From the NCBI RefSeq assembly GCF_024436435.1, contig NZ_JAFMZP010000011.1:1-64000 (forward strand): a DNA stretch of 64,000 bases. The letters run 5' to 3'. The notes under the pieces were generated by a model that searched no databases, was not told where the DNA came from, and saw nothing but the letters and a program-made list of their open reading frames with translations. The number at the start of each line of letters is the position of its first letter. The stretch's first letter is position 1. Made by a program: the position numbers and the translations under genes. Positions 1 to 64,000 of the stretch are shown one piece after another. Source of the DNA: Desertivirga xinjiangensis. Lineage in GTDB: Bacteria > Bacteroidota > Bacteroidia > Sphingobacteriales > Sphingobacteriaceae.

Positions 1-165
1 AACGGCTGACCTTTGTTCTCTCGATTTACAAACGTTTCTTTCTGTTCCATACACTGTTTTTGTGTATAGCTTTTTTAGGAAGTGACACCCTGTCATAAGA
101 CGCAATTACCCTCCTTTGTTTAGATCATGAAGCCTAAATTTGATGGACAAACTAAATCCAGGAAA

Positions 166-558
166 ATGAACGAAAACATCATCTGCTGGTTTGAGATCTA
201 TGTAAAGGATATCGAACGCGCAAAAAAATTCTACAATGCGGTATTAGGAACGGAGTTCAAGGATAGTGGTGCCCCGGGCGATTCGCCGGAGGGTATGAAA
301 ATGGCATTTTTTTCGCCTATGGAAAACCAGGGAGTATCAGGAGCCTTAATTGAAATGCCTGGCACCAAAGAAGGTGACGGCCACTGCGTAAATACTATGG
401 TTTATTTCCCTTGCCAGGACTGTAGCGTTGAAGAAGGCCGGATTAAAGATGCAGGAGGAATTGTCAGCCGGTCCAAATTTTCAATAGGCGAATATGGATT
501 TTGTTCCATCTGTGTGGATACTGAAGGGAATCCGTTTGGACTTTTTTCGATGGAGTAA
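166..558 (+). CDS. VOC family (glyoxalase/bleomycin-resistance fold) protein
   Basis: Small single-domain protein of about 130 residues with the vicinal-oxygen-chelate pattern: an opening beta strand ICWFEIYVKDIERAKKFY, which is typical of the first beta-alpha-beta-beta-beta module, and a closing strand with DTEGNPFGLF. Such proteins are often called PhnB or glyoxalase-like. The substrate cannot be told from sequence. I chose the ATG at 166 because it is preceded by AGGAAA and the family domain starts directly there. An upstream in-frame ATG at 127 would add 13 hydrophilic residues. It stands alone, on the strand opposite to the next gene. The family call is firm; the function is open. Confidence 0.8.
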   Translation: MNENIICWFEIYVKDIERAKKFYNAVLGTEFKDSGAPGDSPEGMKMAFFSPMENQGVSGALIEMPGTKEGDGHCVNTMVYFPCQDCSVEEGRIKDAGGIVSRSKFSIGEYGFCSICVDTEGNPFGLFSME

Positions 559-602
559 ATTGGTGAGTTTTCGACTCGTTAGGTGGTATGTTTTGCGGCT
601 TT

Positions 603-663
603 GAGTCGGAGACTCATTTTATCTATTAATCCTTAGACCCCGCTTCGCTCAGTCTAAGGACAG
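603..663 (+). repeat. Dispersed CCTTAG-hairpin repeat, copy A
   Basis: Intergenic element with a GAGTC/GACTC mini-hairpin followed by TTAATCCTTAG and a 9-bp inverted repeat TCCTTAGAC...GTCTAAGGA closing over about 13 nt. The same arrangement, in the same orientation, recurs at 43614-43688, so it is a dispersed element and not a private terminator. No T-run follows the stem. It sits between the convergent VOC and Crp-type genes. Confidence 0.6.
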
Positions 664-697
664 AACTAGAAAGCGAAAATGTTTGACGGCGTAAGAG

Positions 698-1264
698 TTA
701 ATTTGTAGCCGCTTTTAATGCCCTGTTAAGGCTTCTGATAGTGATCCCTAAATATGCGGCCATTTCTTCTTTTGAAAGCCTGATCTCCTGTTTGGATTGC
801 AATGCCAGTAGTTTTGACAAATTGTGTTCGGTGGTATATAATTGCTGATAGGATGCCCGGCTGGAGGTGTTCACGATGCGTTCGGCGAAAACATCTATCA
901 ATAAATTATTTAATGCCAGGTTAGTTTGGAGAAGCGACTTAAAATAGGGAATGGAAATGGCATAAGCAGAAACATCTGTCATTGCTTCTATACTGCATAA
1001 GCAGGGGATGCTGCGGATCACCTCTATTTCTCCTACAATCTCTCCTTTACTCAAAAATTCGACAATATATTCCTTGTCGTTTTCTTCGGTAAAAAAGCAT
1101 TTGGTAATACCCTCTTTGATCAGCATCACTTTCGTGGAAGCTTCGTTCTGGCTTAATAATCTTCTCCCTTTTGGGAATGTTCTTAGCAGAATGTCTTCTT
1201 TGCGTGGCTGCGTGTTGTAAAGCTCTTCTATATACGCCAGGAAGGATTGATTGGTTCGCAACAT
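698..1264 (-). CDS. Crp/Fnr family transcriptional regulator
   Basis: 188 residues. The N-terminal two thirds form a cyclic-nucleotide-binding-type beta barrel (VMLIKEGITKCFF, then EYIVEFLSKGEIVGEIEVI). The C-terminal end carries a winged helix-turn-helix (LSKEEMAAYLGITIRSLNRA). There is no Fnr-type cysteine cluster, so an Fe-S sensor is unlikely; the ligand is unknown. In Bacteroidota such short regulators often respond to stress or lack a known effector. It is divergent from the HAD hydrolase at 1340 with only 75 bp between start codons. An inverted repeat GGACA-AA-TGTCC lies at 1275-1286 in this gap and could be its operator. Confidence 0.85.
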   Translation of the reverse strand: MLRTNQSFLAYIEELYNTQPRKEDILLRTFPKGRRLLSQNEASTKVMLIKEGITKCFFTEENDKEYIVEFLSKGEIVGEIEVIRSIPCLCSIEAMTDVSAYAISIPYFKSLLQTNLALNNLLIDVFAERIVNTSSRASYQQLYTTEHNLSKLLALQSKQEIRLSKEEMAAYLGITIRSLNRALKAATN

Positions 1265-1274
1265 GTTTTGCCTG

Positions 1275-1286
1275 GGACAAATGTCC
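1275..1286. promoter_or_regulatory. Inverted repeat in the Crp/HAD divergent region, possible operator
   Basis: GGACAAATGTCC has 5-bp arms around a 2-nt centre, located 10 bp upstream of the Crp-type regulator start and 54 bp upstream of the HAD start. Its position suits an autoregulatory site. It is short and could be chance. Confidence 0.25.
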
Positions 1287-1339
1287 TTTTCTCAATTATT
1301 TACAATGGTGATTTTCGCAGCCAGAAAATTACAATTAAA

Positions 1340-2047
1340 ATGGATAATCAGATTAAAACTATCGCATTTGATGCGGATGATACGTTGTGGGTGAATGAAC
1401 CGTACTTTCAGGAAGCCGAAAGGCAGTTTTGTTTATTGCTTGAAGACTATCTGCCGCAGCATTCGGTTTCGCAGGAATTATTTAAAACTGAAATGGACAA
1501 CCTTCAGCTCTATGGCTATGGGGTTAAGGGTTTTATGCTTTGTATGATCGAAACGATCAGCAGGATTTCGAATAATTTAGCTCCGCTGGAACTGGTAAAT
1601 AGAACTATAAAAATCGGACAGGAGCTGTTGGAAAGACCCATTGAACTTTTAGATGGTGTAGCTGAAACTCTCGGGAGGCTAAAAGGGAGATATAGGTTAG
1701 TAGTGGCTACGAAAGGTGATCTGCTGGATCAGGAACGCAAGCTACAGAAATCTGGGCTGGAGCACTATTTCCATCACATCGAAATTATGAGTGAGAAGAA
1801 AGTAAGGGATTATCAGAAACTGCTAAAACACCTGGATTGCCGGCCAGAGAATTTTTTAATGCTGGGTAACTCGCTAAAGTCTGACGTTTTACCTGTTTTG
1901 GAGATGGGTGGGTTTGCTGGTCATATTCCATACCACACTACCTGGTTGCATGAGCAGCATGATCAAAGCCAACATATTTTGCAATACAAAAATTTTATTG
2001 AATTAAAGAAAATTGATGAAATTGAAGAAGTTCTTTTACAAGCTTAA
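1340..2047 (+). CDS. HAD superfamily hydrolase
   Basis: About 235 residues with all four HAD motifs: motif I AFDADDTLW (nucleophile Asp in DxDxT), motif II VVATKGD, motif III lysine in the KKVRDYQKL stretch, and motif IV MLGNSLKSDVLP. The helical cap between motifs I and II suggests a small-molecule phosphatase. The substrate is not predictable. The start at ATG 1340 is chosen because the HAD fold begins immediately after it; an upstream ATG at 1247 would lie inside the oppositely oriented regulator gene. The 3' end overlaps the convergent phosphatase gene at 2036 by 12 bp. Confidence 0.85.
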   Translation: MDNQIKTIAFDADDTLWVNEPYFQEAERQFCLLLEDYLPQHSVSQELFKTEMDNLQLYGYGVKGFMLCMIETISRISNNLAPLELVNRTIKIGQELLERPIELLDGVAETLGRLKGRYRLVVATKGDLLDQERKLQKSGLEHYFHHIEIMSEKKVRDYQKLLKHLDCRPENFLMLGNSLKSDVLPVLEMGGFAGHIPYHTTWLHEQHDQSQHILQYKNFIELKKIDEIEEVLLQA

Positions 2048-2761
2048 ACTGTTGTTTTTCAATAACCCGCTTTCAAGTAATTTAGCATAATATCTGCTCG
2101 AGGGTACTTTTTTTAACAGGTCGATTTGCTGGATTCTATGAATATCGGTCCCTATAAAATCGACGAGTTTATGGTCTGTCAGCTTTTCGGCTATTGCCCG
2201 TATGTTCTTGCCGTAGTGATCTGTGAGAGATAAAGCATTCACCTGAAACTCTACTCCCATGTCTTTTAGCCGGAAATAGTCATCAAAATTTTTGTGTAGG
2301 AATAAATACCTTTCAGGGTGTGCAAGTACTACCTGATAGCCCTTAATGGCAAGTCCGAAAAGAGATTCCTCGAGGGCATACGGACGAATAACCTGGCTGA
2401 ATTCAATCAACAGCCTCTGTCCAGGTAAAAGTAATAGCTGTTGAGTGTTAACCAGGTGGTCAAAGTGTTCATCTAGATAGTACTCTGAAGAAAGCTCTAG
2501 TGTGATGCCATTAGGCAGTTTGGATTTGATCAGCTGATAGCCTGTTACTAGCGTGGATTTTGTGTTTGGATGTAGGCCTTGCATACTGTGAGGTGTTGTA
2601 AACAACCTATTAAAACCTAATTCAGCTAAGGCTTCTATCATTGACAGACTGTCTTCCATATTCTCGGCCCCATCGTCCACGCCGGGGATCAGGTGTGAAT
2701 GCATATCTGTAGCTAAAGCCGAAAAATCACCAGTGTTTTTTTTTCGTTTAAAAAACAACAT
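2036..2761 (-). CDS. CpsB/CapC (YwqE)-type tyrosine-protein phosphatase, PHP fold
   Basis: 241 residues with the metal-binding PHP motifs in order: DMHSHLIPGVDDG near residue 20, TTPH, AHPERY and GTDIHR. This family contains the manganese-dependent protein-tyrosine phosphatases CpsB and YwqE, which dephosphorylate the BY-kinase that controls capsule polymerisation. The gene is divergent from the Wza/Wzc pair that contains such a kinase, which supports that role. The start is ATG 2761; a TTG six bases upstream is the other option. A TATATTTG -7 element lies at 2778-2785 on the minus strand, 16 nt before the start. Confidence 0.88.
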   Translation of the reverse strand: MLFFKRKKNTGDFSALATDMHSHLIPGVDDGAENMEDSLSMIEALAELGFNRLFTTPHSMQGLHPNTKSTLVTGYQLIKSKLPNGITLELSSEYYLDEHFDHLVNTQQLLLLPGQRLLIEFSQVIRPYALEESLFGLAIKGYQVVLAHPERYLFLHKNFDDYFRLKDMGVEFQVNALSLTDHYGKNIRAIAEKLTDHKLVDFIGTDIHRIQQIDLLKKVPSSRYYAKLLESGLLKNNSLSL

Positions 2762-2777
2762 CCTCAAAAATCATATG

Positions 2778-2785
2778 CAAATATA
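2778..2785 (-). promoter_or_regulatory. Bacteroidota -7 element for the CpsB-type gene
   Basis: On the minus strand the sequence reads TATATTTG, an exact match to the TAnnTTTG consensus of the Bacteroidota primary sigma factor. It lies 16 nt upstream of the ATG at 2761. No good -33 TTTG was seen at the expected distance. Confidence 0.5.
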
Positions 2786-2879
2786 GCGTTAGAGCTGGGT
2801 TCCACTTCATCGATCTAAGAAAATTGCGTATTATTGTGGCTGATTTCTATGGCATACCAGAGAAATTATTTTCTATTGC

Positions 2880-3653
2880 ATGAAATACTTTTTATACATC
2901 TGCTTGCTGTGGTGCTTCAGCTCTTGCGGCGTTAAATACCAGTCTATCCCTTATTTTACAGATCTTTCAAAAGAACCGGTAGCTTCGACGGCTATAGTCA
3001 ATCATAGGGAGCTTAACATACAAAAAGGAGATGCGTTCCTGCTGGAGGTAACCAGTTTGAATACCATGGCTTCGGCAGTGTTTAATAGCGGAAGTGCGGC
3101 TGTTGTTAATAGTTCAGCCAATAAAGAAGTTGGGTCACCATCCGGAAGCTATATGGTAGACAGTGAGGGTAATATCCGTATCCCGCTGGCGGGCTCAGTT
3201 AATATCGAAGGACTTTCCATCATCGAAGCAAGGAAAAAGATTGAGGAGCAATTAATGGCATATCTTAAAGAACCTGTGGTCAATTTGAAATTGGTTAATT
3301 ACAGGGTATCTGTTCTGGGAGATGTAATGAAACCCGGCGCTTACCTTATAGATAGGGAAAACATTAATGTAGTAGAAGCCATAAGTCTTGCGGGCGACCT
3401 CAATATCACTGCAAAAAGGAACGATGTTTTGCTGATAAGGGAAAATGGAGAAAAAAGAGAATATATTCGGCTTGACCTGCAAAGTAAGGTATTGTTCGAT
3501 TCACCCTATTATTATTTAAAAAGCGGAGATATTTTGTATGTACAGCCCGGGGAAGCTAAATACGCCAGTATCGACTCCAAATACCGTAATATTGGCTTAG
3601 GGCTGTCTTTAATATCGGTACTAGCTTTAGTTTTTTCACAGTTAAACCGCTAG
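2880..3653 (+). CDS. Wza-type polysaccharide export outer-membrane lipoprotein
   Basis: 257 residues. The N-terminus is a lipoprotein signal peptide ending in CFSSC, with Cys17 as likely lipidation site. A poly-export domain follows (residues about 45-125), then an SLBB domain (VSVLGDVMKPGAYLIDREN, about 145-200), and a C-terminal hydrophobic segment (LGLSLISVLALVFSQL) that probably crosses the outer membrane. It would form the export channel for the exopolysaccharide together with the Wzc-like kinase, whose gene begins 1 bp downstream. It is the first gene of the + strand locus. The N-terminal part is shorter than enterobacterial Wza (about 380 residues), as is usual in Bacteroidota. Confidence 0.92.
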   Translation: MKYFLYICLLWCFSSCGVKYQSIPYFTDLSKEPVASTAIVNHRELNIQKGDAFLLEVTSLNTMASAVFNSGSAAVVNSSANKEVGSPSGSYMVDSEGNIRIPLAGSVNIEGLSIIEARKKIEEQLMAYLKEPVVNLKLVNYRVSVLGDVMKPGAYLIDRENINVVEAISLAGDLNITAKRNDVLLIRENGEKREYIRLDLQSKVLFDSPYYYLKSGDILYVQPGEAKYASIDSKYRNIGLGLSLISVLALVFSQLNR

Positions 3654-3654
3654 A

Positions 3655-6012
3655 ATGAAGTATAAGAAATTGGAAGATCTTGAAGAAGGCTTAAGCGGCG
3701 AACCAACTTTAAATCTGCGGGATATTCTAGCTCCCTACGTGTACCGCTGGCCGGTATTTGTAATAGCATCAATGCTTACGGTGTTTTTTGCATTTATTTA
3801 CCTGCGCTATGCCAAGCCCGTTTTTCAAGTAGATAGTATGCTGCTTATTAAAGATGAGAAAAACGGAGGCAGCAATAATGAGATTCTAAATCAGCTCGAT
3901 CTTTTTTCCAGTTCGAAAATTGTGGACAATGAGATAGATATCCTCAAGTCCAAAACATTGATGCGGGAGGTTGTAAATCGTCTCCACCTGGATGTAACTT
4001 TAAAAAGCGAGGGCCGGGTGATCGCAGTGGATGTATACAACAATAAGCCTGTCGTCATTAAAATTTTAGAGATTAAGCGCTCATGTTATGGCAGGCCTTA
4101 TACCCTTTCTTTTCCAAATAGTAAGACCTTTTTATTGCAGGATCCCGCTACCGAGGAGACTTTTAAAGGCGAACTTGGCAAGCTGCAGCAAAATAAGTTG
4201 GGAAGCTTTATCATCTCTGCCACCCCCTATCTCAGAAATAATTTAAAAAACGATTTTCAGGTCATTTTTCTGAATCCGGAAGGTGTAGTGGCTCAATATG
4301 TTTCCCTGCTAAGTATTGAACCTTCTTCCAAGCAGTCTACGGTGCTCAGGATCAGCCTCAATAGTACCGTTCCAGAAAGGGGCAGGGATATTGTGAACAC
4401 ACTCATTGCTGTTTACAATGAGGCCTCTTTAAAAGATAAAAATCAAACAGTAAAGAACTCTATAGATTTCATCAATGAGAGGCTCAAACTGATCACCGTC
4501 GAATTGACCGATGTGGAGAAAAATGTCGAAGATTTTAAAAGTACTCAAGGCTTGACAGATATCAGCGGGGAAGCCAGCCTGTTTCTTGAGAGTGTAAGAA
4601 CTACCGACGCCCAGCTAAATGAGGTAAATCTTAAGCTTGGGGTTATCAGAAATATCCGAAGGTCGATAAACGAAGGTTTTAAAGAGCAAAAGCTGCCCAG
4701 TACCCTTGGAATAGACGACCGTGTATTAGTAGAGCAAATCAGCCAGTTGTATGCGCTGGAGCTGCAGAAAGTAAATCTTCTAGCTACCTTGCCGGCTTCC
4801 AATCCGGTTTTTAAACCTATCGACGAACAGATTAAAAACTTCAAGTCTAATATCACTTCCAGTTTAGATGGTCTGGAAAATACGCTTGAAAATATGCGCA
4901 AAGGCCTGACTAATTACAACAGCCGTTACGAAAGCTCCATTAAAAAAATTCCTGGCCAGGAGCGGGAATTTATTACCATTAAGAGACAACAAAGCATTAA
5001 AGAGAATTTATATCTGTTCTTATTGCAAAAAAAAGAAGAAGCTATTTTGTCTTACGCTTCCGCTGCCGCAGATACAAGGGTCGTAGAGCCCGCAAGTGTG
5101 TCGCTTGGACCGATTTCGCCAAAAAGAAATACCATCTTGCTGGGTGCTTTAGCAGCGGGCCTTTTGCTGGCTTTTCTGTATGTATTTATAAAGGAGCTGC
5201 TCAATAACCGTGTTCGTTCAGTAAAAGATGTGAAGCGTCTGACTGAAGTCCCTCTGTTAGGAGAGATTGCACAGCAGGAGGCCAACGAACTAATTACGGT
5301 AAACAACCGTAGTGCCATGGCAGAGCAATTGCGTAGCATGCGAATCAATCTGCAGTATCTCGGAGGGCGTAAAGGCAAAGAAAGCAAAGGCGTGGTAACC
5401 TTGCTGACCTCCAGCATGTCGGGAGAAGGGAAAAGCTTTGTGGCCTGTAACCTGGCGGCCGTGCATGCTATTAGTGGGAAAAAGACTGTAATATTGGAGT
5501 TAGATCTAAGGAAACCCAAGGTTAGCCGCTATCTCAATTTGAAATCTAATATAGGCCTTAGCAATTATCTTATTGGGAAGGCCGAGATAGAAAAGATTAT
5601 TCAGCCTTTGGATGGCTATACTAATATTTCAGTCATTGGCTCCGGCCCTCTGCCACCCAACCCATCAGAATTGCTGGCAGGAGAGGAAATGGAGGTGCTT
5701 ATAAATTATCTGAAAGAGCACTACGACGAAATTATCATAGATACACCACCCATTGGTTTAGTTATCGATGCACAGATATTAGCCAGGTTTGCAGACATTA
5801 CACTGTTTCTTGTAAGGCAGGGAATTACTTTTAAAAGCCAGCTAAGCAAGATTTCTGAATTGCAGCAAGAACAAAAGTTCCCCAAAATGAACGTGGTATT
5901 GAATGGTGTGAAACTGGGCGAGAATTATGGGTATGGATATTATACCAGTGATGCACACAAAGGGAATATGTTGATCAGTTTTTTTAGAGTTTTTAAGAAA
6001 AGGTTGATATAA
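3655..6012 (+). CDS. Wzc-like polysaccharide co-polymerase / BY-kinase
   Basis: 785 residues. The N-terminal Wzz domain begins with a membrane segment near residue 33 (VFVIASMLTVFFAFIYL). A long coiled-coil periplasmic region follows, then a second membrane segment (TILLGALAAGLLLAFLYVFI). The cytoplasmic kinase has Walker A SSMSGEGKS, Walker A' VILELDLRKP and Walker B IIIDTPPIG. The tail contains a short tyrosine cluster (YGYGYY), the expected autophosphorylation target. It controls chain length and export with the Wza-like protein, and the CpsB-type phosphatase at 2036-2761 is the natural partner to reset it. Full-length and intact. Confidence 0.93.
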   Translation: MKYKKLEDLEEGLSGEPTLNLRDILAPYVYRWPVFVIASMLTVFFAFIYLRYAKPVFQVDSMLLIKDEKNGGSNNEILNQLDLFSSSKIVDNEIDILKSKTLMREVVNRLHLDVTLKSEGRVIAVDVYNNKPVVIKILEIKRSCYGRPYTLSFPNSKTFLLQDPATEETFKGELGKLQQNKLGSFIISATPYLRNNLKNDFQVIFLNPEGVVAQYVSLLSIEPSSKQSTVLRISLNSTVPERGRDIVNTLIAVYNEASLKDKNQTVKNSIDFINERLKLITVELTDVEKNVEDFKSTQGLTDISGEASLFLESVRTTDAQLNEVNLKLGVIRNIRRSINEGFKEQKLPSTLGIDDRVLVEQISQLYALELQKVNLLATLPASNPVFKPIDEQIKNFKSNITSSLDGLENTLENMRKGLTNYNSRYESSIKKIPGQEREFITIKRQQSIKENLYLFLLQKKEEAILSYASAAADTRVVEPASVSLGPISPKRNTILLGALAAGLLLAFLYVFIKELLNNRVRSVKDVKRLTEVPLLGEIAQQEANELITVNNRSAMAEQLRSMRINLQYLGGRKGKESKGVVTLLTSSMSGEGKSFVACNLAAVHAISGKKTVILELDLRKPKVSRYLNLKSNIGLSNYLIGKAEIEKIIQPLDGYTNISVIGSGPLPPNPSELLAGEEMEVLINYLKEHYDEIIIDTPPIGLVIDAQILARFADITLFLVRQGITFKSQLSKISELQQEQKFPKMNVVLNGVKLGENYGYGYYTSDAHKGNMLISFFRVFKKRLI

Positions 6013-6037
6013 CGATAATTAGGAACGAATCAGACTT

Positions 6038-7543
6038 GTGGTGAGCCAGTTAAAAACAGGAGCAGTTTTATCCTACTTAAGTATCTTCCTTACTAATATT
6101 GTGGGTGTGGTTTTGACTCCCTTTATTATCAAAAGCTTGGGGGATGCTGAGTACGGTCTTTATTCCTTAATCGGGGCCTTTGTGGGTTATATCAGTGTTC
6201 TTGATCTGGGATTAAATGGCACTATCGTTAGGTTTGTAGCCAAATATAGAGCAGAAAATAGTCAAAAAGCTGAAGAAAATTTTCTGGCAATAACCATGTT
6301 GATTTATGGCGTTATTTCCTTGCTCATTGCATTGGTTGGAATAGGGCTGTATTTTAACCTTCATCATATTTTCAGTAATTCACTGAGCCCGGCAGAAATG
6401 GCGAAGGCCAAAGTAATGTTTGCTGTCTTAATATTCAATTTGGTCATTACTCTCCCGGGAGGTGCTTTTTCAGCTATATGTGCGGGATACGAACAGTTTG
6501 TTTATCCCCGGGTTGTGAGTATGCTGCGCTACCTTGTCAGGACAGTTCTTGTGGTTGTATTGTTGTTAAATGGTGGAGAAGCTATCGGTTTGATTGCTAT
6601 CGATACCGTCCTGAATATTCTGTTTATTACATTAAACGGCTGGTACGTATTGAAAAAGTTAAATGTGAAGTTTAAACTCCGTCAATTGGACATTTTTCTC
6701 GTAAAGGAGATTTTTGCCTATTCAATATGGGTATTTGTTTTTGCACTCGTTCTTGAACTTCAATGGAGAGGAGGGCAGGTAATTCTAGGAATAAAGACAG
6801 ATACTACAACCGTTGCAATTTACAGCGTTGGGGTGATGCTCGGCACGTATTATGCAGGTTTTGCAGGAGCGATCAATGGAGTGTTTTTGCCGAAGGCGAT
6901 GCAGATGGTGGTAAATGGATTTAATGGTATACAATTGACAGATATGATGATCAAGATTGGTAGAATTGCCCTTATGGTATTACTGCTGATTTTAGGTGGT
7001 TTTATTCTTTTTGGCCAGGAGTTTATATATCTATGGATAGGAGATACATATAAAGACGCCTGGCTTATGGCATTGTTAATAATGCTAACAAGCACAAATA
7101 TCCTAGTTCAATCTTTTGCCGATTCACTGCTAAGAGCAAAGAGCTTGTTCCGCTTTAAAGGATTAGTTTATATCTTCTTATTCGTTGTTGGGACCGTTAT
7201 AGGTTATTTTTTTATTAACCGCTGGAAGGGGTTGGGAATGTTGATGGGTATATGCACTTGCTGGTTTATCGCTCAAATGATATTGAATGTTTATTTTGTA
7301 AAAAAGCTAAACTTACAAATAGTTAGGTTCTACAAGGAGTTACTATCAAAAAGTGTTTTTGTTTTTACAGTCACATTAATTGTCGGTTATGCAATAAATT
7401 TCATATTTCCTGGGTTTCAATGGGTAACCTTGTCAATTAAGATTATGACATATACTATAATCTACTTCTTAGCTATGTATCATTTAGTAGCAAACAACTA
7501 TGAGAAAGATCTGGTGAGAAATGCATTTCGAATATATGCCTAA
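6038..7543 (+). CDS. Wzx-type polysaccharide flippase (MATE/MOP superfamily)
   Basis: 501 residues with about 12-14 predicted membrane segments and the opening GAVLSYLSIFLTNIVGVVLTPFIIKSLG-like pattern of oligosaccharide flippases. It would move the lipid-linked repeat unit across the inner membrane. The start is a GTG at 6038 or the adjacent GTG at 6041; AGGAAC at 6021-6026 is the likely ribosome site and there is no nearby ATG. From here to about 17 kb the DNA looks richer in A and T than the flanks. Confidence 0.88.
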   Translation: MVSQLKTGAVLSYLSIFLTNIVGVVLTPFIIKSLGDAEYGLYSLIGAFVGYISVLDLGLNGTIVRFVAKYRAENSQKAEENFLAITMLIYGVISLLIALVGIGLYFNLHHIFSNSLSPAEMAKAKVMFAVLIFNLVITLPGGAFSAICAGYEQFVYPRVVSMLRYLVRTVLVVVLLLNGGEAIGLIAIDTVLNILFITLNGWYVLKKLNVKFKLRQLDIFLVKEIFAYSIWVFVFALVLELQWRGGQVILGIKTDTTTVAIYSVGVMLGTYYAGFAGAINGVFLPKAMQMVVNGFNGIQLTDMMIKIGRIALMVLLLILGGFILFGQEFIYLWIGDTYKDAWLMALLIMLTSTNILVQSFADSLLRAKSLFRFKGLVYIFLFVVGTVIGYFFINRWKGLGMLMGICTCWFIAQMILNVYFVKKLNLQIVRFYKELLSKSVFVFTVTLIVGYAINFIFPGFQWVTLSIKIMTYTIIYFLAMYHLVANNYEKDLVRNAFRIYA

Positions 7544-8528
7544 GATTTCTGTTATAATACCAGCATATAACGCTAAAAATTACATTTCAAGGTGTATAAG
7601 CTCTATTTTAGGGCAGTCTTTTAAAGATTTCGAGCTGATATTAATTGACGATGGTTCAACGGATAGTACTTTAGAGATATGTAAGAAATTTGCTGCTGAA
7701 GATAGTAGGATTAGAGTGGAGAATCAAATGAATTTAGGGGTCTCTGCGGCCAGAAATAAAGGGATATCGCTGTCAAGGGGACAATATGTCTCCTTCGTTG
7801 ATGCAGATGATTACCTTGAGTGTACATTTTTGGAAAACTTTAAAATGGACGTTTTTCAAGATAGAGATTTCTATATCCAGGGAATGAGATTCGTAGATGG
7901 CGAAAACGTTTCTAGGTCGCCTGTCGGTGATATAGGTGAAATCGAAAGCCTTAAATCGTTTATTCTGGTAGCCGATAAAAAACATTTATTCGAGGGGCCT
8001 TGTGCCAAGTTATTCAAAACTGAACTTGTTAAAGCAAACAAAGTCTTTTTTGATCAAAGCCTTTCTTTTGGCGAGGACAACTTGTTTATCCTCAATTATT
8101 TGAAATATATTGAATCTTTCTGCATAACACCTTTTACAGATTATAACTACATATTACATCACAATCAGGCTTCATTGTCAACTAAAGTGCATGATTTTGA
8201 TAAGATTTTGAAATATATCCAATTAACACATGCTGAAAGGATGTCGATCCAAAAACGAATATCAAGTGACGAATACCTTGTTTTTTTAAATAAGGTTAAT
8301 AACAGACGATTGTTTACTTCGATACTTGGAGTTTTCAGCAATATAAGAAAGTTGAGTGCAAAGGATAAATTGTTACGATTTAGGGAACTGTTAGATTTAA
8401 TAGACTTTAAGTTCGGGATTGATAGTGAATCGTCCAAGCTTGTTTATTTATTTAGGATCCTTGCAGTAACCATGCGCTTTCCGCGATTAAGCTATTTTGT
8501 GTTGTCAAATTTAATTAAGCTGAGATGA
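7536..8528 (+). CDS. Glycosyltransferase family 2
   Basis: 330 residues. GT-A fold with ISVIIPAYNAKNYISRCISS at the N-terminus, LILIDDGSTDSTLE for nucleotide binding and FVDADDYLE as the metal-binding DxD-type motif. It adds one sugar to the lipid-linked repeat unit. The start at ATG 7536 places it directly before the family domain and gives an 8-bp overlap with the flippase gene. An earlier ATG at 7521 would add five residues. Donor and acceptor cannot be predicted. Confidence 0.88.
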   Translation: MPKISVIIPAYNAKNYISRCISSILGQSFKDFELILIDDGSTDSTLEICKKFAAEDSRIRVENQMNLGVSAARNKGISLSRGQYVSFVDADDYLECTFLENFKMDVFQDRDFYIQGMRFVDGENVSRSPVGDIGEIESLKSFILVADKKHLFEGPCAKLFKTELVKANKVFFDQSLSFGEDNLFILNYLKYIESFCITPFTDYNYILHHNQASLSTKVHDFDKILKYIQLTHAERMSIQKRISSDEYLVFLNKVNNRRLFTSILGVFSNIRKLSAKDKLLRFRELLDLIDFKFGIDSESSKLVYLFRILAVTMRFPRLSYFVLSNLIKLR

Positions 8529-9532
8529 CTCTTGTTTCTATAATTGTTCCTGTTTATAACGTTTCGGCCTATATAGATAGATGCATCAGTTCCATATTGA
8601 ATCAAAGTTTTAAAGAGTTTCAATTGATATTGATTGACGATGGTTCTACCGACGATTCGTTTAGTATTAGCAAAAAGCATGCTCAAGAGGACAAAAGAAT
8701 TGTTTTAGCTGGACAACCAAATAAAGGAGTTTCAGCAGCACGAAATAAAGGGATAGGGCTTGCAGAAGGGACTTACATCTGCTTTATCGATGCAGATGAC
8801 TGGGTTGAACCCAATTATCTGGAGTGCCTGATTCCTTCAACCTTAAGCAATGACACTCAATTAGTAATTTCAAATATTAATTATGTGTATAAAAATAAAA
8901 CAGTCCCTGCTAGCAAGCACAACAGAGAGATGTTAGAGGCAGACCGTTTTGAGCCGCACGATTTCTTCGAAGCCAATGAGTTTGTTTTAACCAACGCTCC
9001 GGTTAATAAATTATTTAAAACCGAAGTAATAGTAAAGAATAAAATTTCGTTTAAAGAGGACTTGCGAAACGGGGAAGATTTCATTTTTGTTCTAGAGTAT
9101 GCCTTGCAGTGCCAAAAGATAATTTTCGTCAACGATTATACCTACAATTATAGGCGAACTGGTCAGGATAGCACTACTTTGGCATATAACGATAACTTTT
9201 ATTCGGATGTTAAAAAGACCAAGGATGCTTATTTTGCCATAATTGAAAGGTATGAGGCAGTAACCGAAGAGGAAAGGTTGTATCAATATTTTAGAGTTGC
9301 ATCTAAAGCAATTTTTGAAGAAGGTAGGAAGGGGAGTGGAAAATCTTTCATACAACAATATCATGCAATAAAAAGTATTCTTGACCTGGAAGAGATTTCT
9401 CTATATCGAAATAAGTACCGGTTGAAGGAAACGGGAAACGATAGATTTTTTATCCTCCTAAGAAGATTAATGATGACTAATTCAGTACTGCTAATAATGT
9501 TATTGCTCAGGATCAGAAATCTAAAAAAGTAA
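8525..9532 (+). CDS. Glycosyltransferase family 2
   Basis: 335 residues, a clear paralogue of the preceding gene: SIIVPVYNVSAYIDRCISS, LILIDDGSTDDSF and FIDADDWVEPNYLE. It overlaps the preceding gene by 4 bp (ATGA), so the two are translationally coupled. The two enzymes are close in the N-terminal 110 residues and diverge afterwards, which fits a duplication followed by change of acceptor specificity. Confidence 0.88.
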   Translation: MTLVSIIVPVYNVSAYIDRCISSILNQSFKEFQLILIDDGSTDDSFSISKKHAQEDKRIVLAGQPNKGVSAARNKGIGLAEGTYICFIDADDWVEPNYLECLIPSTLSNDTQLVISNINYVYKNKTVPASKHNREMLEADRFEPHDFFEANEFVLTNAPVNKLFKTEVIVKNKISFKEDLRNGEDFIFVLEYALQCQKIIFVNDYTYNYRRTGQDSTTLAYNDNFYSDVKKTKDAYFAIIERYEAVTEEERLYQYFRVASKAIFEEGRKGSGKSFIQQYHAIKSILDLEEISLYRNKYRLKETGNDRFFILLRRLMMTNSVLLIMLLLRIRNLKK

Positions 9533-9560
9533 TGGTTACATCAACATATATTGTTAAAGT

Positions 9561-10700
9561 ATGGTATTTCTTCTTGTCCTTGTATTTATTTTAAGTTATT
9601 TACTGTTAAAACCTTTATTTAAACGAAAGTTCGGACCTGTAAAACTACTAGAGTTTAATGATTTAAAAGAAGTAGAACACCGACTGCGAAATGTCGCATT
9701 GCAAATGGCAGCATCAAAGACCGTTTACATGGCCTTCGGCGATGAGGATAGTCTTTATCGCGATTTGGCAAGGATAAAACAAAAGTTAAAAAGAGATAGC
9801 AGTCTTCAGAATTATGCATATTTCAATTTTCCGAGGGCTTGGTTGTTGATAGGTCTGTTCAAATTTGGAATTGAAAGGAACGATGAAACAATCTTGCATA
9901 CCGTAGTAATTCAATCAAGCCATTTAATCAATGAAGTTGGTGAGCTAAAATTCAGATTTAACAAGATAGATCAGGCATTATTTGGACTGCTATTTTTGAA
10001 TCTGTTCGAGCACACAAAGGAACTGAAGTATAGAAAGGCAGCAGAGCAAATTTATAGTCACATCCAAGTTTTTAAAAATAAGGAAGGGCTTTACCTATAT
10101 CGAAAAACTGACAATATACTCTTTATTGATACCTTGGGAATGTTATTGCCATTTTTATACGAATATGCATTGCTGAAAGGTTGCACTTTGATAAAAGAAG
10201 AAGCTAATCTGCAAATTAAAAAGTATTTACAATATGCCTCAAATTCCGGCGAGATACTTTCCTTTCCGTCTCATGCATATGATTTGAATAAAAAGATGAA
10301 ATTAGGCTCGGTAAACTGGAGCAGAGGGATGGGATGGTTTCTCATAGGTTTAGCATACAGTGTAAAATCTAATGAAGAGGACCTGTCATTCAAAGACATA
10401 TTCGAAAACTACTGGCGCAAAATAGAAAGTTTAAATATAAATCATTATTGGCCGCAATTCTTGGGGCATAATTATGATTATTCAATAGATTCATCTGCTA
10501 CAATTATGTTTTACTATGCTAACGCACTAGTCTATGGCATGAGGAACAATAAATTGAATTCAGCTTTGAGATCAGCTATAAGCACTAAGGGGTTTGTGGA
10601 ACTGAATTCGGGAGACACTATTTATATCAACAACTATTCAAGAATTAAGGGCCGATCAGAGCTTAGTCAGGGGCTGTTGTTATTAACTCTCGCAAAATGA
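9561..10700 (+). CDS. Membrane-anchored GH88/GH105-like glycoside hydrolase
   Basis: 379 residues. The N-terminus is an uncleaved anchor (FLLVLVFILSYLLLKPLF). The rest resembles the alpha/alpha-barrel of unsaturated glucuronyl/rhamnogalacturonyl hydrolases: FIDTLGMLLPFLYEY around Asp190 corresponds to the proton-donor region, and SRGMGWFLIGLAYSV near residue 255 is a family signature. Known members hydrolyse unsaturated uronic acid residues produced by polysaccharide lyases. Here it lies inside a biosynthetic operon, overlaps the next gene by 4 bp and has no lyase next to it, so an editing or turnover role is possible. Divergent member; substrate unknown. Confidence 0.7.
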   Translation: MVFLLVLVFILSYLLLKPLFKRKFGPVKLLEFNDLKEVEHRLRNVALQMAASKTVYMAFGDEDSLYRDLARIKQKLKRDSSLQNYAYFNFPRAWLLIGLFKFGIERNDETILHTVVIQSSHLINEVGELKFRFNKIDQALFGLLFLNLFEHTKELKYRKAAEQIYSHIQVFKNKEGLYLYRKTDNILFIDTLGMLLPFLYEYALLKGCTLIKEEANLQIKKYLQYASNSGEILSFPSHAYDLNKKMKLGSVNWSRGMGWFLIGLAYSVKSNEEDLSFKDIFENYWRKIESLNINHYWPQFLGHNYDYSIDSSATIMFYYANALVYGMRNNKLNSALRSAISTKGFVELNSGDTIYINNYSRIKGRSELSQGLLLLTLAK

Positions 10701-11827
10701 AAGTAGGAATTTTGACTTTACCATTGTGGAATAACTATGGGGGAATTATACAGGCATTCGCTTTGAAAGAAACTTTGAAGCGAATGGGACACACCGTTTT
10801 TCTAGTCGATTATCATCATCACAAGCTTAGCTTTCTGGCATCAAAAAATATACAGCTAAAGAGATTTATCAGATCTTCTCTGTGGAACAATGCCCCTTAT
10901 TATCCTGATAAAAAAGAGAATGAAATCATATCTCAACACACGTTAGCTTTTATAAAAAGCGAGTTTGAATTTATAACAAAAAGAATAGACGGCGAAATTC
11001 TGTTAAAACAGGAGACTGAAATGCTCGATGCGGTGGTTGTTGGTTCAGATCAGGTATGGAGACCAGGTTATACCCCCAATATCTATAACTATTTCCTGGA
11101 ATTTTGCCCGGCAACACAAATAAAAATTGCATATGCAGCATCCTTCGGAACAGAGCAATTCCTCTTCGACGAAGTACAAACGAAAAGGTGTAAAGATTTA
11201 TTAGCGAAATTTAAAGCTGTTTCAGTTAGAGAAGACTCGGCCGTCAAGTTATGTAAAGATCACTTCCATATGGAAGCTGTACAATTACTTGATCCGACAC
11301 TTTTATTAGGTGTGGAGGATTATTTACAAATTATCGACAGGCATAAGACTGAACCATCAGAAGGAGAATTATTTACTTATATCCTCGACATGGATGATCG
11401 GAAAAATGAAATTCTTAAAACTGTAGGTGCCGGGTTAGCTCTCACCGCATTTGAAACAATGCCCAGAAAATTCGATAAATTCTTTACACCGAAAGACTCA
11501 AATTACATCTTTCCACCATTGCCCCAATGGCTAAGGTCATTCAGGGACGCAAAATTCGTTATTGCAGATTCTTTTCATGGCTGCATTTTTTCGATTATTT
11601 TTAACAAACCATTCATCGCTCTTGGCAATGCTGAAAGGGGCATGACACGTTTCGTTTCCTTGTTGAAATTATTTAGTTTAGAGGAAAGATTAATAACAAA
11701 CGCGGAAGATATAAATCTGGATTTGATAAACTCACCAATAGATTGGGTTAAAGTAAATGAAGATCTAGAGGAACAGAGGGCTAGATCTGTGAAATTTCTC
11801 TTAAAAGCCTTTTGTAATGAAAGCTGA
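10697..11827 (+). CDS. Polysaccharide pyruvyl transferase family protein
   Basis: 376 residues. Family features are the opening VGILTLPLWNNYGGIIQAFA, the VVVGSDQVWRPGY stretch near residue 115, and ADSFHGCIFSIIFNKPFIA toward the C-terminus. Members such as CsaB move pyruvate from phosphoenolpyruvate to a sugar, giving a ketal that adds negative charge; others in this family act on related groups. It is coupled to the GH105-like gene before it (4-bp overlap) and to the GT2 after it (11-bp overlap). It predicts a pyruvylated or similarly decorated repeat unit. Confidence 0.85.
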   Translation: MKVGILTLPLWNNYGGIIQAFALKETLKRMGHTVFLVDYHHHKLSFLASKNIQLKRFIRSSLWNNAPYYPDKKENEIISQHTLAFIKSEFEFITKRIDGEILLKQETEMLDAVVVGSDQVWRPGYTPNIYNYFLEFCPATQIKIAYAASFGTEQFLFDEVQTKRCKDLLAKFKAVSVREDSAVKLCKDHFHMEAVQLLDPTLLLGVEDYLQIIDRHKTEPSEGELFTYILDMDDRKNEILKTVGAGLALTAFETMPRKFDKFFTPKDSNYIFPPLPQWLRSFRDAKFVIADSFHGCIFSIIFNKPFIALGNAERGMTRFVSLLKLFSLEERLITNAEDINLDLINSPIDWVKVNEDLEEQRARSVKFLLKAFCNES

Positions 11828-12731
11828 TATCTCCATTGTAATGCCGGTTTATAATGGAGGAGCGTATATCACACACGCTTTAAAAGATATTTCAAATCAG
11901 TCATTTCAAAACTTCGAAGTGATTATAATAAACGACGGGTCTACAGACAATACAAGGGAAGTGGCTGAAAACTTTATTGAGGAGGATAAAAGGTTTAAAC
12001 TTTTCAACGAGAAAAAAGGAGGCGTGGCATCTGCGAGAAATTACGGGATTAAAAAAGCGAGTGGTGACTATATAATACATTATGATGTCGATGATAGGAT
12101 TCCTACCGATGCGCTGGAGGTGCTCTATAAAGAAGCTGTTCTGTCGCAAGCAGGTATCATTCTCGGGGATTATCAAGTCATAGTTTCTTCCTTGGAAAGG
12201 TATGTAAGTCAAAATTTTAAGGGATCAGCGGATGATTTTATCCAGGGCTTACTATACCATCAATATCACGGGGCACTGTGGAATAAATTAATAAGACGTG
12301 AGTTGTATCGGGGGGTGATATTTGATGAGGATATCAATTTTATGGAAGATATGCACGCTTTAGTTCAAATTCTTTCTATGAACAAACCCGAAATTAGATA
12401 TGTTCCCAAAATCGTCTACCATTACATCCAAAATGGTGACTCTGTTACAAATGCATTATCCGCAAATGCATTCGATAGTTTCAGAAAAGTCATAGAGTAT
12501 TTAGAAAATACCTTTGCTCTCCGGAATGTTAAGTTTGACCTCGACTTACTGAAGTTGCATTACAAATTGTTAGCCTTACGTAAGGGTGATAACATAGAAT
12601 ATACAGAGGTTTTTAAAGAAGTAAATGATAAGGTGTTTAGCACTCCGAACTTGTCTTTAAAATATAGATTTTTTCTGTTCATTATGTTAACGTTTGGAGA
12701 ATGTCGCCTGTTTTTTAATACCAGAAAATGA
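11817..12731 (+). CDS. Glycosyltransferase family 2
   Basis: 304 residues: ISIVMPVYNGGAYITHAL, VIIINDGSTDNTREV and HYDVDDRIPTDALE, where the DxD motif is DVDD. Overlaps both neighbours. It is shorter than the other GT2 enzymes of the locus and lacks the extended C-terminal helical part. It should transfer one sugar of the repeat unit; donor unknown. Confidence 0.87.
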   Translation: MKADISIVMPVYNGGAYITHALKDISNQSFQNFEVIIINDGSTDNTREVAENFIEEDKRFKLFNEKKGGVASARNYGIKKASGDYIIHYDVDDRIPTDALEVLYKEAVLSQAGIILGDYQVIVSSLERYVSQNFKGSADDFIQGLLYHQYHGALWNKLIRRELYRGVIFDEDINFMEDMHALVQILSMNKPEIRYVPKIVYHYIQNGDSVTNALSANAFDSFRKVIEYLENTFALRNVKFDLDLLKLHYKLLALRKGDNIEYTEVFKEVNDKVFSTPNLSLKYRFFLFIMLTFGECRLFFNTRK

Positions 12732-13834
12732 AAAGAGTTTTGCATGTAATAGGTAAAATGGACAGGGCCGGCGCGGAGACAATGGTAATGAATCTGTACC
12801 GGAGCATAGACCATTCAAAGTTGCAATTCGATTTTATAGTCTTTACAAATGAAAAGGGAAACTTTGACGACGAAATTAGCGAGTTGGGTGGTAGGATCTT
12901 CTATATCCCCGGAAGAAATGCGCTTAAACGAATGCTAGCTCTACGAAAGTTTTTGCGCGATAATCCTTCCTACAACATCGTTCATGCACACACGCTATTT
13001 AGTAATGCGTTTCATCTATATGCTGCAAAGCTGGCGGGCGTGAAACACAGGATCTGTCATTCTCATAATACAAGTGATGCAGGTGCAGAAAGGGGGAAAT
13101 TCATCTCACTACTCTATCAATATATAGCAAAAAAGGTAATTAGAAGGTATTCTACTGCTTTTCTGGCATGTGGAAAAGAAGCTGGGACTTTCCTGTTTCC
13201 ACGTGACGCGGAAGTACTTATTCTGCCGAATTCCATAGATGTCGAAGCTTATAGGTTAATCGCTTCGGAGTGTAAGGACTATTTAAACAGAACATTCTCT
13301 ATTCCGAAGTCGACTTTAAAGATTATTCAGGTTGGACGCATGGAAAAAGTGAAGAATCATAAGTTTTCTATAAGACTGGCCGAACGTATGAAAGCATTGA
13401 AGATAGACTTTGTCATGCTTTTCTTAGGCCAGGGTTCTTTGAAGCAAGAGTTGGAAATGTTGGTGACGAATGCCAGTCTAGATAACTACATTCTGTTCGC
13501 CGGATTAAGAGAAGATGTTCCCCAAATTATGGCGGGTGCAGATGTGATGATTATGCCATCTTTGTTTGAAGGATTTCCCGTTGTGTTGGTAGAGTCGCAG
13601 GCCATGGGGTTAAAAGCACTTGTATCAAAGGGGCTGTCGAAGGAAGTTGATCTAAATATGGGCTTGGTAGATTTCCTGCCATTAGAACGACAAGAAGATT
13701 GGATAGAGAAATTAATTAACAGCAGGCAAGGTGATTTTTCCTGCTATACTGACAAAAGCCATCTCATAGAGAGAGGATTTGATATAAGGTCTAATGCTGA
13801 GTATCTACAGGACTTTTATAAAAAAATGAACTGA
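12728..13834 (+). CDS. Glycosyltransferase family 4
   Basis: 368 residues, GT-B fold. The N-terminal acceptor domain begins VLHVIGKMDRAGAETMVMNL. The C-terminal donor domain has IIQVGRMEKVKNHKF and the E-x7-E motif in SLFEGFPVVLVESQAMG. Retaining transferase of the EpsF/WcaL-like group, acting on the cytoplasmic face. Coupled to both neighbours by short overlaps (4 bp before, 1 bp after). Confidence 0.9.
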   Translation: MKRVLHVIGKMDRAGAETMVMNLYRSIDHSKLQFDFIVFTNEKGNFDDEISELGGRIFYIPGRNALKRMLALRKFLRDNPSYNIVHAHTLFSNAFHLYAAKLAGVKHRICHSHNTSDAGAERGKFISLLYQYIAKKVIRRYSTAFLACGKEAGTFLFPRDAEVLILPNSIDVEAYRLIASECKDYLNRTFSIPKSTLKIIQVGRMEKVKNHKFSIRLAERMKALKIDFVMLFLGQGSLKQELEMLVTNASLDNYILFAGLREDVPQIMAGADVMIMPSLFEGFPVVLVESQAMGLKALVSKGLSKEVDLNMGLVDFLPLERQEDWIEKLINSRQGDFSCYTDKSHLIERGFDIRSNAEYLQDFYKKMN

Positions 13835-14931
13835 TGTTTGAATGGGTCCCCGTCATATATTATACAAATATCTATTATATCACTTTATTTATCGTTGTCG
13901 CCATAATCTTCACGAAATGTTATATAACACCCATTCATTCTGTAGATAACAAGAGATTTACGAATACGATTGGATTGGGCTTTTTAGTTTTCGTGATTGT
14001 TTACATGGGGTTGAGGCCGGTCAATGGCGTATTCATTGATATGACTATGTACGACTACAATTTTCGCCGGTTTCAGCAGGATGGGTTGAAATACATTAAT
14101 AGCACTGACGATTTAATGTTTAATTATTTTACGTATGTCTCATCTAAAATAATGACAGCCTCATTTTATTTTTTGATATGTAGTATCTTATATATTGTTC
14201 CTCTATATCTGATTTCCAAAAAGTGGTTTAAAAATTATTGGTTTTACTCGTTTTTAGCGTTGGTTGCGTCATTCTCGTTTTGGTCATATGGTGTCAATGG
14301 GATTCGGAATGGCATAGCAACATCGATGTTTTTACTGGCGGTTTCAAGAGAAAGGCTGGGATGGAAGCTGTTTTGGTTAATTGTCGCTGTCAACTTTCAT
14401 AAGACGGTGCTTTTGCCATCAGTAGCTTTTTTTGTAGCTTGTATCTGTCCGCAACCTAAATACTTTTTGTTTTTCTGGCTCTTATGTATTCCAATGTCAC
14501 TTTTGTTAGGCAACAATATCCAGGTTTTATTTGCAGGAGTGATGAATGATACCCGGGCTGTTGACTATTTAACAAATCGAAATATTAATGGAGATCAATT
14601 TTCAAGTACTGGCTTCAGATGGGACTTTTTAATTTATAGTGGATGTGCTGTTTTTGCTGGATGGTATTACTTATATAGGCTCAACTATGATGATAAATTC
14701 TACAGAATTTTATATAACACATATTTGTTTTCTAATGCATTTTGGATATTGGTGATTAAGGCCAACTTCTCTAATCGCTTTGCCTACTTATCCTGGTTTT
14801 TGATGGCAATAATCATATTTTATCCCATTATTAAGCATCTTGTCTTACCCTTTCAGCATAGAGTTATAGGATACCTCTTGTTTGCGTATTTCGCTTTCAC
14901 TTTTTTTATGAACGTAATAATTGCTAATTAA
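13834..14931 (+). CDS. EpsG/Wzy-type polysaccharide polymerase
   Basis: 365 residues with roughly ten hydrophobic segments and few other features. The pattern (GLRPVNGVFIDMTMYDYNF, then a central NGIRNGIATSMFLLAV) matches EpsG-family proteins, which act as Wzy-like polymerases. It would join repeat units in the periplasm and so is the key partner of the flippase and the Wzc-like protein. It overlaps its neighbours by 1 bp on both sides. Polymerases diverge strongly, so the assignment relies on topology plus context. Confidence 0.8.
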   Translation: MFEWVPVIYYTNIYYITLFIVVAIIFTKCYITPIHSVDNKRFTNTIGLGFLVFVIVYMGLRPVNGVFIDMTMYDYNFRRFQQDGLKYINSTDDLMFNYFTYVSSKIMTASFYFLICSILYIVPLYLISKKWFKNYWFYSFLALVASFSFWSYGVNGIRNGIATSMFLLAVSRERLGWKLFWLIVAVNFHKTVLLPSVAFFVACICPQPKYFLFFWLLCIPMSLLLGNNIQVLFAGVMNDTRAVDYLTNRNINGDQFSSTGFRWDFLIYSGCAVFAGWYYLYRLNYDDKFYRILYNTYLFSNAFWILVIKANFSNRFAYLSWFLMAIIIFYPIIKHLVLPFQHRVIGYLLFAYFAFTFFMNVIIAN

Positions 14932-15908
14932 TGCTTTGTTCTGTAGTAATACCCATGTACAATGTTGAAAGGTTTATAGTGCGTTGCCTGGATTCTGTTT
15001 ATTCTCAGGGACTCTCTCATAACGAATTCGAGGTTATTTTGGTAAATGATGGTTCGACTGATAATTCGGTTGCGGTAGCTGAACTACACTTAAAGGATAA
15101 AAACAACTGCAAAATAATCTCACAAAGGAATAAAGGACTCGGAGGGGCAAGGAACACAGGAATTCTGGCGGCGCGTGGTAGGTACATATTATTTCTTGAT
15201 GCAGATGATAAAATTTTGCCCTCAGCTATTAAGTCTGTTCTAGATGTTGCCGAGCAAAACTCCCTGGAAATATTAGAATTTTCTGCAATAGGGGTTGACA
15301 TCAACGACAACTCGGTATATAGAGTTCAGAATACCACATACTCTAGCGTCGTTGATGGAATAAGTTACTATAATTCGATTCGCTACCTACACTCGGCTTG
15401 TAATAAGTTATATCTAAGAGATTTTTTAATGAAGAACAATCTGTTTTTTCTCGAGCAGATTTTTATAGAAGATTTTGAATTTAATACACGTACTTTTTCT
15501 CTGGCAAAAAGGGTTCTAGCAACAGATTCACTTGTTTGTGCTTTTCTCCAAACGGACAATTCAATTACCAGAACCACCGATAAGGATAGAAAGCGTAAAA
15601 TGATTAGCGATATCCTTTTAGTACTGAAGGAAACCCTTAACACCCAAAGGCGCATGATTAGCAATGCGTCTACAAACCAATTCTTTGAGGAACGAAAGGC
15701 GTTTTTAGTAGCGACAATGTTCTTTCAGTTAGTTAAGATCAGAGCTTCCTTTGTCGAAGTAAGAGCACTCAAAAAACAACTTGAGAAGGAAGGCCTCTTC
15801 TATGTGAACTACCGTATCTATGACTATAGAAAAAATTTATTCAGGTTATTCGTATTAAAACATATATGGCTGTACAGATTCATCAAACCCTGTTTTAGTT
15901 TATCTTAA
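14931..15908 (+). CDS. Glycosyltransferase family 2
   Basis: 325 residues: SVVIPMYNVERFIVRCLDSV, VILVNDGSTDNSVAV and FLDADDKILPSA. The C-terminal third is basic and helical. It begins on the last base of the polymerase gene. Fourth GT2 of the locus; it adds one sugar to the repeat unit. Confidence 0.88.
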   Translation: MLCSVVIPMYNVERFIVRCLDSVYSQGLSHNEFEVILVNDGSTDNSVAVAELHLKDKNNCKIISQRNKGLGGARNTGILAARGRYILFLDADDKILPSAIKSVLDVAEQNSLEILEFSAIGVDINDNSVYRVQNTTYSSVVDGISYYNSIRYLHSACNKLYLRDFLMKNNLFFLEQIFIEDFEFNTRTFSLAKRVLATDSLVCAFLQTDNSITRTTDKDRKRKMISDILLVLKETLNTQRRMISNASTNQFFEERKAFLVATMFFQLVKIRASFVEVRALKKQLEKEGLFYVNYRIYDYRKNLFRLFVLKHIWLYRFIKPCFSLS

Positions 15909-15912
15909 TTAC

Positions 15913-17067
15913 ATGTCTGTTAATATACAAAGCATGCCCAAGTTCTTCCTTATAACGACAGTCCCCATGTCGATGATCTTTTTTAAAGGGCAGATCACAT
16001 ACCTTAAGTCGTGTTTTGACATAAGTCTGATTTCGTCTCCTGGCGAAGAACTTTGCAACGCGGCGGAGACAGATAATGTTGCTTTCTACCCAATACCAAT
16101 GGAAAGGGATATTAATGTTTTCAAAGATCTAATCAGTTTGTTCAGATTGATTAAGCTGTTTAAGAGAGAAAGGCCAGATATTATACATTGTAATACCCCT
16201 AAAGGCGCTTTACTTTCGTTAATGGCGGGATTTTTTACATCCGTTCCTCACAGGATCTACTTTGTGCACGGCCTCAGGTATCAGGGCGCTTTGGGTGTTA
16301 AAAGAAGAATATTAATTCTTTTAGAAAAGCTATCCTGTTTATTTGCAACGAATATCATTGCTGTAAGTCAAGGAGTAAAGCAGATACTGCAAAAAGAAAT
16401 CACAAAAAAGAATATCGAAGTAATTGCCTTCGGGAGTTCAAATGGAATTGACCTTAACCTTTTTAATAAGGATCGTTACGATAGGTCTTCCTTGAAGAGG
16501 GAGCTTAATATTCCTCAGAATGACTTTGTGTTCGGTTTTATCGGTAGGATAGTGTCAGACAAAGGAATCAATGAGCTTGTTCACGCATTCAAAAATTTGT
16601 GTCTCACATACTCGGATATCACTCTTCTGTTGATTGGGGGCTTGGAGCAGAACCTGGATCCTTTGAAGCCGGAAACTTTGAAAGAAATAGCTGAAAATGG
16701 TAAGATTATACATTGTGGTGTTCAGGCAGATGTGAAGCCCTTTCTTTCAATTATGGACGTCCTCTCATTTCCAAGCTACCGGGAGGGTTTTGGGATGTCG
16801 GTTATGGAAGCTAATGCAATGGGTGTTCCAGCAATTGTGTCTAACATTACCGGATGTAACGAAATTGTCGAGAATGGAATAAATGGGTATTTAATTGAAC
16901 CCAGAAATATAGTTGATCTAATAGAAAAGATGCGGTTTTGTATAACAAACAAAGAAATTCTTAATGGAATGTCGCTAAATTGCCGTAAAATTGTTCAATC
17001 GAAATTTTCCCGGGACATTGTTTGGAATGAGGCTTTAACTAAGTATAGAAGTATCGCAGGGATATAA
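15913..17067 (+). CDS. Glycosyltransferase family 4
   Basis: 384 residues, GT-B fold. It resembles enzymes that add the second sugar to a bacillosamine-type lipid-linked primer: IIHCNTPKGALLSLMAGF, IYFVHGLRYQG, then FGFIGRIVSDKGINEL and FPSYREGFGMSVMEANAMG with the E-x7-E motif. The family link fits the PglC/D/E-like genes downstream. ATG 15934 (MPKFFLITTVP) is an alternative start that would remove seven residues. It is the last gene of the AT-rich core and is followed by 107 bp of AT-rich non-coding DNA. Confidence 0.88.
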   Translation: MSVNIQSMPKFFLITTVPMSMIFFKGQITYLKSCFDISLISSPGEELCNAAETDNVAFYPIPMERDINVFKDLISLFRLIKLFKRERPDIIHCNTPKGALLSLMAGFFTSVPHRIYFVHGLRYQGALGVKRRILILLEKLSCLFATNIIAVSQGVKQILQKEITKKNIEVIAFGSSNGIDLNLFNKDRYDRSSLKRELNIPQNDFVFGFIGRIVSDKGINELVHAFKNLCLTYSDITLLLIGGLEQNLDPLKPETLKEIAENGKIIHCGVQADVKPFLSIMDVLSFPSYREGFGMSVMEANAMGVPAIVSNITGCNEIVENGINGYLIEPRNIVDLIEKMRFCITNKEILNGMSLNCRKIVQSKFSRDIVWNEALTKYRSIAGI

Positions 17068-17174
17068 TTTACTTAAATAGTTTTACTAGTGTTATTAAGA
17101 TATTTATATACTTCAGTATCAAAATATTGAACATTCCTCAAGAGATTTCGTACTAAATTCTAGATTTTTATTAG
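17068..17174. other. AT-rich gap in the exopolysaccharide locus
   Basis: The only sizeable gap within the exopolysaccharide locus. It is very AT-rich with no recognisable gene, hairpin or clean TAnnTTTG element. It may hold a promoter for the Pgl-like half, or mark the junction between an exchanged glycosyltransferase core and the conserved end of the locus. Confidence 0.3.
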
Positions 17175-17777
17175 ATGTACATTATAGGAGCCGGGGGGCA
17201 TGGCAAAGTAGTTGCTGAACTTGCCGAATTAAACGGCAAAACAATTAAAGGTTTTATTGACGATGATAGCAGTAGGAATACAGTATTATCCTACAAAGTT
17301 TCAACTGTTTTTCCGGCCGAACCAGTCATGGCAGTGGTCGCAATTGGAAATAATATGGTAAGGCGCGAAAAAGCCTTGGAAAACAAGTTAGTTTTTTGCT
17401 CTCTGATACATCCTAAAGCATGTCTAAGTAGCCGAACTATCATTGGCGAAGGTACGGTGGTAGTAGGTGGCGCAACTATCAATATCGACGCCAGAATAGG
17501 AAGACATGTGATTATCAATACGAACTCCTCCGTAGGACACGACTGTGAGATCGGGGACTTTGTTCATATTGGTCCAAATGTTGCCCTGGCTGGAAATGTT
17601 AAGGTAGGCGAGGGCACGCATATTGGCTTAGGGGCTGCTGTTATACAGGGTGTGAGCATCGGGAAATGGTGTGTTATAGGAGCAGGCTCTGTGGTGATCA
17701 AAGACGTACCTGATGGCGCTATGGTGGTAGGTAATCCCGCCAGGATCATTAAAACACAGATTATAGAAACTGTATAG
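17175..17777 (+). CDS. NeuD/PglD-type sugar O/N-acyltransferase, copy 1
   Basis: 200 residues. The N-terminal Rossmann-like sugar-binding part opens with YIIGAGGHGKVVAELAE. The C-terminal left-handed beta-helix of hexapeptide repeats contains the catalytic His in NTNSSVGHDCEIGDF. PglD acetylates the 4-amino group of a UDP-amino-sugar; NeuD acetylates sialic acids. The PglE-like aminotransferase at 20413 supports the PglD role. A second copy lies at 19694-20293 and the two are clear paralogues. Confidence 0.88.
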   Translation: MYIIGAGGHGKVVAELAELNGKTIKGFIDDDSSRNTVLSYKVSTVFPAEPVMAVVAIGNNMVRREKALENKLVFCSLIHPKACLSSRTIIGEGTVVVGGATINIDARIGRHVIINTNSSVGHDCEIGDFVHIGPNVALAGNVKVGEGTHIGLGAAVIQGVSIGKWCVIGAGSVVIKDVPDGAMVVGNPARIIKTQIIETV

Positions 17778-17788
17778 AGTTCTGGCTG

Positions 17789-19096
17789 ATGAGATTTAGT
17801 GAATATATACGAAACAAGGCTTTCAGAGCTCTAGACAGAATGCGTAAAGAGCCGATAAACGGGATGATAAAAGAGTTAGACGCTTTTAATGCAGCCGGCA
17901 AACCGTATCAAGACGTTCTGATAAAATTAAACAGGTTCCTTAATGAAGTACAAACCTCTTCTGTTTTTTATGCCAATAATAATCCAGGAACGAACCTATC
18001 CGGGTATCCCATAGTAAAAAAACGTTTGTTAAAAGAACACATGGAGCAGGTGCTGTCTTCAAAATATACCAGGAAGGAATTGGTTCCCGTAACTACAAGC
18101 GGATCTTACGGCGTCCCTTTTACTTTTTATCTTACCCCGCAAAAGAAGAAGAGACAGCTGGCAGAGGTGATTCATTTCAGTTCCCGGGCAGGCTACCGGG
18201 TAGGTGTTTGTCATGGTTATTTTAGGACGAATTTACCTAAGAGCAGTCGTAAGCTGTGGTTTCAGAACCAGATTTTCATTCCCTCAAAAGTTCTTGATAA
18301 GCATTTTCTGGAAAACACCCGCTCTCTTTTAAAAAGTAAGAAGGTCAAGGTTTTGATCGGATTTCCTTCTGCGATGGCTTTATTAGCTACGTATTGCCTG
18401 GAGCAGGGCGACCGGCCGGAAGAGTTTGGAATTCAGGGTATCCTGGCTTTTGCAGAAAATTTGACTGCGAAGCATCGGGACTATCTCGTAAAAGCTTTTG
18501 GATGTCCGGTACATAGCAGGTATGCTACGGAGGAATTAGGAGTACTAGGCTATCAAACGGACAATCATAGTGGATTTGAGCTTAACAGTCTCAATTATAT
18601 TATTGAGGTATTAGATCTCGACAAAGATGTGAGTGTCAAGCCGGGGGAAGTTGGGAGAGTAGTGGTGACGGACCTACACTCGGATGCTATGCCCCTGATT
18701 CGTTACGAGACTGGAGACCTCGCACAACTTGGTCAAGTGTTTGATGAAAACCCTAATTGGGCGAAAAGCTTGACTTCCCTGTCCGGCCGGTCTGTGCAAT
18801 TGCTTTATGCTACGAATGGGGAAAGACTTTATCCTTTGTATATGGATCTCTTTATGGAAGAGTCTGAAATTTTCGTACAGTACCAAATGATCCAGGAATC
18901 AAAGAAACTTTTCACTTTAAAATTGGTTCCTAAAAGTAATTATGATCCAGCAGATTTTTCCGAAGATGCGCTTATTGCCGATTTGAAGAACTGGCTGGGG
19001 AGCGATGCGGAAATTAATATACAATTGGTAGAGGATATTGAAAAACTGCCTTCCGGTAAACGCCCATATATTATCAACAGGCTTGCAAGTGTATAA
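17789..19096 (+). CDS. CapK/phenylacetate-CoA ligase-like adenylate-forming enzyme
   Basis: 435 residues. AMP-binding signatures are visible: phosphate loop TTSGSYGVPF near residue 105, RYATEELGVLGYQ, and LIRYETGDLAQL. The C-terminal part has GRSVQLLYATNGERLYPLY and a terminal lysine region SGKRPYIINR. Family members activate a carboxylic acid as acyl-adenylate and usually pass it to CoA. CapK-like copies are frequent in capsule loci and their substrates are mostly unknown. It lies between two NeuD-type acyltransferases and could supply the acyl group for one of them; this is inference. Confidence 0.8.
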   Translation: MRFSEYIRNKAFRALDRMRKEPINGMIKELDAFNAAGKPYQDVLIKLNRFLNEVQTSSVFYANNNPGTNLSGYPIVKKRLLKEHMEQVLSSKYTRKELVPVTTSGSYGVPFTFYLTPQKKKRQLAEVIHFSSRAGYRVGVCHGYFRTNLPKSSRKLWFQNQIFIPSKVLDKHFLENTRSLLKSKKVKVLIGFPSAMALLATYCLEQGDRPEEFGIQGILAFAENLTAKHRDYLVKAFGCPVHSRYATEELGVLGYQTDNHSGFELNSLNYIIEVLDLDKDVSVKPGEVGRVVVTDLHSDAMPLIRYETGDLAQLGQVFDENPNWAKSLTSLSGRSVQLLYATNGERLYPLYMDLFMEESEIFVQYQMIQESKKLFTLKLVPKSNYDPADFSEDALIADLKNWLGSDAEINIQLVEDIEKLPSGKRPYIINRLASV

Positions 19097-19691
19097 ATTG
19101 ATCTTTAAACGTAGCCTGGATGTTTTTGTTGCTATTTTGGGTCTAGTAGTGCTAAGTCCGGTTTTAATAGTAATTACTGTATTGCTATATTTTACCACTA
19201 GTGGCAAGCCGTTCTTTCTGCAGTTGCGCCCGGGAATAAATGGTCGCATTTTCAAGATTATCAAGTTCAGGTCTATGAATGAAAAAAAAGATAAGAAAGG
19301 TGATTTGCTTCCGGATAGCATGCGTTTAACCTCAATTGGAGCTTTCATTCGCCGGACTTCGCTAGATGAAGTTCCACAATTAATCAATGTATTAAAAGGA
19401 GATATGAGCTTGGTTGGACCCAGACCGCTATTGCCGGCCTATCTTCCTTTGTATAACAAAGAACAGCGCCGAAGACATGAAGTGAAGCCAGGGATAACGG
19501 GTTGGGCGCAGGTGAATGGACGTAATGCTATTTCCTGGCAAAAAAAATTTGAGTATGACGTATGGTATGTTGACCATCTTTCTTTTGCACTGGATATGAG
19601 GATTGTGTGTTTCACGATATATAAAGTATTTAAACGAGATGGCGTCTCAGCAAACGGCGAGGCGACGATGCAGGCATTTAAGGGTAATTGA
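19089..19691 (+). CDS. Initiating sugar-1-phosphate transferase (PglC/WcaJ family)
   Basis: About 200 residues from a GTG at 19089 that overlaps the preceding gene by 8 bp. An ATG at 19038 would add 17 residues lying wholly inside that gene and not matching the family. An N-terminal re-entrant hydrophobic helix (SLDVFVAILGLVVLSPVLIV) is followed by KFRSM, the catalytic LDEVPQLINVLKGDMSLVG, and GPRPLLPAYLP. It lacks the extra N-terminal membrane domain of WcaJ and so matches the short PglC type. It attaches the first sugar phosphate to undecaprenyl phosphate and thus starts repeat-unit synthesis. Confidence 0.92.
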   Translation: MYKLIFKRSLDVFVAILGLVVLSPVLIVITVLLYFTTSGKPFFLQLRPGINGRIFKIIKFRSMNEKKDKKGDLLPDSMRLTSIGAFIRRTSLDEVPQLINVLKGDMSLVGPRPLLPAYLPLYNKEQRRRHEVKPGITGWAQVNGRNAISWQKKFEYDVWYVDHLSFALDMRIVCFTIYKVFKRDGVSANGEATMQAFKGN

Positions 19692-19693
19692 AT

Positions 19694-20293
19694 ATGTTAT
19701 ATTTATATGGGGCCGGGGGACATGCAAAGGTGGTGTTGGAAACTGCGGAAGAGTTAAATATTCCAATATCAGGAATAATAGACGAAAAGATAGTGGTTGG
19801 TACATTGTTTGATTATAGGATTTTTGTCCCCGGCGAGGTGTCCTTTTCTCAGGAAACACTGATTTTGTCAATAGGAGATAATTCGGCCAGAAAACAACTG
19901 GCAGAAAAATATGAACAAAAAACTTTTACTTCTTTGGTTCACCCGCGGGCTTATGTCTCCAGGCGCGCAGCAATTGGAGCAGGTTCCGTAGTTCTGGCCG
20001 GGGTAAGTATCAATTCATCCGTTATAGTTGGTGAGCATGTAATTATAAATACAAATTCATCGGTCGATCACGACTGTACGATAGGTGATTATGTGCATAT
20101 AGCCCCTAATGCCTGTTTAGCCGGTAATGTTACGGTTGGAGAGGGTGCCTTCATCGGAATGGGAGCTTGTGTAAAGCAGGGTATTAGGATTGGCAAATGG
20201 GCAGTTATAGGAGCAGGATCCGTTGTCTTGACAGATGTGCCTGATTTTTCTAAATTCTGGGGGAACCCTGCGAAAACCGGAACAAGAAAATAG
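19694..20293 (+). CDS. NeuD/PglD-type sugar acyltransferase, copy 2
   Basis: 199 residues, same architecture as the gene at 17175: LYLYGAGGHAKVVLETAEE, then hexapeptide repeats with NTNSSVDHDCTIGDYVHI holding the catalytic His. I chose ATG 19694, two bases after the initiating-transferase stop; a TTG at 19688 is possible. The two copies share most of the beta-helix and differ mainly in the N-terminal sugar-binding half, which suggests different acceptors or different acyl donors. Confidence 0.86.
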   Translation: MLYLYGAGGHAKVVLETAEELNIPISGIIDEKIVVGTLFDYRIFVPGEVSFSQETLILSIGDNSARKQLAEKYEQKTFTSLVHPRAYVSRRAAIGAGSVVLAGVSINSSVIVGEHVIINTNSSVDHDCTIGDYVHIAPNACLAGNVTVGEGAFIGMGACVKQGIRIGKWAVIGAGSVVLTDVPDFSKFWGNPAKTGTRK

Positions 20294-20412
20294 ATAAGAA
20301 AATTAATAGCTATGTGAAACATAGTAATGTTTTGACACATAGGATCAGTTATTGCTGTCATAAGCTACCTAAGAAATATTTTAATGAGTTTTATCAACTT
20401 ATTCTCCAATTT

Positions 20413-21609
20413 ATGAAATCGGAAATTTGGCTCTCATCGCCGCATATGGGTGGTATGGAAAAGCGGTTTGTAGAGGAGGCTTTTCTACAGAACTGGATTG
20501 CTCCGATGGGGCCTGACATTATTAAATTTGAAGAAAGTCTCGCCGATTATACAGGAGTTGGATATGCTGTTGCTTTGTCATCTGGCACTTCTGCTATACA
20601 TCTTGGCTTACAGTTGTTGGGTGTTATGAAGGGTGACGAGGTGATTTGCCAAAGTCTGACTTTTGTGGCAACGGCTAACCCTGTTATGTATCTTGGAGCC
20701 ACTCCTGTTTTTGTCGACAGTGAGAAAGGTTCCTGGAATATGGATCCTGAAGCTTTGGAGGCTGCTATAAAAGATCGTCTCGCAAAAGGAAAAAAAGTTA
20801 AAGCAATTATTCCTGTCCATTTATATGGTATGCCTGCGAAAATGGACGCCATTCTTGAGATTGCGGAAAGATACGAAATTCCGGTGTTAGAAGATGCAGC
20901 GGAATCGCTTGGTTCCAGGATAGGGGCTAAACAAACAGGCAAATTTGGACACTTAGCTGTCGTTTCTTTTAATGGCAATAAAATTATAACCACATCGGGA
21001 GGAGGCGCTCTCCTTTCCGATAGTGAGGAATATATTAATAAAGCGCGCTTTCTGGCCACCCAGGCAAAGGAGGAAGTTGTGCATTATGAACATAAGGAGA
21101 TGGGTTATAACTACCGAATGAGCAACATCTCGGCTTGTATCGGTAGAGGACAAATGTTGGTGCTGGATGAGAGGATACAGCAACGCCGTAAGAATTTTGA
21201 TTTTTATATCGAGCAGCTGGACTTTTCCGGCATTAGCTTCCAACATGAATCTGAAAAAGTTTTTTCAAACAGGTGGCTTACAGCGATACAAGTAAATCCG
21301 GAGTTGACAGGTGTATCTGGTGACGAGATCAGGCTTGCCCTGCTTGCCGATAATATAGAATCAAGGCCAGTTTGGAAACCGATGCATATGCAGCCGTTGT
21401 TTCAAGATTGTGCCTATTATGGCAATCAGGTAGCTGAGGAACTATATACCTACGGCCTCTGTCTTCCGTCTGGATCTAATCTCACGACAGGAGCGCTAAA
21501 TCGGGTCGGAACGATTATCAAGGGCATGTTGAAACATCAGAATCCTAGAAAGCAATTTGATGAAGACGAGCGTAATCTAAGTTCCCAGTTAGTTTTTGCA
21601 TCCCAATAG
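20413..21609 (+). CDS. PglE-like DegT/DnrJ/EryC1/StrS aminotransferase
   Basis: 398 residues. PLP-dependent fold type I: WLSSPHMGGMEKRFVEEAF at the start, ALSSGTSAIHLGL, VIPVHLYGMPAKMDAI, EDAAESLGSR, and the Schiff-base lysine in VVSFNGNKIITTSGGGAL. PglE and relatives aminate a 4-keto-6-deoxy UDP-sugar. With the NeuD/PglD-type genes it predicts an N-acylated 4-amino-4,6-dideoxy or bacillosamine-type sugar. The matching 4,6-dehydratase (PglF) is not in this window. ATG 20413 is chosen over an upstream GTG at 20314, whose extra 33 residues do not match the family. Confidence 0.92.
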   Translation: MKSEIWLSSPHMGGMEKRFVEEAFLQNWIAPMGPDIIKFEESLADYTGVGYAVALSSGTSAIHLGLQLLGVMKGDEVICQSLTFVATANPVMYLGATPVFVDSEKGSWNMDPEALEAAIKDRLAKGKKVKAIIPVHLYGMPAKMDAILEIAERYEIPVLEDAAESLGSRIGAKQTGKFGHLAVVSFNGNKIITTSGGGALLSDSEEYINKARFLATQAKEEVVHYEHKEMGYNYRMSNISACIGRGQMLVLDERIQQRRKNFDFYIEQLDFSGISFQHESEKVFSNRWLTAIQVNPELTGVSGDEIRLALLADNIESRPVWKPMHMQPLFQDCAYYGNQVAEELYTYGLCLPSGSNLTTGALNRVGTIIKGMLKHQNPRKQFDEDERNLSSQLVFASQ

Positions 21610-21755
21610 ACATGACGATGCGTTTTAGAAAATTTATTAATCCGGCAAGAGAGCTTCAATCCAAAATGAGATACGGCAATCTCAATTCCTGCCTTTCAAA
21701 AATTATACTTTTCTAAAAGTAATACTTAGTTTTACCTACTTGAAAGAAAAGAAAT

Positions 21756-21763
21756 TAATTTTG
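21756..21763 (+). promoter_or_regulatory. -7 element upstream of the FAS-like operon
   Basis: TAATTTTG matches the TAnnTTTG consensus exactly, 17 nt before the ATG at 21781. A loose -33 candidate (TTTT at 21730-21733) lies 22 nt upstream, slightly long. It lies in a 171-bp gap after the aminotransferase, so the FAS-like operon can be transcribed separately from the exopolysaccharide genes. The rest of the gap holds only a weak GAGAT/ATCTC hairpin. Confidence 0.5.
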
Positions 21764-21780
21764 AGTATCTACCTGGTGCC

Positions 21781-22503
21781 ATGCAGAAACTGAAAGTATT
21801 AATTACGGGTGCCAGCAGGGGCCTGGGGCTGGCAATTTCGAAAAAACTGGAATCGGAGTATAGCCTTATTTTACATGCCTCTAAAGAGGAGAACTTGGGG
21901 GAGGTCGGCCCTGACAGCCACATCTTATGTGCAGATTTTTCGGATGCAGAACAAATTAATGCTTTTTGTAAGCAGTTAAAAAAGGATCATGGCGACAGCC
22001 TGTATGCAGTGATCAATAATGCGGGTCTAACCTTTGATAAACCCATCACCTTTCAGCCGGAGCGCGAGATTGACGCTATGATCAATGTCAATCTGAAAGC
22101 ACCCGTGATGATTTCTAAAACGGCCATGAAGATCTTTGGCCTGAACAAAAAAGGGGTTATTATCAATATAAGTTCAGTGGTTGGCGAAAGTGGAAACGCT
22201 TTTCAATCGGTGTATGCAGCTACCAAGGCCGGCCTGGTTGCGCTCTCAAAATCATTGGCGCAGGAAGCTGCGGCATTGAATGCCGGCCATGAAATCAGGG
22301 TGCTAAGTGTTTCTCCTGGCTTTATTGAAACAGACATGACTGATGCTATCCCGGAAACGGAAAAAGAAAAATATTTGAAGATGATACCGGCGCAGCGTTT
22401 TGGCAAAGTAGAGGATGTGGCCGAGGCTGTTTTATTTTTATTATCCGATAAGGCGTCTTATATTAACGGGACAAACATTAATATAAATGGAGGAATATTA
22501 TAA
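21781..22503 (+). CDS. 3-oxoacyl-ACP reductase (FabG-like SDR)
   Basis: 240 residues. Rossmann motif ITGASRGLGLAIS, NNAG motif, catalytic Ser in IINISSVVGESG, Tyr145 and Lys149 in VYAATKAGLVALSKSLAQE, and the FabG-like end SDKASYINGTNININGGIL. It should reduce a 3-ketoacyl-ACP with NADPH. It is the first gene of an operon with 2-6 bp gaps or overlaps through most of its length. Context with ACP, ketosynthase and enoyl reductase favours acyl-ACP as substrate over another SDR role. Confidence 0.85.
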   Translation: MQKLKVLITGASRGLGLAISKKLESEYSLILHASKEENLGEVGPDSHILCADFSDAEQINAFCKQLKKDHGDSLYAVINNAGLTFDKPITFQPEREIDAMINVNLKAPVMISKTAMKIFGLNKKGVIINISSVVGESGNAFQSVYAATKAGLVALSKSLAQEAAALNAGHEIRVLSVSPGFIETDMTDAIPETEKEKYLKMIPAQRFGKVEDVAEAVLFLLSDKASYINGTNININGGIL

Positions 22504-22506
22504 TTA

Positions 22507-23058
22507 ATGGACAATCTGGTAGGGGTTTCTCCCCAAAACATGTTGCTTCATGGTCCCACTAAACTGCTTTTGGACACTTATCACTGGCATTCGCCAAAAT
22601 TGGGTATTGTGGCAAGCTATACGCCTAAGGATAGGGATGTGGAAGACCATTTTGGTATTTTCAGAGGGGTGGATCAGATTGAGGCTTTTGCGCAGGCAAC
22701 TATAGTTTCGTGCGGGACTTTCCTGGAATGCCAAAAACAAAAATGTGATCCCCTTGATCTTAAAGATCAGTTTATTCCAGCATTTATCAGTATCGGGGCA
22801 GTTTACTTTCAGAACTACCTGGAGAAAGGCGATACTTTTATAAGCATCGGCTCCATTAAATTCTATAAGTTCAGGCAAATGGTCTGCGATGGAAGAATTT
22901 ATAAAGTGCCTCAAGGTTTGAACTTAGATGAGTATTTTAGCCATTTCAATGAAGATCGCCTTAAGGCATACGACCTTAGCGACGACTTTGGGCTGGTAGC
23001 AGAACTGAATGATATAACCGGCAGGGCATTGAAAAAAGAGCTTTTTAATAAAGATTAA
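22507..23058 (+). CDS. FabZ/FabA-like hotdog 3-hydroxyacyl-ACP dehydratase, divergent
   Basis: 183 residues. I see the hotdog-dehydratase core in DVEDHFGIFRGVDQIEAFAQ: His48 matches the catalytic His of the HFPGxPxMPG motif, and Glu59 matches the catalytic acid of the central helix (xxEAxAQ). The loop between them is about three residues shorter than in FabZ and has lost the PG-P-MPG residues. A GDTFISIGSIKFYKFRQMV strand matches the later hotdog sheet. It would supply the dehydration step missing from the operon otherwise. Assigned from motif and context; moderately sure. Confidence 0.65.
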   Translation: MDNLVGVSPQNMLLHGPTKLLLDTYHWHSPKLGIVASYTPKDRDVEDHFGIFRGVDQIEAFAQATIVSCGTFLECQKQKCDPLDLKDQFIPAFISIGAVYFQNYLEKGDTFISIGSIKFYKFRQMVCDGRIYKVPQGLNLDEYFSHFNEDRLKAYDLSDDFGLVAELNDITGRALKKELFNKD

Positions 23059-23064
23059 AGAATA

Positions 23065-23325
23065 ATGGAAAGACAAGAGATTATTGATGGTCTGGTAGAA
23101 ATACTTAAAACAGTCAGAACCATAGACCAGGACAAACTGGTTGCCGTAACCGAAGAAACGGATTTTATTGCCGACTTAAACACTCCTTCCACTGAAATGA
23201 TCAATATCGCTGCCAAGGCCGAACAGAAGTTTGATGTGGAATTTGAGGATGATGACATCGATGGCCTGGGTTCGACAGTGAAAGACATCGTTGATCTGAT
23301 TTTAAGAACAAAAGAAAGAGCTTAA
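23065..23325 (+). CDS. Acyl carrier protein with non-canonical attachment motif
   Basis: 86 residues, acidic, four-helix ACP pattern. The 4'-phosphopantetheine serine is Ser42 in LNTPSTEMINIAAKAEQKF, aligned with the usual G-A-D-S-L-D-x-V-E-L. The normal DSL triplet is replaced by PST. Helix II otherwise keeps the expected hydrophobic and acidic spacing. It would be loaded by the AcpS-like enzyme encoded at 25476 in the same operon and serve as the carrier for the whole cycle. Gap of 6 bp before and 2 bp after. Confidence 0.85.
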   Translation: MERQEIIDGLVEILKTVRTIDQDKLVAVTEETDFIADLNTPSTEMINIAAKAEQKFDVEFEDDDIDGLGSTVKDIVDLILRTKERA

Positions 23326-23327
23326 AC

Positions 23328-24677
23328 ATGCAAGTACCAGGCAGAAAGGTGGCGGTTGTCGGTATGGGAGGCGCTTTTCCTACCTGTTCTGATCTCAAGG
23401 ACTTCAGCAATAAGTTGTTCTCTGATCAGAGCCTGATCAGAGAGTGGGATAAAGCTACAGCCTACGGCAAAAATATCCGTTCAAGTGTTTCGGGTTTCAT
23501 CACGGAAGCGGAAATGGGTCTTGAGCCTATTTATTCTACACTGGTTGAAAATTATCCGGAGACTTATATCGATAAGCTGAACCGCATTCCTGATGCAAAC
23601 CTGGCAACAGCCGATATCGGAAGTATCTGGGCGATGCTGGGTGCCCAGGAGGCCATTGCGATGGCTGGCTGGAGCGATGCTGAAACACAGTCGGAAGGCA
23701 CAGGGGTGGTAGTAGGTTCCGGTGGAGGAGGTCATGAAATACTGCGGAATGCCTGGCATAGTTTCTTCCACCACAAGAAAAAAACACGGCTTGTGGGTTC
23801 GCATGCTGTAGACCGCGCCATGGTTTACCGCGATGCTGCCAATGTATCCTGCCTGATAAAGAACAAAGGGGTGTGCGAGTCAATAGGCTCAGCCTGTGCG
23901 ACAGGACTGGGTAATATCGGGTACGCTTACCGGCTGATCAGTTTCGGATTACAGGACCGTGCCATTGCAGGTGGGGTAGAAGGTACTTCCCTGGAAACAT
24001 TTATTGGTTTTGATGCGATGCAGGTGCTCAGCAGGGGCTTTTCTCCGGAGGAGAGCTCGCGGCCTTTTGATCTGCAGCGAAATGGCTTTGTTTGTTCTTT
24101 CGGAGGAGGAATCGTTGCCCTGGAAGAATACGAACTGGCGAAAGCCCGCGGTGCTGACATTATAGCTGTCATAGATAATTACTTTAATAATTCGGATGGC
24201 GATGGCGATATGTTCGCTCCTTCTTTTAGCGGTCAGCAGAGGCTCTGGAAAGGTTTAATGGCCGGCTCCGGTCAAAAACCGGATGTGGTTAAGGTGCATG
24301 GAACGTCTACGCCTGCAGGTGATGCGATAGAATTGTTGAGCGTAGTTGATGCCCTTGGGCATGACGGATATCATATTTCTGCACCTAAATCACAGTTTGG
24401 TCATATGTTGGGTGCTGCGGGTGCCGTTGAATTTATAACGGCTTTGCTGATGCTCAAGCATCAGAAAGTGCTGCCCTGCCTGAATTCGGCACATCTGAAT
24501 CCTGAGCAGGAATCTTTTCAGAAAAGCGGTCATTGGTTTGGACCATTTGAACCTCTTGCTGCATTCAGAGATCTGATACCGCAAAATAGCTTCTCAAAAG
24601 AGATTAACCACATTGCCTGTTTAAACTATGGCTTTGGCGGTACCAATAGTGCAATTTCTATTTCAAGAGAGCTGTGA
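23328..24677 (+). CDS. Beta-ketoacyl-ACP synthase (FabF/KAS II-like)
   Basis: 449 residues. Thiolase fold with full Cys-His-His triad: Cys190 in GSACATGLG, His324 in VHGTSTPAGDAIE, His359 in QFGHMLGAAGAVE. N-terminal VAVVGMGGAFPTCSDL and C-terminal NYGFGGTNSAISI are typical. Residue spacing between the triad members is within a few residues of E. coli FabF. There is no partner chain-length factor, which argues against an aryl polyene or classical type II polyketide system. It should elongate acyl-ACP by malonyl condensation. Confidence 0.9.
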   Translation: MQVPGRKVAVVGMGGAFPTCSDLKDFSNKLFSDQSLIREWDKATAYGKNIRSSVSGFITEAEMGLEPIYSTLVENYPETYIDKLNRIPDANLATADIGSIWAMLGAQEAIAMAGWSDAETQSEGTGVVVGSGGGGHEILRNAWHSFFHHKKKTRLVGSHAVDRAMVYRDAANVSCLIKNKGVCESIGSACATGLGNIGYAYRLISFGLQDRAIAGGVEGTSLETFIGFDAMQVLSRGFSPEESSRPFDLQRNGFVCSFGGGIVALEEYELAKARGADIIAVIDNYFNNSDGDGDMFAPSFSGQQRLWKGLMAGSGQKPDVVKVHGTSTPAGDAIELLSVVDALGHDGYHISAPKSQFGHMLGAAGAVEFITALLMLKHQKVLPCLNSAHLNPEQESFQKSGHWFGPFEPLAAFRDLIPQNSFSKEINHIACLNYGFGGTNSAISISREL

Positions 24678-25489
24678 TGATTGAGAATACGAATAAGATA
24701 GCTGTGGTTTTTGGCGTGAGGAACGAAAGTTCGATAGCCTGGGACATTGCGGTAAAGTTACAGCAATCGGGCTGTAAGATTGCTTTAAGCTATGTTAAAG
24801 ACACCAAAGATGAAGTATTGTACCTGATGGAAAGGCAGGGTATGGATACAAGCTTTGCAGCTGAAGTGGATGTAAGGGACGAAACTGAGATCAATGCTTT
24901 TCTTCAAAAGGTTTATCAGGGTCTGGGACCGATAGATTACTTGCTGCATGGAGTGGCTTTTGGAAGTCAGCAGGTAATGTGTTACTCGCTGCCGGGAAGC
25001 CAGGACCCTGCACCTTCTTACCTGGATATCCCTTTCGAAGATCTGATGGATTCTTTTAATATCAGCGCTTATTCGCTGTTAAGAATCTGCCGGGTAGCCC
25101 ACCCATTGTTTGCGAAAGGGGCCTCTGTACTCACGCTTACTTATAATGCTTCCCAGCGGGTTTTCCCCGGTTATGCAGGGATGGGCATTAACAAAGCTGC
25201 TCTTGAAAATATCATGCTCTATCTGGCCAGCTATTTCAGGGAGAGCCAGGTAAGGATAAATGCAATCTCGGCAGGCTTAGTGATGACAACGTCTGCCGGA
25301 GGGATAAATGGCGTTAGAAAATTACGGAAGCTTGGTAAGTTGACGGCGCCTCTGGGTAATGTAGACGCAGGAGATATAGGTGACGCGGCCTTGTATTACT
25401 TTTCAGCCCTATCGAAGAAAGTTACGGGAAATATTCATTTTGTTGATGGTGGGTTCAACATCATGGGAGTGCCGTATGATGGAGAGTAA
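24677..25489 (+). CDS. Enoyl-ACP reductase-like SDR (FabI family)
   Basis: 270 residues. FabI signatures: VVFGVRNESSIAWDIAVKL for the nucleotide site, LTYNASQRVFPGYAGMGINK with the Y-x6-K pair (Tyr166, Lys173), NAISAGLVMTTSAGGI, and the end FVDGGFNIMG. This subfamily reduces the enoyl double bond of acyl-ACP. The substrate loop is longer than usual around YSLPGSQDPAPSYLDIPFEDL. ATG 24677 overlaps the ketosynthase stop by one base; a GTG at 24674 is also possible. Its presence means the cycle can be fully reducing. Confidence 0.85.
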   Translation: MIENTNKIAVVFGVRNESSIAWDIAVKLQQSGCKIALSYVKDTKDEVLYLMERQGMDTSFAAEVDVRDETEINAFLQKVYQGLGPIDYLLHGVAFGSQQVMCYSLPGSQDPAPSYLDIPFEDLMDSFNISAYSLLRICRVAHPLFAKGASVLTLTYNASQRVFPGYAGMGINKAALENIMLYLASYFRESQVRINAISAGLVMTTSAGGINGVRKLRKLGKLTAPLGNVDAGDIGDAALYYFSALSKKVTGNIHFVDGGFNIMGVPYDGE

Positions 25490-25904
25490 TTTAGATACAG
25501 ATAGAATAACAGATAAAATTACTAACACAGTCAGCAGTGTGGCAGAAGGTAGAAGCTTTGTGGTTGGGAATGATCTTGTCTTTTTGCCCGATTTTAAACA
25601 CTCCCTTACGGAACTATTCAAGCAGAGAGTTTATACGGAAACTGAACGGAACTACTGTAATCTGTTCGATGATTCTTTGTTGAGGTATGCTTCTACCTGG
25701 GCAGCAAAGGAGGCGGTCTACAAAGCTATCAAGCAAATAGATCCGGCACCTTTATCATGGAGAAAAATAGAGATCCGCAGAGACAAAATTGCCGGCAAGC
25801 CCAGCGTGGTTTTACATGACCAAGAAAACTTTTACCCTATCAGCTTAACTATTTCACACGACGGCGACTATGTGTGGGCCCTGGCTATCTTATCACTTAA
25901 ATAA
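25476..25904 (+). CDS. 4'-phosphopantetheinyl transferase (AcpS-like)
   Basis: About 142 residues. AcpS pattern: FVVGNDLVFLPDF (metal-binding Asp), RVYTETERNYC, STWAAKEAVYKAIKQ with the catalytic Glu, and LTISHDGDYVWALAIL at the end. It converts apo-ACP to holo-ACP. Two consecutive ATGs at 25476 and 25479 are possible starts, both overlapping the enoyl reductase end, with GGGAG at 25465-25469 as ribosome site. The residues before about 30 are not conserved. A dedicated copy suggests the operon ACP is not well served by the housekeeping AcpS. Confidence 0.85.
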   Translation: MMESNLDTDRITDKITNTVSSVAEGRSFVVGNDLVFLPDFKHSLTELFKQRVYTETERNYCNLFDDSLLRYASTWAAKEAVYKAIKQIDPAPLSWRKIEIRRDKIAGKPSVVLHDQENFYPISLTISHDGDYVWALAILSLK

Positions 25905-25927
25905 TCATCAACAGATAATCATAAGAG

Positions 25928-26761
25928 ATGACTCAGCACTTTTTTGATCATTCTTTGGCCACGCTTAGTTATTATAAGTTTGGCGAAGGCACGCAAAAAA
26001 TGTTATGTTTTCATGGGTATGGTATGCATGGCAGGCAGTTTAGAGTGCTGGAAGAGGTTTTGGGCTCGAAATATACCTTTTATGGCTTCGACCTGTTTTT
26101 CCATGAGGGAACCAAGCTAAAACAACATAGTCTTGAGGTGGTTAAGGCTGGCTTGTCTAAGCAGGAGCTGGCAGGTATGATCATGGCGTTTTGTAAGCAT
26201 GAACAGATAGATCGCTTCTCGGTAATTGGCTATTCCATGGGTTCTCACTACGCCACCACTGTGGTGGAAGAGCTGGCTCAGCTGGTAGATGAGTATATTG
26301 TAGTAGCACCTTCTTCTTTAAATCCAGGAAGGATGGTTCGCTTTCTGAGTAAAAATAAGCTGGGAAATGGCTTGTTGGAAAAACTGGTATTGAGTAAAAA
26401 AGCCCTGATCAGACTGCTCAAGGTATGTCAGGCCATAAGGGTTGTTGACCGTTCAGGTTATGAAATATTGTATAAGGAGATTGCCACAGCTGAATTACGT
26501 TTTAATTTTTACGCTTGTTTCACCTATCTTCGGTTCCTGGAGACCGATGAAGCCAGGTTATTTGAAGTCCTTCGGGATAAAAAGATCAGATCCGTCTTTA
26601 TCTTTGGTAAACGGGATCTGATGTATCCACCAAGTATTGGCAACCGGTTTGTTTCGCAATTACAGCATGCCGAGGTACTGGTGCTCGACGAAAACCATGA
26701 AATGGTCAATCGAAATTTTGCACAGGTTCTTTCAAAAGCCCTTTTAGAAATACCGGCATGA
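25928..26761 (+). CDS. Alpha/beta hydrolase (possible thioesterase or acyltransferase)
   Basis: 277 residues. Oxyanion motif MLCFHGYGMHGRQF, nucleophile Ser103 in IGYSMGSHY, catalytic Asp in FGKRDLMYP and His in LDENHEMVN. A lid of about 90 residues follows the nucleophile. In this operon it could release the acyl chain from the ACP or act on the acyl product; nothing in the sequence decides this. 4-bp overlap with the following gene. Confidence 0.8.
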   Translation: MTQHFFDHSLATLSYYKFGEGTQKMLCFHGYGMHGRQFRVLEEVLGSKYTFYGFDLFFHEGTKLKQHSLEVVKAGLSKQELAGMIMAFCKHEQIDRFSVIGYSMGSHYATTVVEELAQLVDEYIVVAPSSLNPGRMVRFLSKNKLGNGLLEKLVLSKKALIRLLKVCQAIRVVDRSGYEILYKEIATAELRFNFYACFTYLRFLETDEARLFEVLRDKKIRSVFIFGKRDLMYPPSIGNRFVSQLQHAEVLVLDENHEMVNRNFAQVLSKALLEIPA

Positions 26762-27426
26762 TCATCAAAGACAAACCACTTCCACCGGCTGTTTTGAATT
26801 TCCTTTTCAGGATGTTGTGCTGGTTTTTAAGGAAGCGATTCAATAAGATGCCTATTGCAGGCGTTCCTATAAAGGCTGATCATTCGTACTTATTAATGTG
26901 TAACCACTTCAGTTTCTGGGATGGCTTCCTGGCAGTATTTTTATACCGGGGTTTATTGAGTAATGCTGTTGGTGAGAAGAACCTAAAAGGTATAAAGATC
27001 ATGGTGCTGAAAAAGCAGATGGAAATGAACTGGTGGCTTAAGTACTTTGGATGTTTTTCTGTTGAACCAGGCAGGGCTTCTATTGAGGAGAGCCTGAATT
27101 ACGCAGCTGAAATACTAAATACACCCGGAAACGTTTTGCTGATGTACCCACAGGGAAACCTTGAATCCAGCCATGTGCGTCATATCCTGTTTAAAGAAGG
27201 CATTGGAGAGATCGTCCCCAGAGTTCAGGGCAACTGTCAGATATTATGGAGCAGTAATATTCCTGAATATTTTGAAAGCCTCAAGCCATCGGTGTATTTT
27301 AATGTGCTGGATTGCGGTACCAATCATGAATTTGATTTTGAGGAACTTCAGGATAGGGTAAATAAGCATCACCTGGAATCGCTAAAAAGAACCATCCGGT
27401 TTACGCGGAATGCCCGAACGCACTGA
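26758..27426 (+). CDS. PlsC-like 1-acylglycerol-3-phosphate O-acyltransferase family
   Basis: 222 residues. The H-x4-D motif is NHFSFWDGF (His50, Asp55), and the second conserved block appears as MYPQGNLES instead of the usual FPEGTRS. Membrane-associated transferases of this family move acyl groups from acyl-ACP or acyl-CoA to a hydroxyl acceptor, mostly lysophosphatidate. The altered second block suggests an acceptor other than lysophosphatidate. Last gene of the FAS-like operon and its probable exit step. Confidence 0.82.
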   Translation: MIIKDKPLPPAVLNFLFRMLCWFLRKRFNKMPIAGVPIKADHSYLLMCNHFSFWDGFLAVFLYRGLLSNAVGEKNLKGIKIMVLKKQMEMNWWLKYFGCFSVEPGRASIEESLNYAAEILNTPGNVLLMYPQGNLESSHVRHILFKEGIGEIVPRVQGNCQILWSSNIPEYFESLKPSVYFNVLDCGTNHEFDFEELQDRVNKHHLESLKRTIRFTRNARTH

Positions 27427-27450
27427 ATTGAAATTTGCATTCGTTTCTTC

Positions 27451-27540
27451 GCCATCCTGAACTTGTTTCAGGACCTCTTGCCTAAGCTGGTGCTCCTTAT
27501 ATGGGTCAAGAGGTGCCGAATTGAATTCGGCATGACGACC
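27451..27540. repeat. REP-like nested palindromic element in convergent gap
   Basis: Three inverted repeats lie in a row. CCTGAA/TTCAGG is at 27456-27472, ACCTCTTG/CAAGAGGT at 27473-27480 and 27507-27514, and TGCCGAATT/AATTCGGCA with one central base at 27514-27532. The wording resembles bacterial intergenic REP elements. It lies between the PlsC-type gene and the convergent TPR gene and may also act as a bidirectional transcript end. Confidence 0.65.
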
Positions 27541-27596
27541 GCCTTTAAGGTCTTTATTCTGCGGGTTCATAAATACCATTTTCAATCATGGACTTA

Positions 27597-29087
27597 TCAC
27601 TTCCCATTCACAACTTTCAGCCTTTCCTTCGCCTGGTTTTCAATGCTGCTTTCATATTCATGATCTTTCATCGAGATGGCCTGGTTGTAATAATACGTAG
27701 CCCTTTTATAATCCTTTTGCTGTTCAGAGATCTCCGCTATCTTGAGAGCTGAATTGGCCGCAAAATAGTAGCTGGCATTTTTTCCCAGGTAAATGGCCTT
27801 CTGATAATTGACAAGCGCTTCATTCAACTGGCTACTTTCTTCATAGATCCGTCCCAGGCGGTAGTGAAACTCGATTTTGTCCCTGAAGAAACTAAAGTCG
27901 TTTACATCTTTATCTTTCAACTGGGCAAGGGCTTTGGCGTAATCACCACCGTCGAAATACAATCTTGCTCTTAATAAAAAGGGATCCGGTGCCCTGTCAT
28001 TAGCTTCCCTTAGCGCTTGTTTGTCTTTTTCGTTATTAGTATATCCCTTGTTTTTGACCATTTTCAGGAAGTACGCATACTTACCCGTATCGTTATTCAG
28101 AAAGTAGAAATAAGCCAGTTTTAAATAAGTGTCTTTGATAAAGTTGGTCCCTTTATAGTGCTGAATGTATTTAGTCAGGTATACATGCGCATTGCTATCC
28201 ATGCGGTTGAGCTTCGCATTGCCCAGCAGGTAACTAAGGGCCGGAAATTTCTGCGAGTTTTCATTATTGGCACTGGCTTCCAGGAAAGCGATTGCTTCCC
28301 GGTTATGGCCCGTCTTAGCGGATACGTAGCCTTGCAGGTAAATTTTCAGCAGGCTGCCATTCTCCATTCCGGAGATGTACGAAATGAGTTTGGAATAAGA
28401 GTTTTTGTTATGAAGAATGTCAATATCAATATAGCAGATAAAGAAGATCACTTCATCTTTATAAAAGCTGTATGGCGACTTTTGAAGTTGCGTACGCAGG
28501 GAGTGGAGTTGGTTGATCCCAGCCTGACTGTCGCCTTTGATGCCTACAAGCTGAAGCGTTTTTTTTAAGTTGGAAGGGACTGATCCGAATATGACGTTTA
28601 TCAGGGCGAGGCTCTTCTGATTAGGCAGGAAGTCGGGATATTTTTGAGCGTTTTCTCTGAGGAGTCCTTTAGCCTTGTTTAGGTCCATCGCAGATGAGAA
28701 ATAATCGCCAAACCTGCCTTTTATAAGTCCCCATTGTAAATAGATCTCTGCCTGGGAGAAAAGGTAGTAGGGGGAATTTTTGTCTTGTTTTTCTAAGTCG
28801 GATATCCGGGAAGCTTTAAGGTCTTTTTGATTTTCGTACGCTGCTTTATTTTCAGAAGTTAATAGCTGGAAATAGCTTAGGTAATTGTCTAGCAGGATTG
28901 TAATTCCGTTCTGAGGGTTTTGCTGCTTTTCTTTCTGTATAAGTACTTTGGCTTCTTCTGCTTTTAAACTTAGAATGGCTTCGTAGGCCTTGATGCAGTT
29001 TGGGTTGAAATTGAAGGCTGCTTTCAGGCTGGGTTGTATGCTTAGCAAGGATAGGAGTAATAGAAGTTTTCTTCGGGTATTTAGCAT
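27597..29087 (-). CDS. TPR-repeat protein with signal peptide
   Basis: 496 residues. The N-terminus LLLLLSLLSIQPSLKA is a signal peptide. The rest is almost wholly helical with several tetratricopeptide repeats, clearest near the C-terminus (YRLGRIYEESSQLNEALVNYQKAIYLG and ATYYYNQAIS). It is probably a periplasmic scaffold of unknown partner. The ATG at 29087 is chosen over a TTG at 29096 because a TATTTTTG -7 element lies at 29094-29101, only 6 nt upstream of the ATG. Confidence 0.75.
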   Translation of the reverse strand: MLNTRRKLLLLLSLLSIQPSLKAAFNFNPNCIKAYEAILSLKAEEAKVLIQKEKQQNPQNGITILLDNYLSYFQLLTSENKAAYENQKDLKASRISDLEKQDKNSPYYLFSQAEIYLQWGLIKGRFGDYFSSAMDLNKAKGLLRENAQKYPDFLPNQKSLALINVIFGSVPSNLKKTLQLVGIKGDSQAGINQLHSLRTQLQKSPYSFYKDEVIFFICYIDIDILHNKNSYSKLISYISGMENGSLLKIYLQGYVSAKTGHNREAIAFLEASANNENSQKFPALSYLLGNAKLNRMDSNAHVYLTKYIQHYKGTNFIKDTYLKLAYFYFLNNDTGKYAYFLKMVKNKGYTNNEKDKQALREANDRAPDPFLLRARLYFDGGDYAKALAQLKDKDVNDFSFFRDKIEFHYRLGRIYEESSQLNEALVNYQKAIYLGKNASYYFAANSALKIAEISEQQKDYKRATYYYNQAISMKDHEYESSIENQAKERLKVVNGK

Positions 29088-29093
29088 AGATCC

Positions 29094-29101
29094 CAAAAAT
29101 A
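29094..29101 (-). promoter_or_regulatory. -7 element very close to the TPR gene start
   Basis: The minus strand reads TATTTTTG, an exact TAnnTTTG match, ending 6 nt before the start codon. The predicted transcript would be leaderless or nearly so. No strong -33 was seen. Confidence 0.45.
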
Positions 29102-29163
29102 CAATTTAGGGGGCATAGCTGTTTGGGTTATTTAGTAAGTTATGTTGTTGGCTGTTTTAAAAA

Positions 29164-29186
29164 GCACACGCGGCGCGTGCGCTAGC
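29164..29186. repeat. GC-rich palindromic repeat, copy 1
   Basis: GC-rich island in an AT-rich gap: GCACACGC-GGC-GCGTGC followed by GCTAGC. Its reverse complement is nearly identical to 38943-38967, differing by a short insertion and a substitution. A shorter relative, GCACGCGTGC, is at 43696-43705. Confidence 0.55.
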
Positions 29187-29269
29187 AGGGGCTGTTCGGA
29201 GAACCTACAATAGGGCTTCAGATGGATATCTCGAAGACTATGGAGCCCGGGGGGGAATTTCGAAGAGCG

Positions 29270-29325
29270 TTGCTGTTACTAAATCCAGAGATTCCTTTCG
29301 GATTCTCTGGATAGTAAGGTTAACT
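29270..29325. repeat. Imperfect long hairpin downstream of the outer-membrane gene
   Basis: ATCCAGAGA...TCTCTGGAT pairs 9 bp with further pairing TCC/GGA past one mismatch, and TTACT/AGTAA outside it. It lies just after the end of the outer-membrane protein gene, in the sense of its transcript, so it may be a terminator or mRNA-stabilising end, although no T-run is visible. The rest of the gap from 29102 holds only the GC-rich palindrome at 29164. Confidence 0.4.
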
Positions 29326-29352
29326 TTTCGCTTTGAGCTTTTGGCTCTCCGC

Positions 29353-29931
29353 CTACCGGACGTCGCTTTCTACTTTCCTGGCGGTGCTTCTTCCGGGAAG
29401 ATAGATCTGGAATCCTACACCTAAAACCAGCTGGTGGGCGTAGGGACTGCTGCCGAAGCCGACTGTGCCGTTATATTTGAGTAATGCTTCCAGGCCGATA
29501 GTAGAGGTAACAAAGTAACTAAAGCCAGGGCCAAAGCTAAAGCCGAGGCCATTGGTGGAACCGCCTGTGGATGGATTATATCCGGAAATGCCCACTGTAG
29601 CTTCACCAAAAAAGCGAGAGTTGTTTACTACCAGGTCGGCACCTCTCATGCCGTAATACCTGCCTAAAAGCCCTATACCGTAGGTGATATCAGATCCTGC
29701 ATCTTTAGCTGTTGAGAGACCGAAATTGATATCTCCACCGATAGCCAGGCCATCTTGAATGAACCAAGCGGCCTTAGGATTAAGGTTGAAAGTAAAAGCA
29801 TTGGGGTCATCCAGGCCGAAATTAAGGTTTGAAATATTCGTGCCGATCATCACATTACCTTGCTGGATCTGCGCAGTTGCGCCTAAAAAGGTCATTCCTG
29901 TTAAAAGGATCGTAAAAAATAGTTTTTTCAT
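29353..29931 (-). CDS. Small outer-membrane beta-barrel protein
   Basis: 192 residues. The signal peptide is KKLFFTILLTGMTFLGATAQ. The mature part alternates polar and aromatic residues with many glycines (GIGLLGRYYG, SFGPGFSYFVTSTIG) and a strand-like end (LGVGFQIYLPG), as in 8-stranded OmpW/OprF-like porin-family barrels. The role is unknown. It is followed on the minus strand by an intergenic hairpin region. Confidence 0.7.
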   Translation of the reverse strand: MKKLFFTILLTGMTFLGATAQIQQGNVMIGTNISNLNFGLDDPNAFTFNLNPKAAWFIQDGLAIGGDINFGLSTAKDAGSDITYGIGLLGRYYGMRGADLVVNNSRFFGEATVGISGYNPSTGGSTNGLGFSFGPGFSYFVTSTIGLEALLKYNGTVGFGSSPYAHQLVLGVGFQIYLPGRSTARKVESDVR

Positions 29932-30003
29932 GAGCTTAGCGTTATGTGTGTTTTAACACCTCCCTCAGGCTATTCGTTTGTGATAATCTGTTATTGTGCA
30001 TTT

Positions 30004-30037
30004 GCGAAATTCTTTCGCTGCCCGCCTGAGCAGCGTA
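30004..30037. repeat. Overlapping inverted repeats after the TreY-MalQ gene
   Basis: GCGAAA-TTC-TTTCGC at 30004-30018 and CGCTGC...GCAGCG at 30016-30035 overlap and could form alternative hairpins directly downstream of the TreY-MalQ stop codon. No T-run follows on the minus strand, so a classical terminator is not shown. Confidence 0.4.
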
Positions 30038-33000
30038 TTAGCCTCGGTTGTAGATCTGCACCAAGGTCCTCAGTTCTTTTTCATGTTCCTTCTTTACCTG
30101 GTCGGGTAATAAGCGCCATGTCCAGTTATTTTCTGTGGATGCCGGGATATTCATGCGGTTACCTTCATCCAGACCGATGACGTCCTGCAATGGAAGTATC
30201 GCCGTTTTGGCTACAGAAGAATAAGCCAGGCGGGCCAAAATTTTATGGATGTTTTTATCCTTAGGTTTAAGTCCGGTATACATCCTGATCCGCTTTTTTA
30301 CAGCACTGTCAGCTTCCTGATGGAACCAGCCCAGCGTAGTATTGTTATCATGAGTTCCGGTATAAACAAAGAAGTTTTGTTTATAGTTATGAGGGATGTC
30401 GATAGAGTCGGGCAGGTTATCTCCAAAGGCGAACTGCAGGACCTTCATGCCTGGAAGTTTAAACTCATCGCGCAGATCGTAGACCGGCTGATCAATATCT
30501 CCCAGATCTTCTGCAATAAATGGTAGATTTCCTAATTGGGCCTCGAGTACTCTGAAGAAATCAGCGCCCGGCCCCTCCCGCCACTCGCCGTTTTTCGCAG
30601 TCTCCTCGTTTGCCGGAACTTCCCAGTAGGAAGAAAATGCTCTGAAATGGTCTAGTCGTAATAGGTCGAACAGTTCCATGTTTTTGCTGATCCGCCTGAT
30701 CCACCACTCATAATTTTGCTGTTTTAATACATCCCAGCGAAATACTGGCATCCCCCAAAGCTGGCCATTGTCATTGAAATAATCAGGAGGTACTCCTGCA
30801 GTTCCGGTTTGATTGCCTTCATTGTCTAAAAGGAATATTTCAGGATGCGACCACACATCCGATGAGTCGTAACTGACATAAAAAGGGAGGTCACCGAAAA
30901 GTTGAATACCTCTGTCGTTTGCATAAGCTTTTAGCTCCAGCCATTGCTTCATAAAAATAAACTGAAGCCACTTGGTCTTAAGCATCGTCTTTCCTTCGTT
31001 CTCAGTAAAGGTTTGGAGCGCTTCCTTATTTCTAAGTTTGTAGGCCTCAGGCCACTGATACCATGGCTTGCCACCAAGGTGTAGTTTTAGTGCGATGAAT
31101 AAAGCATAACTGTCAAGCCAGTAAGCTTCCTGTGCACAGAACTGGTCAAAGCCAGATTGCAGACGGCTAAAGTTTCCTGACAGAAAGGTTGAAAATGCTT
31201 TTTCAAAGAGCTTGTCTTTCAGTTTTTCTGCATGCTTAAAATCTGCCTGGCTCTTTGATGGCAGGGTATCGTTCAGGTCGTTTTTATTAAGAAGTCCTTC
31301 CTCCACAAGTAACTCGGGACTGATAAGCAAGGTGTTGCCAGCCATGCTGGAAATGGCGCTGTAAGGGGAGTAACCCTGACCTGCTTCCGTTGGGCTTAGC
31401 GGCAATATCTGCCAGAGCTTCTGTTTACTTCGGTACAGGAAGTCGGCGAAATTCTTCGCTTCAGGACCCATATCCCCCACCCCGAATGATGAGGGCAGCG
31501 AAGAAATATGAAGTAAAATTCCACCTCCACGGGTATTGATTGGTTGTTTTAGTTTTAGCACTGAAAATGGCACAGTCTCAAACAGATCTTTTACCAGCAA
31601 TTCGCCCTCATTTTTTCCCTTGGTTTTTAAGAGCACATTTTCCCAGACAACCGGAGCTTCAGCTGGTAAGATGATGCGGGTGTTTTTCCACTTTAGGTTA
31701 GCGAGATCGGTTTTCTCCGCCTTGGCCATGGATGCCAGGTGCAGCGGCACTGCAACAACATACCATGTTTGTTTGTGCCTGCGGGCAAAAGCCATAACCT
31801 TGTCTTTATGTTTACCTTTTACTTTTAGCGGGATATAATCGGCTTTTTCAAAGGTGTCGTTTTCCAGTTTACGTTCATTCAAAAGAACGGAAGTAAGCCA
31901 TAGCTTGATTTTGCCGTTATAGCGATTTTGCCAGAGCTCTGTATAAAGTTCCTTTTTGTCTTTTACAGAAGATATTTCTTCGAGCCACAGCCTTCGCTTC
32001 TCATAGTCTACCGGACGACGATTGTCGGGGTCAACAAAGCTAAGATCCCAAAGCTCGCAGCCTTGATACACATCGGGTACACCCGGACACGTAAATTTCA
32101 ATAGGACCTGCACCAGCGAGTTTACTATTCCATAGTCCAGTATTTTGTTGCGGAAACTCTCAAAATGTCTCCAGAACGGCTTGTCTTTCTGTAGAAGTGC
32201 TGCAATGAAATTCTTTGTCGCCGTTTCGTACGCTTCGTCAGGTTTCGACCAGTTTGAATTTTGCTTCCCTTCGCGCAAGGCTTTCTCGAGATACTGTTGT
32301 ATTCGCTCCAAAAAATCATCTTCTTCCTCTCCTGGCATCGGATATGCTCCTGCCAGGCTTTGATAGATGAAATATTCATCATTTAAGTCGGGGGCCTGAT
32401 TCTGTTTTAAGGGCGCATTGAGGTATTGCCATAGCTTTACCGATTCAATCCATTCCTCGGGCAAGTCTGTCAGAACATTTAATCTGGCACGAACATCTTC
32501 CCCACGCTTGGTATCATGCGTGGAGGTGGCATTGGCCGAAAGGGGCCAGCGTGTCTGCCTTGCTTTCATTTTCTCATGAAAAACATCAATGCTGATACCG
32601 AATGATTCAGGCGCATCTCCCACTTCATTGTGCGCAATAAAGCGGTTATAAGTATACATAAGAGTATCTTCAACGCCCTTGGCCATTAAGGGACCGGTAA
32701 ACTGCATAAGCCGCTGATAGAAGCGTAAGGCGACCGCATTGTATTCCCTGTTACCGAGTTTAGGCTTCTTCAATATGGCTTTTGAAAGCAGTTCAACTTG
32801 ATTGTTCAGTTCAGGCTTTTTCTTTTTTACGAGTTTTAGTATCTCGGAAATTTCATTTTCCTCTTTACGGTCAAGAGGAAGCTGGTTGCCATAAAAGCGG
32901 TAAACGGGGCAATGAATAAGGAACTCGGCGATAGCTGTTTTAAGATTTTCACCTTCTCCCGCCTCGTATTCAGCCTCATCACCCAGGCCAAGATTAATAA

Positions 33001-34252
33001 ATAGCCGGTAAAGGTTATCGAGTTCGCCTTGCATATGTTCAAAAAGGATATGTGCCTTCTTGGCAAGGATCTGTTCGGTTACCGGTGTTTTGTCGCCGGT
33101 CAGTTTCTGATAGTATTTGCTGAAATCCTTTTCGTATTCGCTATTGGTAAACAGGTTGTTAACGTCGGAAAGGAAATCGTAACCTGTATTTCCCTGAATT
33201 GGCCAGTCAGGAAGCTCTTCACCTGGCTCGAGTATTTTTTCAACCGTGATGTAAGTCTCATCGCCCATTAAAGCCCTCAGATCCTTCAGGTATTTTTCGG
33301 GGTTGTGCAGGCCATCGATATGGTCGATCCTTACACCCTGGAAGATCCCCTGGTCTTTGAGTTCTTTGATGTAAGAATGGAAGTGAGTAAATACGGCATC
33401 ATCCTGAATGTTCAGGCAGATCAAACCATTGACCGTAAAAAAACGCCGGAAGTTGATCTTCTTGTCTGTTTCCTGCCAATAGCATAAACGGTATACCTGT
33501 TCGTTGACTAATTGTGTGATCTTGTCGTGATCAGCATTTATGGCCTGCAGCTTTGCTTGTACCATTGTTTTTACCGGCTCATTTTTCATCAATGAAGCAA
33601 GTTGTAATAAGAACTCATGCCAGCGTTCTGCATACATATCGGGCTCTTCTACCTGGTGTATGGCGGTCATTTGCGCCAGTAACTGATCAAGGGCCTGGTT
33701 GTTGCCTGGCCCGCTGCTTAGAATAGCCTGGTAGGAACGGGGAGTGAGGGGGTAAGAACTATCAAAATAGCTCAATACAAAGTGGTTGTCCTTATATTCC
33801 AGGGTTAGTTCTTTATTATTAATGACGTCTTCCAGGTTAGAACCCAAAAAAGGCAGCATGATCCGGGCCGGCTCTGTGCCATTTGTCCAGTCGATGTCAA
33901 AGAAGGAGGCATAAACCGACTGCCTGCCCTTCTCCAGAACGTCCACCAACCATGGATTTTCCGGATGAAAAGCCATATGATTAGGCACGATATCCTGTAA
34001 CCAGCTAATCTTGTGTTCTTTCAGCTCTTTACTGATTGCTCTCAGTTGCTCTTCCGTGCCAATTTCCGGATTTATCAGATGTGGATTCATGCCGTCATAG
34101 CCGTGCGTGCTTCCCTTTGTGGAATGAAATACAGGGGAAGCATAAACGGTTTTTACACCTAGTTCTTGTAAATAGGAAATCACTTCAGTAAAATCTTCAA
34201 AATTGAATTCCTTATGGAATTGCAGCCTGTAGGTAGATATAGGGTTGTGCAT
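30038..34252 (-). CDS. Fused maltooligosyl trehalose synthase and 4-alpha-glucanotransferase (TreY-MalQ)
   Basis: 1404 residues with two complete enzymes. Residues 1 to about 895 are TreY (GH13): STYRLQFHKEFNFEDF, YASPVFHSTKGSTHGYDG, VDHIDGLHNPEKYL-like RIDHIDGL, and SATSTHDTKRGEDVRAR. From about residue 903 a MalQ (GH77) begins: GILLHISSLPSSFGVGDMG, LFGDLPFYVSYDSSDVWSHP, LRLDHFRAFSSYWEVP, FIAEDLGDI and TGTHDNNTTLGW. TreY turns the reducing-end bond of maltodextrins into a trehalose linkage. MalQ rebuilds chain length, so fusion can recycle the short glucans left after TreZ. Third gene of the glgX-treZ-treY operon. Confidence 0.93.
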   Translation of the reverse strand: MHNPISTYRLQFHKEFNFEDFTEVISYLQELGVKTVYASPVFHSTKGSTHGYDGMNPHLINPEIGTEEQLRAISKELKEHKISWLQDIVPNHMAFHPENPWLVDVLEKGRQSVYASFFDIDWTNGTEPARIMLPFLGSNLEDVINNKELTLEYKDNHFVLSYFDSSYPLTPRSYQAILSSGPGNNQALDQLLAQMTAIHQVEEPDMYAERWHEFLLQLASLMKNEPVKTMVQAKLQAINADHDKITQLVNEQVYRLCYWQETDKKINFRRFFTVNGLICLNIQDDAVFTHFHSYIKELKDQGIFQGVRIDHIDGLHNPEKYLKDLRALMGDETYITVEKILEPGEELPDWPIQGNTGYDFLSDVNNLFTNSEYEKDFSKYYQKLTGDKTPVTEQILAKKAHILFEHMQGELDNLYRLFINLGLGDEAEYEAGEGENLKTAIAEFLIHCPVYRFYGNQLPLDRKEENEISEILKLVKKKKPELNNQVELLSKAILKKPKLGNREYNAVALRFYQRLMQFTGPLMAKGVEDTLMYTYNRFIAHNEVGDAPESFGISIDVFHEKMKARQTRWPLSANATSTHDTKRGEDVRARLNVLTDLPEEWIESVKLWQYLNAPLKQNQAPDLNDEYFIYQSLAGAYPMPGEEEDDFLERIQQYLEKALREGKQNSNWSKPDEAYETATKNFIAALLQKDKPFWRHFESFRNKILDYGIVNSLVQVLLKFTCPGVPDVYQGCELWDLSFVDPDNRRPVDYEKRRLWLEEISSVKDKKELYTELWQNRYNGKIKLWLTSVLLNERKLENDTFEKADYIPLKVKGKHKDKVMAFARRHKQTWYVVAVPLHLASMAKAEKTDLANLKWKNTRIILPAEAPVVWENVLLKTKGKNEGELLVKDLFETVPFSVLKLKQPINTRGGGILLHISSLPSSFGVGDMGPEAKNFADFLYRSKQKLWQILPLSPTEAGQGYSPYSAISSMAGNTLLISPELLVEEGLLNKNDLNDTLPSKSQADFKHAEKLKDKLFEKAFSTFLSGNFSRLQSGFDQFCAQEAYWLDSYALFIALKLHLGGKPWYQWPEAYKLRNKEALQTFTENEGKTMLKTKWLQFIFMKQWLELKAYANDRGIQLFGDLPFYVSYDSSDVWSHPEIFLLDNEGNQTGTAGVPPDYFNDNGQLWGMPVFRWDVLKQQNYEWWIRRISKNMELFDLLRLDHFRAFSSYWEVPANEETAKNGEWREGPGADFFRVLEAQLGNLPFIAEDLGDIDQPVYDLRDEFKLPGMKVLQFAFGDNLPDSIDIPHNYKQNFFVYTGTHDNNTTLGWFHQEADSAVKKRIRMYTGLKPKDKNIHKILARLAYSSVAKTAILPLQDVIGLDEGNRMNIPASTENNWTWRLLPDQVKKEHEKELRTLVQIYNRG

Positions 34253-34292
34253 GTTTTTTTAAAAGAGTGTCAATAACAAATTTAGCCCAACG

Positions 34293-36155
34293 CTAGGTTG
34301 GCTGGTTCAAACTACTTTGATAGATCAGGATAGATTCTGGTGGAAGCTCGATATTCGCATCCTCAGCAAGGTACTCGGGCGCATTAAATGTTCCGTTCCA
34401 TTGCGGCGACGCAGAGTTTAGCACTTTTTGCCATTGTTCAGAATATGGGGGAATTAAAACCTGCTGGGCCCTGTCGGAAAAGTTCATCAGGCAGATCACA
34501 TGCTGCTCATCCTGCCAGCGGTGTAAGATCAGTGTTTGGGCCGCTTCATTACATTCCACTTCAAGGTTTTTCCGGTCCAACCGGCTCAAAACCGGGTGGC
34601 TCTTTCTTAGTTCAATCAACTTTTTATAGTACTTAAGCAGGAATTGATGTGGCTCTTGCGTTAGCAATTGCCACTGTAGCCTGGAACGAAGAAATGTCTC
34701 CTCTGATACTGGATCGGGCGCCTCGCCTTCGGCGTGAAAATCGGCAAATTCTTCTTTGCGACCTTTCCTGACAGCATCTGCAAGCTCTTCGTCGGTATGA
34801 CTTACGAAGTACAGAAAGGGGTTTGGCTCACCATATTCTTCACCCATAAAAAGCATGGGAAGAAATGGACTGATAAGAACCGCTCCGGCCATTAGCTTCT
34901 GCATTTCGAAACTTACCAGTGTGCTGCTGCGTTCTCCGAGCATTCGGTTGCCTACCTGGTCGTGATTTTGTGAGAAGACAACAAACTGCTGCCCAGGATT
35001 ATCTTCAGCTTTGATGCCGAAATTCTTAAACCGGTGTTCTGAATATTGCCCATCGTAAACGTAAGCATCTGAATACGATTTAGCAAGATGGACCAGTCCA
35101 TTGAAATCTGAATAATAGCCAGTGCGGCTTTCGCCGGCGGTTACACGTAAAGCATGGTGAAACTCGTCAACCCATTGGGCATCCATGCCAAAACCCTGCT
35201 CATTGAGGGGATTGATGAAGCGGGTGTCGTTCAGGTCGAGTTCCACAATAAGATAGTGTTTTCGGCCGGTTTCTTCCATCAGCTTATCGACATGAAGTTT
35301 TATATCACGAAGAATATGTACGGGACTAAAGTCTTTGATAGCGTGAACAGCATCCATACGCAGCGCATCGATATGGAAATCACGGAACCACATCAGTACA
35401 TTTTCTATAAAATACCGGCGAACCCCATCACACCAGGCGTCGTCGAAGTTGATGGCATTCCCCCATGGGGTACTGTATTTTTCCGTAAAATAATGGCCAA
35501 AGTCGCCGAGGTAATTTCCTTCTGGCCCCATGTGGTTGTACACTACGTCGAGGATAACAGCAATTCCTTTCTCATGGCATTTATTTACCAGGTGCTGCAA
35601 GGCTTCTGCTCCGCCATAAGTATTCTGCACAGCGTAGGGAAGGACACCGTCGTAGCCCCAGTTTCTTCCTCCAGGAAACTGGGCAACCGGCATTATTTCG
35701 ATGGCATTTACCCCAAGATCGAGTAAATATTCGAGTTTACTTTCAATACCCCTGAAGTTTCCTTCAGGGGTAAAGGTGCCGGTATGTAATTCATATAAAA
35801 TATAATCTTCAAGCGCCACGTTGTTCCAGTTCTCGTCTGTCCATTGAAAGGCGTGGAGGTCGACGGCCACTGACTTGCCATGTACAGAATCTTCCTGTGC
35901 AAGAGCGGCAGGGTCAGGGCGCTTATGCTGACCATCTAGGATTAACTGATAAGTTTCACCTGGTTTCAGCCGGGTTGTTTTGATATGCCAGTAACCGTGT
36001 TCCTGGCGGTTTAGCGGGATGATGTTGTTTTCTGTGCGTTCAGTTTCTAATTCAACTTTTTTAGCTTTTGGTGCCCAGACCAGAACCTCCGCCGTATCAT
36101 CTCCCGCATTAAAGTTAACACCTAGAGACCTTTTCTTTACGTCAGTTGAATTCAT
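34293..36155 (-). CDS. treZ: Malto-oligosyltrehalose trehalohydrolase
   Basis: About 620 residues, GH13. An N-terminal CBM48-like part (AEVLVWAPKAKKVELE) precedes the barrel with AIEIMPVAQFPGGRNWGYDG, ILDVVYNHMGPEGNY, FHIDALRMDAVHAIKD (nucleophile Asp), YLIVELDLND (acid Glu position) and VFSQNHDQVGNR. It releases trehalose from maltooligosyl trehalose made by the downstream TreY. ATG 36155 is used; an upstream ATG at 36185 would add ten residues and is not excluded. It lies 40 bp upstream of treY-malQ. Confidence 0.93.
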   Translation of the reverse strand: MNSTDVKKRSLGVNFNAGDDTAEVLVWAPKAKKVELETERTENNIIPLNRQEHGYWHIKTTRLKPGETYQLILDGQHKRPDPAALAQEDSVHGKSVAVDLHAFQWTDENWNNVALEDYILYELHTGTFTPEGNFRGIESKLEYLLDLGVNAIEIMPVAQFPGGRNWGYDGVLPYAVQNTYGGAEALQHLVNKCHEKGIAVILDVVYNHMGPEGNYLGDFGHYFTEKYSTPWGNAINFDDAWCDGVRRYFIENVLMWFRDFHIDALRMDAVHAIKDFSPVHILRDIKLHVDKLMEETGRKHYLIVELDLNDTRFINPLNEQGFGMDAQWVDEFHHALRVTAGESRTGYYSDFNGLVHLAKSYSDAYVYDGQYSEHRFKNFGIKAEDNPGQQFVVFSQNHDQVGNRMLGERSSTLVSFEMQKLMAGAVLISPFLPMLFMGEEYGEPNPFLYFVSHTDEELADAVRKGRKEEFADFHAEGEAPDPVSEETFLRSRLQWQLLTQEPHQFLLKYYKKLIELRKSHPVLSRLDRKNLEVECNEAAQTLILHRWQDEQHVICLMNFSDRAQQVLIPPYSEQWQKVLNSASPQWNGTFNAPEYLAEDANIELPPESILIYQSSLNQPT

Positions 36156-36206
36156 GCTATTCTTTGTTAGGACTGGGAGCCGCATGCACCCAGTCCGGGT
36201 TAAGTT

Positions 36207-38345
36207 TTATTCCTTTGTTAGTGGTTGTCTAAGTAATATTACTGAGCGGCTTTCAACGGTTATAGAGTCTGAAGCGCCGAAAGTTTCTCCTCCGTCGTCT
36301 CCGGTCACAAAGCCGGTATGGGTGTCCAGAATTTTTGTCCATTTGCTGCCATATTTCTTTGGTGGCAAAACGAAGGTTAGAGGCTCATAATGTGCATTGA
36401 AAACGATGTAGAAATTGTCGTCAACAATTGGTTCACCCTTAGGTCCAACTGTACGGATCCCCTTACCATTTAAAAAGATAGCCAGGGATTTGGCAAAGTC
36501 GTGATTCCAGTTCTCTTCAGGCATTTCTTCACCATCCGGCAGGAACCAGCTGATGTCTTCCAGACCGATCCCTTTAATAGGTTGTCCCTTAAACCATCGG
36601 CGGCGGCGGAACGTTGGATGGGTTGTTCGTAAGTGAATTAATGTTCTGGTAAAGTTCAGCAGCTCTGAATCGCTATTTTCCCAGTTTATCCAGGAAATTT
36701 CGTTGTCCTGGCAATAAGCATTGTTATTCCCTCCCTGAGTCCTACCGGCTTCATCTCCAGCGACAAGCATAGGTACTCCTTGCGACAGGAATAGGGTAGC
36801 CAAAAAGTTTCTTTTTTGTTTGTTGCGGAGCTCTATAATCTCCTCGTTGTCGGTATCACCTTCCTCGCCGCAATTCCATGAGCGGTTATGATCGTCGCCA
36901 TCATTATTGTCTTCTCCGTTGGCTTCATTATGTTTTTCATTGTACGACACAAGGTCGTGCAGGGTAAAGCCATCGTGGGCAGTAACGAAATTAATACTTG
37001 CGGTTGGACGACGGTAGTCGTCTTTATATAGGTCAGAACTACCGGTAAAACGTTCTGCGAATTCGCCGAGCATACTGTCAGCACCTCTCCAGTAATCCCT
37101 GATGCAATCACGGTATTTCCCATTCCATTCCGCCCATCCCGGAGGAAACTTTCCAACCTGGTAACCACCTTCACCAATGTCCCATGGTTCGGCGATTAAT
37201 TTAACCTGCGATATGGTAGGATCCTGGTGAATGATATCGAAAAATGCGCTTAACCGGTCTACTTCATGCAGTTCCCGAGCCAAGGTCGCTGCAAGGTCGA
37301 AACGGAAACCATCGACGTGCATGTCGAGGATCCAGTAACGCAGGCTATCCATGATCATTCTAAGGACATTAGGCAGGTTGGCATTCAAGGTATTGCCGCA
37401 ACCCGTATAATCCATATAGTAGCGTTTGTTGTCGTCTGTCAAGCGATAATAGGAGGCGTTGTCGACTCCACGGAAACAAAGTGTAGGTCCATTCTGATTA
37501 CCCTCTGCAGTATGGTTATAAACTACATCCAGGATTACTTCAATACCTGCTTTATGCAGAGCTTTCACCATGTTCTTAAATTCGGTTACCTGACCACCGT
37601 GAGTACCGCTGCTTGAATACCGAACGTCTGGAGCGAAAAATCCAATCGAACTATATCCCCAATAATTGCTTAATCCTTTTTCTTCCAGGTACCTGTCCTT
37701 GACAAAATGGTGCACAGGCATCAGCTCGATAGCCGTGATACCAAGCTCTTTCAAATATTTAATGGTTACAGGGTGTCCGATTGCAGCATAAGAGCCGCGT
37801 ATGTTTTCCGGAATTTCCGGATGGAGCTTGGTAAAGCCTTTAACATGAGCTTCATAAATAATAGATTTATGGTACGATATTTTGGGAGCCTTATCGTTCT
37901 CCCAATCAAAGTTGTCATCGATGACAACACTCTTGGGAATATAGGAAGCACTGTCGCTTTCGCTATACGAAAGATCTTCCTCCGGATCACCGATATTGTA
38001 AGCAAATAAGGAATCATGCCAGTCCATTGTTCCCGTGATCGCTTTCGCGTAGGGGTCAAGCAAAAGTTTATTTGGATTGAACCGGTGCCCGTTCTCTGGT
38101 TCATATGGTCCATGAACCCGGTATCCATATAATTGTCCGGGCTTGAGTCCCGGAATATAGCTATGCCAGACATGATTCGATCGCTCCTTAAGTGGTATAC
38201 GGTCGGTCTCGGTTGATTCGTCATTTGAAAACAAGCAAAGGTCAACACCAGTTGCGTTTTCAGTATATAGAGCAAAGTTAACACCCTCGCCATCCCATGT
38301 TGCGCCAAGTGGGTAAGGGTTACCTGGGTATATAGTTTTTATCAT
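36207..38345 (-). CDS. glgX: Glycogen debranching enzyme GlgX-type
   Basis: About 712 residues, GH13 isoamylase/GlgX family: N-terminal PYPLGATWDGEGVNFALYTE, then NYWGYSSIGFFAPD, VILDVVYNHTAEGN, MHVDGFRFDLAATLARE (nucleophile Asp), LIAEPWDIGEGGYQVG (Glu) and FVTAHDGFTLHDLVSYNEKH. It removes alpha-1,6 branches from glycogen and feeds linear chains to TreY/TreZ. ATG 38345 is chosen; the ATG at 38357 would add four residues. First gene of the operon, divergent from a response regulator. Confidence 0.93.
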   Translation of the reverse strand: MIKTIYPGNPYPLGATWDGEGVNFALYTENATGVDLCLFSNDESTETDRIPLKERSNHVWHSYIPGLKPGQLYGYRVHGPYEPENGHRFNPNKLLLDPYAKAITGTMDWHDSLFAYNIGDPEEDLSYSESDSASYIPKSVVIDDNFDWENDKAPKISYHKSIIYEAHVKGFTKLHPEIPENIRGSYAAIGHPVTIKYLKELGITAIELMPVHHFVKDRYLEEKGLSNYWGYSSIGFFAPDVRYSSSGTHGGQVTEFKNMVKALHKAGIEVILDVVYNHTAEGNQNGPTLCFRGVDNASYYRLTDDNKRYYMDYTGCGNTLNANLPNVLRMIMDSLRYWILDMHVDGFRFDLAATLARELHEVDRLSAFFDIIHQDPTISQVKLIAEPWDIGEGGYQVGKFPPGWAEWNGKYRDCIRDYWRGADSMLGEFAERFTGSSDLYKDDYRRPTASINFVTAHDGFTLHDLVSYNEKHNEANGEDNNDGDDHNRSWNCGEEGDTDNEEIIELRNKQKRNFLATLFLSQGVPMLVAGDEAGRTQGGNNNAYCQDNEISWINWENSDSELLNFTRTLIHLRTTHPTFRRRRWFKGQPIKGIGLEDISWFLPDGEEMPEENWNHDFAKSLAIFLNGKGIRTVGPKGEPIVDDNFYIVFNAHYEPLTFVLPPKKYGSKWTKILDTHTGFVTGDDGGETFGASDSITVESRSVILLRQPLTKE

Positions 38346-38497
38346 ACTGGATAACAATGAAAATGCTCTTAAAATGTTTTGTCTTCATAGGTTTTTCGAT
38401 AGTGTTTTTTTTCAGTTTTTTAAAACCTTTACAATAGTTGTGAACTTCTATATAAAACTTTGCAGAATGAATTAACCAATACTTTAACAGGAGATGT

Positions 38498-38884
38498 ATG
38501 GAACGGATACTTGTATTGGATGACGACGAAGCCATTCTTGAAGCTTTGGACGACGCCCTCGCTTGCTTAAACTACCAGGTTAAAACGATCAGCGACGCAA
38601 AGCGTTTGTATGAGACAATAGAGGAATACAAACCGGATCTTTTATTGCTTGACTTTATGCTTCCAAGTGCAAACGGAGGGGCAATCTGTCACCAGATAAA
38701 AAGCAATCAGCAGATCAAGTTACCTGTTATTATTATGTCAGGGTATAATGATGTTATCGATCAATCCGAAAAATCCGGAGCAGATGATTTTATTAAAAAG
38801 CCGTTTGATCTGTTCGAACTTGATGAAAAGATAAGCTCTTGCTTTAACCGTAGAAGTAATGATGCGTTAAGTGAATATTGTTAG
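38498..38884 (+). CDS. Single-domain response regulator
   Basis: 128 residues, receiver domain only: acidic pocket LVLDDDEA, phosphoacceptor Asp in LLLLDFMLPSANGG, Ser in VIIMSGYND, and Lys in FIKKPFDLFELDEKI. There is no output domain, so it works by protein interaction or as a phosphate relay or sink. No histidine kinase is nearby. It has a good ribosome site, AGGAG, 6 nt before the ATG. It is divergent from glgX, though a functional link to it is not shown. Confidence 0.88.
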   Translation: MERILVLDDDEAILEALDDALACLNYQVKTISDAKRLYETIEEYKPDLLLLDFMLPSANGGAICHQIKSNQQIKLPVIIMSGYNDVIDQSEKSGADDFIKKPFDLFELDEKISSCFNRRSNDALSEYC

Positions 38885-38991
38885 GAATTACGAATTACGA
38901 TTTTTGATTTACGCCGTGCTTAAAACCATTAACAATTCGTTTGCTAGCGCACGCGTGCTGCGTGTGCTGAAACTTAGGACTTAGAACCTAC
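38885..38991. repeat. Intergenic segment with short tandem GAATTAC and GC-rich palindrome copy 2
   Basis: It contains GAATTACGAATTACGA and, at 38943-38967, GCTAGCGCACGC-GTGCTGCGTGTGC, which is the inverted near-copy of the element at 29164-29186. It lies between the convergent response regulator and the 80-residue protein gene. Confidence 0.55.
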
Positions 38992-39234
38992 TTATAACTC
39001 TTTAAAAAGCTCCCTTATCTCATCATTATCCAGCTGCAATAATAGTGAACCTACTAAAATTGCTGTATGATCCTGGGACTTGAAGCAATTACCTATAATC
39101 TTGCGAATGAAATTGTGATCAAGCTTACCGGCTGAATATGCTTGTTTGATGTGTTGCACCAAAAAATTATTATCCATCTCCTTCTGTTTGAAGAAGCCAG
39201 CGATTTGGCTTTTTACTTCCTGAGTTTGTATCAT
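38992..39234 (-). CDS. Conserved-looking small hypothetical protein
   Basis: 80 residues, soluble, charged and probably helical (VKSQIAGFFKQKE, then VGSLLLQLDNDEIRELFKEL). I do not recognise the family. It begins 2 bp after the stop of a 46-residue membrane protein gene, so the two probably form an operon. Confidence 0.6.
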   Translation of the reverse strand: MIQTQEVKSQIAGFFKQKEMDNNFLVQHIKQAYSAGKLDHNFIRKIIGNCFKSQDHTAILVGSLLLQLDNDEIRELFKEL

Positions 39235-39236
39235 GA

Positions 39237-39377
39237 CTATAGGGAGGTGTAAATAGCAAGTAACAATACAAGCATGAAAAAGAAGAGATACATAAATGCA
39301 TCAAATTTTCTGTTTTCTGCGTGGGAGAACTTCGACCGGTAGGTGGTGTTTTCGGGGGTGTAAGGTTTTACTATCAT
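39237..39377 (-). CDS. 46-residue single-pass membrane protein
   Basis: A short ORF beginning ATG at 39377 and ending TAG at 39237. A hydrophilic N-terminus (MIVKPYTPENTTYRSKFSHA) is followed by NRKFDAF and one membrane helix (YLFFFMLVLLLAIYTSL) at the very C-terminus. The composition is protein-like and topologically clean. It is 2 bp upstream of the 80-residue gene on the same strand. The function is unknown. It could be a tail-anchored regulator or subunit. Confidence 0.6.
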   Translation of the reverse strand: MIVKPYTPENTTYRSKFSHAENRKFDAFMYLFFFMLVLLLAIYTSL

Positions 39378-39567
39378 GAGATCCGATTTGCTGCAAAAAG
39401 AACTTATCAAAATTCAGTCCATTAGCGGGTTATCAGGATATATTTTTTGATATACTTAAAATAATAGCCCGGTGAGTTACAGTTCGTTATGGATTGCCCT
39501 GAATATTGGTCGCACTTGTGTATGGGATTTTTACACCTGTACAAAATAAACGAAGAAATCGATGAAC

Positions 39568-40059
39568 TTAATTCTCCGGCTTCCTCATTTCTGAACGGAT
39601 AGCATCTTCCAGTTCTACGGGGCATTGGGTTCCTATGATATATTCAAGACCATCGCGGTCGGTGAGGGAAATAGCATCTTTCCCACTTGCATAAAACCTT
39701 ATTTTACCCTTTTGATGCAGGTTATAAACAGGATTATTTATAATATATGGACTGTACGCCTTACGCTCGACCTTTACAATGCTATTTAAATCTATTTTTA
39801 TAAGCTTTGTTGTCCATAGACCGTTTAAGATAACGCTTTTGTTTTTTACGGAAGTGCGGTAGTGTACCATGAACAACATTACAATTGAGGCGACAAAAAT
39901 TCCGGCACCGACTATTAAAAACAGATCGCCATTTCTTTCCCGTCCTTCGGTGATGTAATAGGCCGCCACACAAAATAAGATCATAACCACTCTGATACTT
40001 ATGCGATTATAATCTCTCCCGAGATATTGTTTTTCAGAAAATACAGGTTCAGTTGTCAT
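39568..40059 (-). CDS. Two-helix membrane protein with PH-like cytoplasmic part
   Basis: 163 residues. Two adjacent membrane helices (VVMILFCVAAYYI and LFLIVGAGIFVASIVMLFMV) are followed by a beta-rich domain of about 90 residues reminiscent of bacterial PH-type domains (SVILNGLWTTKLIKIDLNSI, IIGTQCPVELEDAI). It overlaps the tilS 3' end by 11 bp and so may be cotranscribed. No function can be assigned. Confidence 0.65.
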   Translation of the reverse strand: MTTEPVFSEKQYLGRDYNRISIRVVMILFCVAAYYITEGRERNGDLFLIVGAGIFVASIVMLFMVHYRTSVKNKSVILNGLWTTKLIKIDLNSIVKVERKAYSPYIINNPVYNLHQKGKIRFYASGKDAISLTDRDGLEYIIGTQCPVELEDAIRSEMRKPEN

Positions 40060-41401
40060 GGTGCTTTAGCTTCTCGAATGTAATAACTTTTTTTGTTTGG
40101 GAACTAACTTTGTAACGGTTATCCGACCGGTAGCCTACCACCCACAGAATGTCGCCATTAGCATTTTCAAGTATAGGAATATTTTTCTTTTCAGTAAGCG
40201 GAATCTTAAGCTCCCTGAACAGATCACTCACCTTTTTCTTTCCCTTCATTCCGAAAGGAAAAAAATAATCCCCTATATTCCATTGACGCAATTTTAATGG
40301 GAACTGTAACAAGGAAAAGTCAAAAAAAGCTTTGTCCTTGAGCGGACTGATCATTGTGCTTCCAATTTCCCGGATGTCAAATATCAGCCTGGTACTTCCA
40401 AAAACTACATCATTCCCTTTTAAATCAAACAGTATTTCGGAAGAATGGTGTTGCTCGCTTTTTTTCTCAAGTAAAACCCGGTTTCTGTCCAAAAGCAAAG
40501 TATAGGTTTGCGACTTGAAGAGCTTTCCAGGCTGACTTTCCCAGGATTGTGCGAAGTCGGTCAAAACTGCCTCAGAGAATCCAAAAGGCTTGAAGAGCTC
40601 ATATAGAAGGAGTTGCTTCGGTGAGAGGCTTTTCAGATCTTCTAACCGGATCTCGAATTGAGTTTTTGAAATTTGGATGAAGAGACGTTCTCTTAATTTC
40701 CCGACTTCAGTATTTAGGAAATCTTCCACCTGGATGAAGCGTCTGGCGTTTGCCTCAAAGGTTTCGTCCAATCCGGGGTTCAGATCTTTTAGCCGGGGTA
40801 CTACTTCCAGCCTGATCTTATTCCGGGCATATTTAGATGAGAGATTGGAACTGTCTTCCCTGTAGGGAATATTTTCGCTTTCAATAATAACAGAGATCTC
40901 ATCCCTGCTTAAAAATAATAGGGGACGTATTAAAAAATCCCTTTTGGGAAGAATGCCGTGCAGACCTGCTATTCCTGTTCCGCGAGTAAGGTTGAGCAGA
41001 ACCGTCTCAGTGGTATCGCTTGCATGGTGAGCTAACGCAATGTACTGATATCCATAAGTTTGCCGTATTTCTTCAAACCAATTATACCTAAGCTCTCTGG
41101 CGGCCATTTGTGTAGAGATGCTCCTTGATTGGGCATAATCACTTGTGTCAAAACGTACGGAATAAAATGGTACTTTAAAAGAGTCTGCAAGATCTTTTGT
41201 GAAAAGTTCATCGGCATCAGATTCCTCAGACCTCAATCCGAAATTGCAATGTGCAATACCAAAATCAAGCCTTGCAGCGTTGAAAAGATGGCATAACAGA
41301 ACAGAATCCCTGCCTCCGCTTACTGTAAGCAAAACCTTGTCAGTAGGATTGAATAACTTTTGTTGGGCGACAAATGATAAAAAGCGGCTGGTGGGCAACA
41401 T
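40049..41401 (-). CDS. tilS: tRNA(Ile)-lysidine synthase
   Basis: 450 residues. PP-loop motif LLTVSGGRDSVLLCHLF at residue about 23, GIAHCNFGLR, the ALAHHASDTTETVLLNLTRG region and RPLLFLSRDEI. The C-terminal substrate-binding domain is present (KLRQWNIGDYFFPFGMKGKKKVSDLFRELKIP-like region). It modifies cytidine 34 of the CAU-anticodon isoleucine tRNA to lysidine so that it reads AUA. It is essential in most bacteria. Confidence 0.93.
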   Translation of the reverse strand: MLPTSRFLSFVAQQKLFNPTDKVLLTVSGGRDSVLLCHLFNAARLDFGIAHCNFGLRSEESDADELFTKDLADSFKVPFYSVRFDTSDYAQSRSISTQMAARELRYNWFEEIRQTYGYQYIALAHHASDTTETVLLNLTRGTGIAGLHGILPKRDFLIRPLLFLSRDEISVIIESENIPYREDSSNLSSKYARNKIRLEVVPRLKDLNPGLDETFEANARRFIQVEDFLNTEVGKLRERLFIQISKTQFEIRLEDLKSLSPKQLLLYELFKPFGFSEAVLTDFAQSWESQPGKLFKSQTYTLLLDRNRVLLEKKSEQHHSSEILFDLKGNDVVFGSTRLIFDIREIGSTMISPLKDKAFFDFSLLQFPLKLRQWNIGDYFFPFGMKGKKKVSDLFRELKIPLTEKKNIPILENANGDILWVVGYRSDNRYKVSSQTKKVITFEKLKHHDN

Positions 41402-41472
41402 TCATCAAAATTATTCAATTATCTTTAAAAAGCTTAAGGATGCTTATTAATACAAATTATATTTTAAAAGAG

Positions 41473-41480
41473 TAATTTTG
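41473..41480 (+). promoter_or_regulatory. -7 element 4 nt before a GTG start
   Basis: TAATTTTG is an exact TAnnTTTG match ending 4 nt before the GTG at 41485. The in-frame TAA of this same element blocks any earlier start codon, so the GTG is forced. The predicted transcript is leaderless. Confidence 0.5.
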
Positions 41481-41484
41481 CGGC

Positions 41485-43539
41485 GTGAGGAAAGTCTTTT
41501 TTCTTTTATTTCTAGTGGCTGCAGTGTTGCAGGCCAAAGCCCAGAAAGGCAAACCGGTGCAGCTGACATCTTCGGAAATCATCAAAGGGTTTTCAAAAGA
41601 AGGTGTGATGCGGGTGATACGCCCCATATTTTCTCAGGAAGGATCAACGCTTGCTGCAGACAGTGCCGATTTTAACCAAAATGCCAATACCTTCGATGCC
41701 TTTGGCAATGTAGTAATTACCCAGCCAAATGGAACAACTGTATATTCCGACTTGCTGAACTATAATGGTACGACTAGAATTGCGCTGCTTACTAATAATG
41801 TTCGACTGGTTGATAAAGAAGCGGTGCTTACAACCAATTTCCTGACGTACAACATGGGGACACGGATTGGTACTTATTCCGGGGGTGGTAAAATTGTTAA
41901 CGGACCTGATGTGCTGACCAGCAAAACAGGGTACTACTTTGCCAATACCCGCGATGCTTATTTCAGATATGACGTTCTTGTAAATACCCCTGATGCGCTG
42001 ATCACTACCGATACCCTGAAATACAATTCGGGAACCAGGGTTTCCTATTTTTACGGCCCTACAAACATCAAGGGAAAAAAAGATAAAACTAATTTGTATA
42101 CTGAGAACGGGCGTTACAATACTCTTACCGATCAGGCATGGTTTGGGAAGAAGAATTTGTACACCGATGGCAGCAAATCTTTAAAAGGAGATAGTTTATA
42201 TTATGATGGTAAGGCTGGTTTTGGTAAAGCGATCAACAATATTACTTTTATTGACACCACCCAAAAGATAACCTTGAAGGGCAACCAGGGCATTTATCGT
42301 AAGATAGATGAAAGTGCATTGGTTACGAGAAATGCTTACGTTGTCTTGCAGACGAAGCCAGATTCAGGGGCAGTGGATTCTATCTTTATGACTGCTGATA
42401 CGCTGCGTACAAAATTAATTTTTCTTAGGGACCTGAAACCGGCTAACCAGGAGGAATTAAAGGCAGATGAAGAAATAGTAGACGATCCTGGAGTTGAGGG
42501 AGCTGATTTAGCTGCTGAAGGGGGTGAGGCGGGTGCTGTACCTATGGCAGCAGAAAGTCGCCCTGCTGATGCTGTGCCGGCAGGTACTGCAACTGCTACC
42601 GTTGCGGCGCCAAAAGAGGAAGCTTTGCAGGATACAAGTGCCAGGAAGGAGGTTGAAAAGGAGGAACCTTCTGCCCGCGAAAAGAGACGGGGGAAAAAGA
42701 AAGGACTACTGAGTGGTTTATTTAAGGGGAAAGAACAGAAGAAAGACGTTATGACCGAAGCTGAACCGGCAAAAGACGATTCGGACGATGTTATTTCTGC
42801 AGGAACAGAGTCAGCGGCAAAAGACAGCTTACAAAAAGATAGTCTCCAGAAAAAGCTGGATGTGAAATTGCCACTTGATACCACCCGAACCCGGATAGTC
42901 CTGGCCTATAATAAAGTAAAGATCTTCAAATCGGATCTGCAAACCAAGGCGGATTCAGCTTTTTACAGTTATGCTGACTCTATCATCCGGTGTTATGTAA
43001 ATCCCATGATCTGGACCCAAGGTTCGCAGTTATCAGCCGATACCATTTTCCTCCAACTAAAAAACCAGAAGCTCGACAATATGCTCCTGCAAAATAATGG
43101 GTTTGTGGTGAGCACTGAACTGGATTCGATTAAGTTTAACCAGGTGAAGGGTAAGGTACTTACAGGCATATTTAAAGATAATCGCTTATATCAGATGTTT
43201 GTGGATGGGAATGCTGAAAGTATCTATTATACCGTTCAGGATAGTGCCTACTCGGGTATGAATCGTTCGCTAAGCAGCAGAATGAGGCTTGATTTTAAGG
43301 ATAACAAGTTGGAAAATGTAGTTTTGGTTCGAAAACCCGAGGGTAAGTACTATCCTATTGAGAAGGTCGATAAGGATGTTGAGATATTAAAGGGGTTCAT
43401 CTGGAAGCCCAACGAACGTCCCAAATCAAAAGAGGAAATTATTCCGACACTTGCTCCTAAAAAGTCTTCGAAGCCGACTGCTAAAAGAGCGATTCCTCCG
43501 GCACAAAAAGCGACAGGTAAAACAGCAAGTAAGAAGTAA
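41485..43539 (+). CDS. LptA/OstA-like organic solvent tolerance protein
   Basis: 684 residues from a GTG. Signal peptide: KVFFLLFLVAAVLQAKAQ. The N-terminal part has OstA-type beta-strand repeats (ADSADFNQNANTFDAFGNV, VLTTNFLTYNMGTRIGTYSG), and more follow in the C-terminal third (TKADSAFYSYADSIIRCY, GNAESIYYTVQ). A low-complexity Ala/Glu/Lys-rich stretch from about residue 320 to 455 separates them. Members bridge the periplasm in lipopolysaccharide transport. The expected length without the insertion would be about 550. Confidence 0.85.
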   Translation: MRKVFFLLFLVAAVLQAKAQKGKPVQLTSSEIIKGFSKEGVMRVIRPIFSQEGSTLAADSADFNQNANTFDAFGNVVITQPNGTTVYSDLLNYNGTTRIALLTNNVRLVDKEAVLTTNFLTYNMGTRIGTYSGGGKIVNGPDVLTSKTGYYFANTRDAYFRYDVLVNTPDALITTDTLKYNSGTRVSYFYGPTNIKGKKDKTNLYTENGRYNTLTDQAWFGKKNLYTDGSKSLKGDSLYYDGKAGFGKAINNITFIDTTQKITLKGNQGIYRKIDESALVTRNAYVVLQTKPDSGAVDSIFMTADTLRTKLIFLRDLKPANQEELKADEEIVDDPGVEGADLAAEGGEAGAVPMAAESRPADAVPAGTATATVAAPKEEALQDTSARKEVEKEEPSAREKRRGKKKGLLSGLFKGKEQKKDVMTEAEPAKDDSDDVISAGTESAAKDSLQKDSLQKKLDVKLPLDTTRTRIVLAYNKVKIFKSDLQTKADSAFYSYADSIIRCYVNPMIWTQGSQLSADTIFLQLKNQKLDNMLLQNNGFVVSTELDSIKFNQVKGKVLTGIFKDNRLYQMFVDGNAESIYYTVQDSAYSGMNRSLSSRMRLDFKDNKLENVVLVRKPEGKYYPIEKVDKDVEILKGFIWKPNERPKSKEEIIPTLAPKKSSKPTAKRAIPPAQKATGKTASKK

Positions 43540-43569
43540 CAGGTTTATTTTAGAAAATTCAGAAATGCA

Positions 43570-43588
43570 AAGGAGTCTCAGACTCCTT
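43570..43588. repeat. Perfect palindrome after the OstA-like gene
   Basis: AAGGAGTCT-C-AGACTCCTT, 9-bp arms with one central base, 31 bp after the stop codon of the OstA-like gene. It may be its terminator, although only a weak A/T tail follows. It adjoins dispersed-repeat copy B. Confidence 0.5.
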
Positions 43589-43613
43589 AAAGCGCTATAA
43601 TTAAACGCCTAAC

Positions 43614-43705
43614 GAGTCAGAGACTTTCATTTATTGGTTAATCCTTAGTCCCCTGCACTCTTTAGCCGAGGCTACAGACTAAGGACAGCGGTGTGGCACG
43701 CGTGC
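43614..43705 (+). repeat. Dispersed CCTTAG-hairpin repeat, copy B, with GC palindrome
   Basis: Same order as copy A at 603-663: GAGTCAGAGACT, ATT-rich spacer, TTAATCCTTAGTC, 25-30 nt loop, GACTAAGGACAG, ending at 43688. It is directly followed by the palindrome GCACGCGTGC at 43696-43705, related to the GC-rich elements at 29164 and 38943. Confidence 0.6.
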
Positions 43706-43736
43706 GTCTTGTGTCTGGAATTTAGATGCAAACCTT

Positions 43737-44321
43737 TCAATATTCGTTATACCCATCGAGAAAATCGGTAAGTTTTTGTATCGCCTGCGCCCTGTGTGAG
43801 ATTTGATTTTTTTCTTCTCCGCTCATGTCGGCGTATGTAATATTGTAGCCTTCAGGCTGAAAGATGGGATCGTAGCCAAACCCGGCATTTCCTGAGCGAT
43901 CAGCAGTGATTCGCCCTTCGGCCCTTCCTTCGAACAGATATTCGTTCCCATCGAGGATCAAGGAGATCACACAGATGAAGCGTGCTTGCCGGTTGCTTTT
44001 TCCTTTCATATTATCAAGCACCAGTTGCAGATTAGTTTCAGGATCTCTCGAGCCGGAATATCGGGCGGAATAAACTCCCGGTTCCCCATTCAGCGCGTCT
44101 ACTTCAAGCCCCGAGTCGTCAGAGAAGCAATCAAGTTTAAAGTGATCGAAAATATAACGGCTTTTTTGGGAAGCATTTTCTTCGAAAGTAGTCCCCGTTT
44201 CAGGGATATCTTCAAAGCAGCCTGCTTCTTCGAGGGTTTTCAGGTGAAACTTGCTACCCATCAGGGCCTGGACTTCTTCCAGCTTATGTTTATTATTCGT
44301 CGCGAATACGAGTGATTTCAT
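43737..44321 (-). CDS. rdgB: Non-canonical purine NTP pyrophosphatase (RdgB/HAM1)
   Basis: 194 residues from ATG 44321: SLVFATNNKHKLEEVQALMG, FEENASQKSRYIF, CFSDDSGLEVDALNGEPGVYSARY and GRAEGRITADRSGNAGFGYDPIF. It hydrolyses dITP and XTP, keeping them out of DNA. An upstream in-frame ATG at 44378 would add 19 non-matching residues. The family and length are typical. Confidence 0.95.
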   Translation of the reverse strand: MKSLVFATNNKHKLEEVQALMGSKFHLKTLEEAGCFEDIPETGTTFEENASQKSRYIFDHFKLDCFSDDSGLEVDALNGEPGVYSARYSGSRDPETNLQLVLDNMKGKSNRQARFICVISLILDGNEYLFEGRAEGRITADRSGNAGFGYDPIFQPEGYNITYADMSGEEKNQISHRAQAIQKLTDFLDGYNEY

Positions 44322-44353
44322 ATATAGGGGTTGATTTGTTGTACTGCAGCGCC

Positions 44354-44890
44354 TCAAAATCCTTTCATAACATTCCAAAAGATTTTTTTCTTTTCCACAT
44401 CGTTGAGCATTTCGGAAAAGTTGAAGGTGTTCAGAAGTTGTATTCCCTCATGTTCCGAGATCTTGTTCGGGCTCAGTGCCGGTAGGCCAAATCTTTCCGG
44501 ATTGAGTCCGAAGAGCACCACTTTACTGCAGGCAAAAAATGTCTTTAATTGTTGCAGGCTTGCTGCGGGGTTGGTCGCTACATTCATAACAGCCACGTCG
44601 CCCAAACTCATCTTTTTTGCGGTCAGGATACTTTGAAGGGCTTCCAGTTCCTTGGGGGCCATTACTTGATGGCCGGGATAGTCAACCAGCAGCAGGAAAT
44701 ACTTATTGTTTTCACCCAGATAGTCAAACGAAGGCTGGGGAGGAGGAGCGGGACTTTCAGCCTGGCTTTCCCGAATGTTAGTTTGGCTCACGTCTTTTAC
44801 AGCCTCAAGGTCGATTGGATCAATAAGATAGAGTTCTTCAGTCATTAAATACTGAAGGGAAACCGGGTGTGTTGCTTTCAATCCACTCAT
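44354..44890 (-). CDS. Hypothetical protein, uncharacterised Bacteroidota family
   Basis: 178 residues. No family is recognised. Features are a Pro-rich segment SPAPPPQPSFDYLG, a FLLLVDYPG strand, and a C-terminal alternating helix-strand part (LQSILTAKKMSLGDVAVMN, VVLFGLNPERFGLPAL). It looks like a small Rossmann-like or DNA polymerase III subunit-like fold, but this is only an impression. A TAGTTTTG -7 element lies at 44895-44902, 4 nt upstream of the ATG. It is next to rdgB, 32 bp apart, so probably cotranscribed with it. Confidence 0.6.
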   Translation of the reverse strand: MSGLKATHPVSLQYLMTEELYLIDPIDLEAVKDVSQTNIRESQAESPAPPPQPSFDYLGENNKYFLLLVDYPGHQVMAPKELEALQSILTAKKMSLGDVAVMNVATNPAASLQQLKTFFACSKVVLFGLNPERFGLPALSPNKISEHEGIQLLNTFNFSEMLNDVEKKKIFWNVMKGF

Positions 44891-44894
44891 CGTT

Positions 44895-44902
44895 CAAAAC
44901 TA
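44895..44902 (-). promoter_or_regulatory. -7 element 4 nt before the start of the 178-residue protein
   Basis: The minus strand reads TAGTTTTG, an exact TAnnTTTG match, ending 4 nt before the ATG at 44890. It suggests a leaderless transcript. Confidence 0.45.
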
Positions 44903-45062
44903 CAAAAAAACCTGCAATCTGCGACCCTGATGCCCACAAGGCATTCTTGTTAAAAATAGTTAAAAACTAATTTTTTAGCGGTTTCCCAGATTAATCGGCT
45001 TACCTTTATATACGCAAAATGGCATAATTTCAGAAAATCAGTGAATAATAAATTATATCTGA

Positions 45063-45070
45063 TAATTTTG
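45063..45070 (+). promoter_or_regulatory. -7 element upstream of the SurA-like gene
   Basis: TAATTTTG in the 256-bp gap before the foldase gene, 76 nt upstream of its ATG. No clear -33. The gap otherwise shows only AT-rich sequence. Confidence 0.4.
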
Positions 45071-45146
45071 CAAGATTTCTTAAGCGAACAGAAATCAAAA
45101 ATTGCATGGAAATGCCTCTTTGGCAATAAAAATATAGGTATTAAGG

Positions 45147-46493
45147 ATGAGAAAATTTTTTAGGGTACTTTTGGTATTGGTTACTGTGGGAAATACCCTT
45201 TATGCACAACGTTCAGTGAATAAAATAGTAGCGGTTGTAGGAGACAATATTATCTTACAATCGGATATTGAACGTGATTATGCCAATTACATTTTACAGG
45301 GGAATCCCGAAAATCCGGAGGTAAAATGTTACCTGGTTCAGCAAATGCTTACTCAAAAACTACTTTCTCAGCAAGCAGTAATTGACTCTGTGACTGTTAC
45401 TGATGATGAGGTTACCAATGAGGTTGACCGCCGCATGAGAGCTTTTATGCAAAGGGCTGGTGGGCAAGAGCGATTAGAGCAATTTCTGAACCGTTCGGTA
45501 ATTCAGTATAAAGATGAGATCCGGCCGGATGTAAGAGAGCAGCTGGTAGCTGAAAGAATGCGTGGAAAGATCACTGAAAATGTTGCGGTGACTCCGCTTG
45601 AAGTAAAGCGTTTTTTTGAATCAATTCCCAAAGACAGTTTGCCTTATTTCAACACAGAAGTTGAGATCGGCGAAATAGTAACTTACCCGAAGCTTACAAA
45701 AAAGGAGAAGGAGGCTTTCCGGGATAAGGCAGAGGCTTTGCGCTTAAGGGTTAAGGGTGGCGAAAGCTTTGAGACATTGGCGCGGCTGTACTCTCAGGAT
45801 CCGGGTTCCGCGCCTGACGGTGGGGATCTTGGATTTTTTGACCGGACTGTGATGACTAAAGAATTTACGGCAATGGCCTTTAAGCTTAAAGCAGGTGATT
45901 TGTCGCCGGTCTTTGAGACTGATTTTGGTTTCCATTTTCTGCAGGTTATCGACCGAAGAGGCGAGCAGGTAAGAGTAAGACATATTTTGATTAAAATAGA
46001 GCCAACTCCTGCGAGTCTTGACCGGACTAAGGCTCATATAGACAGCATTCACCGTGACGTGGTTGCCGGTAAAATTCCCTTTGCGACCGCAGCCTCTATG
46101 TTTTCTGATAATAATGATACCAAATATACCGGAGGTATGCTGTTGAACACTGAAGGTGTTCAGAGCCGTACTACGTATATCCCTACTGACAAACTGGAGC
46201 CTCAAGTCTTTTTAACGATCGACACGATGAAGGTTGGGTCGTTTTCTAAGCCTCAGCTATTTACTGCGAAAGATGGTAAACAAGGCTATCGCTTTTTATA
46301 CCTGAAGTCAAAAACTCAGCCCCACCAGGCCAGTCTGGAAACGGATTTTCCAAAGTTGAAGGAAAGTGCTTATGAGGATAAATTGAACCGGCAGGTAAGT
46401 GAGTGGTTCGAGCAAAGACGGAAATCTACCTATATTAAGATTGATCAGGAGTTTCAGTCATGTGAAGGTTTAAAAATGTGGGTTGCCAAATAA
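45147..46493 (+). CDS. SurA-like periplasmic peptidylprolyl isomerase
   Basis: 448 residues. Signal peptide FFRVLLVLVTVGNTLYAQ, then an N-terminal SurA helical domain (KIVAVVGDNIILQSDIERDYA). Two parvulin-type PPIC domains follow: about 165-270 (GESFETLARLYSQDPGSAPDGG) and a more degenerate second one (VRHILIKIEP, FATAASMFSDNNDTKYTGG). It chaperones outer-membrane proteins. It is followed 12 bp later by a MoxR-type ATPase gene, so the two are likely cotranscribed. Confidence 0.88.
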   Translation: MRKFFRVLLVLVTVGNTLYAQRSVNKIVAVVGDNIILQSDIERDYANYILQGNPENPEVKCYLVQQMLTQKLLSQQAVIDSVTVTDDEVTNEVDRRMRAFMQRAGGQERLEQFLNRSVIQYKDEIRPDVREQLVAERMRGKITENVAVTPLEVKRFFESIPKDSLPYFNTEVEIGEIVTYPKLTKKEKEAFRDKAEALRLRVKGGESFETLARLYSQDPGSAPDGGDLGFFDRTVMTKEFTAMAFKLKAGDLSPVFETDFGFHFLQVIDRRGEQVRVRHILIKIEPTPASLDRTKAHIDSIHRDVVAGKIPFATAASMFSDNNDTKYTGGMLLNTEGVQSRTTYIPTDKLEPQVFLTIDTMKVGSFSKPQLFTAKDGKQGYRFLYLKSKTQPHQASLETDFPKLKESAYEDKLNRQVSEWFEQRRKSTYIKIDQEFQSCEGLKMWVAK

Positions 46494-46505
46494 AACCAGA
46501 TCTTA

Positions 46506-47468
46506 ATGGCCTGCCAATCGGATATCGAAGCAATAGATGCCCTTGCTGCATCCTATAAAAAGATAAGAACTGAGATCGGAAATGTCATCATAGGGCAGGA
46601 CGATGTCGTGAAATCTGTTTTAATCTCAATATTCAGCAATGGACATTGCTTATTGGTGGGTGTCCCTGGGCTGGCAAAAACTTTATTGGTACAAACGGTG
46701 GCCCAGGTACTTGACCTGAGTTATAACAGAATTCAATTTACCCCCGACTTAATGCCATCGGATATTCTTGGTTCGGAAATTCTTGGTGAGGATCGCGCAT
46801 TTAAGTTCATTAAGGGGCCGGTGTTCTCTAATATCATACTTGCCGACGAAATTAATCGTACTCCTCCTAAGACACAGGCTGCTTTACTTGAAGCCATGCA
46901 GGAAAAGATCGTGACGGTAGGTGGACAAACTTATTCGTTGCCTCAACCTTTCTTCGTGTTAGCCACGCAAAACCCTATTGAGCAGGAGGGAACCTATCCC
47001 TTACCGGAAGCACAATTAGACCGCTTTATGTTTAATGTATTCCTTTCCTATCCTTCTTTTCAGGAAGAGCTCCAGGTTGTAAAAAACACCACTGCTAACA
47101 GGCAAATAGCATTGCAGAAAATATTAAATGCAGAAGAAATAAGATATTTTCAGCGCCTCGTCCGAAATGTTCCGATAACCGATAATGTGCTTGAATATGC
47201 CGTATCTCTTGCCGCAAAGACCCGCCCTAATACCGCTACAGCAACTGCTGAAGTAAACAAATTTCTGAGCTGGGGCGCAGGGCCGCGGGCTTCCCAGTAT
47301 TTAGTATTAGGAGCAAAGTGTCATGCTGTGATATCAGGTAAATACTCACCGGACATCGAGGATGTGCAGGCAATTGCAGAGCCTATCCTTCGCCATCGTA
47401 TTGTGCGTAATTATAAAGCGGAGGCTGAAGGGGTAACAACTGAAGATCTGATCAAGCGACTGTTGTAG
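46506..47468 (+). CDS. MoxR-family AAA ATPase
   Basis: 320 residues. Walker A GVPGLAKTLLVQ, Walker B IILADEINRTPPKTQ, sensor 1 ATQNPIEQEGTYPLPEAQLDRF, and an arginine-rich C-terminal lid with GPRASQYLVLGAKCHAV. MoxR ATPases act as chaperones that load partner proteins, often with DUF58 and VWA proteins, but those partners are not next to it here. It is cotranscribed with the foldase gene. Its 3' end takes part in a 9-bp inverted repeat. Confidence 0.9.
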   Translation: MACQSDIEAIDALAASYKKIRTEIGNVIIGQDDVVKSVLISIFSNGHCLLVGVPGLAKTLLVQTVAQVLDLSYNRIQFTPDLMPSDILGSEILGEDRAFKFIKGPVFSNIILADEINRTPPKTQAALLEAMQEKIVTVGGQTYSLPQPFFVLATQNPIEQEGTYPLPEAQLDRFMFNVFLSYPSFQEELQVVKNTTANRQIALQKILNAEEIRYFQRLVRNVPITDNVLEYAVSLAAKTRPNTATATAEVNKFLSWGAGPRASQYLVLGAKCHAVISGKYSPDIEDVQAIAEPILRHRIVRNYKAEAEGVTTEDLIKRLL

Positions 47469-47479
47469 TCCGCTTGATC
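47450..47479. terminator. Inverted repeat spanning the MoxR stop codon
   Basis: GATCAAGCG at 47450-47458 pairs with CGCTTGATC at 47471-47479, with ACT/AGT continuing inward. The left arm is coding. It could end transcription of both convergent genes; the T-run on the + strand is weak. Confidence 0.4.
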
Positions 47480-47493
47480 CTGCTTAATCTTTG

Positions 47494-48366
47494 TTATTCT
47501 CCGGACTCTGTGTAGATCTGCAGAATAATATTCCATTTATACCCTGGCTGAACTTCCCAGATCCTTATGTAGTTGTATTTTTTGGGTCCGGTTTTTCCGA
47601 CTATAGTTGAAGTGCCCTGAGTAAAAGCATAATCACCGCTGTAAGCTCTGTCAGCTTTTACCGGTATTGATATTTCCCTAAATTCGCGCTTCTTCCAGAA
47701 ATTCATGATTGCTGCTTTGCCGATCACCGGTTCGTAATCCGGAAAAAGCAGCCTTGATTGAGGTGAAAGGAACTCGTTCATGGCAACTTTGTTATCGGCT
47801 TTCTGGATGGTGCTCAGTAACTTATCAGAGCTGAAAACAATGTCTTCACGCTCCTGTAATCGTTTTTGCGATCTTTGGTGAATAAAGATCTCATTAGCAG
47901 GGTTTGTGAAATCCAGTGCCGGTATTGTTTTCGGTTTTTTATGTGAAATGGGCATTGTGAGTGCCAGTTTCCAAATGCCTTTTTTGTTTTTTTTCCACAC
48001 CGACAGATAGGAGCCGTAGTAAGCAGCGGGGCCATCGTCTGTCTGTTTGAAAGCGAACGGACCGGTTGTAAAACCCCAGTCGTTACTTTTAGACACCCTT
48101 GCAAATGAAGGTTCCCAACTTAAATAGCCCAGATTAATACTGTCAGGCTGTTTTTTATAATAGCGGACGGCGTTTACAGGGCTGGGTTTAAAGATGACCG
48201 TGTTAGCATCCGAAACCTTGATAAAGGCTTTTTTCAGGCCCTTTTCCTTAACCCTGGCTGCAAAGTAATTTTCGGCAGCGATGAGCTGGCCCACTTTATC
48301 GGCAGTTTGCGAGAGAGCTGGCCCTGCGATTGTCAATAAAAAAGATAAATAAAAAAGAAACTTCAT
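47494..48366 (-). CDS. Secreted protein with two NTF2/SnoaL-like domains
   Basis: 290 residues. The N-terminal signal peptide is FLFYLSFLLTIAGPALSQ. The body divides into two NTF2-like halves of about 125 residues, typical of DUF4440-type proteins: AAENYFAARVKEKGLKKAF starts the first, and KLLSTIQKADNKVAMNEFL the second, which ends RIWEVQPGYKWNIILQIY. No catalytic residues stand out. It is 24 bp downstream of cysS and probably cotranscribed. Confidence 0.65.
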   Translation of the reverse strand: MKFLFYLSFLLTIAGPALSQTADKVGQLIAAENYFAARVKEKGLKKAFIKVSDANTVIFKPSPVNAVRYYKKQPDSINLGYLSWEPSFARVSKSNDWGFTTGPFAFKQTDDGPAAYYGSYLSVWKKNKKGIWKLALTMPISHKKPKTIPALDFTNPANEIFIHQRSQKRLQEREDIVFSSDKLLSTIQKADNKVAMNEFLSPQSRLLFPDYEPVIGKAAIMNFWKKREFREISIPVKADRAYSGDYAFTQGTSTIVGKTGPKKYNYIRIWEVQPGYKWNIILQIYTESGE

Positions 48367-48390
48367 TAATAAGGGATTGGATGAATATAA

Positions 48391-49851
48391 TTAGGCCTTG
48401 CTCCAGGTTGTTCCTTCTTTGCCATCTTTCAGCTGAATTCCCAAAGCCTGTAAGCCATTGCGGATCTTGTCGGATGTTGCATAATCCTTATTTTCCTTAG
48501 CCTCCGAGCGCAGTTCTATAATAAACTCCATAAGTCGCGTTATATTGTCCGTTTGTGCCTGCTCTTCTTTAAGGCCCAATATATCATACACAAAATCGCT
48601 CATCAATGTTTTTAATGCGTCTATGTCGGCCTCTGTGGCCGAAGCTTTTCCATCATATACACTGTTAATGATACGTGCTGCCTCAAACAGGTGTGCGATA
48701 GTTACCGGGCTGTTAAAATCGTCGTCCATGGCATCATAGCACGCCTGCCTGATCGAAGCTACATCGATACTGGAGTTTGCAGATGCTTTAAGTTTATCCA
48801 ATAGTCCGCAGGCATTCATCAGTCGTTTAAACCCTTTATCGGATGCCTCAAGTGCTTCATTGGAGAAATCGAGCGTGCTTCTGTAATGAGCCTGCAGCAT
48901 GAAGAAACGAACCGTCATAGGTGAGAACCCCTGGCTCAACAAGGGATGATTGCCTGTAAAAAGCTCATGAGGCAAAAAGCCGTTACCTGCCGACTTTGAC
49001 ATACGTGTGCCATTTACGGTAAGCATATTAGTATGCATCCAGTATTTTGCCGGCTGAGTATGGTTGCAAGCCTGCGATTGTGCGATTTCATTGGTGTGAT
49101 GTGTAGCTGCAAGATCCATACCTCCTCCGTGGATATCAAAGATCTCGCCCAGGTATTTATTGCTCATGGCTGAGCACTCGATATGCCAGCCGGGGAATCC
49201 CCAGCCCCATGGCGAAGGCCAGCGCATGATGTGTTCTGGTTTCGCTTTGATCCAGAGCGCAAAGTCAAGCCGGCCATGCTTTTCGTCCTGCCCGCCAAGC
49301 TCTCGGGTATTAGCAAGCAGGTCTTCGATGTTCCGGTTTGTTAAAACGGTATAATTATGGTCTTTTGAGTACTTTTCAACGTCAAAATACACGCTGCCAT
49401 TCTTTTCATAAGCGAAGCCATTAGCGATGATATCTTTTACCATTTCAATCTGTTCGGCTATATGCCCGGTTGCAGTCGGCTCTATGCTTGGAGACAGGGT
49501 GTTAAAAAGCTTCATGACATCATGGAAACCAATAGTATAGCGCTGCACGATCTCCATAGGTTCCAGTTGTTCAAGGCGAGCCTTCTTAGAAAACTTATCA
49601 TCGCCCTCATCCCTGTCGCCTTCCAAATGGCCGGCATCGGTGATATTCCGCACATATCGTACTTTATAACCTTTGTGCGATAAATAACGGTAGATTAAGT
49701 CGAAGGATACAAAGGTGCGGCAGTTGCCCAGATGAACATCACTATATACTGTAGGCCCGCAAACATACATGCCCACAAAGGGCGCATTTACGGGTTCAAA
49801 GTTTTCTTTTGTTCTTGTTAAGGTATTATAAACAACGAGGTTGTTACTCAT
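48391..49851 (-). CDS. cysS: Cysteinyl-tRNA synthetase
   Basis: 486 residues. Class I signatures: [20 protein letters not shown], where HLGN is the HIGH motif and the Cys binds zinc, WHIECSAMS and RMSKSAGN for KMSKS. Length and architecture are normal. A TAAGTTTG element lies at 49856-49863, ending 4 nt before the ATG, so the start is firm and the transcript may be leaderless. Confidence 0.97.
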
Positions 49852-49855
49852 GATG

Positions 49856-49863
49856 CAAACTTA
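49856..49863 (-). promoter_or_regulatory. -7 element 4 nt before the cysS start
   Basis: The minus strand reads TAAGTTTG, an exact TAnnTTTG match, followed by 4 nt and then ATG. Same geometry as at 41473 and 44895. Confidence 0.45.
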
Positions 49864-49911
49864 ATAAAATCGGGTAATATAAAATTCGGGAAGAATGAGG
49901 TCGATAAGAAT

Positions 49912-51051
49912 TTATTGTTTTACCTCATGGTTTAGTTCTAAGTCGCTGCGTACAGGATAATGATCTGAAAGCTTCTTATTTATGATGCAGTAATTCATTA
50001 CGTTAAATTCACCGGAGGCCAGAATGTAGTCAATCTGGAAGTTGGGAAAATCACCATTATAAGTCACTCCGAAACCGCTTCCTCTTTCCCGGAAGCTGTT
50101 TTTGATATTCTTAGAAAGCGTGTTAACCGTATATGAAACGGGTGTGTCGTTAAAGTCTCCAACAATAATATATGGAAGCTCGCTTTCGCGTGCATGGGCT
50201 CTTAGTATTTTTGCTTGTTCGCCGCGTTTTATAAAGGCTTGTTTCAGGCGGCTGCCAATGCGTCTCGGCGATTCAGAATCATCGGTATTGATCTGTTTGA
50301 TCTCTTTCAGGTAATTGTAGTCTTCCTTTTGGAATTTGATTGACTGCAGGTGAACGTTATAAATTCGGAATGTTTGTTTGTTAACCTTAAAGTCGGCATA
50401 TGTAACCTGATTTCCACGGTCGGTATTAGGGAAAACAATATTTCCTTTTTTTCTGATCCGGTATTTTGAAAAAATGGCCAGTCCGATAGTTTCATAATCG
50501 TTTCCCATATTTTCTTCAATATAATAGTGTTCCGTATTCAGGATTTCGAGGATGGATTTTCGGATGTTGAATTCGCCTTTCCTGCGTGAGTAGAATTCCT
50601 GGAGACAAATAATATCCGGCTGTTCGTGCCTTATAACATCGAGCATTTGGTCTTTTATCATCTTGTCGTTCTGCTCATCAAATTTTTTAAAGTAATGAGC
50701 ATTCCATGTAAGCACCCTAATGAAACTTTGTGAAGATTTTGGAACCTGAATACCGGTTGATTCTCTGAACCCAATGGTGCTTACAAGAAACTTCCATCCA
50801 AGAACAATAGTAATTACAGAAAGCAGGGTGTAGAGGGGTTTCCGGAATAACCAGTAGGCCACAAAAAGCAGGTTTACTGCCAGCAGAAAAGGATAACCTA
50901 AACCGATAAATGCGAGGGGCCAAAATGTAGCGGGGCTAATAAAGGATGCGGCATAGCTGAGAAGTAAAACCAGGGCAGCGATCAGGTTGGCTACAAAAAT
51001 GCTTTTACTAACAAAACTGAAAGGTTTTTTTGTTTTTTTCCTAGTCCTCAT
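49912..51051 (-). CDS. Membrane-bound endonuclease/exonuclease/phosphatase family protein
   Basis: 379 residues. Three N-terminal membrane helices (LIAALVLLLSYAASFI and following), then an EEP domain with VLTWNAHYFKKFDEQ, ICLQEFYSRR, VGDFNDTPVSYT and LSDHYPVRSDL. EEP members cleave phosphodiester bonds in nucleic acids, phosphoinositides or sphingomyelin; here the substrate is not known. It is coupled to the second rhomboid gene by a 4-bp overlap, so the three genes form an operon. Confidence 0.82.
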   Translation of the reverse strand: MRTRKKTKKPFSFVSKSIFVANLIAALVLLLSYAASFISPATFWPLAFIGLGYPFLLAVNLLFVAYWLFRKPLYTLLSVITIVLGWKFLVSTIGFRESTGIQVPKSSQSFIRVLTWNAHYFKKFDEQNDKMIKDQMLDVIRHEQPDIICLQEFYSRRKGEFNIRKSILEILNTEHYYIEENMGNDYETIGLAIFSKYRIRKKGNIVFPNTDRGNQVTYADFKVNKQTFRIYNVHLQSIKFQKEDYNYLKEIKQINTDDSESPRRIGSRLKQAFIKRGEQAKILRAHARESELPYIIVGDFNDTPVSYTVNTLSKNIKNSFRERGSGFGVTYNGDFPNFQIDYILASGEFNVMNYCIINKKLSDHYPVRSDLELNHEVKQ

Positions 51052-51908
51052 TCCTTATTGCTGGCTTTAAAAAGCTGCTCTTTCTCCTGCTTGGTTAAGC
51101 TATCGTATCCTGACCTCGAAATTTTATCCAATATCTGATCTATAATCTCTTCGTCAGGAGGTGAACTGACAGGCTTGCTCCTCGTCTGTGAGTTTCTGAT
51201 AACCTTCAGTTTCTTCTTTCGGTCAAAGATCTTGCTCCAGTCATTTCCAGCTTGTAGTTGTTTGATATATATAAATCCCAACAGAGCGCCGCCCAGGTGA
51301 GCGATAGCGCCGCCTGCATTGGTCCCCGCAATAGAAACAAGATCTATCAGAACATATACCAGAGCCAGATACTTCAGACGAACATCACCAAACAGCAATA
51401 GCCTGAGGCTGTAATCGGGCAGAAGGGTGGCGGTAGCCACTATGATGGCCATAACACTTGCGGAGGCTCCTATAACAGGTGGCAGAAAGACGATATTATC
51501 TCTGAAGACAGGAAATACATTGCAGGCAAGAATGAAGAATAATGCGCCTGACAAGCCTCCGGCAATATAATTAAAGGTAAACTGGCGGGCATTTAAGAAA
51601 TCCTCGAAAATCCTTCCGAACCAGTAAAGGCCCAGCATGTTAAATACAAAGTGCAATAAGGCCCTATGGCTGAACATGTAAGTAAAGGGCGTCCAAAATT
51701 TTTCCAGTAAGTCTGGAAGAAATGGCGGGGCTGATAAGTTCATCGTCAGCCAGTCAGACATCGGGGTTCCTTTCGTAAAAAGGAATTCTACTGTTGTGAA
51801 TATGCCCAGCGTAAAAAAGACGATGCTATTAATGCCGATAAATAAATTCATCCGGCTCCCCGAATGAAGCATCTTATACGATAACTCTTTAAATATAGAC
51901 CTGTTCAT
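51048..51908 (-). CDS. Rhomboid family intramembrane protease, divergent second copy
   Basis: 286 residues from ATG 51908, which overlaps the preceding rhomboid stop by 4 bp. Six membrane helices, HFVFNMLGLYWFGRIFE, the Ser motif GASASVMAI (GxSx with Ala/Ser in place of the usual Gly) and the catalytic His in AHLGGALLGF. A charged C-terminal tail of about 70 residues (FDRKKKLKVIRNSQTR...) is cytoplasmic. Whether it is catalytically active is uncertain because of the altered Ser motif. Confidence 0.8.
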   Translation of the reverse strand: MNRSIFKELSYKMLHSGSRMNLFIGINSIVFFTLGIFTTVEFLFTKGTPMSDWLTMNLSAPPFLPDLLEKFWTPFTYMFSHRALLHFVFNMLGLYWFGRIFEDFLNARQFTFNYIAGGLSGALFFILACNVFPVFRDNIVFLPPVIGASASVMAIIVATATLLPDYSLRLLLFGDVRLKYLALVYVLIDLVSIAGTNAGGAIAHLGGALLGFIYIKQLQAGNDWSKIFDRKKKLKVIRNSQTRSKPVSSPPDEEIIDQILDKISRSGYDSLTKQEKEQLFKASNKE

Positions 51909-52627
51909 AAAAATCCTCCGGGACGACGAATTCCCCAAAGTTTAATTAAAATAAAACCGAACAATGCTCCGCCTAAATGAGCAAAATGGGCGACCGAGTC
52001 ACCGGAAAATTTCGCCACGCCGAACACCAGCTCTAATATTACATACACCGGAATAAGGTATTTTGCTTTAATTGGTATAGGCAGAAAGATAAGAAATAAT
52101 TCTGCATTTGGGAATAACAATCCGAAAGCAATTAAAATACCGAAGATAGCACCCGAAGCACCAAGCATGGGGCCGTAATAGATACCGCCTAAAGTCATAA
52201 GGTGCTCCTGGTTGGTTGACTGGTAGGTGTCAACATTTATGGTGAAGCCTCCGGTCATCATGTAAATTTCAACAGCCTGAACCGCCATTTGTAATACCAG
52301 GGCGCCCAGGCCGGTTATAAGATAAAAGTTCAGAAAACGTTTTGAACCAAGGATATTCTCCAGGGTGGATCCAAAGCTGAATAAAGCGAACATATTAAAA
52401 AGAATATGTCCGAAGTTCATGGGGCTATGCATAAACATATATGTGACCACCTGCCAAACCTTGAATTTCGGCGAATCGAAATAATACACGGCCAGGTGAT
52501 CAACCAGGGGGAAACTGTCCCCTTTCCTGAAGAGCAGTGTAGCTATGTAAAAGATAACATTAATAATGAGCAGGTTTTTCACAACCGGCGTAATATTGGC
52601 AAAAGGTGAGGGTCGGTAGCTATTCAT
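51905..52627 (-). CDS. Rhomboid family intramembrane serine protease
   Basis: 240 residues. Six helices with HILFNMFALFSFGSTLE, GASGAIFGILIAFGLL containing the canonical GxSG nucleophile, and AHFAHLGGALFGF with the catalytic His. It cleaves membrane proteins within the bilayer. It is the first of a coupled rhomboid-rhomboid-EEP operon that follows mutL by 21 bp, so all may share one transcript. Substrate unknown. Confidence 0.88.
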   Translation of the reverse strand: MNSYRPSPFANITPVVKNLLIINVIFYIATLLFRKGDSFPLVDHLAVYYFDSPKFKVWQVVTYMFMHSPMNFGHILFNMFALFSFGSTLENILGSKRFLNFYLITGLGALVLQMAVQAVEIYMMTGGFTINVDTYQSTNQEHLMTLGGIYYGPMLGASGAIFGILIAFGLLFPNAELFLIFLPIPIKAKYLIPVYVILELVFGVAKFSGDSVAHFAHLGGALFGFILIKLWGIRRPGGFL

Positions 52628-52648
52628 TAATCTATTCGCTTTCGCTGA

Positions 52649-54502
52649 TTATTTTTCAAATTTTTGTAAAAGATCATCCAGACTATATGTTATTATCACC
52701 GGCTTTCCGCTAATCGACGAATTAGGCATCTGACATGCAAACAATTCATCAATTAGATTATTCATTTCCTCCTGCGATAACTTCGTTCCGGCTTTAATTG
52801 CCGTATTTCTGGCCAGTGTGCGGGCGAGATTGTCTCGCCTATTTAATTTCAATAACGTGAAATTGTTTTTAAAACCCTCGATCAAATGCTCAAGCATTTC
52901 TACTTCACTTACGTTCGAGCCAATATCTGCAGGAACCCCTTCAACAACTACCGTATTCTTTCCAAACTCACGTATCTGAAATCCTAAAGATTGGATATCA
53001 GGCAGAAGCTCTTTTACTAATTCAAAATCGACAGGGCTAAGTGTAATAGTTTGTGGAAACAAACTTTGCTGACTCGCTCCCTTGTGATTGTCCAGTTGTA
53101 GTAAGAAACGCTCATAAAGAACTCTTTCGTGTGCGGCCTGCTGATCGATCAGCATGAAACCAGAGCGGATCTGCGAAATTATAAATCGGTTATGAAGCTG
53201 GAATATCTGGCTCTCGCCTGTTTTTTTAAGCGGATTTATGCTTGCTTCGGGCTGTATAGCTATTTCCTGCTGTTCTGCTGCCGGATTTTGAACTATTTCG
53301 TACAGTGAGCCCCAGTTCTTGGAGACTTCAGGGCGGCCTTCACTAAAGTTCCTTGTATAGGACGAGCTGTCTCTTTGCGTTTTTGGTTCTGATTGAAAAG
53401 GATTAAAATCAGGATTGAAACTAATTTGAGGCGGCACAATGTCCTCAGGCGCTTTATGGGAGATCATCTGGCTGAATCCGGTTTCCTGATCGAAATCCAG
53501 TGTGGGGGTGATATTATACTGCCCTAATGCTCGCTTAACTGATGAACGCATAATAGCATATATTGCCTTTTCATCCTGGTATTTTATTTCAGTTTTCGTA
53601 GGATGAACGTTGATGTCAATTTTGGCCGGATCTATATCGATAAACAATACGTACAATGGGTAGCTGTCATCAGGCAGCAGTTCCTCAAAGGCAGTAAGTA
53701 CCGCGTGATTGAGATACGGATCTTTAATGAAGCGCTTGTTTACGAAAAAGAACTGTTCGCCCCGCGTTTTACGTGCAAATTCGGGTTTTCCAACATAACC
53801 TTTAACGGAGATTATACTTGTCTCTTCTTCAACCGGTACGAGCTTTTGGTTGTATGCACTTCCAAAGAGGTGAACTATCCGTTGCTTCAGACTGGCTTTT
53901 GGTAAATGAAATACTTCATTTCCATCACTATGAAACGTAAAAAAAATCTCCGGATGGGCCAAAGCCACACGTTGAAACTCATCAATAACATGTCGCAGCT
54001 CTACCGCGTTTCCTTTCAGGAAATTTCGCCTGGCAGGAATATTATAAAATAAATTTTTTACAGAAATGCTGGTTCCTGAAGGGCAGGAGGCAGGTTCCTG
54101 TTTCACTACTTCAGAACCCTCAATACAGATCTGAGTGCCCAGCTCATCCTCATGTCGCCGCGTTTTAAGTTCAACCTGGGCAATTGCAGCTATTGATGCC
54201 ATTGCCTCTCCCCTGAATCCCATTGTGCGGATCGCAAACAGGTCACTGGCTTTTCGTATTTTGGAAGTCGCATGGCGTTCAAAACACATGCGGGCATCGG
54301 TTACGCTCATGCCGCAGCCATCATCTATTACCTGCAATAAGGACTTACCTGCATCTTTTATAATAAGCTGGATCTTTCCGGCGCCTGCATCAATTGCATT
54401 TTCAATAAGTTCTTTAACCGCCGAAGCAGGTCGTTGAACTACTTCGCCTGCTGCAATCTGGTTGGCTACCGAATCGGGTAAAAGCTGGATAATATCAGAC
54501 AT
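52649..54502 (-). CDS. mutL: DNA mismatch repair protein MutL
   Basis: 617 residues from ATG 54502 (SDIIQLLPDSVANQIAAGEV), the family N-terminus. GHKL ATPase motifs: ELIENAIDAGA, DDGCGM, MGFRGEAMASI. The C-terminal dimerisation/endonuclease domain has DQQAAHERVLYERF, where the usual DQHA is DQQA. MutL couples MutS recognition to strand removal. A TAATTTTG element at 54511-54518 on the minus strand lies 8 nt before the start. An upstream in-frame ATG at 54565 is rejected because it lies beyond this element and matches nothing. Confidence 0.95.
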   Translation of the reverse strand: MSDIIQLLPDSVANQIAAGEVVQRPASAVKELIENAIDAGAGKIQLIIKDAGKSLLQVIDDGCGMSVTDARMCFERHATSKIRKASDLFAIRTMGFRGEAMASIAAIAQVELKTRRHEDELGTQICIEGSEVVKQEPASCPSGTSISVKNLFYNIPARRNFLKGNAVELRHVIDEFQRVALAHPEIFFTFHSDGNEVFHLPKASLKQRIVHLFGSAYNQKLVPVEEETSIISVKGYVGKPEFARKTRGEQFFFVNKRFIKDPYLNHAVLTAFEELLPDDSYPLYVLFIDIDPAKIDINVHPTKTEIKYQDEKAIYAIMRSSVKRALGQYNITPTLDFDQETGFSQMISHKAPEDIVPPQISFNPDFNPFQSEPKTQRDSSSYTRNFSEGRPEVSKNWGSLYEIVQNPAAEQQEIAIQPEASINPLKKTGESQIFQLHNRFIISQIRSGFMLIDQQAAHERVLYERFLLQLDNHKGASQQSLFPQTITLSPVDFELVKELLPDIQSLGFQIREFGKNTVVVEGVPADIGSNVSEVEMLEHLIEGFKNNFTLLKLNRRDNLARTLARNTAIKAGTKLSQEEMNNLIDELFACQMPNSSISGKPVIITYSLDDLLQKFEK

Positions 54503-54510
54503 AATCGTTT

Positions 54511-54518
54511 CAAAATTA
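54511..54518 (-). promoter_or_regulatory. -7 element 8 nt before the mutL start
   Basis: The minus strand reads TAATTTTG. The leader would be only a few bases. A second A/T-rich TATTTTG occurs just upstream. Confidence 0.4.
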
Positions 54519-54685
54519 ATCAAAATATACCCTAATGCCAGACCCGCTTTGAATTGGCTAATCAATTAATTGTAAAAAACGGGTAATGCCGCAACAGCAC
54601 ATCAGCTTAATGTTTTTTATTCAGGTTTTTACAAATAATTATAGTTTCATACTTTCGTTACTTATTAAAGCATCCCTCCTACGAA

Positions 54686-56539
54686 ATGAATAGAAAGTAT
54701 ATCAAAGACCGTTTTTTACTGCCTGTTTCAGCGATCTTACTTTCGCTGGTTCTGTTTGTATCAGCAGAAGTCCCCAAAAAATCCTCGAATGTTGAATGGC
54801 TTAGGCAAATGGAGGTTACGGCGGCTTCGATGGTTTTGCTTAATAATCAGGCAGGTGTAGTTCCCTTGGAGAACCTCTCAGAGAGCAGGATAGCGAGTGT
54901 AAATCTCGGATCTGTATATTCTGGTGAGTTTGACAGTATTTTAAATAAGTATGCGGAAGTCAAAAGCTTTTCGGCCCAGGCCTATGAGCGCCAAAGTGGA
55001 AGTCAGAGCTTGAATAAGTTGAGCTCAGACCTTAAATTTTATAATATCATTATCGTACAGGTAAATGATGTTGTTTTGAGTGATGCAGGAATACAGTCGT
55101 TTCTAGCCGACCTGGATTCAGAGAAAGACAGGCAATTGATCATCACCATGCAAGGTGATGCTCGGAGCTTAAAATATCTCGATTCTGTATCTTGTCCGAT
55201 TTTGTGGACTTCTGACAAGTCGCCGGTGTCGGCTAACTATGGAGCTCAGGCGATCTTCGGAGGTGCGGAGATGTATGCGCGGCTGCCCTATGGGATTTCC
55301 GAAAAGTTTAAGCTGGGAGATGGATATAGCACCACTGCTACACGTCTTAAATATACGGTTCCCGAAGAGCTGGGCATTGATGGCTTTGAGCTTGAAACGT
55401 CTATAAACAAAATTATGGCAAAGGCAATAGCTCAAAGAGCTACTCCGGGCGCCGCGGTTATGGTAGTGAAAGATGGTAAAGTGATCTTTAATAAAGCATA
55501 TGGCAGTCATACCTATTCTAATGATCCTGTGGCTGAGCCTGATAAAGTAGAAGATATTTTTGACCTGGCATCTGTAACCAAAGTTTCGGCAACAACTATT
55601 GCAGCTATGCGGCTCTACGAGCAGGGAAAACTCGATCTGGATGAGAGCCTTGGAACTTATTTCCCTCTCGCCAGAAGTACTTCAAAGAATAGCCTGAGTA
55701 TCAAAGAGCTGATGCTTCATGAGGCGGGACTAACACCTTTTATCCCGTTTTATTCGAGTTTAAAACCCACAGATCATAGTTCGGATTCATCGTCAGAGTA
55801 TTCGGTAAAAGTGGCTGATGGTTATTACCTGCGCAGCAACTATTATGAAGATGTGATGTTACCCCGGATGCTGACTACCAGGCTCGAGTCTCGTGGCAGA
55901 TACGAATACAGCGATCTGAGCATGTATTTCATAAAGGAAGTAATAGAGCGCCAGTCGATGAACAGACTTGATCAGTATGTGCTTAATGAGTTTTATAAAC
56001 CGTTGGGGATGCATACCGCCGGCTTTAACCCCCGTAACCGTTTTGATAAAAGCCGGATTGTACCCACTGAAAATGATACCTATTTTAGGAAAACCCTTGT
56101 TGCCGGTTATGTACATGACCAGGGGGCGGCAATGGCCGGTGGGGTTGCCGGACATGCTGGTCTGTTTGCCAGCGCAAACGATCTTGCCATTCTTTTCCAG
56201 ATGCTGTTAAATGGCGGAACATATGGTGGCTTGCAATACTTCAATCCTAACACCATCAGCTTGTTCACATCAAAACAATCATCAACCAGTCGCAGGGGTT
56301 TAGGCTTTGATAGGTGGAATCCCGCGACGGGCAGCTATCCTTCAGAACTGGCATCGCCAGAAACCTATGGACATACGGGCTTCACTGGTACCTGCGTATG
56401 GGTAGATCCTAAATTTAAGCTGATCTATATTTTTTTATCAAACCGTGTCCATGAGCAGACGGCTAACAAGCTCTCAAGTATGAATATCAGGCCGGCAATT
56501 CAGGATGCCGTATACAAGGCGATTTTAAAAGCCCAATAA
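54686..56539 (+). CDS. Serine hydrolase (class C beta-lactamase family) with orphan GH3 C-terminal domain
   Basis: 617 residues. Signal peptide PVSAILLSLVLFVSA. Residues about 38-225 match the C-terminal domain of GH3 enzymes (TAASMVLLNNQAGVVPLENL, RQLIITMQGDARSL). Residues 240-610 form a beta-lactamase/transpeptidase domain: SxxK in LASVTKVSATT, Y-x-N as YSD, and HTG in YGHTGFTGTCVW. In related Bacteroidota proteins the same C-terminal part follows a full GH3 NagZ-like domain. Here the GH3 catalytic domain is absent and no remnant lies upstream. Probably a cell-wall amidase, esterase or carboxypeptidase. Confidence 0.82.
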   Translation: MNRKYIKDRFLLPVSAILLSLVLFVSAEVPKKSSNVEWLRQMEVTAASMVLLNNQAGVVPLENLSESRIASVNLGSVYSGEFDSILNKYAEVKSFSAQAYERQSGSQSLNKLSSDLKFYNIIIVQVNDVVLSDAGIQSFLADLDSEKDRQLIITMQGDARSLKYLDSVSCPILWTSDKSPVSANYGAQAIFGGAEMYARLPYGISEKFKLGDGYSTTATRLKYTVPEELGIDGFELETSINKIMAKAIAQRATPGAAVMVVKDGKVIFNKAYGSHTYSNDPVAEPDKVEDIFDLASVTKVSATTIAAMRLYEQGKLDLDESLGTYFPLARSTSKNSLSIKELMLHEAGLTPFIPFYSSLKPTDHSSDSSSEYSVKVADGYYLRSNYYEDVMLPRMLTTRLESRGRYEYSDLSMYFIKEVIERQSMNRLDQYVLNEFYKPLGMHTAGFNPRNRFDKSRIVPTENDTYFRKTLVAGYVHDQGAAMAGGVAGHAGLFASANDLAILFQMLLNGGTYGGLQYFNPNTISLFTSKQSSTSRRGLGFDRWNPATGSYPSELASPETYGHTGFTGTCVWVDPKFKLIYIFLSNRVHEQTANKLSSMNIRPAIQDAVYKAILKAQ

Positions 56540-56653
56540 TAAGGGTATCCTTACATATCATCGGGATATCATGAAAGTATCACGAGTGACACTTTGGGTA
56601 TCAGATGCCTTAAGAATTGACGGCAGGTAAACAATCTGTTCACAAAAATCATG

Positions 56654-56661
56654 TTAATTTG
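56654..56661 (+). promoter_or_regulatory. Near-consensus -7 element 4 nt before bshA
   Basis: TTAATTTG differs from TAnnTTTG at one position. It is followed by 4 nt and the ATG at 56666, the same spacing as in three exact cases. Confidence 0.3.
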
Positions 56662-56665
56662 TGCC

Positions 56666-57799
56666 ATGAAGATTGGAATTGTTTGCTATCCAACGTTTGG
56701 CGGTAGTGGCGTTGTTGCAACTGAATTAGGAAAGGCTCTTGCCGGCAATGGTCATCAGGTGCATTTTATTACATATAGCCAGCCGGCAAGGCTAGATTTT
56801 TTCTCTGAAAACCTGTTCTATCACGAAGTATCAGTTCTAAACTATCCCTTGTTCGATCACTCGCCTTACGAGGCTGTGCTGGCAAGCAAACTTGTAGATG
56901 TTGTAAGGTTTGAAAAGTTGGACATTCTGCATGTTCATTATGCAATTCCACATGCTTCAGCAGCATTTATGGCCAAACAGATCCTGGCAACATATGGAAT
57001 TCATATCCCTGTTGTTACTACCCTGCATGGCACCGATATTACCTTAATTGGGAAGGATTTAACTTTTAAGCCAGTGGTTACTTTCTCTATCAACCAGTCT
57101 GATGGCGTTACAGCCGTTTCTGAAGACCTAAGAAAGGCTACTTATGAGCATTTCGAGATCCATAAGGAAATTAAGGTTATTCCCAATTTTATAGATCTTA
57201 ACAGGTTCAGCCTGAAGAAAAAAGATCATTTTAAAAAGGCGATAGCACCCCTTAATGAGGTTATCCTTATCCATACGTCCAATTTTAGGAAAGTAAAAAG
57301 AGCCACCGACGTAATAAAAGTGTTTAAGAAAGTGCAGGAAAAAATTCCTTCTAAACTGCTGATGGTCGGCGATGGTCCGGACAGGGTGAACTGTGAACAG
57401 CTTTCGAGGGAGCTGGAAATATGTGAGAATGTTCGTTTCCTCGGAAAGCAGGATGCCATTGAAGAAATTCTTTCTGTTGCTGATCTGTTCCTGATCCCAT
57501 CTCAATCGGAGAGCTTTGGTTTGGCAGCCCTGGAAGCAATGGCCTGTAAAGTTCCTGTAATTTCGTCCAATGCAGGCGGATTGCCAGAGCTGAACGTACA
57601 GGGGGTAACCGGGTTTCTAAGTGAAGTTGGCGATGTTGATGATATGGCCGAAAAAGCAATCCATATCCTCGAGGATCCCGAAAGGTTAGCGGCTTTCAAA
57701 GAGAGAGCACTGCAACATGCTATGAAATTTGATCTAAGTAATATCCTCCCGGTATATGAGCAGTTTTACCAGGAGGTATTAGATGCCACTTTAGCTTAA
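56666..57799 (+). CDS. bshA: BshA-type N-acetyl-alpha-D-glucosaminyl L-malate synthase
   Basis: 377 residues, GT4 fold: [54 protein letters not shown], and the donor end [21 protein letters not shown]. It matches the first enzyme of bacillithiol synthesis, joining GlcNAc from UDP-GlcNAc to L-malate. The start at ATG 56666 is supported by a near-consensus TTAATTTG ending 4 nt upstream; the ATG at 56651 would add five residues. bshB and bshC are not in this window. Confidence 0.93.
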
Positions 57800-57834
57800 T
57801 AAGGCCAGCTTGGCTTTAAAATTTCTTGCAGTTC

Positions 57835-58977
57835 TTAATTACTGGCAAACTTTAAACATACCGGAGAACCGATCTTTAATTCTTCTCCGGTATGTTTTAA
57901 TAAACCCGTTGTTTTATCGCGCTTAAGCACCACAATGTTGTCGCTATTTTGGTTGGCTACCAGTAAAAAATTCCCGCCTGGATCGATCACAAAGTTTCGT
58001 GGGGCTTTGCCCAGACTGGAATGTCTTCCTGCAAGCGTTAACTTCCCTGAAGATTTATCTATTTTAAAAATAACGATCTCGTTCAGTTGATCCCGTGTTG
58101 AAGTATATAGGAATTTTCCGTCGGGAGATACATGTATATCTGCCGACCAGATGTTGCCTTTGTAGTCAGCAGGTATAGACGAAACATTCTCTACCAACTC
58201 GATGGAGCCGTTGCCATATTTGAAAACGCTTACATTTCCCGACATTTCCTGTATAGAATAGGCAAATTTATGATTCGGATGAAAATCGAAATGCCTGGGT
58301 CCGCTTCCCGGAATAACAGATACAAAAGGTGTTCGTGCATTTTTCAGGGGCATTTCCTGGTTTTCTGAATTATATTTATAAATATTGATCTTGTCTGTAC
58401 CGAGATCGCTTACGAATAAATATTCATTATCCGGAGACAAAACGGTAGAATGTACGTGCGGTGCACTTTGCCTGTCTTTATTGACGCTGCTGCCTTCGTA
58501 CTTAATGTGCTGATTAGTATCTCCGAGTGAGCCATCTGAGTTTAGGGGGATAGCAGTAAGGCTTCCTCCTCCATAGTTTGCAAGAAAGATGTGTTTGTTT
58601 TGATCGTCGACAGCAATATAGCAGGGGCCATCACCTATAGATGGTTTGCTGTTGAGAAAAGAAAGTGCTCCGGTCTTCTTGTTGAATGCAAATGCACTGG
58701 CCCCGCCTTTACCGGGCCCGGCTTCACTTACCGCATACACATGTTTCTCATCTTTGCTGAGCGCCAGGTAGGAAGGGTTATTCAGGCCGGTGGCTTTATT
58801 TTTATAGGTCGTTTTACCGGTCTTGGTATCAAATTCATAAACGTAGATACCTTCGCTTTTTCCTGACTTTGTATAAGTGCCAATAAGTAAATTTAGTTTC
58901 TGAGCTTGTATTTCTGTCGCTGATAAAATCATAGTCGATATTACCAACAAACAAGAAAATCTCGAAGTGGATTTCAT
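57835..58977 (-). CDS. Lactonase family protein (6-phosphogluconolactonase-like beta-propeller)
   Basis: 380 residues. Signal peptide SCLLVISTMILSATEIQAQ, then LLIGTYTKSGKSEGIYVY and a seven-bladed propeller with repeated blades ending YVSP-, HVSPDGKFLY- and DPGGNFLLVANQ-type strands. The cytoplasmic Pgl family gives the name, but the signal peptide places this one in the periplasm or envelope, so it may be a lactonase of unknown substrate. The last 20 codons include a perfect 15-bp inverted repeat. Confidence 0.85.
   Translation of the reverse strand: MKSTSRFSCLLVISTMILSATEIQAQKLNLLIGTYTKSGKSEGIYVYEFDTKTGKTTYKNKATGLNNPSYLALSKDEKHVYAVSEAGPGKGGASAFAFNKKTGALSFLNSKPSIGDGPCYIAVDDQNKHIFLANYGGGSLTAIPLNSDGSLGDTNQHIKYEGSSVNKDRQSAPHVHSTVLSPDNEYLFVSDLGTDKINIYKYNSENQEMPLKNARTPFVSVIPGSGPRHFDFHPNHKFAYSIQEMSGNVSVFKYGNGSIELVENVSSIPADYKGNIWSADIHVSPDGKFLYTSTRDQLNEIVIFKIDKSSGKLTLAGRHSSLGKAPRNFVIDPGGNFLLVANQNSDNIVVLKRDKTTGLLKHTGEELKIGSPVCLKFASN
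57854..57897. terminator. Perfect 15-bp inverted repeat in the lactonase 3' end
   Basis: Arms 57854-57868 and 57883-57897, loop 14 nt, followed by a T/A-rich tail on the + strand. It lies inside the lactonase coding region but just downstream of the convergent bshA gene, so it could terminate bshA transcripts. Also consistent with an mRNA stabilising hairpin for the lactonase. Confidence 0.5.
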
Positions 58978-59011
58978 AATCAGTCTTAATTTTTTTGCAA
59001 AATAGTACATT

Positions 59012-59066
59012 ATCCGTTAAATAACGCAGGCCCGTGGATTTTCGGAGCCTGTGTTATTTAACGGAT
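59012..59066. terminator. 20-bp inverted repeat spanning the end of the pseudouridine synthase gene
   Basis: Arm 59012-59031 pairs with 59047-59066 over 20 positions with only one G-T wobble, loop 15 nt. The right arm contains the pseudouridine synthase stop codon (59058-59060). A strong RNA hairpin is expected on the minus-strand transcript, followed by ATT-rich sequence. Likely terminator or processing point before the lactonase gene. Confidence 0.55.
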
Positions 59067-60413
59067 CAAATGTTTCAGTTGAATGATTTCTTTTTCTTCA
59101 AGATATCTCCATCGTCCGCGAGGCAGATCCTTTTTAGTAAGATTAGCGTAGATTACACGATCCAGTTTAACGACCTCATATCCCAGGTGTTCAAAGATCC
59201 TTCTTACAATGCGGTTTTTGCCGCTGTGGATCTGTATCCCAATTTCGCGTTTACTTCCGCCCTGGACATAACTTACTACATCCGGTTTGATTAGCCCGTC
59301 TTCAAGTTCCAGTCCGTATTGTATTTTGTTGAAGTCCCCCTGGGTTAAATTTTTATTTAACTCAACCTGGTAGATCTTTGTGATGTTATTTCTTGGATGT
59401 GATAGCTTCTCGGCGAGGTCGCCGTCGTTGGTCATCAGAATCAGGCCGGTAGTATTTCTGTCAAGCCTTCCAACAGGATAAATTCGTTCCCTGGAGGCTT
59501 TCTCTACCAGTTGCATAACTGTGCGACGTTCCTGCGGATCGTCCGTTGTAGTGATATAATCTTTAGGTTTGTTTAATAGAACGTAGGTCATTTTCTCACG
59601 CTTAAGAGTCTCTCCGTTATAGCGGATAACATCCTTTGCGGGGTCTACTTTATAACCTAGTTCCGAAACAACTTCTCCGTTGACGGATACTACCCCAGCT
59701 TCAATCAATTCATCCGCTTTTCGTCTTGAGCAGATACCTGCATTTGCTATATAGCGGTTTAGCCGAATTAAGCCGTCATCTTTACCAACTTTAGCTGCCG
59801 GAGCGTTTTTTCGGGGCCTGGTCTGAGGTTTATGCTCTAAATTTTCTTCAGAACTCCATGAGCGTTTCTCGTCGCCAGGCTTCTTGTTATATGGTTTCCG
59901 TTCGTAAGAACCGGGACGGTCATTTTTGTCAGTATTGCGGCCTGCTGATTTAAAAGGTTTGTTATCAAATGACCTTCCACCTTCAGATTTTTCTTTGCTG
60001 GTAAACTTTTTTGCTGAATATGGGCGATCCTTGTCGCGTCCTTCGCCGGAAGCGGCTTTTGCGCCAGGTCCTCTGTCGGTTCCAAACGGCTTTTTAGTAA
60101 ATGAGCGGGATTCAGGACGATTTTCATCTTTTCCTTCAAAGGTGCGTTTTTCAAAAGAACGTCCGGTAGATGGCTTGTCGCCGGCTCTGCCTTTTTCTTC
60201 AAAAGGCTTTTTTCCAAAGGGTTTTTCTGTCCTTCTGCCCGGATTATCCTGGGATTTTGAACGACCTGTAAAGCTCTTGTCTGCTTGTTGTTCAAACAAT
60301 TTCTTTTTGTCAGTGTTGGATTTTTCTGGTTGTTCGTTTTTCGAACTTCCTTCAAAACGTGTGTGTTTTAAGGACTTGTCTTCGCGACTGTTCCTGTTGT
60401 TTTTGTATGCCAT
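59058..60413 (-). CDS. RluB/RsuA-type pseudouridine synthase with long disordered N-terminus
   Basis: 451 residues from ATG 60413. Residues 1 to about 210 are low-complexity and rich in Lys, Arg, Gly, Ser, Phe (repeats of the SFEKRTFEG and KKPFG type), probably disordered and RNA-binding. An S4 domain follows (LIRLNRYIANAGICSRRKADEL), then the synthase core with IYPVGRLDRNTTGLILMTND, where the Asp in GRLDRNT is catalytic. It should convert a uridine of 23S or 16S rRNA. A TAACTTTG -7 element on the minus strand is at 60447-60454, 33 nt upstream. Confidence 0.92.
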   Translation of the reverse strand: MAYKNNRNSREDKSLKHTRFEGSSKNEQPEKSNTDKKKLFEQQADKSFTGRSKSQDNPGRRTEKPFGKKPFEEKGRAGDKPSTGRSFEKRTFEGKDENRPESRSFTKKPFGTDRGPGAKAASGEGRDKDRPYSAKKFTSKEKSEGGRSFDNKPFKSAGRNTDKNDRPGSYERKPYNKKPGDEKRSWSSEENLEHKPQTRPRKNAPAAKVGKDDGLIRLNRYIANAGICSRRKADELIEAGVVSVNGEVVSELGYKVDPAKDVIRYNGETLKREKMTYVLLNKPKDYITTTDDPQERRTVMQLVEKASRERIYPVGRLDRNTTGLILMTNDGDLAEKLSHPRNNITKIYQVELNKNLTQGDFNKIQYGLELEDGLIKPDVVSYVQGGSKREIGIQIHSGKNRIVRRIFEHLGYEVVKLDRVIYANLTKKDLPRGRWRYLEEKEIIQLKHLIR

Positions 60414-60446
60414 GATACGTTGGTAACCTCTCTTAAAATAGGGGTG

Positions 60447-60454
60447 CAAAGTTA
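60447..60454 (-). promoter_or_regulatory. -7 element for the pseudouridine synthase gene
   Basis: The minus strand reads TAACTTTG, an exact TAnnTTTG match 33 nt before the ATG, in the gap divergent from the transglycosylase gene. Confidence 0.5.
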
Positions 60455-60558
60455 TGGAAATAACATGATACATCGATAATGTGTTTTTGTTTATTTCAGA
60501 GGAAAGGGGCAAAAACGATGACGTAACTGTCTGCAAATGAGTCTTTAAAATGTAACTG

Positions 60559-60590
60559 TTTGATTATTAACTATATATTGTTTACCTTTG
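60559..60590 (+). promoter_or_regulatory. Full Bacteroidota promoter for the lytic transglycosylase gene
   Basis: TTTG at 60559-60562 and TACCTTTG at 60583-60590 are separated by 20 nt, which matches the -33 TTTG / -7 TAnnTTTG consensus in both elements and spacing. The leader to the ATG at 60625 is about 30 nt and contains GAAAGGAA as ribosome site. The best promoter in the window. Confidence 0.75.
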
Positions 60591-60624
60591 AAATCTTTTT
60601 TATTTAACTTAAAGAAAGGAACGC

Positions 60625-61476
60625 ATGATTAAGAAACATTTAATTGCGTGTTCTGGAGTTTTGTTACTACTCATAATTACTAAATTGTGTGTAACCAAAA
60701 GCCACCGGAGCAGCATAAATTCGTTTCCACAAGAGGTGGATTTCCCTTCTGAAAAAAAGGAAGAAGTAGTAGAAACTTCTTCAAGTCATCCAAAAGCTAA
60801 ATATCATTTCGCCAACGAGGGCGTCCCTGTAAATGATAAAAAAGTGGCATGGCGCATCCATAAGCATCTTAAAGCTTATAACTATAAAAATCTTCAAACC
60901 AGCCGCCTCCATCAGAAGGCAGCCAGATGGTTTCCGGTAATTGAGCCCATTCTTAAGCGCCATGGAATACCCGAAGATTTTAAATACATTCCTTTGGTAG
61001 AGAGTGGTTTTTCAGAAGGAACTTCTCACAAAGGTGCTGCCGGTTACTGGCAGTTTATGCCCGGAACTGCCAGAACTTATGGTCTGGAGGTAAACAGTAA
61101 TATTGATGAGCGGAAAAATGTTCGCAAATCAACCGTCGCTGCATGTAAATACCTAAGGTCTTTATTCGGGGAATTTAAAAGCTGGACCCTTGTTGCCGCC
61201 GCTTATAATACGGGTGAGACAAAACTATGGCGCGAGATCAGGCGGCAAAAGAATCGCAATTATTACAAAATGAAGCTGAACAGGGAAACAGCGACTTATC
61301 TGTATAAATTGGTGTCTGTCAAGCAGATCATCGAACATCCTCTAAAGTATGGATACGTAAGCAGGAAGCGTACTTTACTTGCAAAAAAAGCAGACCCGGC
61401 CCCAATGCAGGATACTTTCATAAGTGCTAGCGGGGAAACGGATTCATTGCAGGGGTTCTCGATTTTTAATAACTAA
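60625..61476 (+). CDS. Lytic transglycosylase (SLT/MltD-like)
   Basis: 283 residues. N-terminal membrane anchor or signal (LIACSGVLLLLIITKLCV). The lysozyme-like SLT domain spans about 100-240: FKYIPLVESGFSEGTSHKGAAGYWQFMPGTARTYG, with the catalytic Glu in ESGFS, then LVAAAYNTGETKLWREI and LYKLVSVKQIIEHP. No LysM domain is seen. It cleaves peptidoglycan between MurNAc and GlcNAc. A terminator follows directly. Confidence 0.92.
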   Translation: MIKKHLIACSGVLLLLIITKLCVTKSHRSSINSFPQEVDFPSEKKEEVVETSSSHPKAKYHFANEGVPVNDKKVAWRIHKHLKAYNYKNLQTSRLHQKAARWFPVIEPILKRHGIPEDFKYIPLVESGFSEGTSHKGAAGYWQFMPGTARTYGLEVNSNIDERKNVRKSTVAACKYLRSLFGEFKSWTLVAAAYNTGETKLWREIRRQKNRNYYKMKLNRETATYLYKLVSVKQIIEHPLKYGYVSRKRTLLAKKADPAPMQDTFISASGETDSLQGFSIFNN

Positions 61477-61483
61477 ACTAGGG

Positions 61484-61510
61484 AGGCTGGATTCATTCCA
61501 GCCTTTTTAC
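61484..61510 (+). terminator. Intrinsic terminator after the lytic transglycosylase gene
   Basis: GGCTGGA at 61485-61491 pairs with TCCAGCC at 61497-61503, loop TTCAT, followed by five T. Classical rho-independent terminator 8 bp after the stop codon. Confidence 0.8.
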
Positions 61511-61571
61511 TTTATTTGGATGCACTTATAGAAACAATTTTTAATCTTTATGCATTCTTTCTTTCGTTTAT

Positions 61572-64000
61572 ATGGATAGTATTACCCCAGATCTTGGCGA
61601 GCAAAGTGAAGTTGAAGTATATGGCGCCAGGGTACACAATTTAAAAAATATTGATGTTTCTTTTCCAAGGAACAAACTGGTGGTCATCACCGGTCTAAGT
61701 GGCAGTGGAAAATCCTCACTGGCATTCGATACTATATATGCAGAAGGCCAGCGCCGTTATATGGAGACATTCAGCGCCTATTCGAGGCAGTTTCTCGGGG
61801 GGCTGGAACGGCCGGATGTAGACAAAATATCCGGGTTGAGCCCTGTTATTGCTATAGAACAGAAAACTACCTCGAAGAATCCTCGCTCAACCGTAGGTAC
61901 AATTACCGAGATATACGACTTTATGCGTTTGCTTTTTGCGCGTATTGGCGAGGCCTTCTCGTACGTCACCGGCGAAAAGATGCAGCGTATGTCTGAAGAT
62001 CAGATGCTCAGGAGTATTCTCGAGCAGTTTGACGGCAAAGCTATTAATGTTCTGGCTCCGGTTATTAAAGGACGTAAAGGCCACTATCGAGAGTTGTTTG
62101 AACAAATACGGAAACAAGGATACCTCAAAGTGCGGGTTGACGGTGAAATCCTGGACCTTAAACCTAAAATGCAGGTAGACAGGTATAAGATCCACGATAT
62201 TGAGATGGTAATTGACCGCCTGATCGTTTCAGGAAAAGATCAAAAGCGCCTGTACAGCTCCATTCAAACGGCCTTAAAGGTAGCCAGGGGAATTATAAAA
62301 ATTGCTGATCAGGAGAATAACGAATTCTTTTTCAGCCGCTTTTTGATGGATCCGGTTTCAGGTATTTCCTACGATGAACCACAACCAAATACATTTTCTT
62401 TCAATTCACCTTATGGTGCCTGTGAACGCTGTAATGGATTAGGCTATATTTTAGAGGTAGACGAGAATTCCGTAATACCTAACCCCAAATTGAGTATTAT
62501 GCAGGGCGGGCTGGCTCCGCTTGGCGAATACCGGGAAACCTGGATGTTTCAGATATTAAAGGCTTTGGCTAAAAAATTTGAGTTCTCACTTTCGACTCCC
62601 ATTGAAAAACTTTCTAAGGATATCCTGAATATTGTTTTAAATGGTGTGGAAGATATCATTACGGTGCCCGTAGAGTATAATAAGTGGAACGTTCAGAATT
62701 ATCAAATCAACTTCGACGGCATTATCAAAATGCTTGAAGAGCAAACTGAAAGGAAAGGAGAGGGTGCTTCTGAGGATATGGAGAACTATAGGGTGCTTAA
62801 AAAGTGTCCTGTGTGTGAGGGAGCACGGCTGAAAAAAGAATCGTTGCACTTTAAAGTTGATCAGAAGAATATTTTTGAACTTGCTTGTATGGATATTTCT
62901 GTACTTGCTGCTTGGTTTGAAGGCCTTGAAGAACGGTTGTCTGAGAGACAGAATGTTATTGCCAAAGAAATACTCAAAGAAATACGGGCGCGGATTGGCT
63001 TCTTGCTGGATGTGGGACTAAACTATCTCACACTGGACCGTACAGCAAGGACCCTTTCAGGGGGAGAGGCTCAACGTATTCGTCTGGCTACCCAGATCGG
63101 CTCACAGCTGGTAAATGTACTTTACATCCTTGACGAGCCAAGCATTGGCCTCCATCAAAGGGATAATGCACGGTTAATATCTGCGCTAAAGAACCTTCGT
63201 GATATCGGAAATTCTGTTTTAGTGGTTGAACACGACAAAGACATGATCCTGGAAGCCGATTATGTTATCGATATGGGGCCGGCTGCCGGTGTGCATGGGG
63301 GAGAAGTGGTAGCTGCGGGATCTCCTGAACTGGTAAAACTAGCTTCTACCCAAACTACTGTTTATCTTAGCGGAGAGAAAGAAATCTCAATTCCGATACA
63401 AAGGAGAAAAGGAAACGGTCATTCTCTGATCCTGAAAAACGCTACCGGCAATAATCTTAAAAATGTTACTGCGGAGTTTCCCCTGGGCAAATTTATTTGT
63501 ATCACGGGGGTCTCGGGAAGTGGTAAATCAAGCTTAATTGCCGAGACGCTCTATCCGATACTTAATCATCATTTTTTCAGGGCTAAGAAAGTTCCACTTG
63601 CTTATAAAAAAATTGAGGGTTTAGAGCATATTGACAAGGTGATTGAGATTGATCAGACACCAATAGGGCGTACACCCAGATCTAATCCATCAACCTATAC
63701 CGGAGTTTTTTCTGACATCCGGGCGCTGTTTGTGCAGTTGCCGGAAGCCAAGATCAGGGGCTATAAGCCGGGCCGTTTCTCATTTAATGTCAAAGGCGGC
63801 AGGTGTGAAACCTGTCAGGGTGCAGGTATGAAGGTGATTGAGATGAATTTCCTTCCGGATGTTCAGGTTCCTTGTGAGGAATGCCAGGGCAGACGTTATA
63901 ACCGGGAAACACTCGAGGTTAGGTACCGCGGAAAATCTATCAGTGATGTATTGGATATGAGCATTGAAGAAGCAGTTGACTTCTTTGAGCCTGTTCCATC
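61572..64000 (+). CDS. uvrA: Excinuclease ABC subunit A, 3' end outside window
   Basis: Open from ATG 61572 to the window edge (809 codons, no stop), so truncated by the window and not by mutation; full UvrA is about 940 residues. Visible: EVYGARVHNLKNIDVSFPRN, first Walker A GLSGSGKSSLAFDT, zinc cysteines CERCNGLG and CPVCEGARL, signature LSGGEAQRIRLA, Walker B LYILDEPSIGLHQRD, second Walker A GVSGSGKSSLI, and the second zinc module with CETCQGAGM and CEECQG. It recognises DNA damage for nucleotide excision repair. Confidence 0.97.
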   Translation, partial: MDSITPDLGEQSEVEVYGARVHNLKNIDVSFPRNKLVVITGLSGSGKSSLAFDTIYAEGQRRYMETFSAYSRQFLGGLERPDVDKISGLSPVIAIEQKTTSKNPRSTVGTITEIYDFMRLLFARIGEAFSYVTGEKMQRMSEDQMLRSILEQFDGKAINVLAPVIKGRKGHYRELFEQIRKQGYLKVRVDGEILDLKPKMQVDRYKIHDIEMVIDRLIVSGKDQKRLYSSIQTALKVARGIIKIADQENNEFFFSRFLMDPVSGISYDEPQPNTFSFNSPYGACERCNGLGYILEVDENSVIPNPKLSIMQGGLAPLGEYRETWMFQILKALAKKFEFSLSTPIEKLSKDILNIVLNGVEDIITVPVEYNKWNVQNYQINFDGIIKMLEEQTERKGEGASEDMENYRVLKKCPVCEGARLKKESLHFKVDQKNIFELACMDISVLAAWFEGLEERLSERQNVIAKEILKEIRARIGFLLDVGLNYLTLDRTARTLSGGEAQRIRLATQIGSQLVNVLYILDEPSIGLHQRDNARLISALKNLRDIGNSVLVVEHDKDMILEADYVIDMGPAAGVHGGEVVAAGSPELVKLASTQTTVYLSGEKEISIPIQRRKGNGHSLILKNATGNNLKNVTAEFPLGKFICITGVSGSGKSSLIAETLYPILNHHFFRAKKVPLAYKKIEGLEHIDKVIEIDQTPIGRTPRSNPSTYTGVFSDIRALFVQLPEAKIRGYKPGRFSFNVKGGRCETCQGAGMKVIEMNFLPDVQVPCEECQGRRYNRETLEVRYRGKSISDVLDMSIEEAVDFFEPVP

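Follow-up and report, generated by a model that had tools for sequence, protein, structure and literature searches.

It is rare for a bacterium to possess a second, complete fatty acid cycle that has an acyl carrier protein (ACP) and a phosphopantetheinyl transferase (PPTase) to itself. In the Rhizobiales, the acpXL-fabZXL-fabF2XL-fabF1XL-adhXL-lpxXL cluster makes the very long chain fatty acid of lipid A (PMC11901934). A dedicated ACP, dehydratase, ketosynthase and terminal acyltransferase are clustered there apart from primary fatty acid synthesis (FAS), together with a dehydrogenase. The product range of this cluster is a C26-C34 chain on lipid A. For PF13444 N-acyltransferases acyl-ACP is the usual donor, PlsC-like O-acyltransferases join in aminolipid synthesis, and the OlsB/OlsA, GlsB/GlsA and OlsF systems take 3-hydroxyacyl-ACP from primary FAS (PMC11631085). 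The N-acyl amino acid synthase FeeM is a GNAT that also uses acyl-ACP. Aryl polyene and flexirubin clusters are secondary type II FAS or polyketide synthase systems with a ketosynthase (KS), ketoreductase (KR), ACP and PPTase.

We analysed a stretch of 64,000 nucleotides from Desertivirga xinjiangensis (the window), in which eight plus-strand open reading frames (ORFs) at 21781-27426 form a cassette that invites comparison with these systems. It shares with the acpXL-lpxXL cluster the dedicated ACP, dehydratase, KS and terminal acyltransferase set apart from primary FAS. However, that cluster is defined by an ACP, a FabZ, two FabF and an LpxL-type acyltransferase, whereas the cassette has a single KS and a PlsC-fold acyltransferase. 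It also adds a FabG-type KR, a FabI-type enoyl reductase (ER), its own PPTase and a hydrolase, and differs in gene order, ACP motif and phylum. In off-loading, the cassette family resembles the aminolipid systems in its acyl-ACP donor and in using a GNAT N-acyltransferase and/or a PlsC-like O-acyltransferase, but the chain would come from a dedicated rather than the primary FAS. Unlike aryl polyene and flexirubin clusters, the cassette has an ER and a single KS and lacks a chain-length factor and aromatic starter genes. On balance we lean towards a self-contained secondary type II FAS that makes a saturated acyl chain for a special acceptor; an envelope lipid is the likeliest one. Among the papers searched, none described a homologue or assigned a product to such a cluster.

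Cassette architecture and promoter

The gene order is KR, dehydratase (DH), ACP, KS, ER, PPTase, alpha/beta hydrolase and PlsC-fold acyltransferase (AT). The ORFs are tightly coupled, with successive gaps or overlaps of +3, +6, +2, -4, about -14, +23 and -4 bp. Pfam and NCBIfam assigned the KR (SDR/FabG), ACP, KS, ER (FabI), PPTase, alpha/beta hydrolase and PlsC-type acyltransferase classes. An earlier note on this DNA had described eight tightly packed genes, and the ORFs, these assignments, the DH fold and the same order in dozens of related loci bear this out. Because the order recurs in so many loci, it is not a chance arrangement. The predicted catalytic residues of all cassette enzymes are invariant or nearly so (57-81 distinct homologues).

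The start that had been given for the cassette, 21756, was moved to 21781, where the coding sequence begins; 21756 coincides with the promoter-like box TAATTTTG (21756-21763, plus strand). Read from sequence, this Bacteroidetes-type -7 box is probably the cassette's own promoter. The motif TANNTTTG was found within 100 bp upstream of KR in 46 of 76 distinct loci, compared with 7.8% in shuffled sequence, and the cassette is probably under its own Bacteroidetes-type promoter in most cases.

Genes for a complete fatty acid cycle beside the primary set

KR (21781-22503) is a FabG-type SDR matching PF13561/PF00106. Its best NCBIfam model is 3oxo_ACP_reduc, below the cut-off, and the catalytic S/Y/K/N show little or no variation across 78 distinct homologues. 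DH (22507-23058) had no Pfam or NCBIfam match; its AlphaFold model (pLDDT 90) has a FabZ fold, the best Foldseek matches all being FabZ, and H48 and E59 occupy the FabZ catalytic positions, invariant in 80 of 80 distinct sequences. KS (23328-24677; PF00109/PF02801) is of the FabB/FabF type, with FabB as its best solved relative. Its C190/H324/K354/H359 are conserved (81 sequences), and by this sequence reading it is an active-type condensing enzyme and not a chain-length factor. ER (24674-25489; PF13561) has FabI proteins as its best solved relatives and Y157/Y167/K174 invariant in 75 of 75 sequences.

The dedicated ACP (23065-23325) matched NCBIfam acyl carrier protein models below the cut-off and carries its phosphopantetheine serine at S42. 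Around this serine, PS(T/S/A) replaces DSL in every cassette examined, and the serine and preceding proline are invariant in 57 of 57 sequences. ACPs seemingly missing from some loci overlap longer antisense ORFs chosen by the ORF filter, which we took as an artefact. The primary ACP has the canonical DSL; in an alignment of the two ACPs of this genome, identity was 30%, with PST against DSL. Separate KS, KR, DH and ER with intact active sites and a serine-bearing ACP place the cassette among type II (dissociated) FAS systems.

Elsewhere the genome holds a canonical acpP-fabF-rnc (L076:9350-11683), a FabI (L078:7283-8107), another KS of 418 aa (L075) and one other FabA/FabZ-domain protein; the primary set includes lpxC-fabZ. 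We rejected the cassette as the primary FAS because canonical acpP-fabF and a second FabI lie at other loci. The earlier note had held that sole copies of FabG, FabF and FabI in the cassette would speak against a secondary FAS; further KS, ACP and FabI proved to be present. This primary set (acpP, fabF, fabI, lpxC-fabZ), which covers the same reaction types from different loci, supports the note's view that the cassette is a type II FAS in its own right, complete and fully reducing, which stands apart from primary metabolism. FabD and FabH had been placed outside the operon, and indeed neither was among the cassette genes, by Pfam/NCBIfam and in related loci. Secondary FAS clusters do not require them inside the cluster.

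Probable carrier activation and off-loading

PPTase (25476-25904, with the likely start at 25476 or 25479; PF01648, TIGR00556) has D65/K110/E111 invariant in 75 of 75 sequences, numbered from a longer ORF at 25380, and is one of only two PPTases in the genome, the other lying at C20:63290. The substitution of PS(T/S/A) for DSL in the ACP suggests a private ACP-PPTase pair.

The alpha/beta hydrolase (25928-26761; PF00561) has a conserved catalytic Ser/Asp/His (67 sequences) and is probably a thioesterase or an acyl transfer helper. For AT (26758-27426; PF01553) we used fold comparison because its sequence profile had no match in the PDB. The top Foldseek match of its AlphaFold model (pLDDT 88) was the Thermotoga PlsC 5kym, ahead of LpxM, and H50/D55 of the HX4D motif are invariant in 70 of 70 sequences, so that motif and fold agree with the PlsC/LPLAT superfamily. 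AT is a remote PlsC homologue, scoring 26 bits compared with 71 for the genome's best PlsC. Off-loading is not uniform, since five cassettes lack the hydrolase (L066, L073, L106, L111 and L148) and one (L050) lacks both hydrolase and AT.

Distribution and neighbours

Of 301 Sphingobacteriaceae genomes sampled, 57 (about a fifth) carry the cassette, with an almost fixed gene order. Its carriers make up part of the Pedobacter/Mucilaginibacter family and live in soil and fresh water. No plasmid-borne cassette was found in 72,556 plasmids. A DH search across the phylum (396 genomes) matched only Sphingobacteriaceae members; among the further families, f2 gave two clear matches and one marginal one (G906, L164) without the cassette, and f4 gave no match in a search run without a positive control.

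Rare relatives outside the family occur in Zobellia, a Flavobacteriales metagenome-assembled genome and two Bacteroidia genomes. They retain KR-DH-ACP-KS-ER-PPTase and have FabA in addition, with the hydrolase and PlsC swapped for another hydrolase or for a GNAT weakly resembling FeeM/OlsB. The GNAT or hydrolase gene overlaps the start of KR in distant cassettes, and in Zobellia a hydrolase lies upstream. In the three cassettes with the GNAT (L153, L162 and L163), the match to FeeM/Acetyltransf_5 (PF13444) is below the Pfam cut-off and a Glu-x-x-Arg motif is conserved. PF13444 N-acyltransferases were absent from the Sphingobacteriaceae cassettes. Outside the cassette, the window genome also encodes a PF13444 protein of 603 aa, which is about the size of OlsF.

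A secreted TPR protein (27597-29096, minus strand; Pfam TPR) adjoins most cassette loci in either orientation. Its cassette-type subtype tracks the cassette (tree split 100/100), and six cassette genomes in the tree have the other subtype only. This protein is probably a partner of the cassette in the envelope. No transporter, oxygenase or AMP ligase was conserved with the cassette in the neighbourhoods of related loci.

Alternative products

The presence of every cycle enzyme together with a PlsC-fold acyltransferase would fit a conditional spare of primary FAS and PlsC, called on for bulk membrane phospholipid when, for instance, the cell is cold or FabI is inhibited. The names of several carriers point to cold (among them P. 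psychrophilus, P. arcticus and P. cryophilus), which is an association of names. We consider such a spare unlikely, given an ACP without the canonical DSL, a PPTase of its own, an AT remote from PlsC and a GNAT in its place in distant relatives.

It is likewise improbable that the product is a free fatty acid or small acyl metabolite, with the hydrolase releasing the chain and AT making a soluble ester or amide (a signal or surfactant). The hydrolase has an intact active site in most cassettes, and both the upstream hydrolase of Zobellia and the FeeM-like GNAT of the three distant cassettes are in keeping with this product. Against it stand the lack of conserved transporter, oxygenase or AMP ligase genes and the PlsC fold itself, whose usual acylation substrates are membrane lysolipids.

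An exopolysaccharide (EPS) locus with PglC/PglD/LegC-type amino-sugar genes (about 2880-21609) lies on the same strand and ends 171 bp upstream of the cassette, and the earlier note had raised a link between the two. That the acyl group decorates this polymer is very doubtful, and we rejected EPS acylation as a general function. Of about 78 distinct related cassettes, only two or three have EPS-type genes close by, so the adjacency is a local coincidence: several such genes flank only the cassette of Pedobacter sp. B4-66, and one more (L048/L105) has a single one. The cassette keeps its order while its surroundings vary, which answers the note's question of conservation apart from the polysaccharide locus. 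It usually has its own promoter, and its neighbours are otherwise unrelated save for the constant TPR protein, here on the side opposite the EPS locus.

A reduced aryl polyene or flexirubin-type cluster, with which the cassette has KS, KR, ACP, DH, PPTase and acyltransferase classes in common and whose FlxB model scores 174 bits with KR (cut-off 340), can be dismissed, as the earlier note had argued from the enoyl reductase and the missing chain-length factor, given the FabI-type ER with intact Y/Y/K, the single KS with intact Cys-His-His and the absence of a chain-length factor, ammonia lyase and polyene transport genes from the cassette.

Discussion

In the secondary FAS that we favour, the cassette PPTase would load the atypical ACP, primary FabD would give malonyl groups, and the primer may come from FabH or from decarboxylation by KS. 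Judging from their domains and catalytic residues, KS, KR, DH and ER would cycle iteratively on this ACP and reduce the chain fully. AT would esterify the saturated chain onto the special acceptor, for which an envelope lipid or lyso-aminolipid is the likeliest candidate; the hydrolase may free or proofread the chain, and the secreted TPR protein would be the probable envelope partner. The PS(T/S/A) motif and dedicated PPTase would separate this acyl-ACP pool from the primary pool, and off-loading would be interchangeable by lineage, with hydrolase and PlsC serving in Sphingobacteriaceae and the GNAT or another hydrolase in the distant cassettes. More tentatively, an orthogonal ACP-PPTase pair may give a portable FAS module a private acyl-ACP pool, and evolution would have swapped the module's off-loading enzyme (PlsC plus hydrolase, FeeM-like GNAT, or hydrolase alone), yielding different acyl lipids across Bacteroidota.

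The uniform motif and dedicated PPTase make carrier-protein orthogonality directly testable, and such orthogonality would be of practical use in engineering insulated acyl-ACP pools. Should the cassette make a new envelope lipid, it would open that lipid to genetic study in about one fifth of the Sphingobacteriaceae sampled, among them Pedobacter and Mucilaginibacter that grow in culture.

Gene content and catalytic residues

The cassette consists of eight ORFs on the forward strand (21781-27426, +) in the order KR-DH-ACP-KS-ER-PPTase-hydrolase-AT, where AT is a PlsC-fold acyltransferase, with gaps of at most 23 bp and overlaps of up to about 14 bp. The earlier reading of eight tightly packed genes of fatty acid synthase (FAS) type was confirmed by the ORFs, Pfam and NCBIfam, fold matches and conserved catalytic residues. 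Pfam and NCBIfam assigned a FabG-type KR, an ACP, a FabB/FabF-type KS, a FabI-type ER, a PPTase, an alpha/beta hydrolase and a PlsC-type AT; neither gave a family match for the second gene, DH. The best PDB matches (Foldseek) of the DH AlphaFold model (pLDDT 90, built on 18 family sequences) were all FabZ dehydratases. H48 and E59 occupy the FabZ catalytic positions, with a loop three residues shorter, and neither varies in any of the 80 distinct sequences compared. The KS (23328-24677, +) has the active-site residues C190/H324/K354/H359 and is a condensing enzyme rather than a chain-length factor. The FabB/FabF motif KSxTGH is KSQFGH in almost all cassette ketosynthases (F357, found in 79 of 81), a fixed Thr-to-Phe change adjoining the catalytic His. 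The ER carries Y157/Y167/K174. HX4D is present in 70 of 70 AT sequences, and the AT model best matched Thermotoga maritima PlsC.

A synthase separate from primary metabolism

The earlier note placed the cassette outside primary metabolism, a claim at stake if these were the only fab copies in the genome. They are not, since the same genome encodes acpP-fabF-rnc (L076:9350-11683; canonical DSL motif in the ACP), another FabI (L078:7283-8107) and an additional 418-aa ketosynthase (L075). One other FabA/FabZ-domain protein lies within a 475-aa frame, presumably LpxC-FabZ. The genome has two PPTases, one of them cassette-encoded.

The cassette and primary ACPs share 30% sequence identity. All 57 distinct cassette ACPs have a proline before the phosphopantetheine serine, giving PS(T/S/A) versus DSL, and the ACPs of distant relatives retain this type of motif. 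In established ACP-AcpS biochemistry, PPTases recognise their ACP partly through the DSL region; the dedicated PPTase found in almost every cassette therefore fits an orthogonal ACP-PPTase pair, as we infer. There is good support for a complete, lineage-restricted secondary FAS whose ACP is private and whose off-loading enzymes are dedicated to it; we consider this reading of the cassette very probable.

Distribution and gene order

Of the 301 Sphingobacteriaceae genomes sampled, 57 (from 7 of 25 genera) carry DH, the most specific marker of the cassette. A GTDB genome scan gave 74 loci, in Pedobacter, Mucilaginibacter, Daejeonella, Pelobium, Albibacterium and Pseudopedobacter within the family and in Zobellia barbeyronii and one Flavobacteriales MAG beyond it. 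Among 396 genomes sampled across the phylum, DH matched only in Sphingobacteriaceae members. The family f2 search added two clear genomes, both of one genus; the family f4 search gave zero matches, and the plasmid records searched held no cassette match.

Gene order is retained in nearly all family loci. The hydrolase is occasionally lost, and L050 is without both hydrolase and AT. In three Pedobacter genomes, a RES/Xre-like gene pair resembling a RES-domain toxin and Xre-type antitoxin lies within the operon, between PPTase and hydrolase (L035:13004-13965, L036, L038; also L081, L084, L099). The cassette is broken up in Sphingobacteriales MAGs (L091, L103, L109), which have DH-ACP-KS, no adjacent KR and a tail replaced by other genes.

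Genomic neighbourhood

A link to the exopolysaccharide (EPS) locus upstream, raised in the earlier note, did not hold up. The eight-gene order recurs across family genomes while upstream neighbours vary freely. Among about 78 distinct cassettes, only L113 (Pedobacter sp. B4-66) has more than one nearby gene resembling members of the window's EPS locus, in its case several, and a single such gene lies near one further cassette (L048 = L105). A Bacteroidetes -7 box (TANNTTTG) occurs within 100 bp upstream of KR in 46 of 76 loci, versus 7.8% in shuffled sequence; the window's match is at 21756-21763. The EPS link is therefore local. The end of the window's EPS locus (17175-21609, +) encodes two PglD-like acetyltransferases, a PglC-like sugar transferase, a LegC-family aminotransferase and a PaaK/FlxY-like adenylate-forming protein, possibly a route to 2,4-diamino sugars that includes an unusual gene for acyl activation.

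The constant partner of the cassette is a secreted TPR protein (27597-29096, -), whose gene adjoins it in most loci, either convergent downstream or co-directional upstream. It was found in 160 of the 301 family genomes, and almost every cassette carrier is among them. A maximum-likelihood tree of 64 TPR proteins split in two with 100/100 support. All 37 cassette-type entries come from cassette genomes, adjacent or not (the gene is elsewhere in the genome in 8 of 37), so among the sampled proteins this subtype is confined to cassette carriers; the other comes from 21 cassette-less and 6 cassette genomes. Both sides hold the window's own genus as well as Mucilaginibacter (g14) and genera g13 and g21. 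The two subtypes are old, and the linkage is real, whether functional or merely physical. At 30038-34252 (-), a 1404-aa ORF looks like a fusion of maltooligosyltrehalose synthase (TreY) with 4-alpha-glucanotransferase (MalQ).

Known systems and the proposed product

A literature search, with most subscription journals outside its coverage, found no description of the cassette. Functionally, the closest counterpart is the rhizobial acpXL-lpxXL cluster, with its dedicated ACP, FabZ, FabF, dehydrogenase and acyltransferase (PMC11901934); it differs in gene content and order, in the class of its acyltransferase and in phylum, and we therefore rejected membership. Membership of an aryl polyene or flexirubin cluster, already disfavoured in the earlier note, fails on both the presence of ER and the missing chain-length factor.

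Four cassettes outside the family (L151, L153, L162, L163) read KR-FabA-DH-ACP-KS-ER-PPTase and lack the hydrolase/AT pair. Their additional FabA has intact His/Asp and coexists with the FabZ-fold DH, making two dehydratases. In three of the four, a GNAT gene overlaps the KR start; its product resembles FeeM/Acetyltransf_5 below Pfam cut-offs and retains a Glu-x-x-Arg motif. An alpha/beta hydrolase occupies this position in the Zobellia cassette. With a GNAT or another hydrolase replacing the pair, the FAS core thus stays the same and the off-loading enzyme changes.

In the synthesis of known aminolipids, PF13444 N-acyltransferases take the acyl group from acyl-ACP and have OlsA/GlsA-type O-acyltransferases as partners (PMC11631085). 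By this analogy, an aminolipid or other envelope lipid would be the most likely destination of the acyl chain. In this genome, a PF13444 protein of 603 aa, about the size of OlsF, is encoded away from the cassette, which is therefore distinct from that known pathway. Our best guess, which we hold to be somewhat probable, is that acyl-ACP from the cassette would be passed by the PlsC-fold AT into an envelope lipid.
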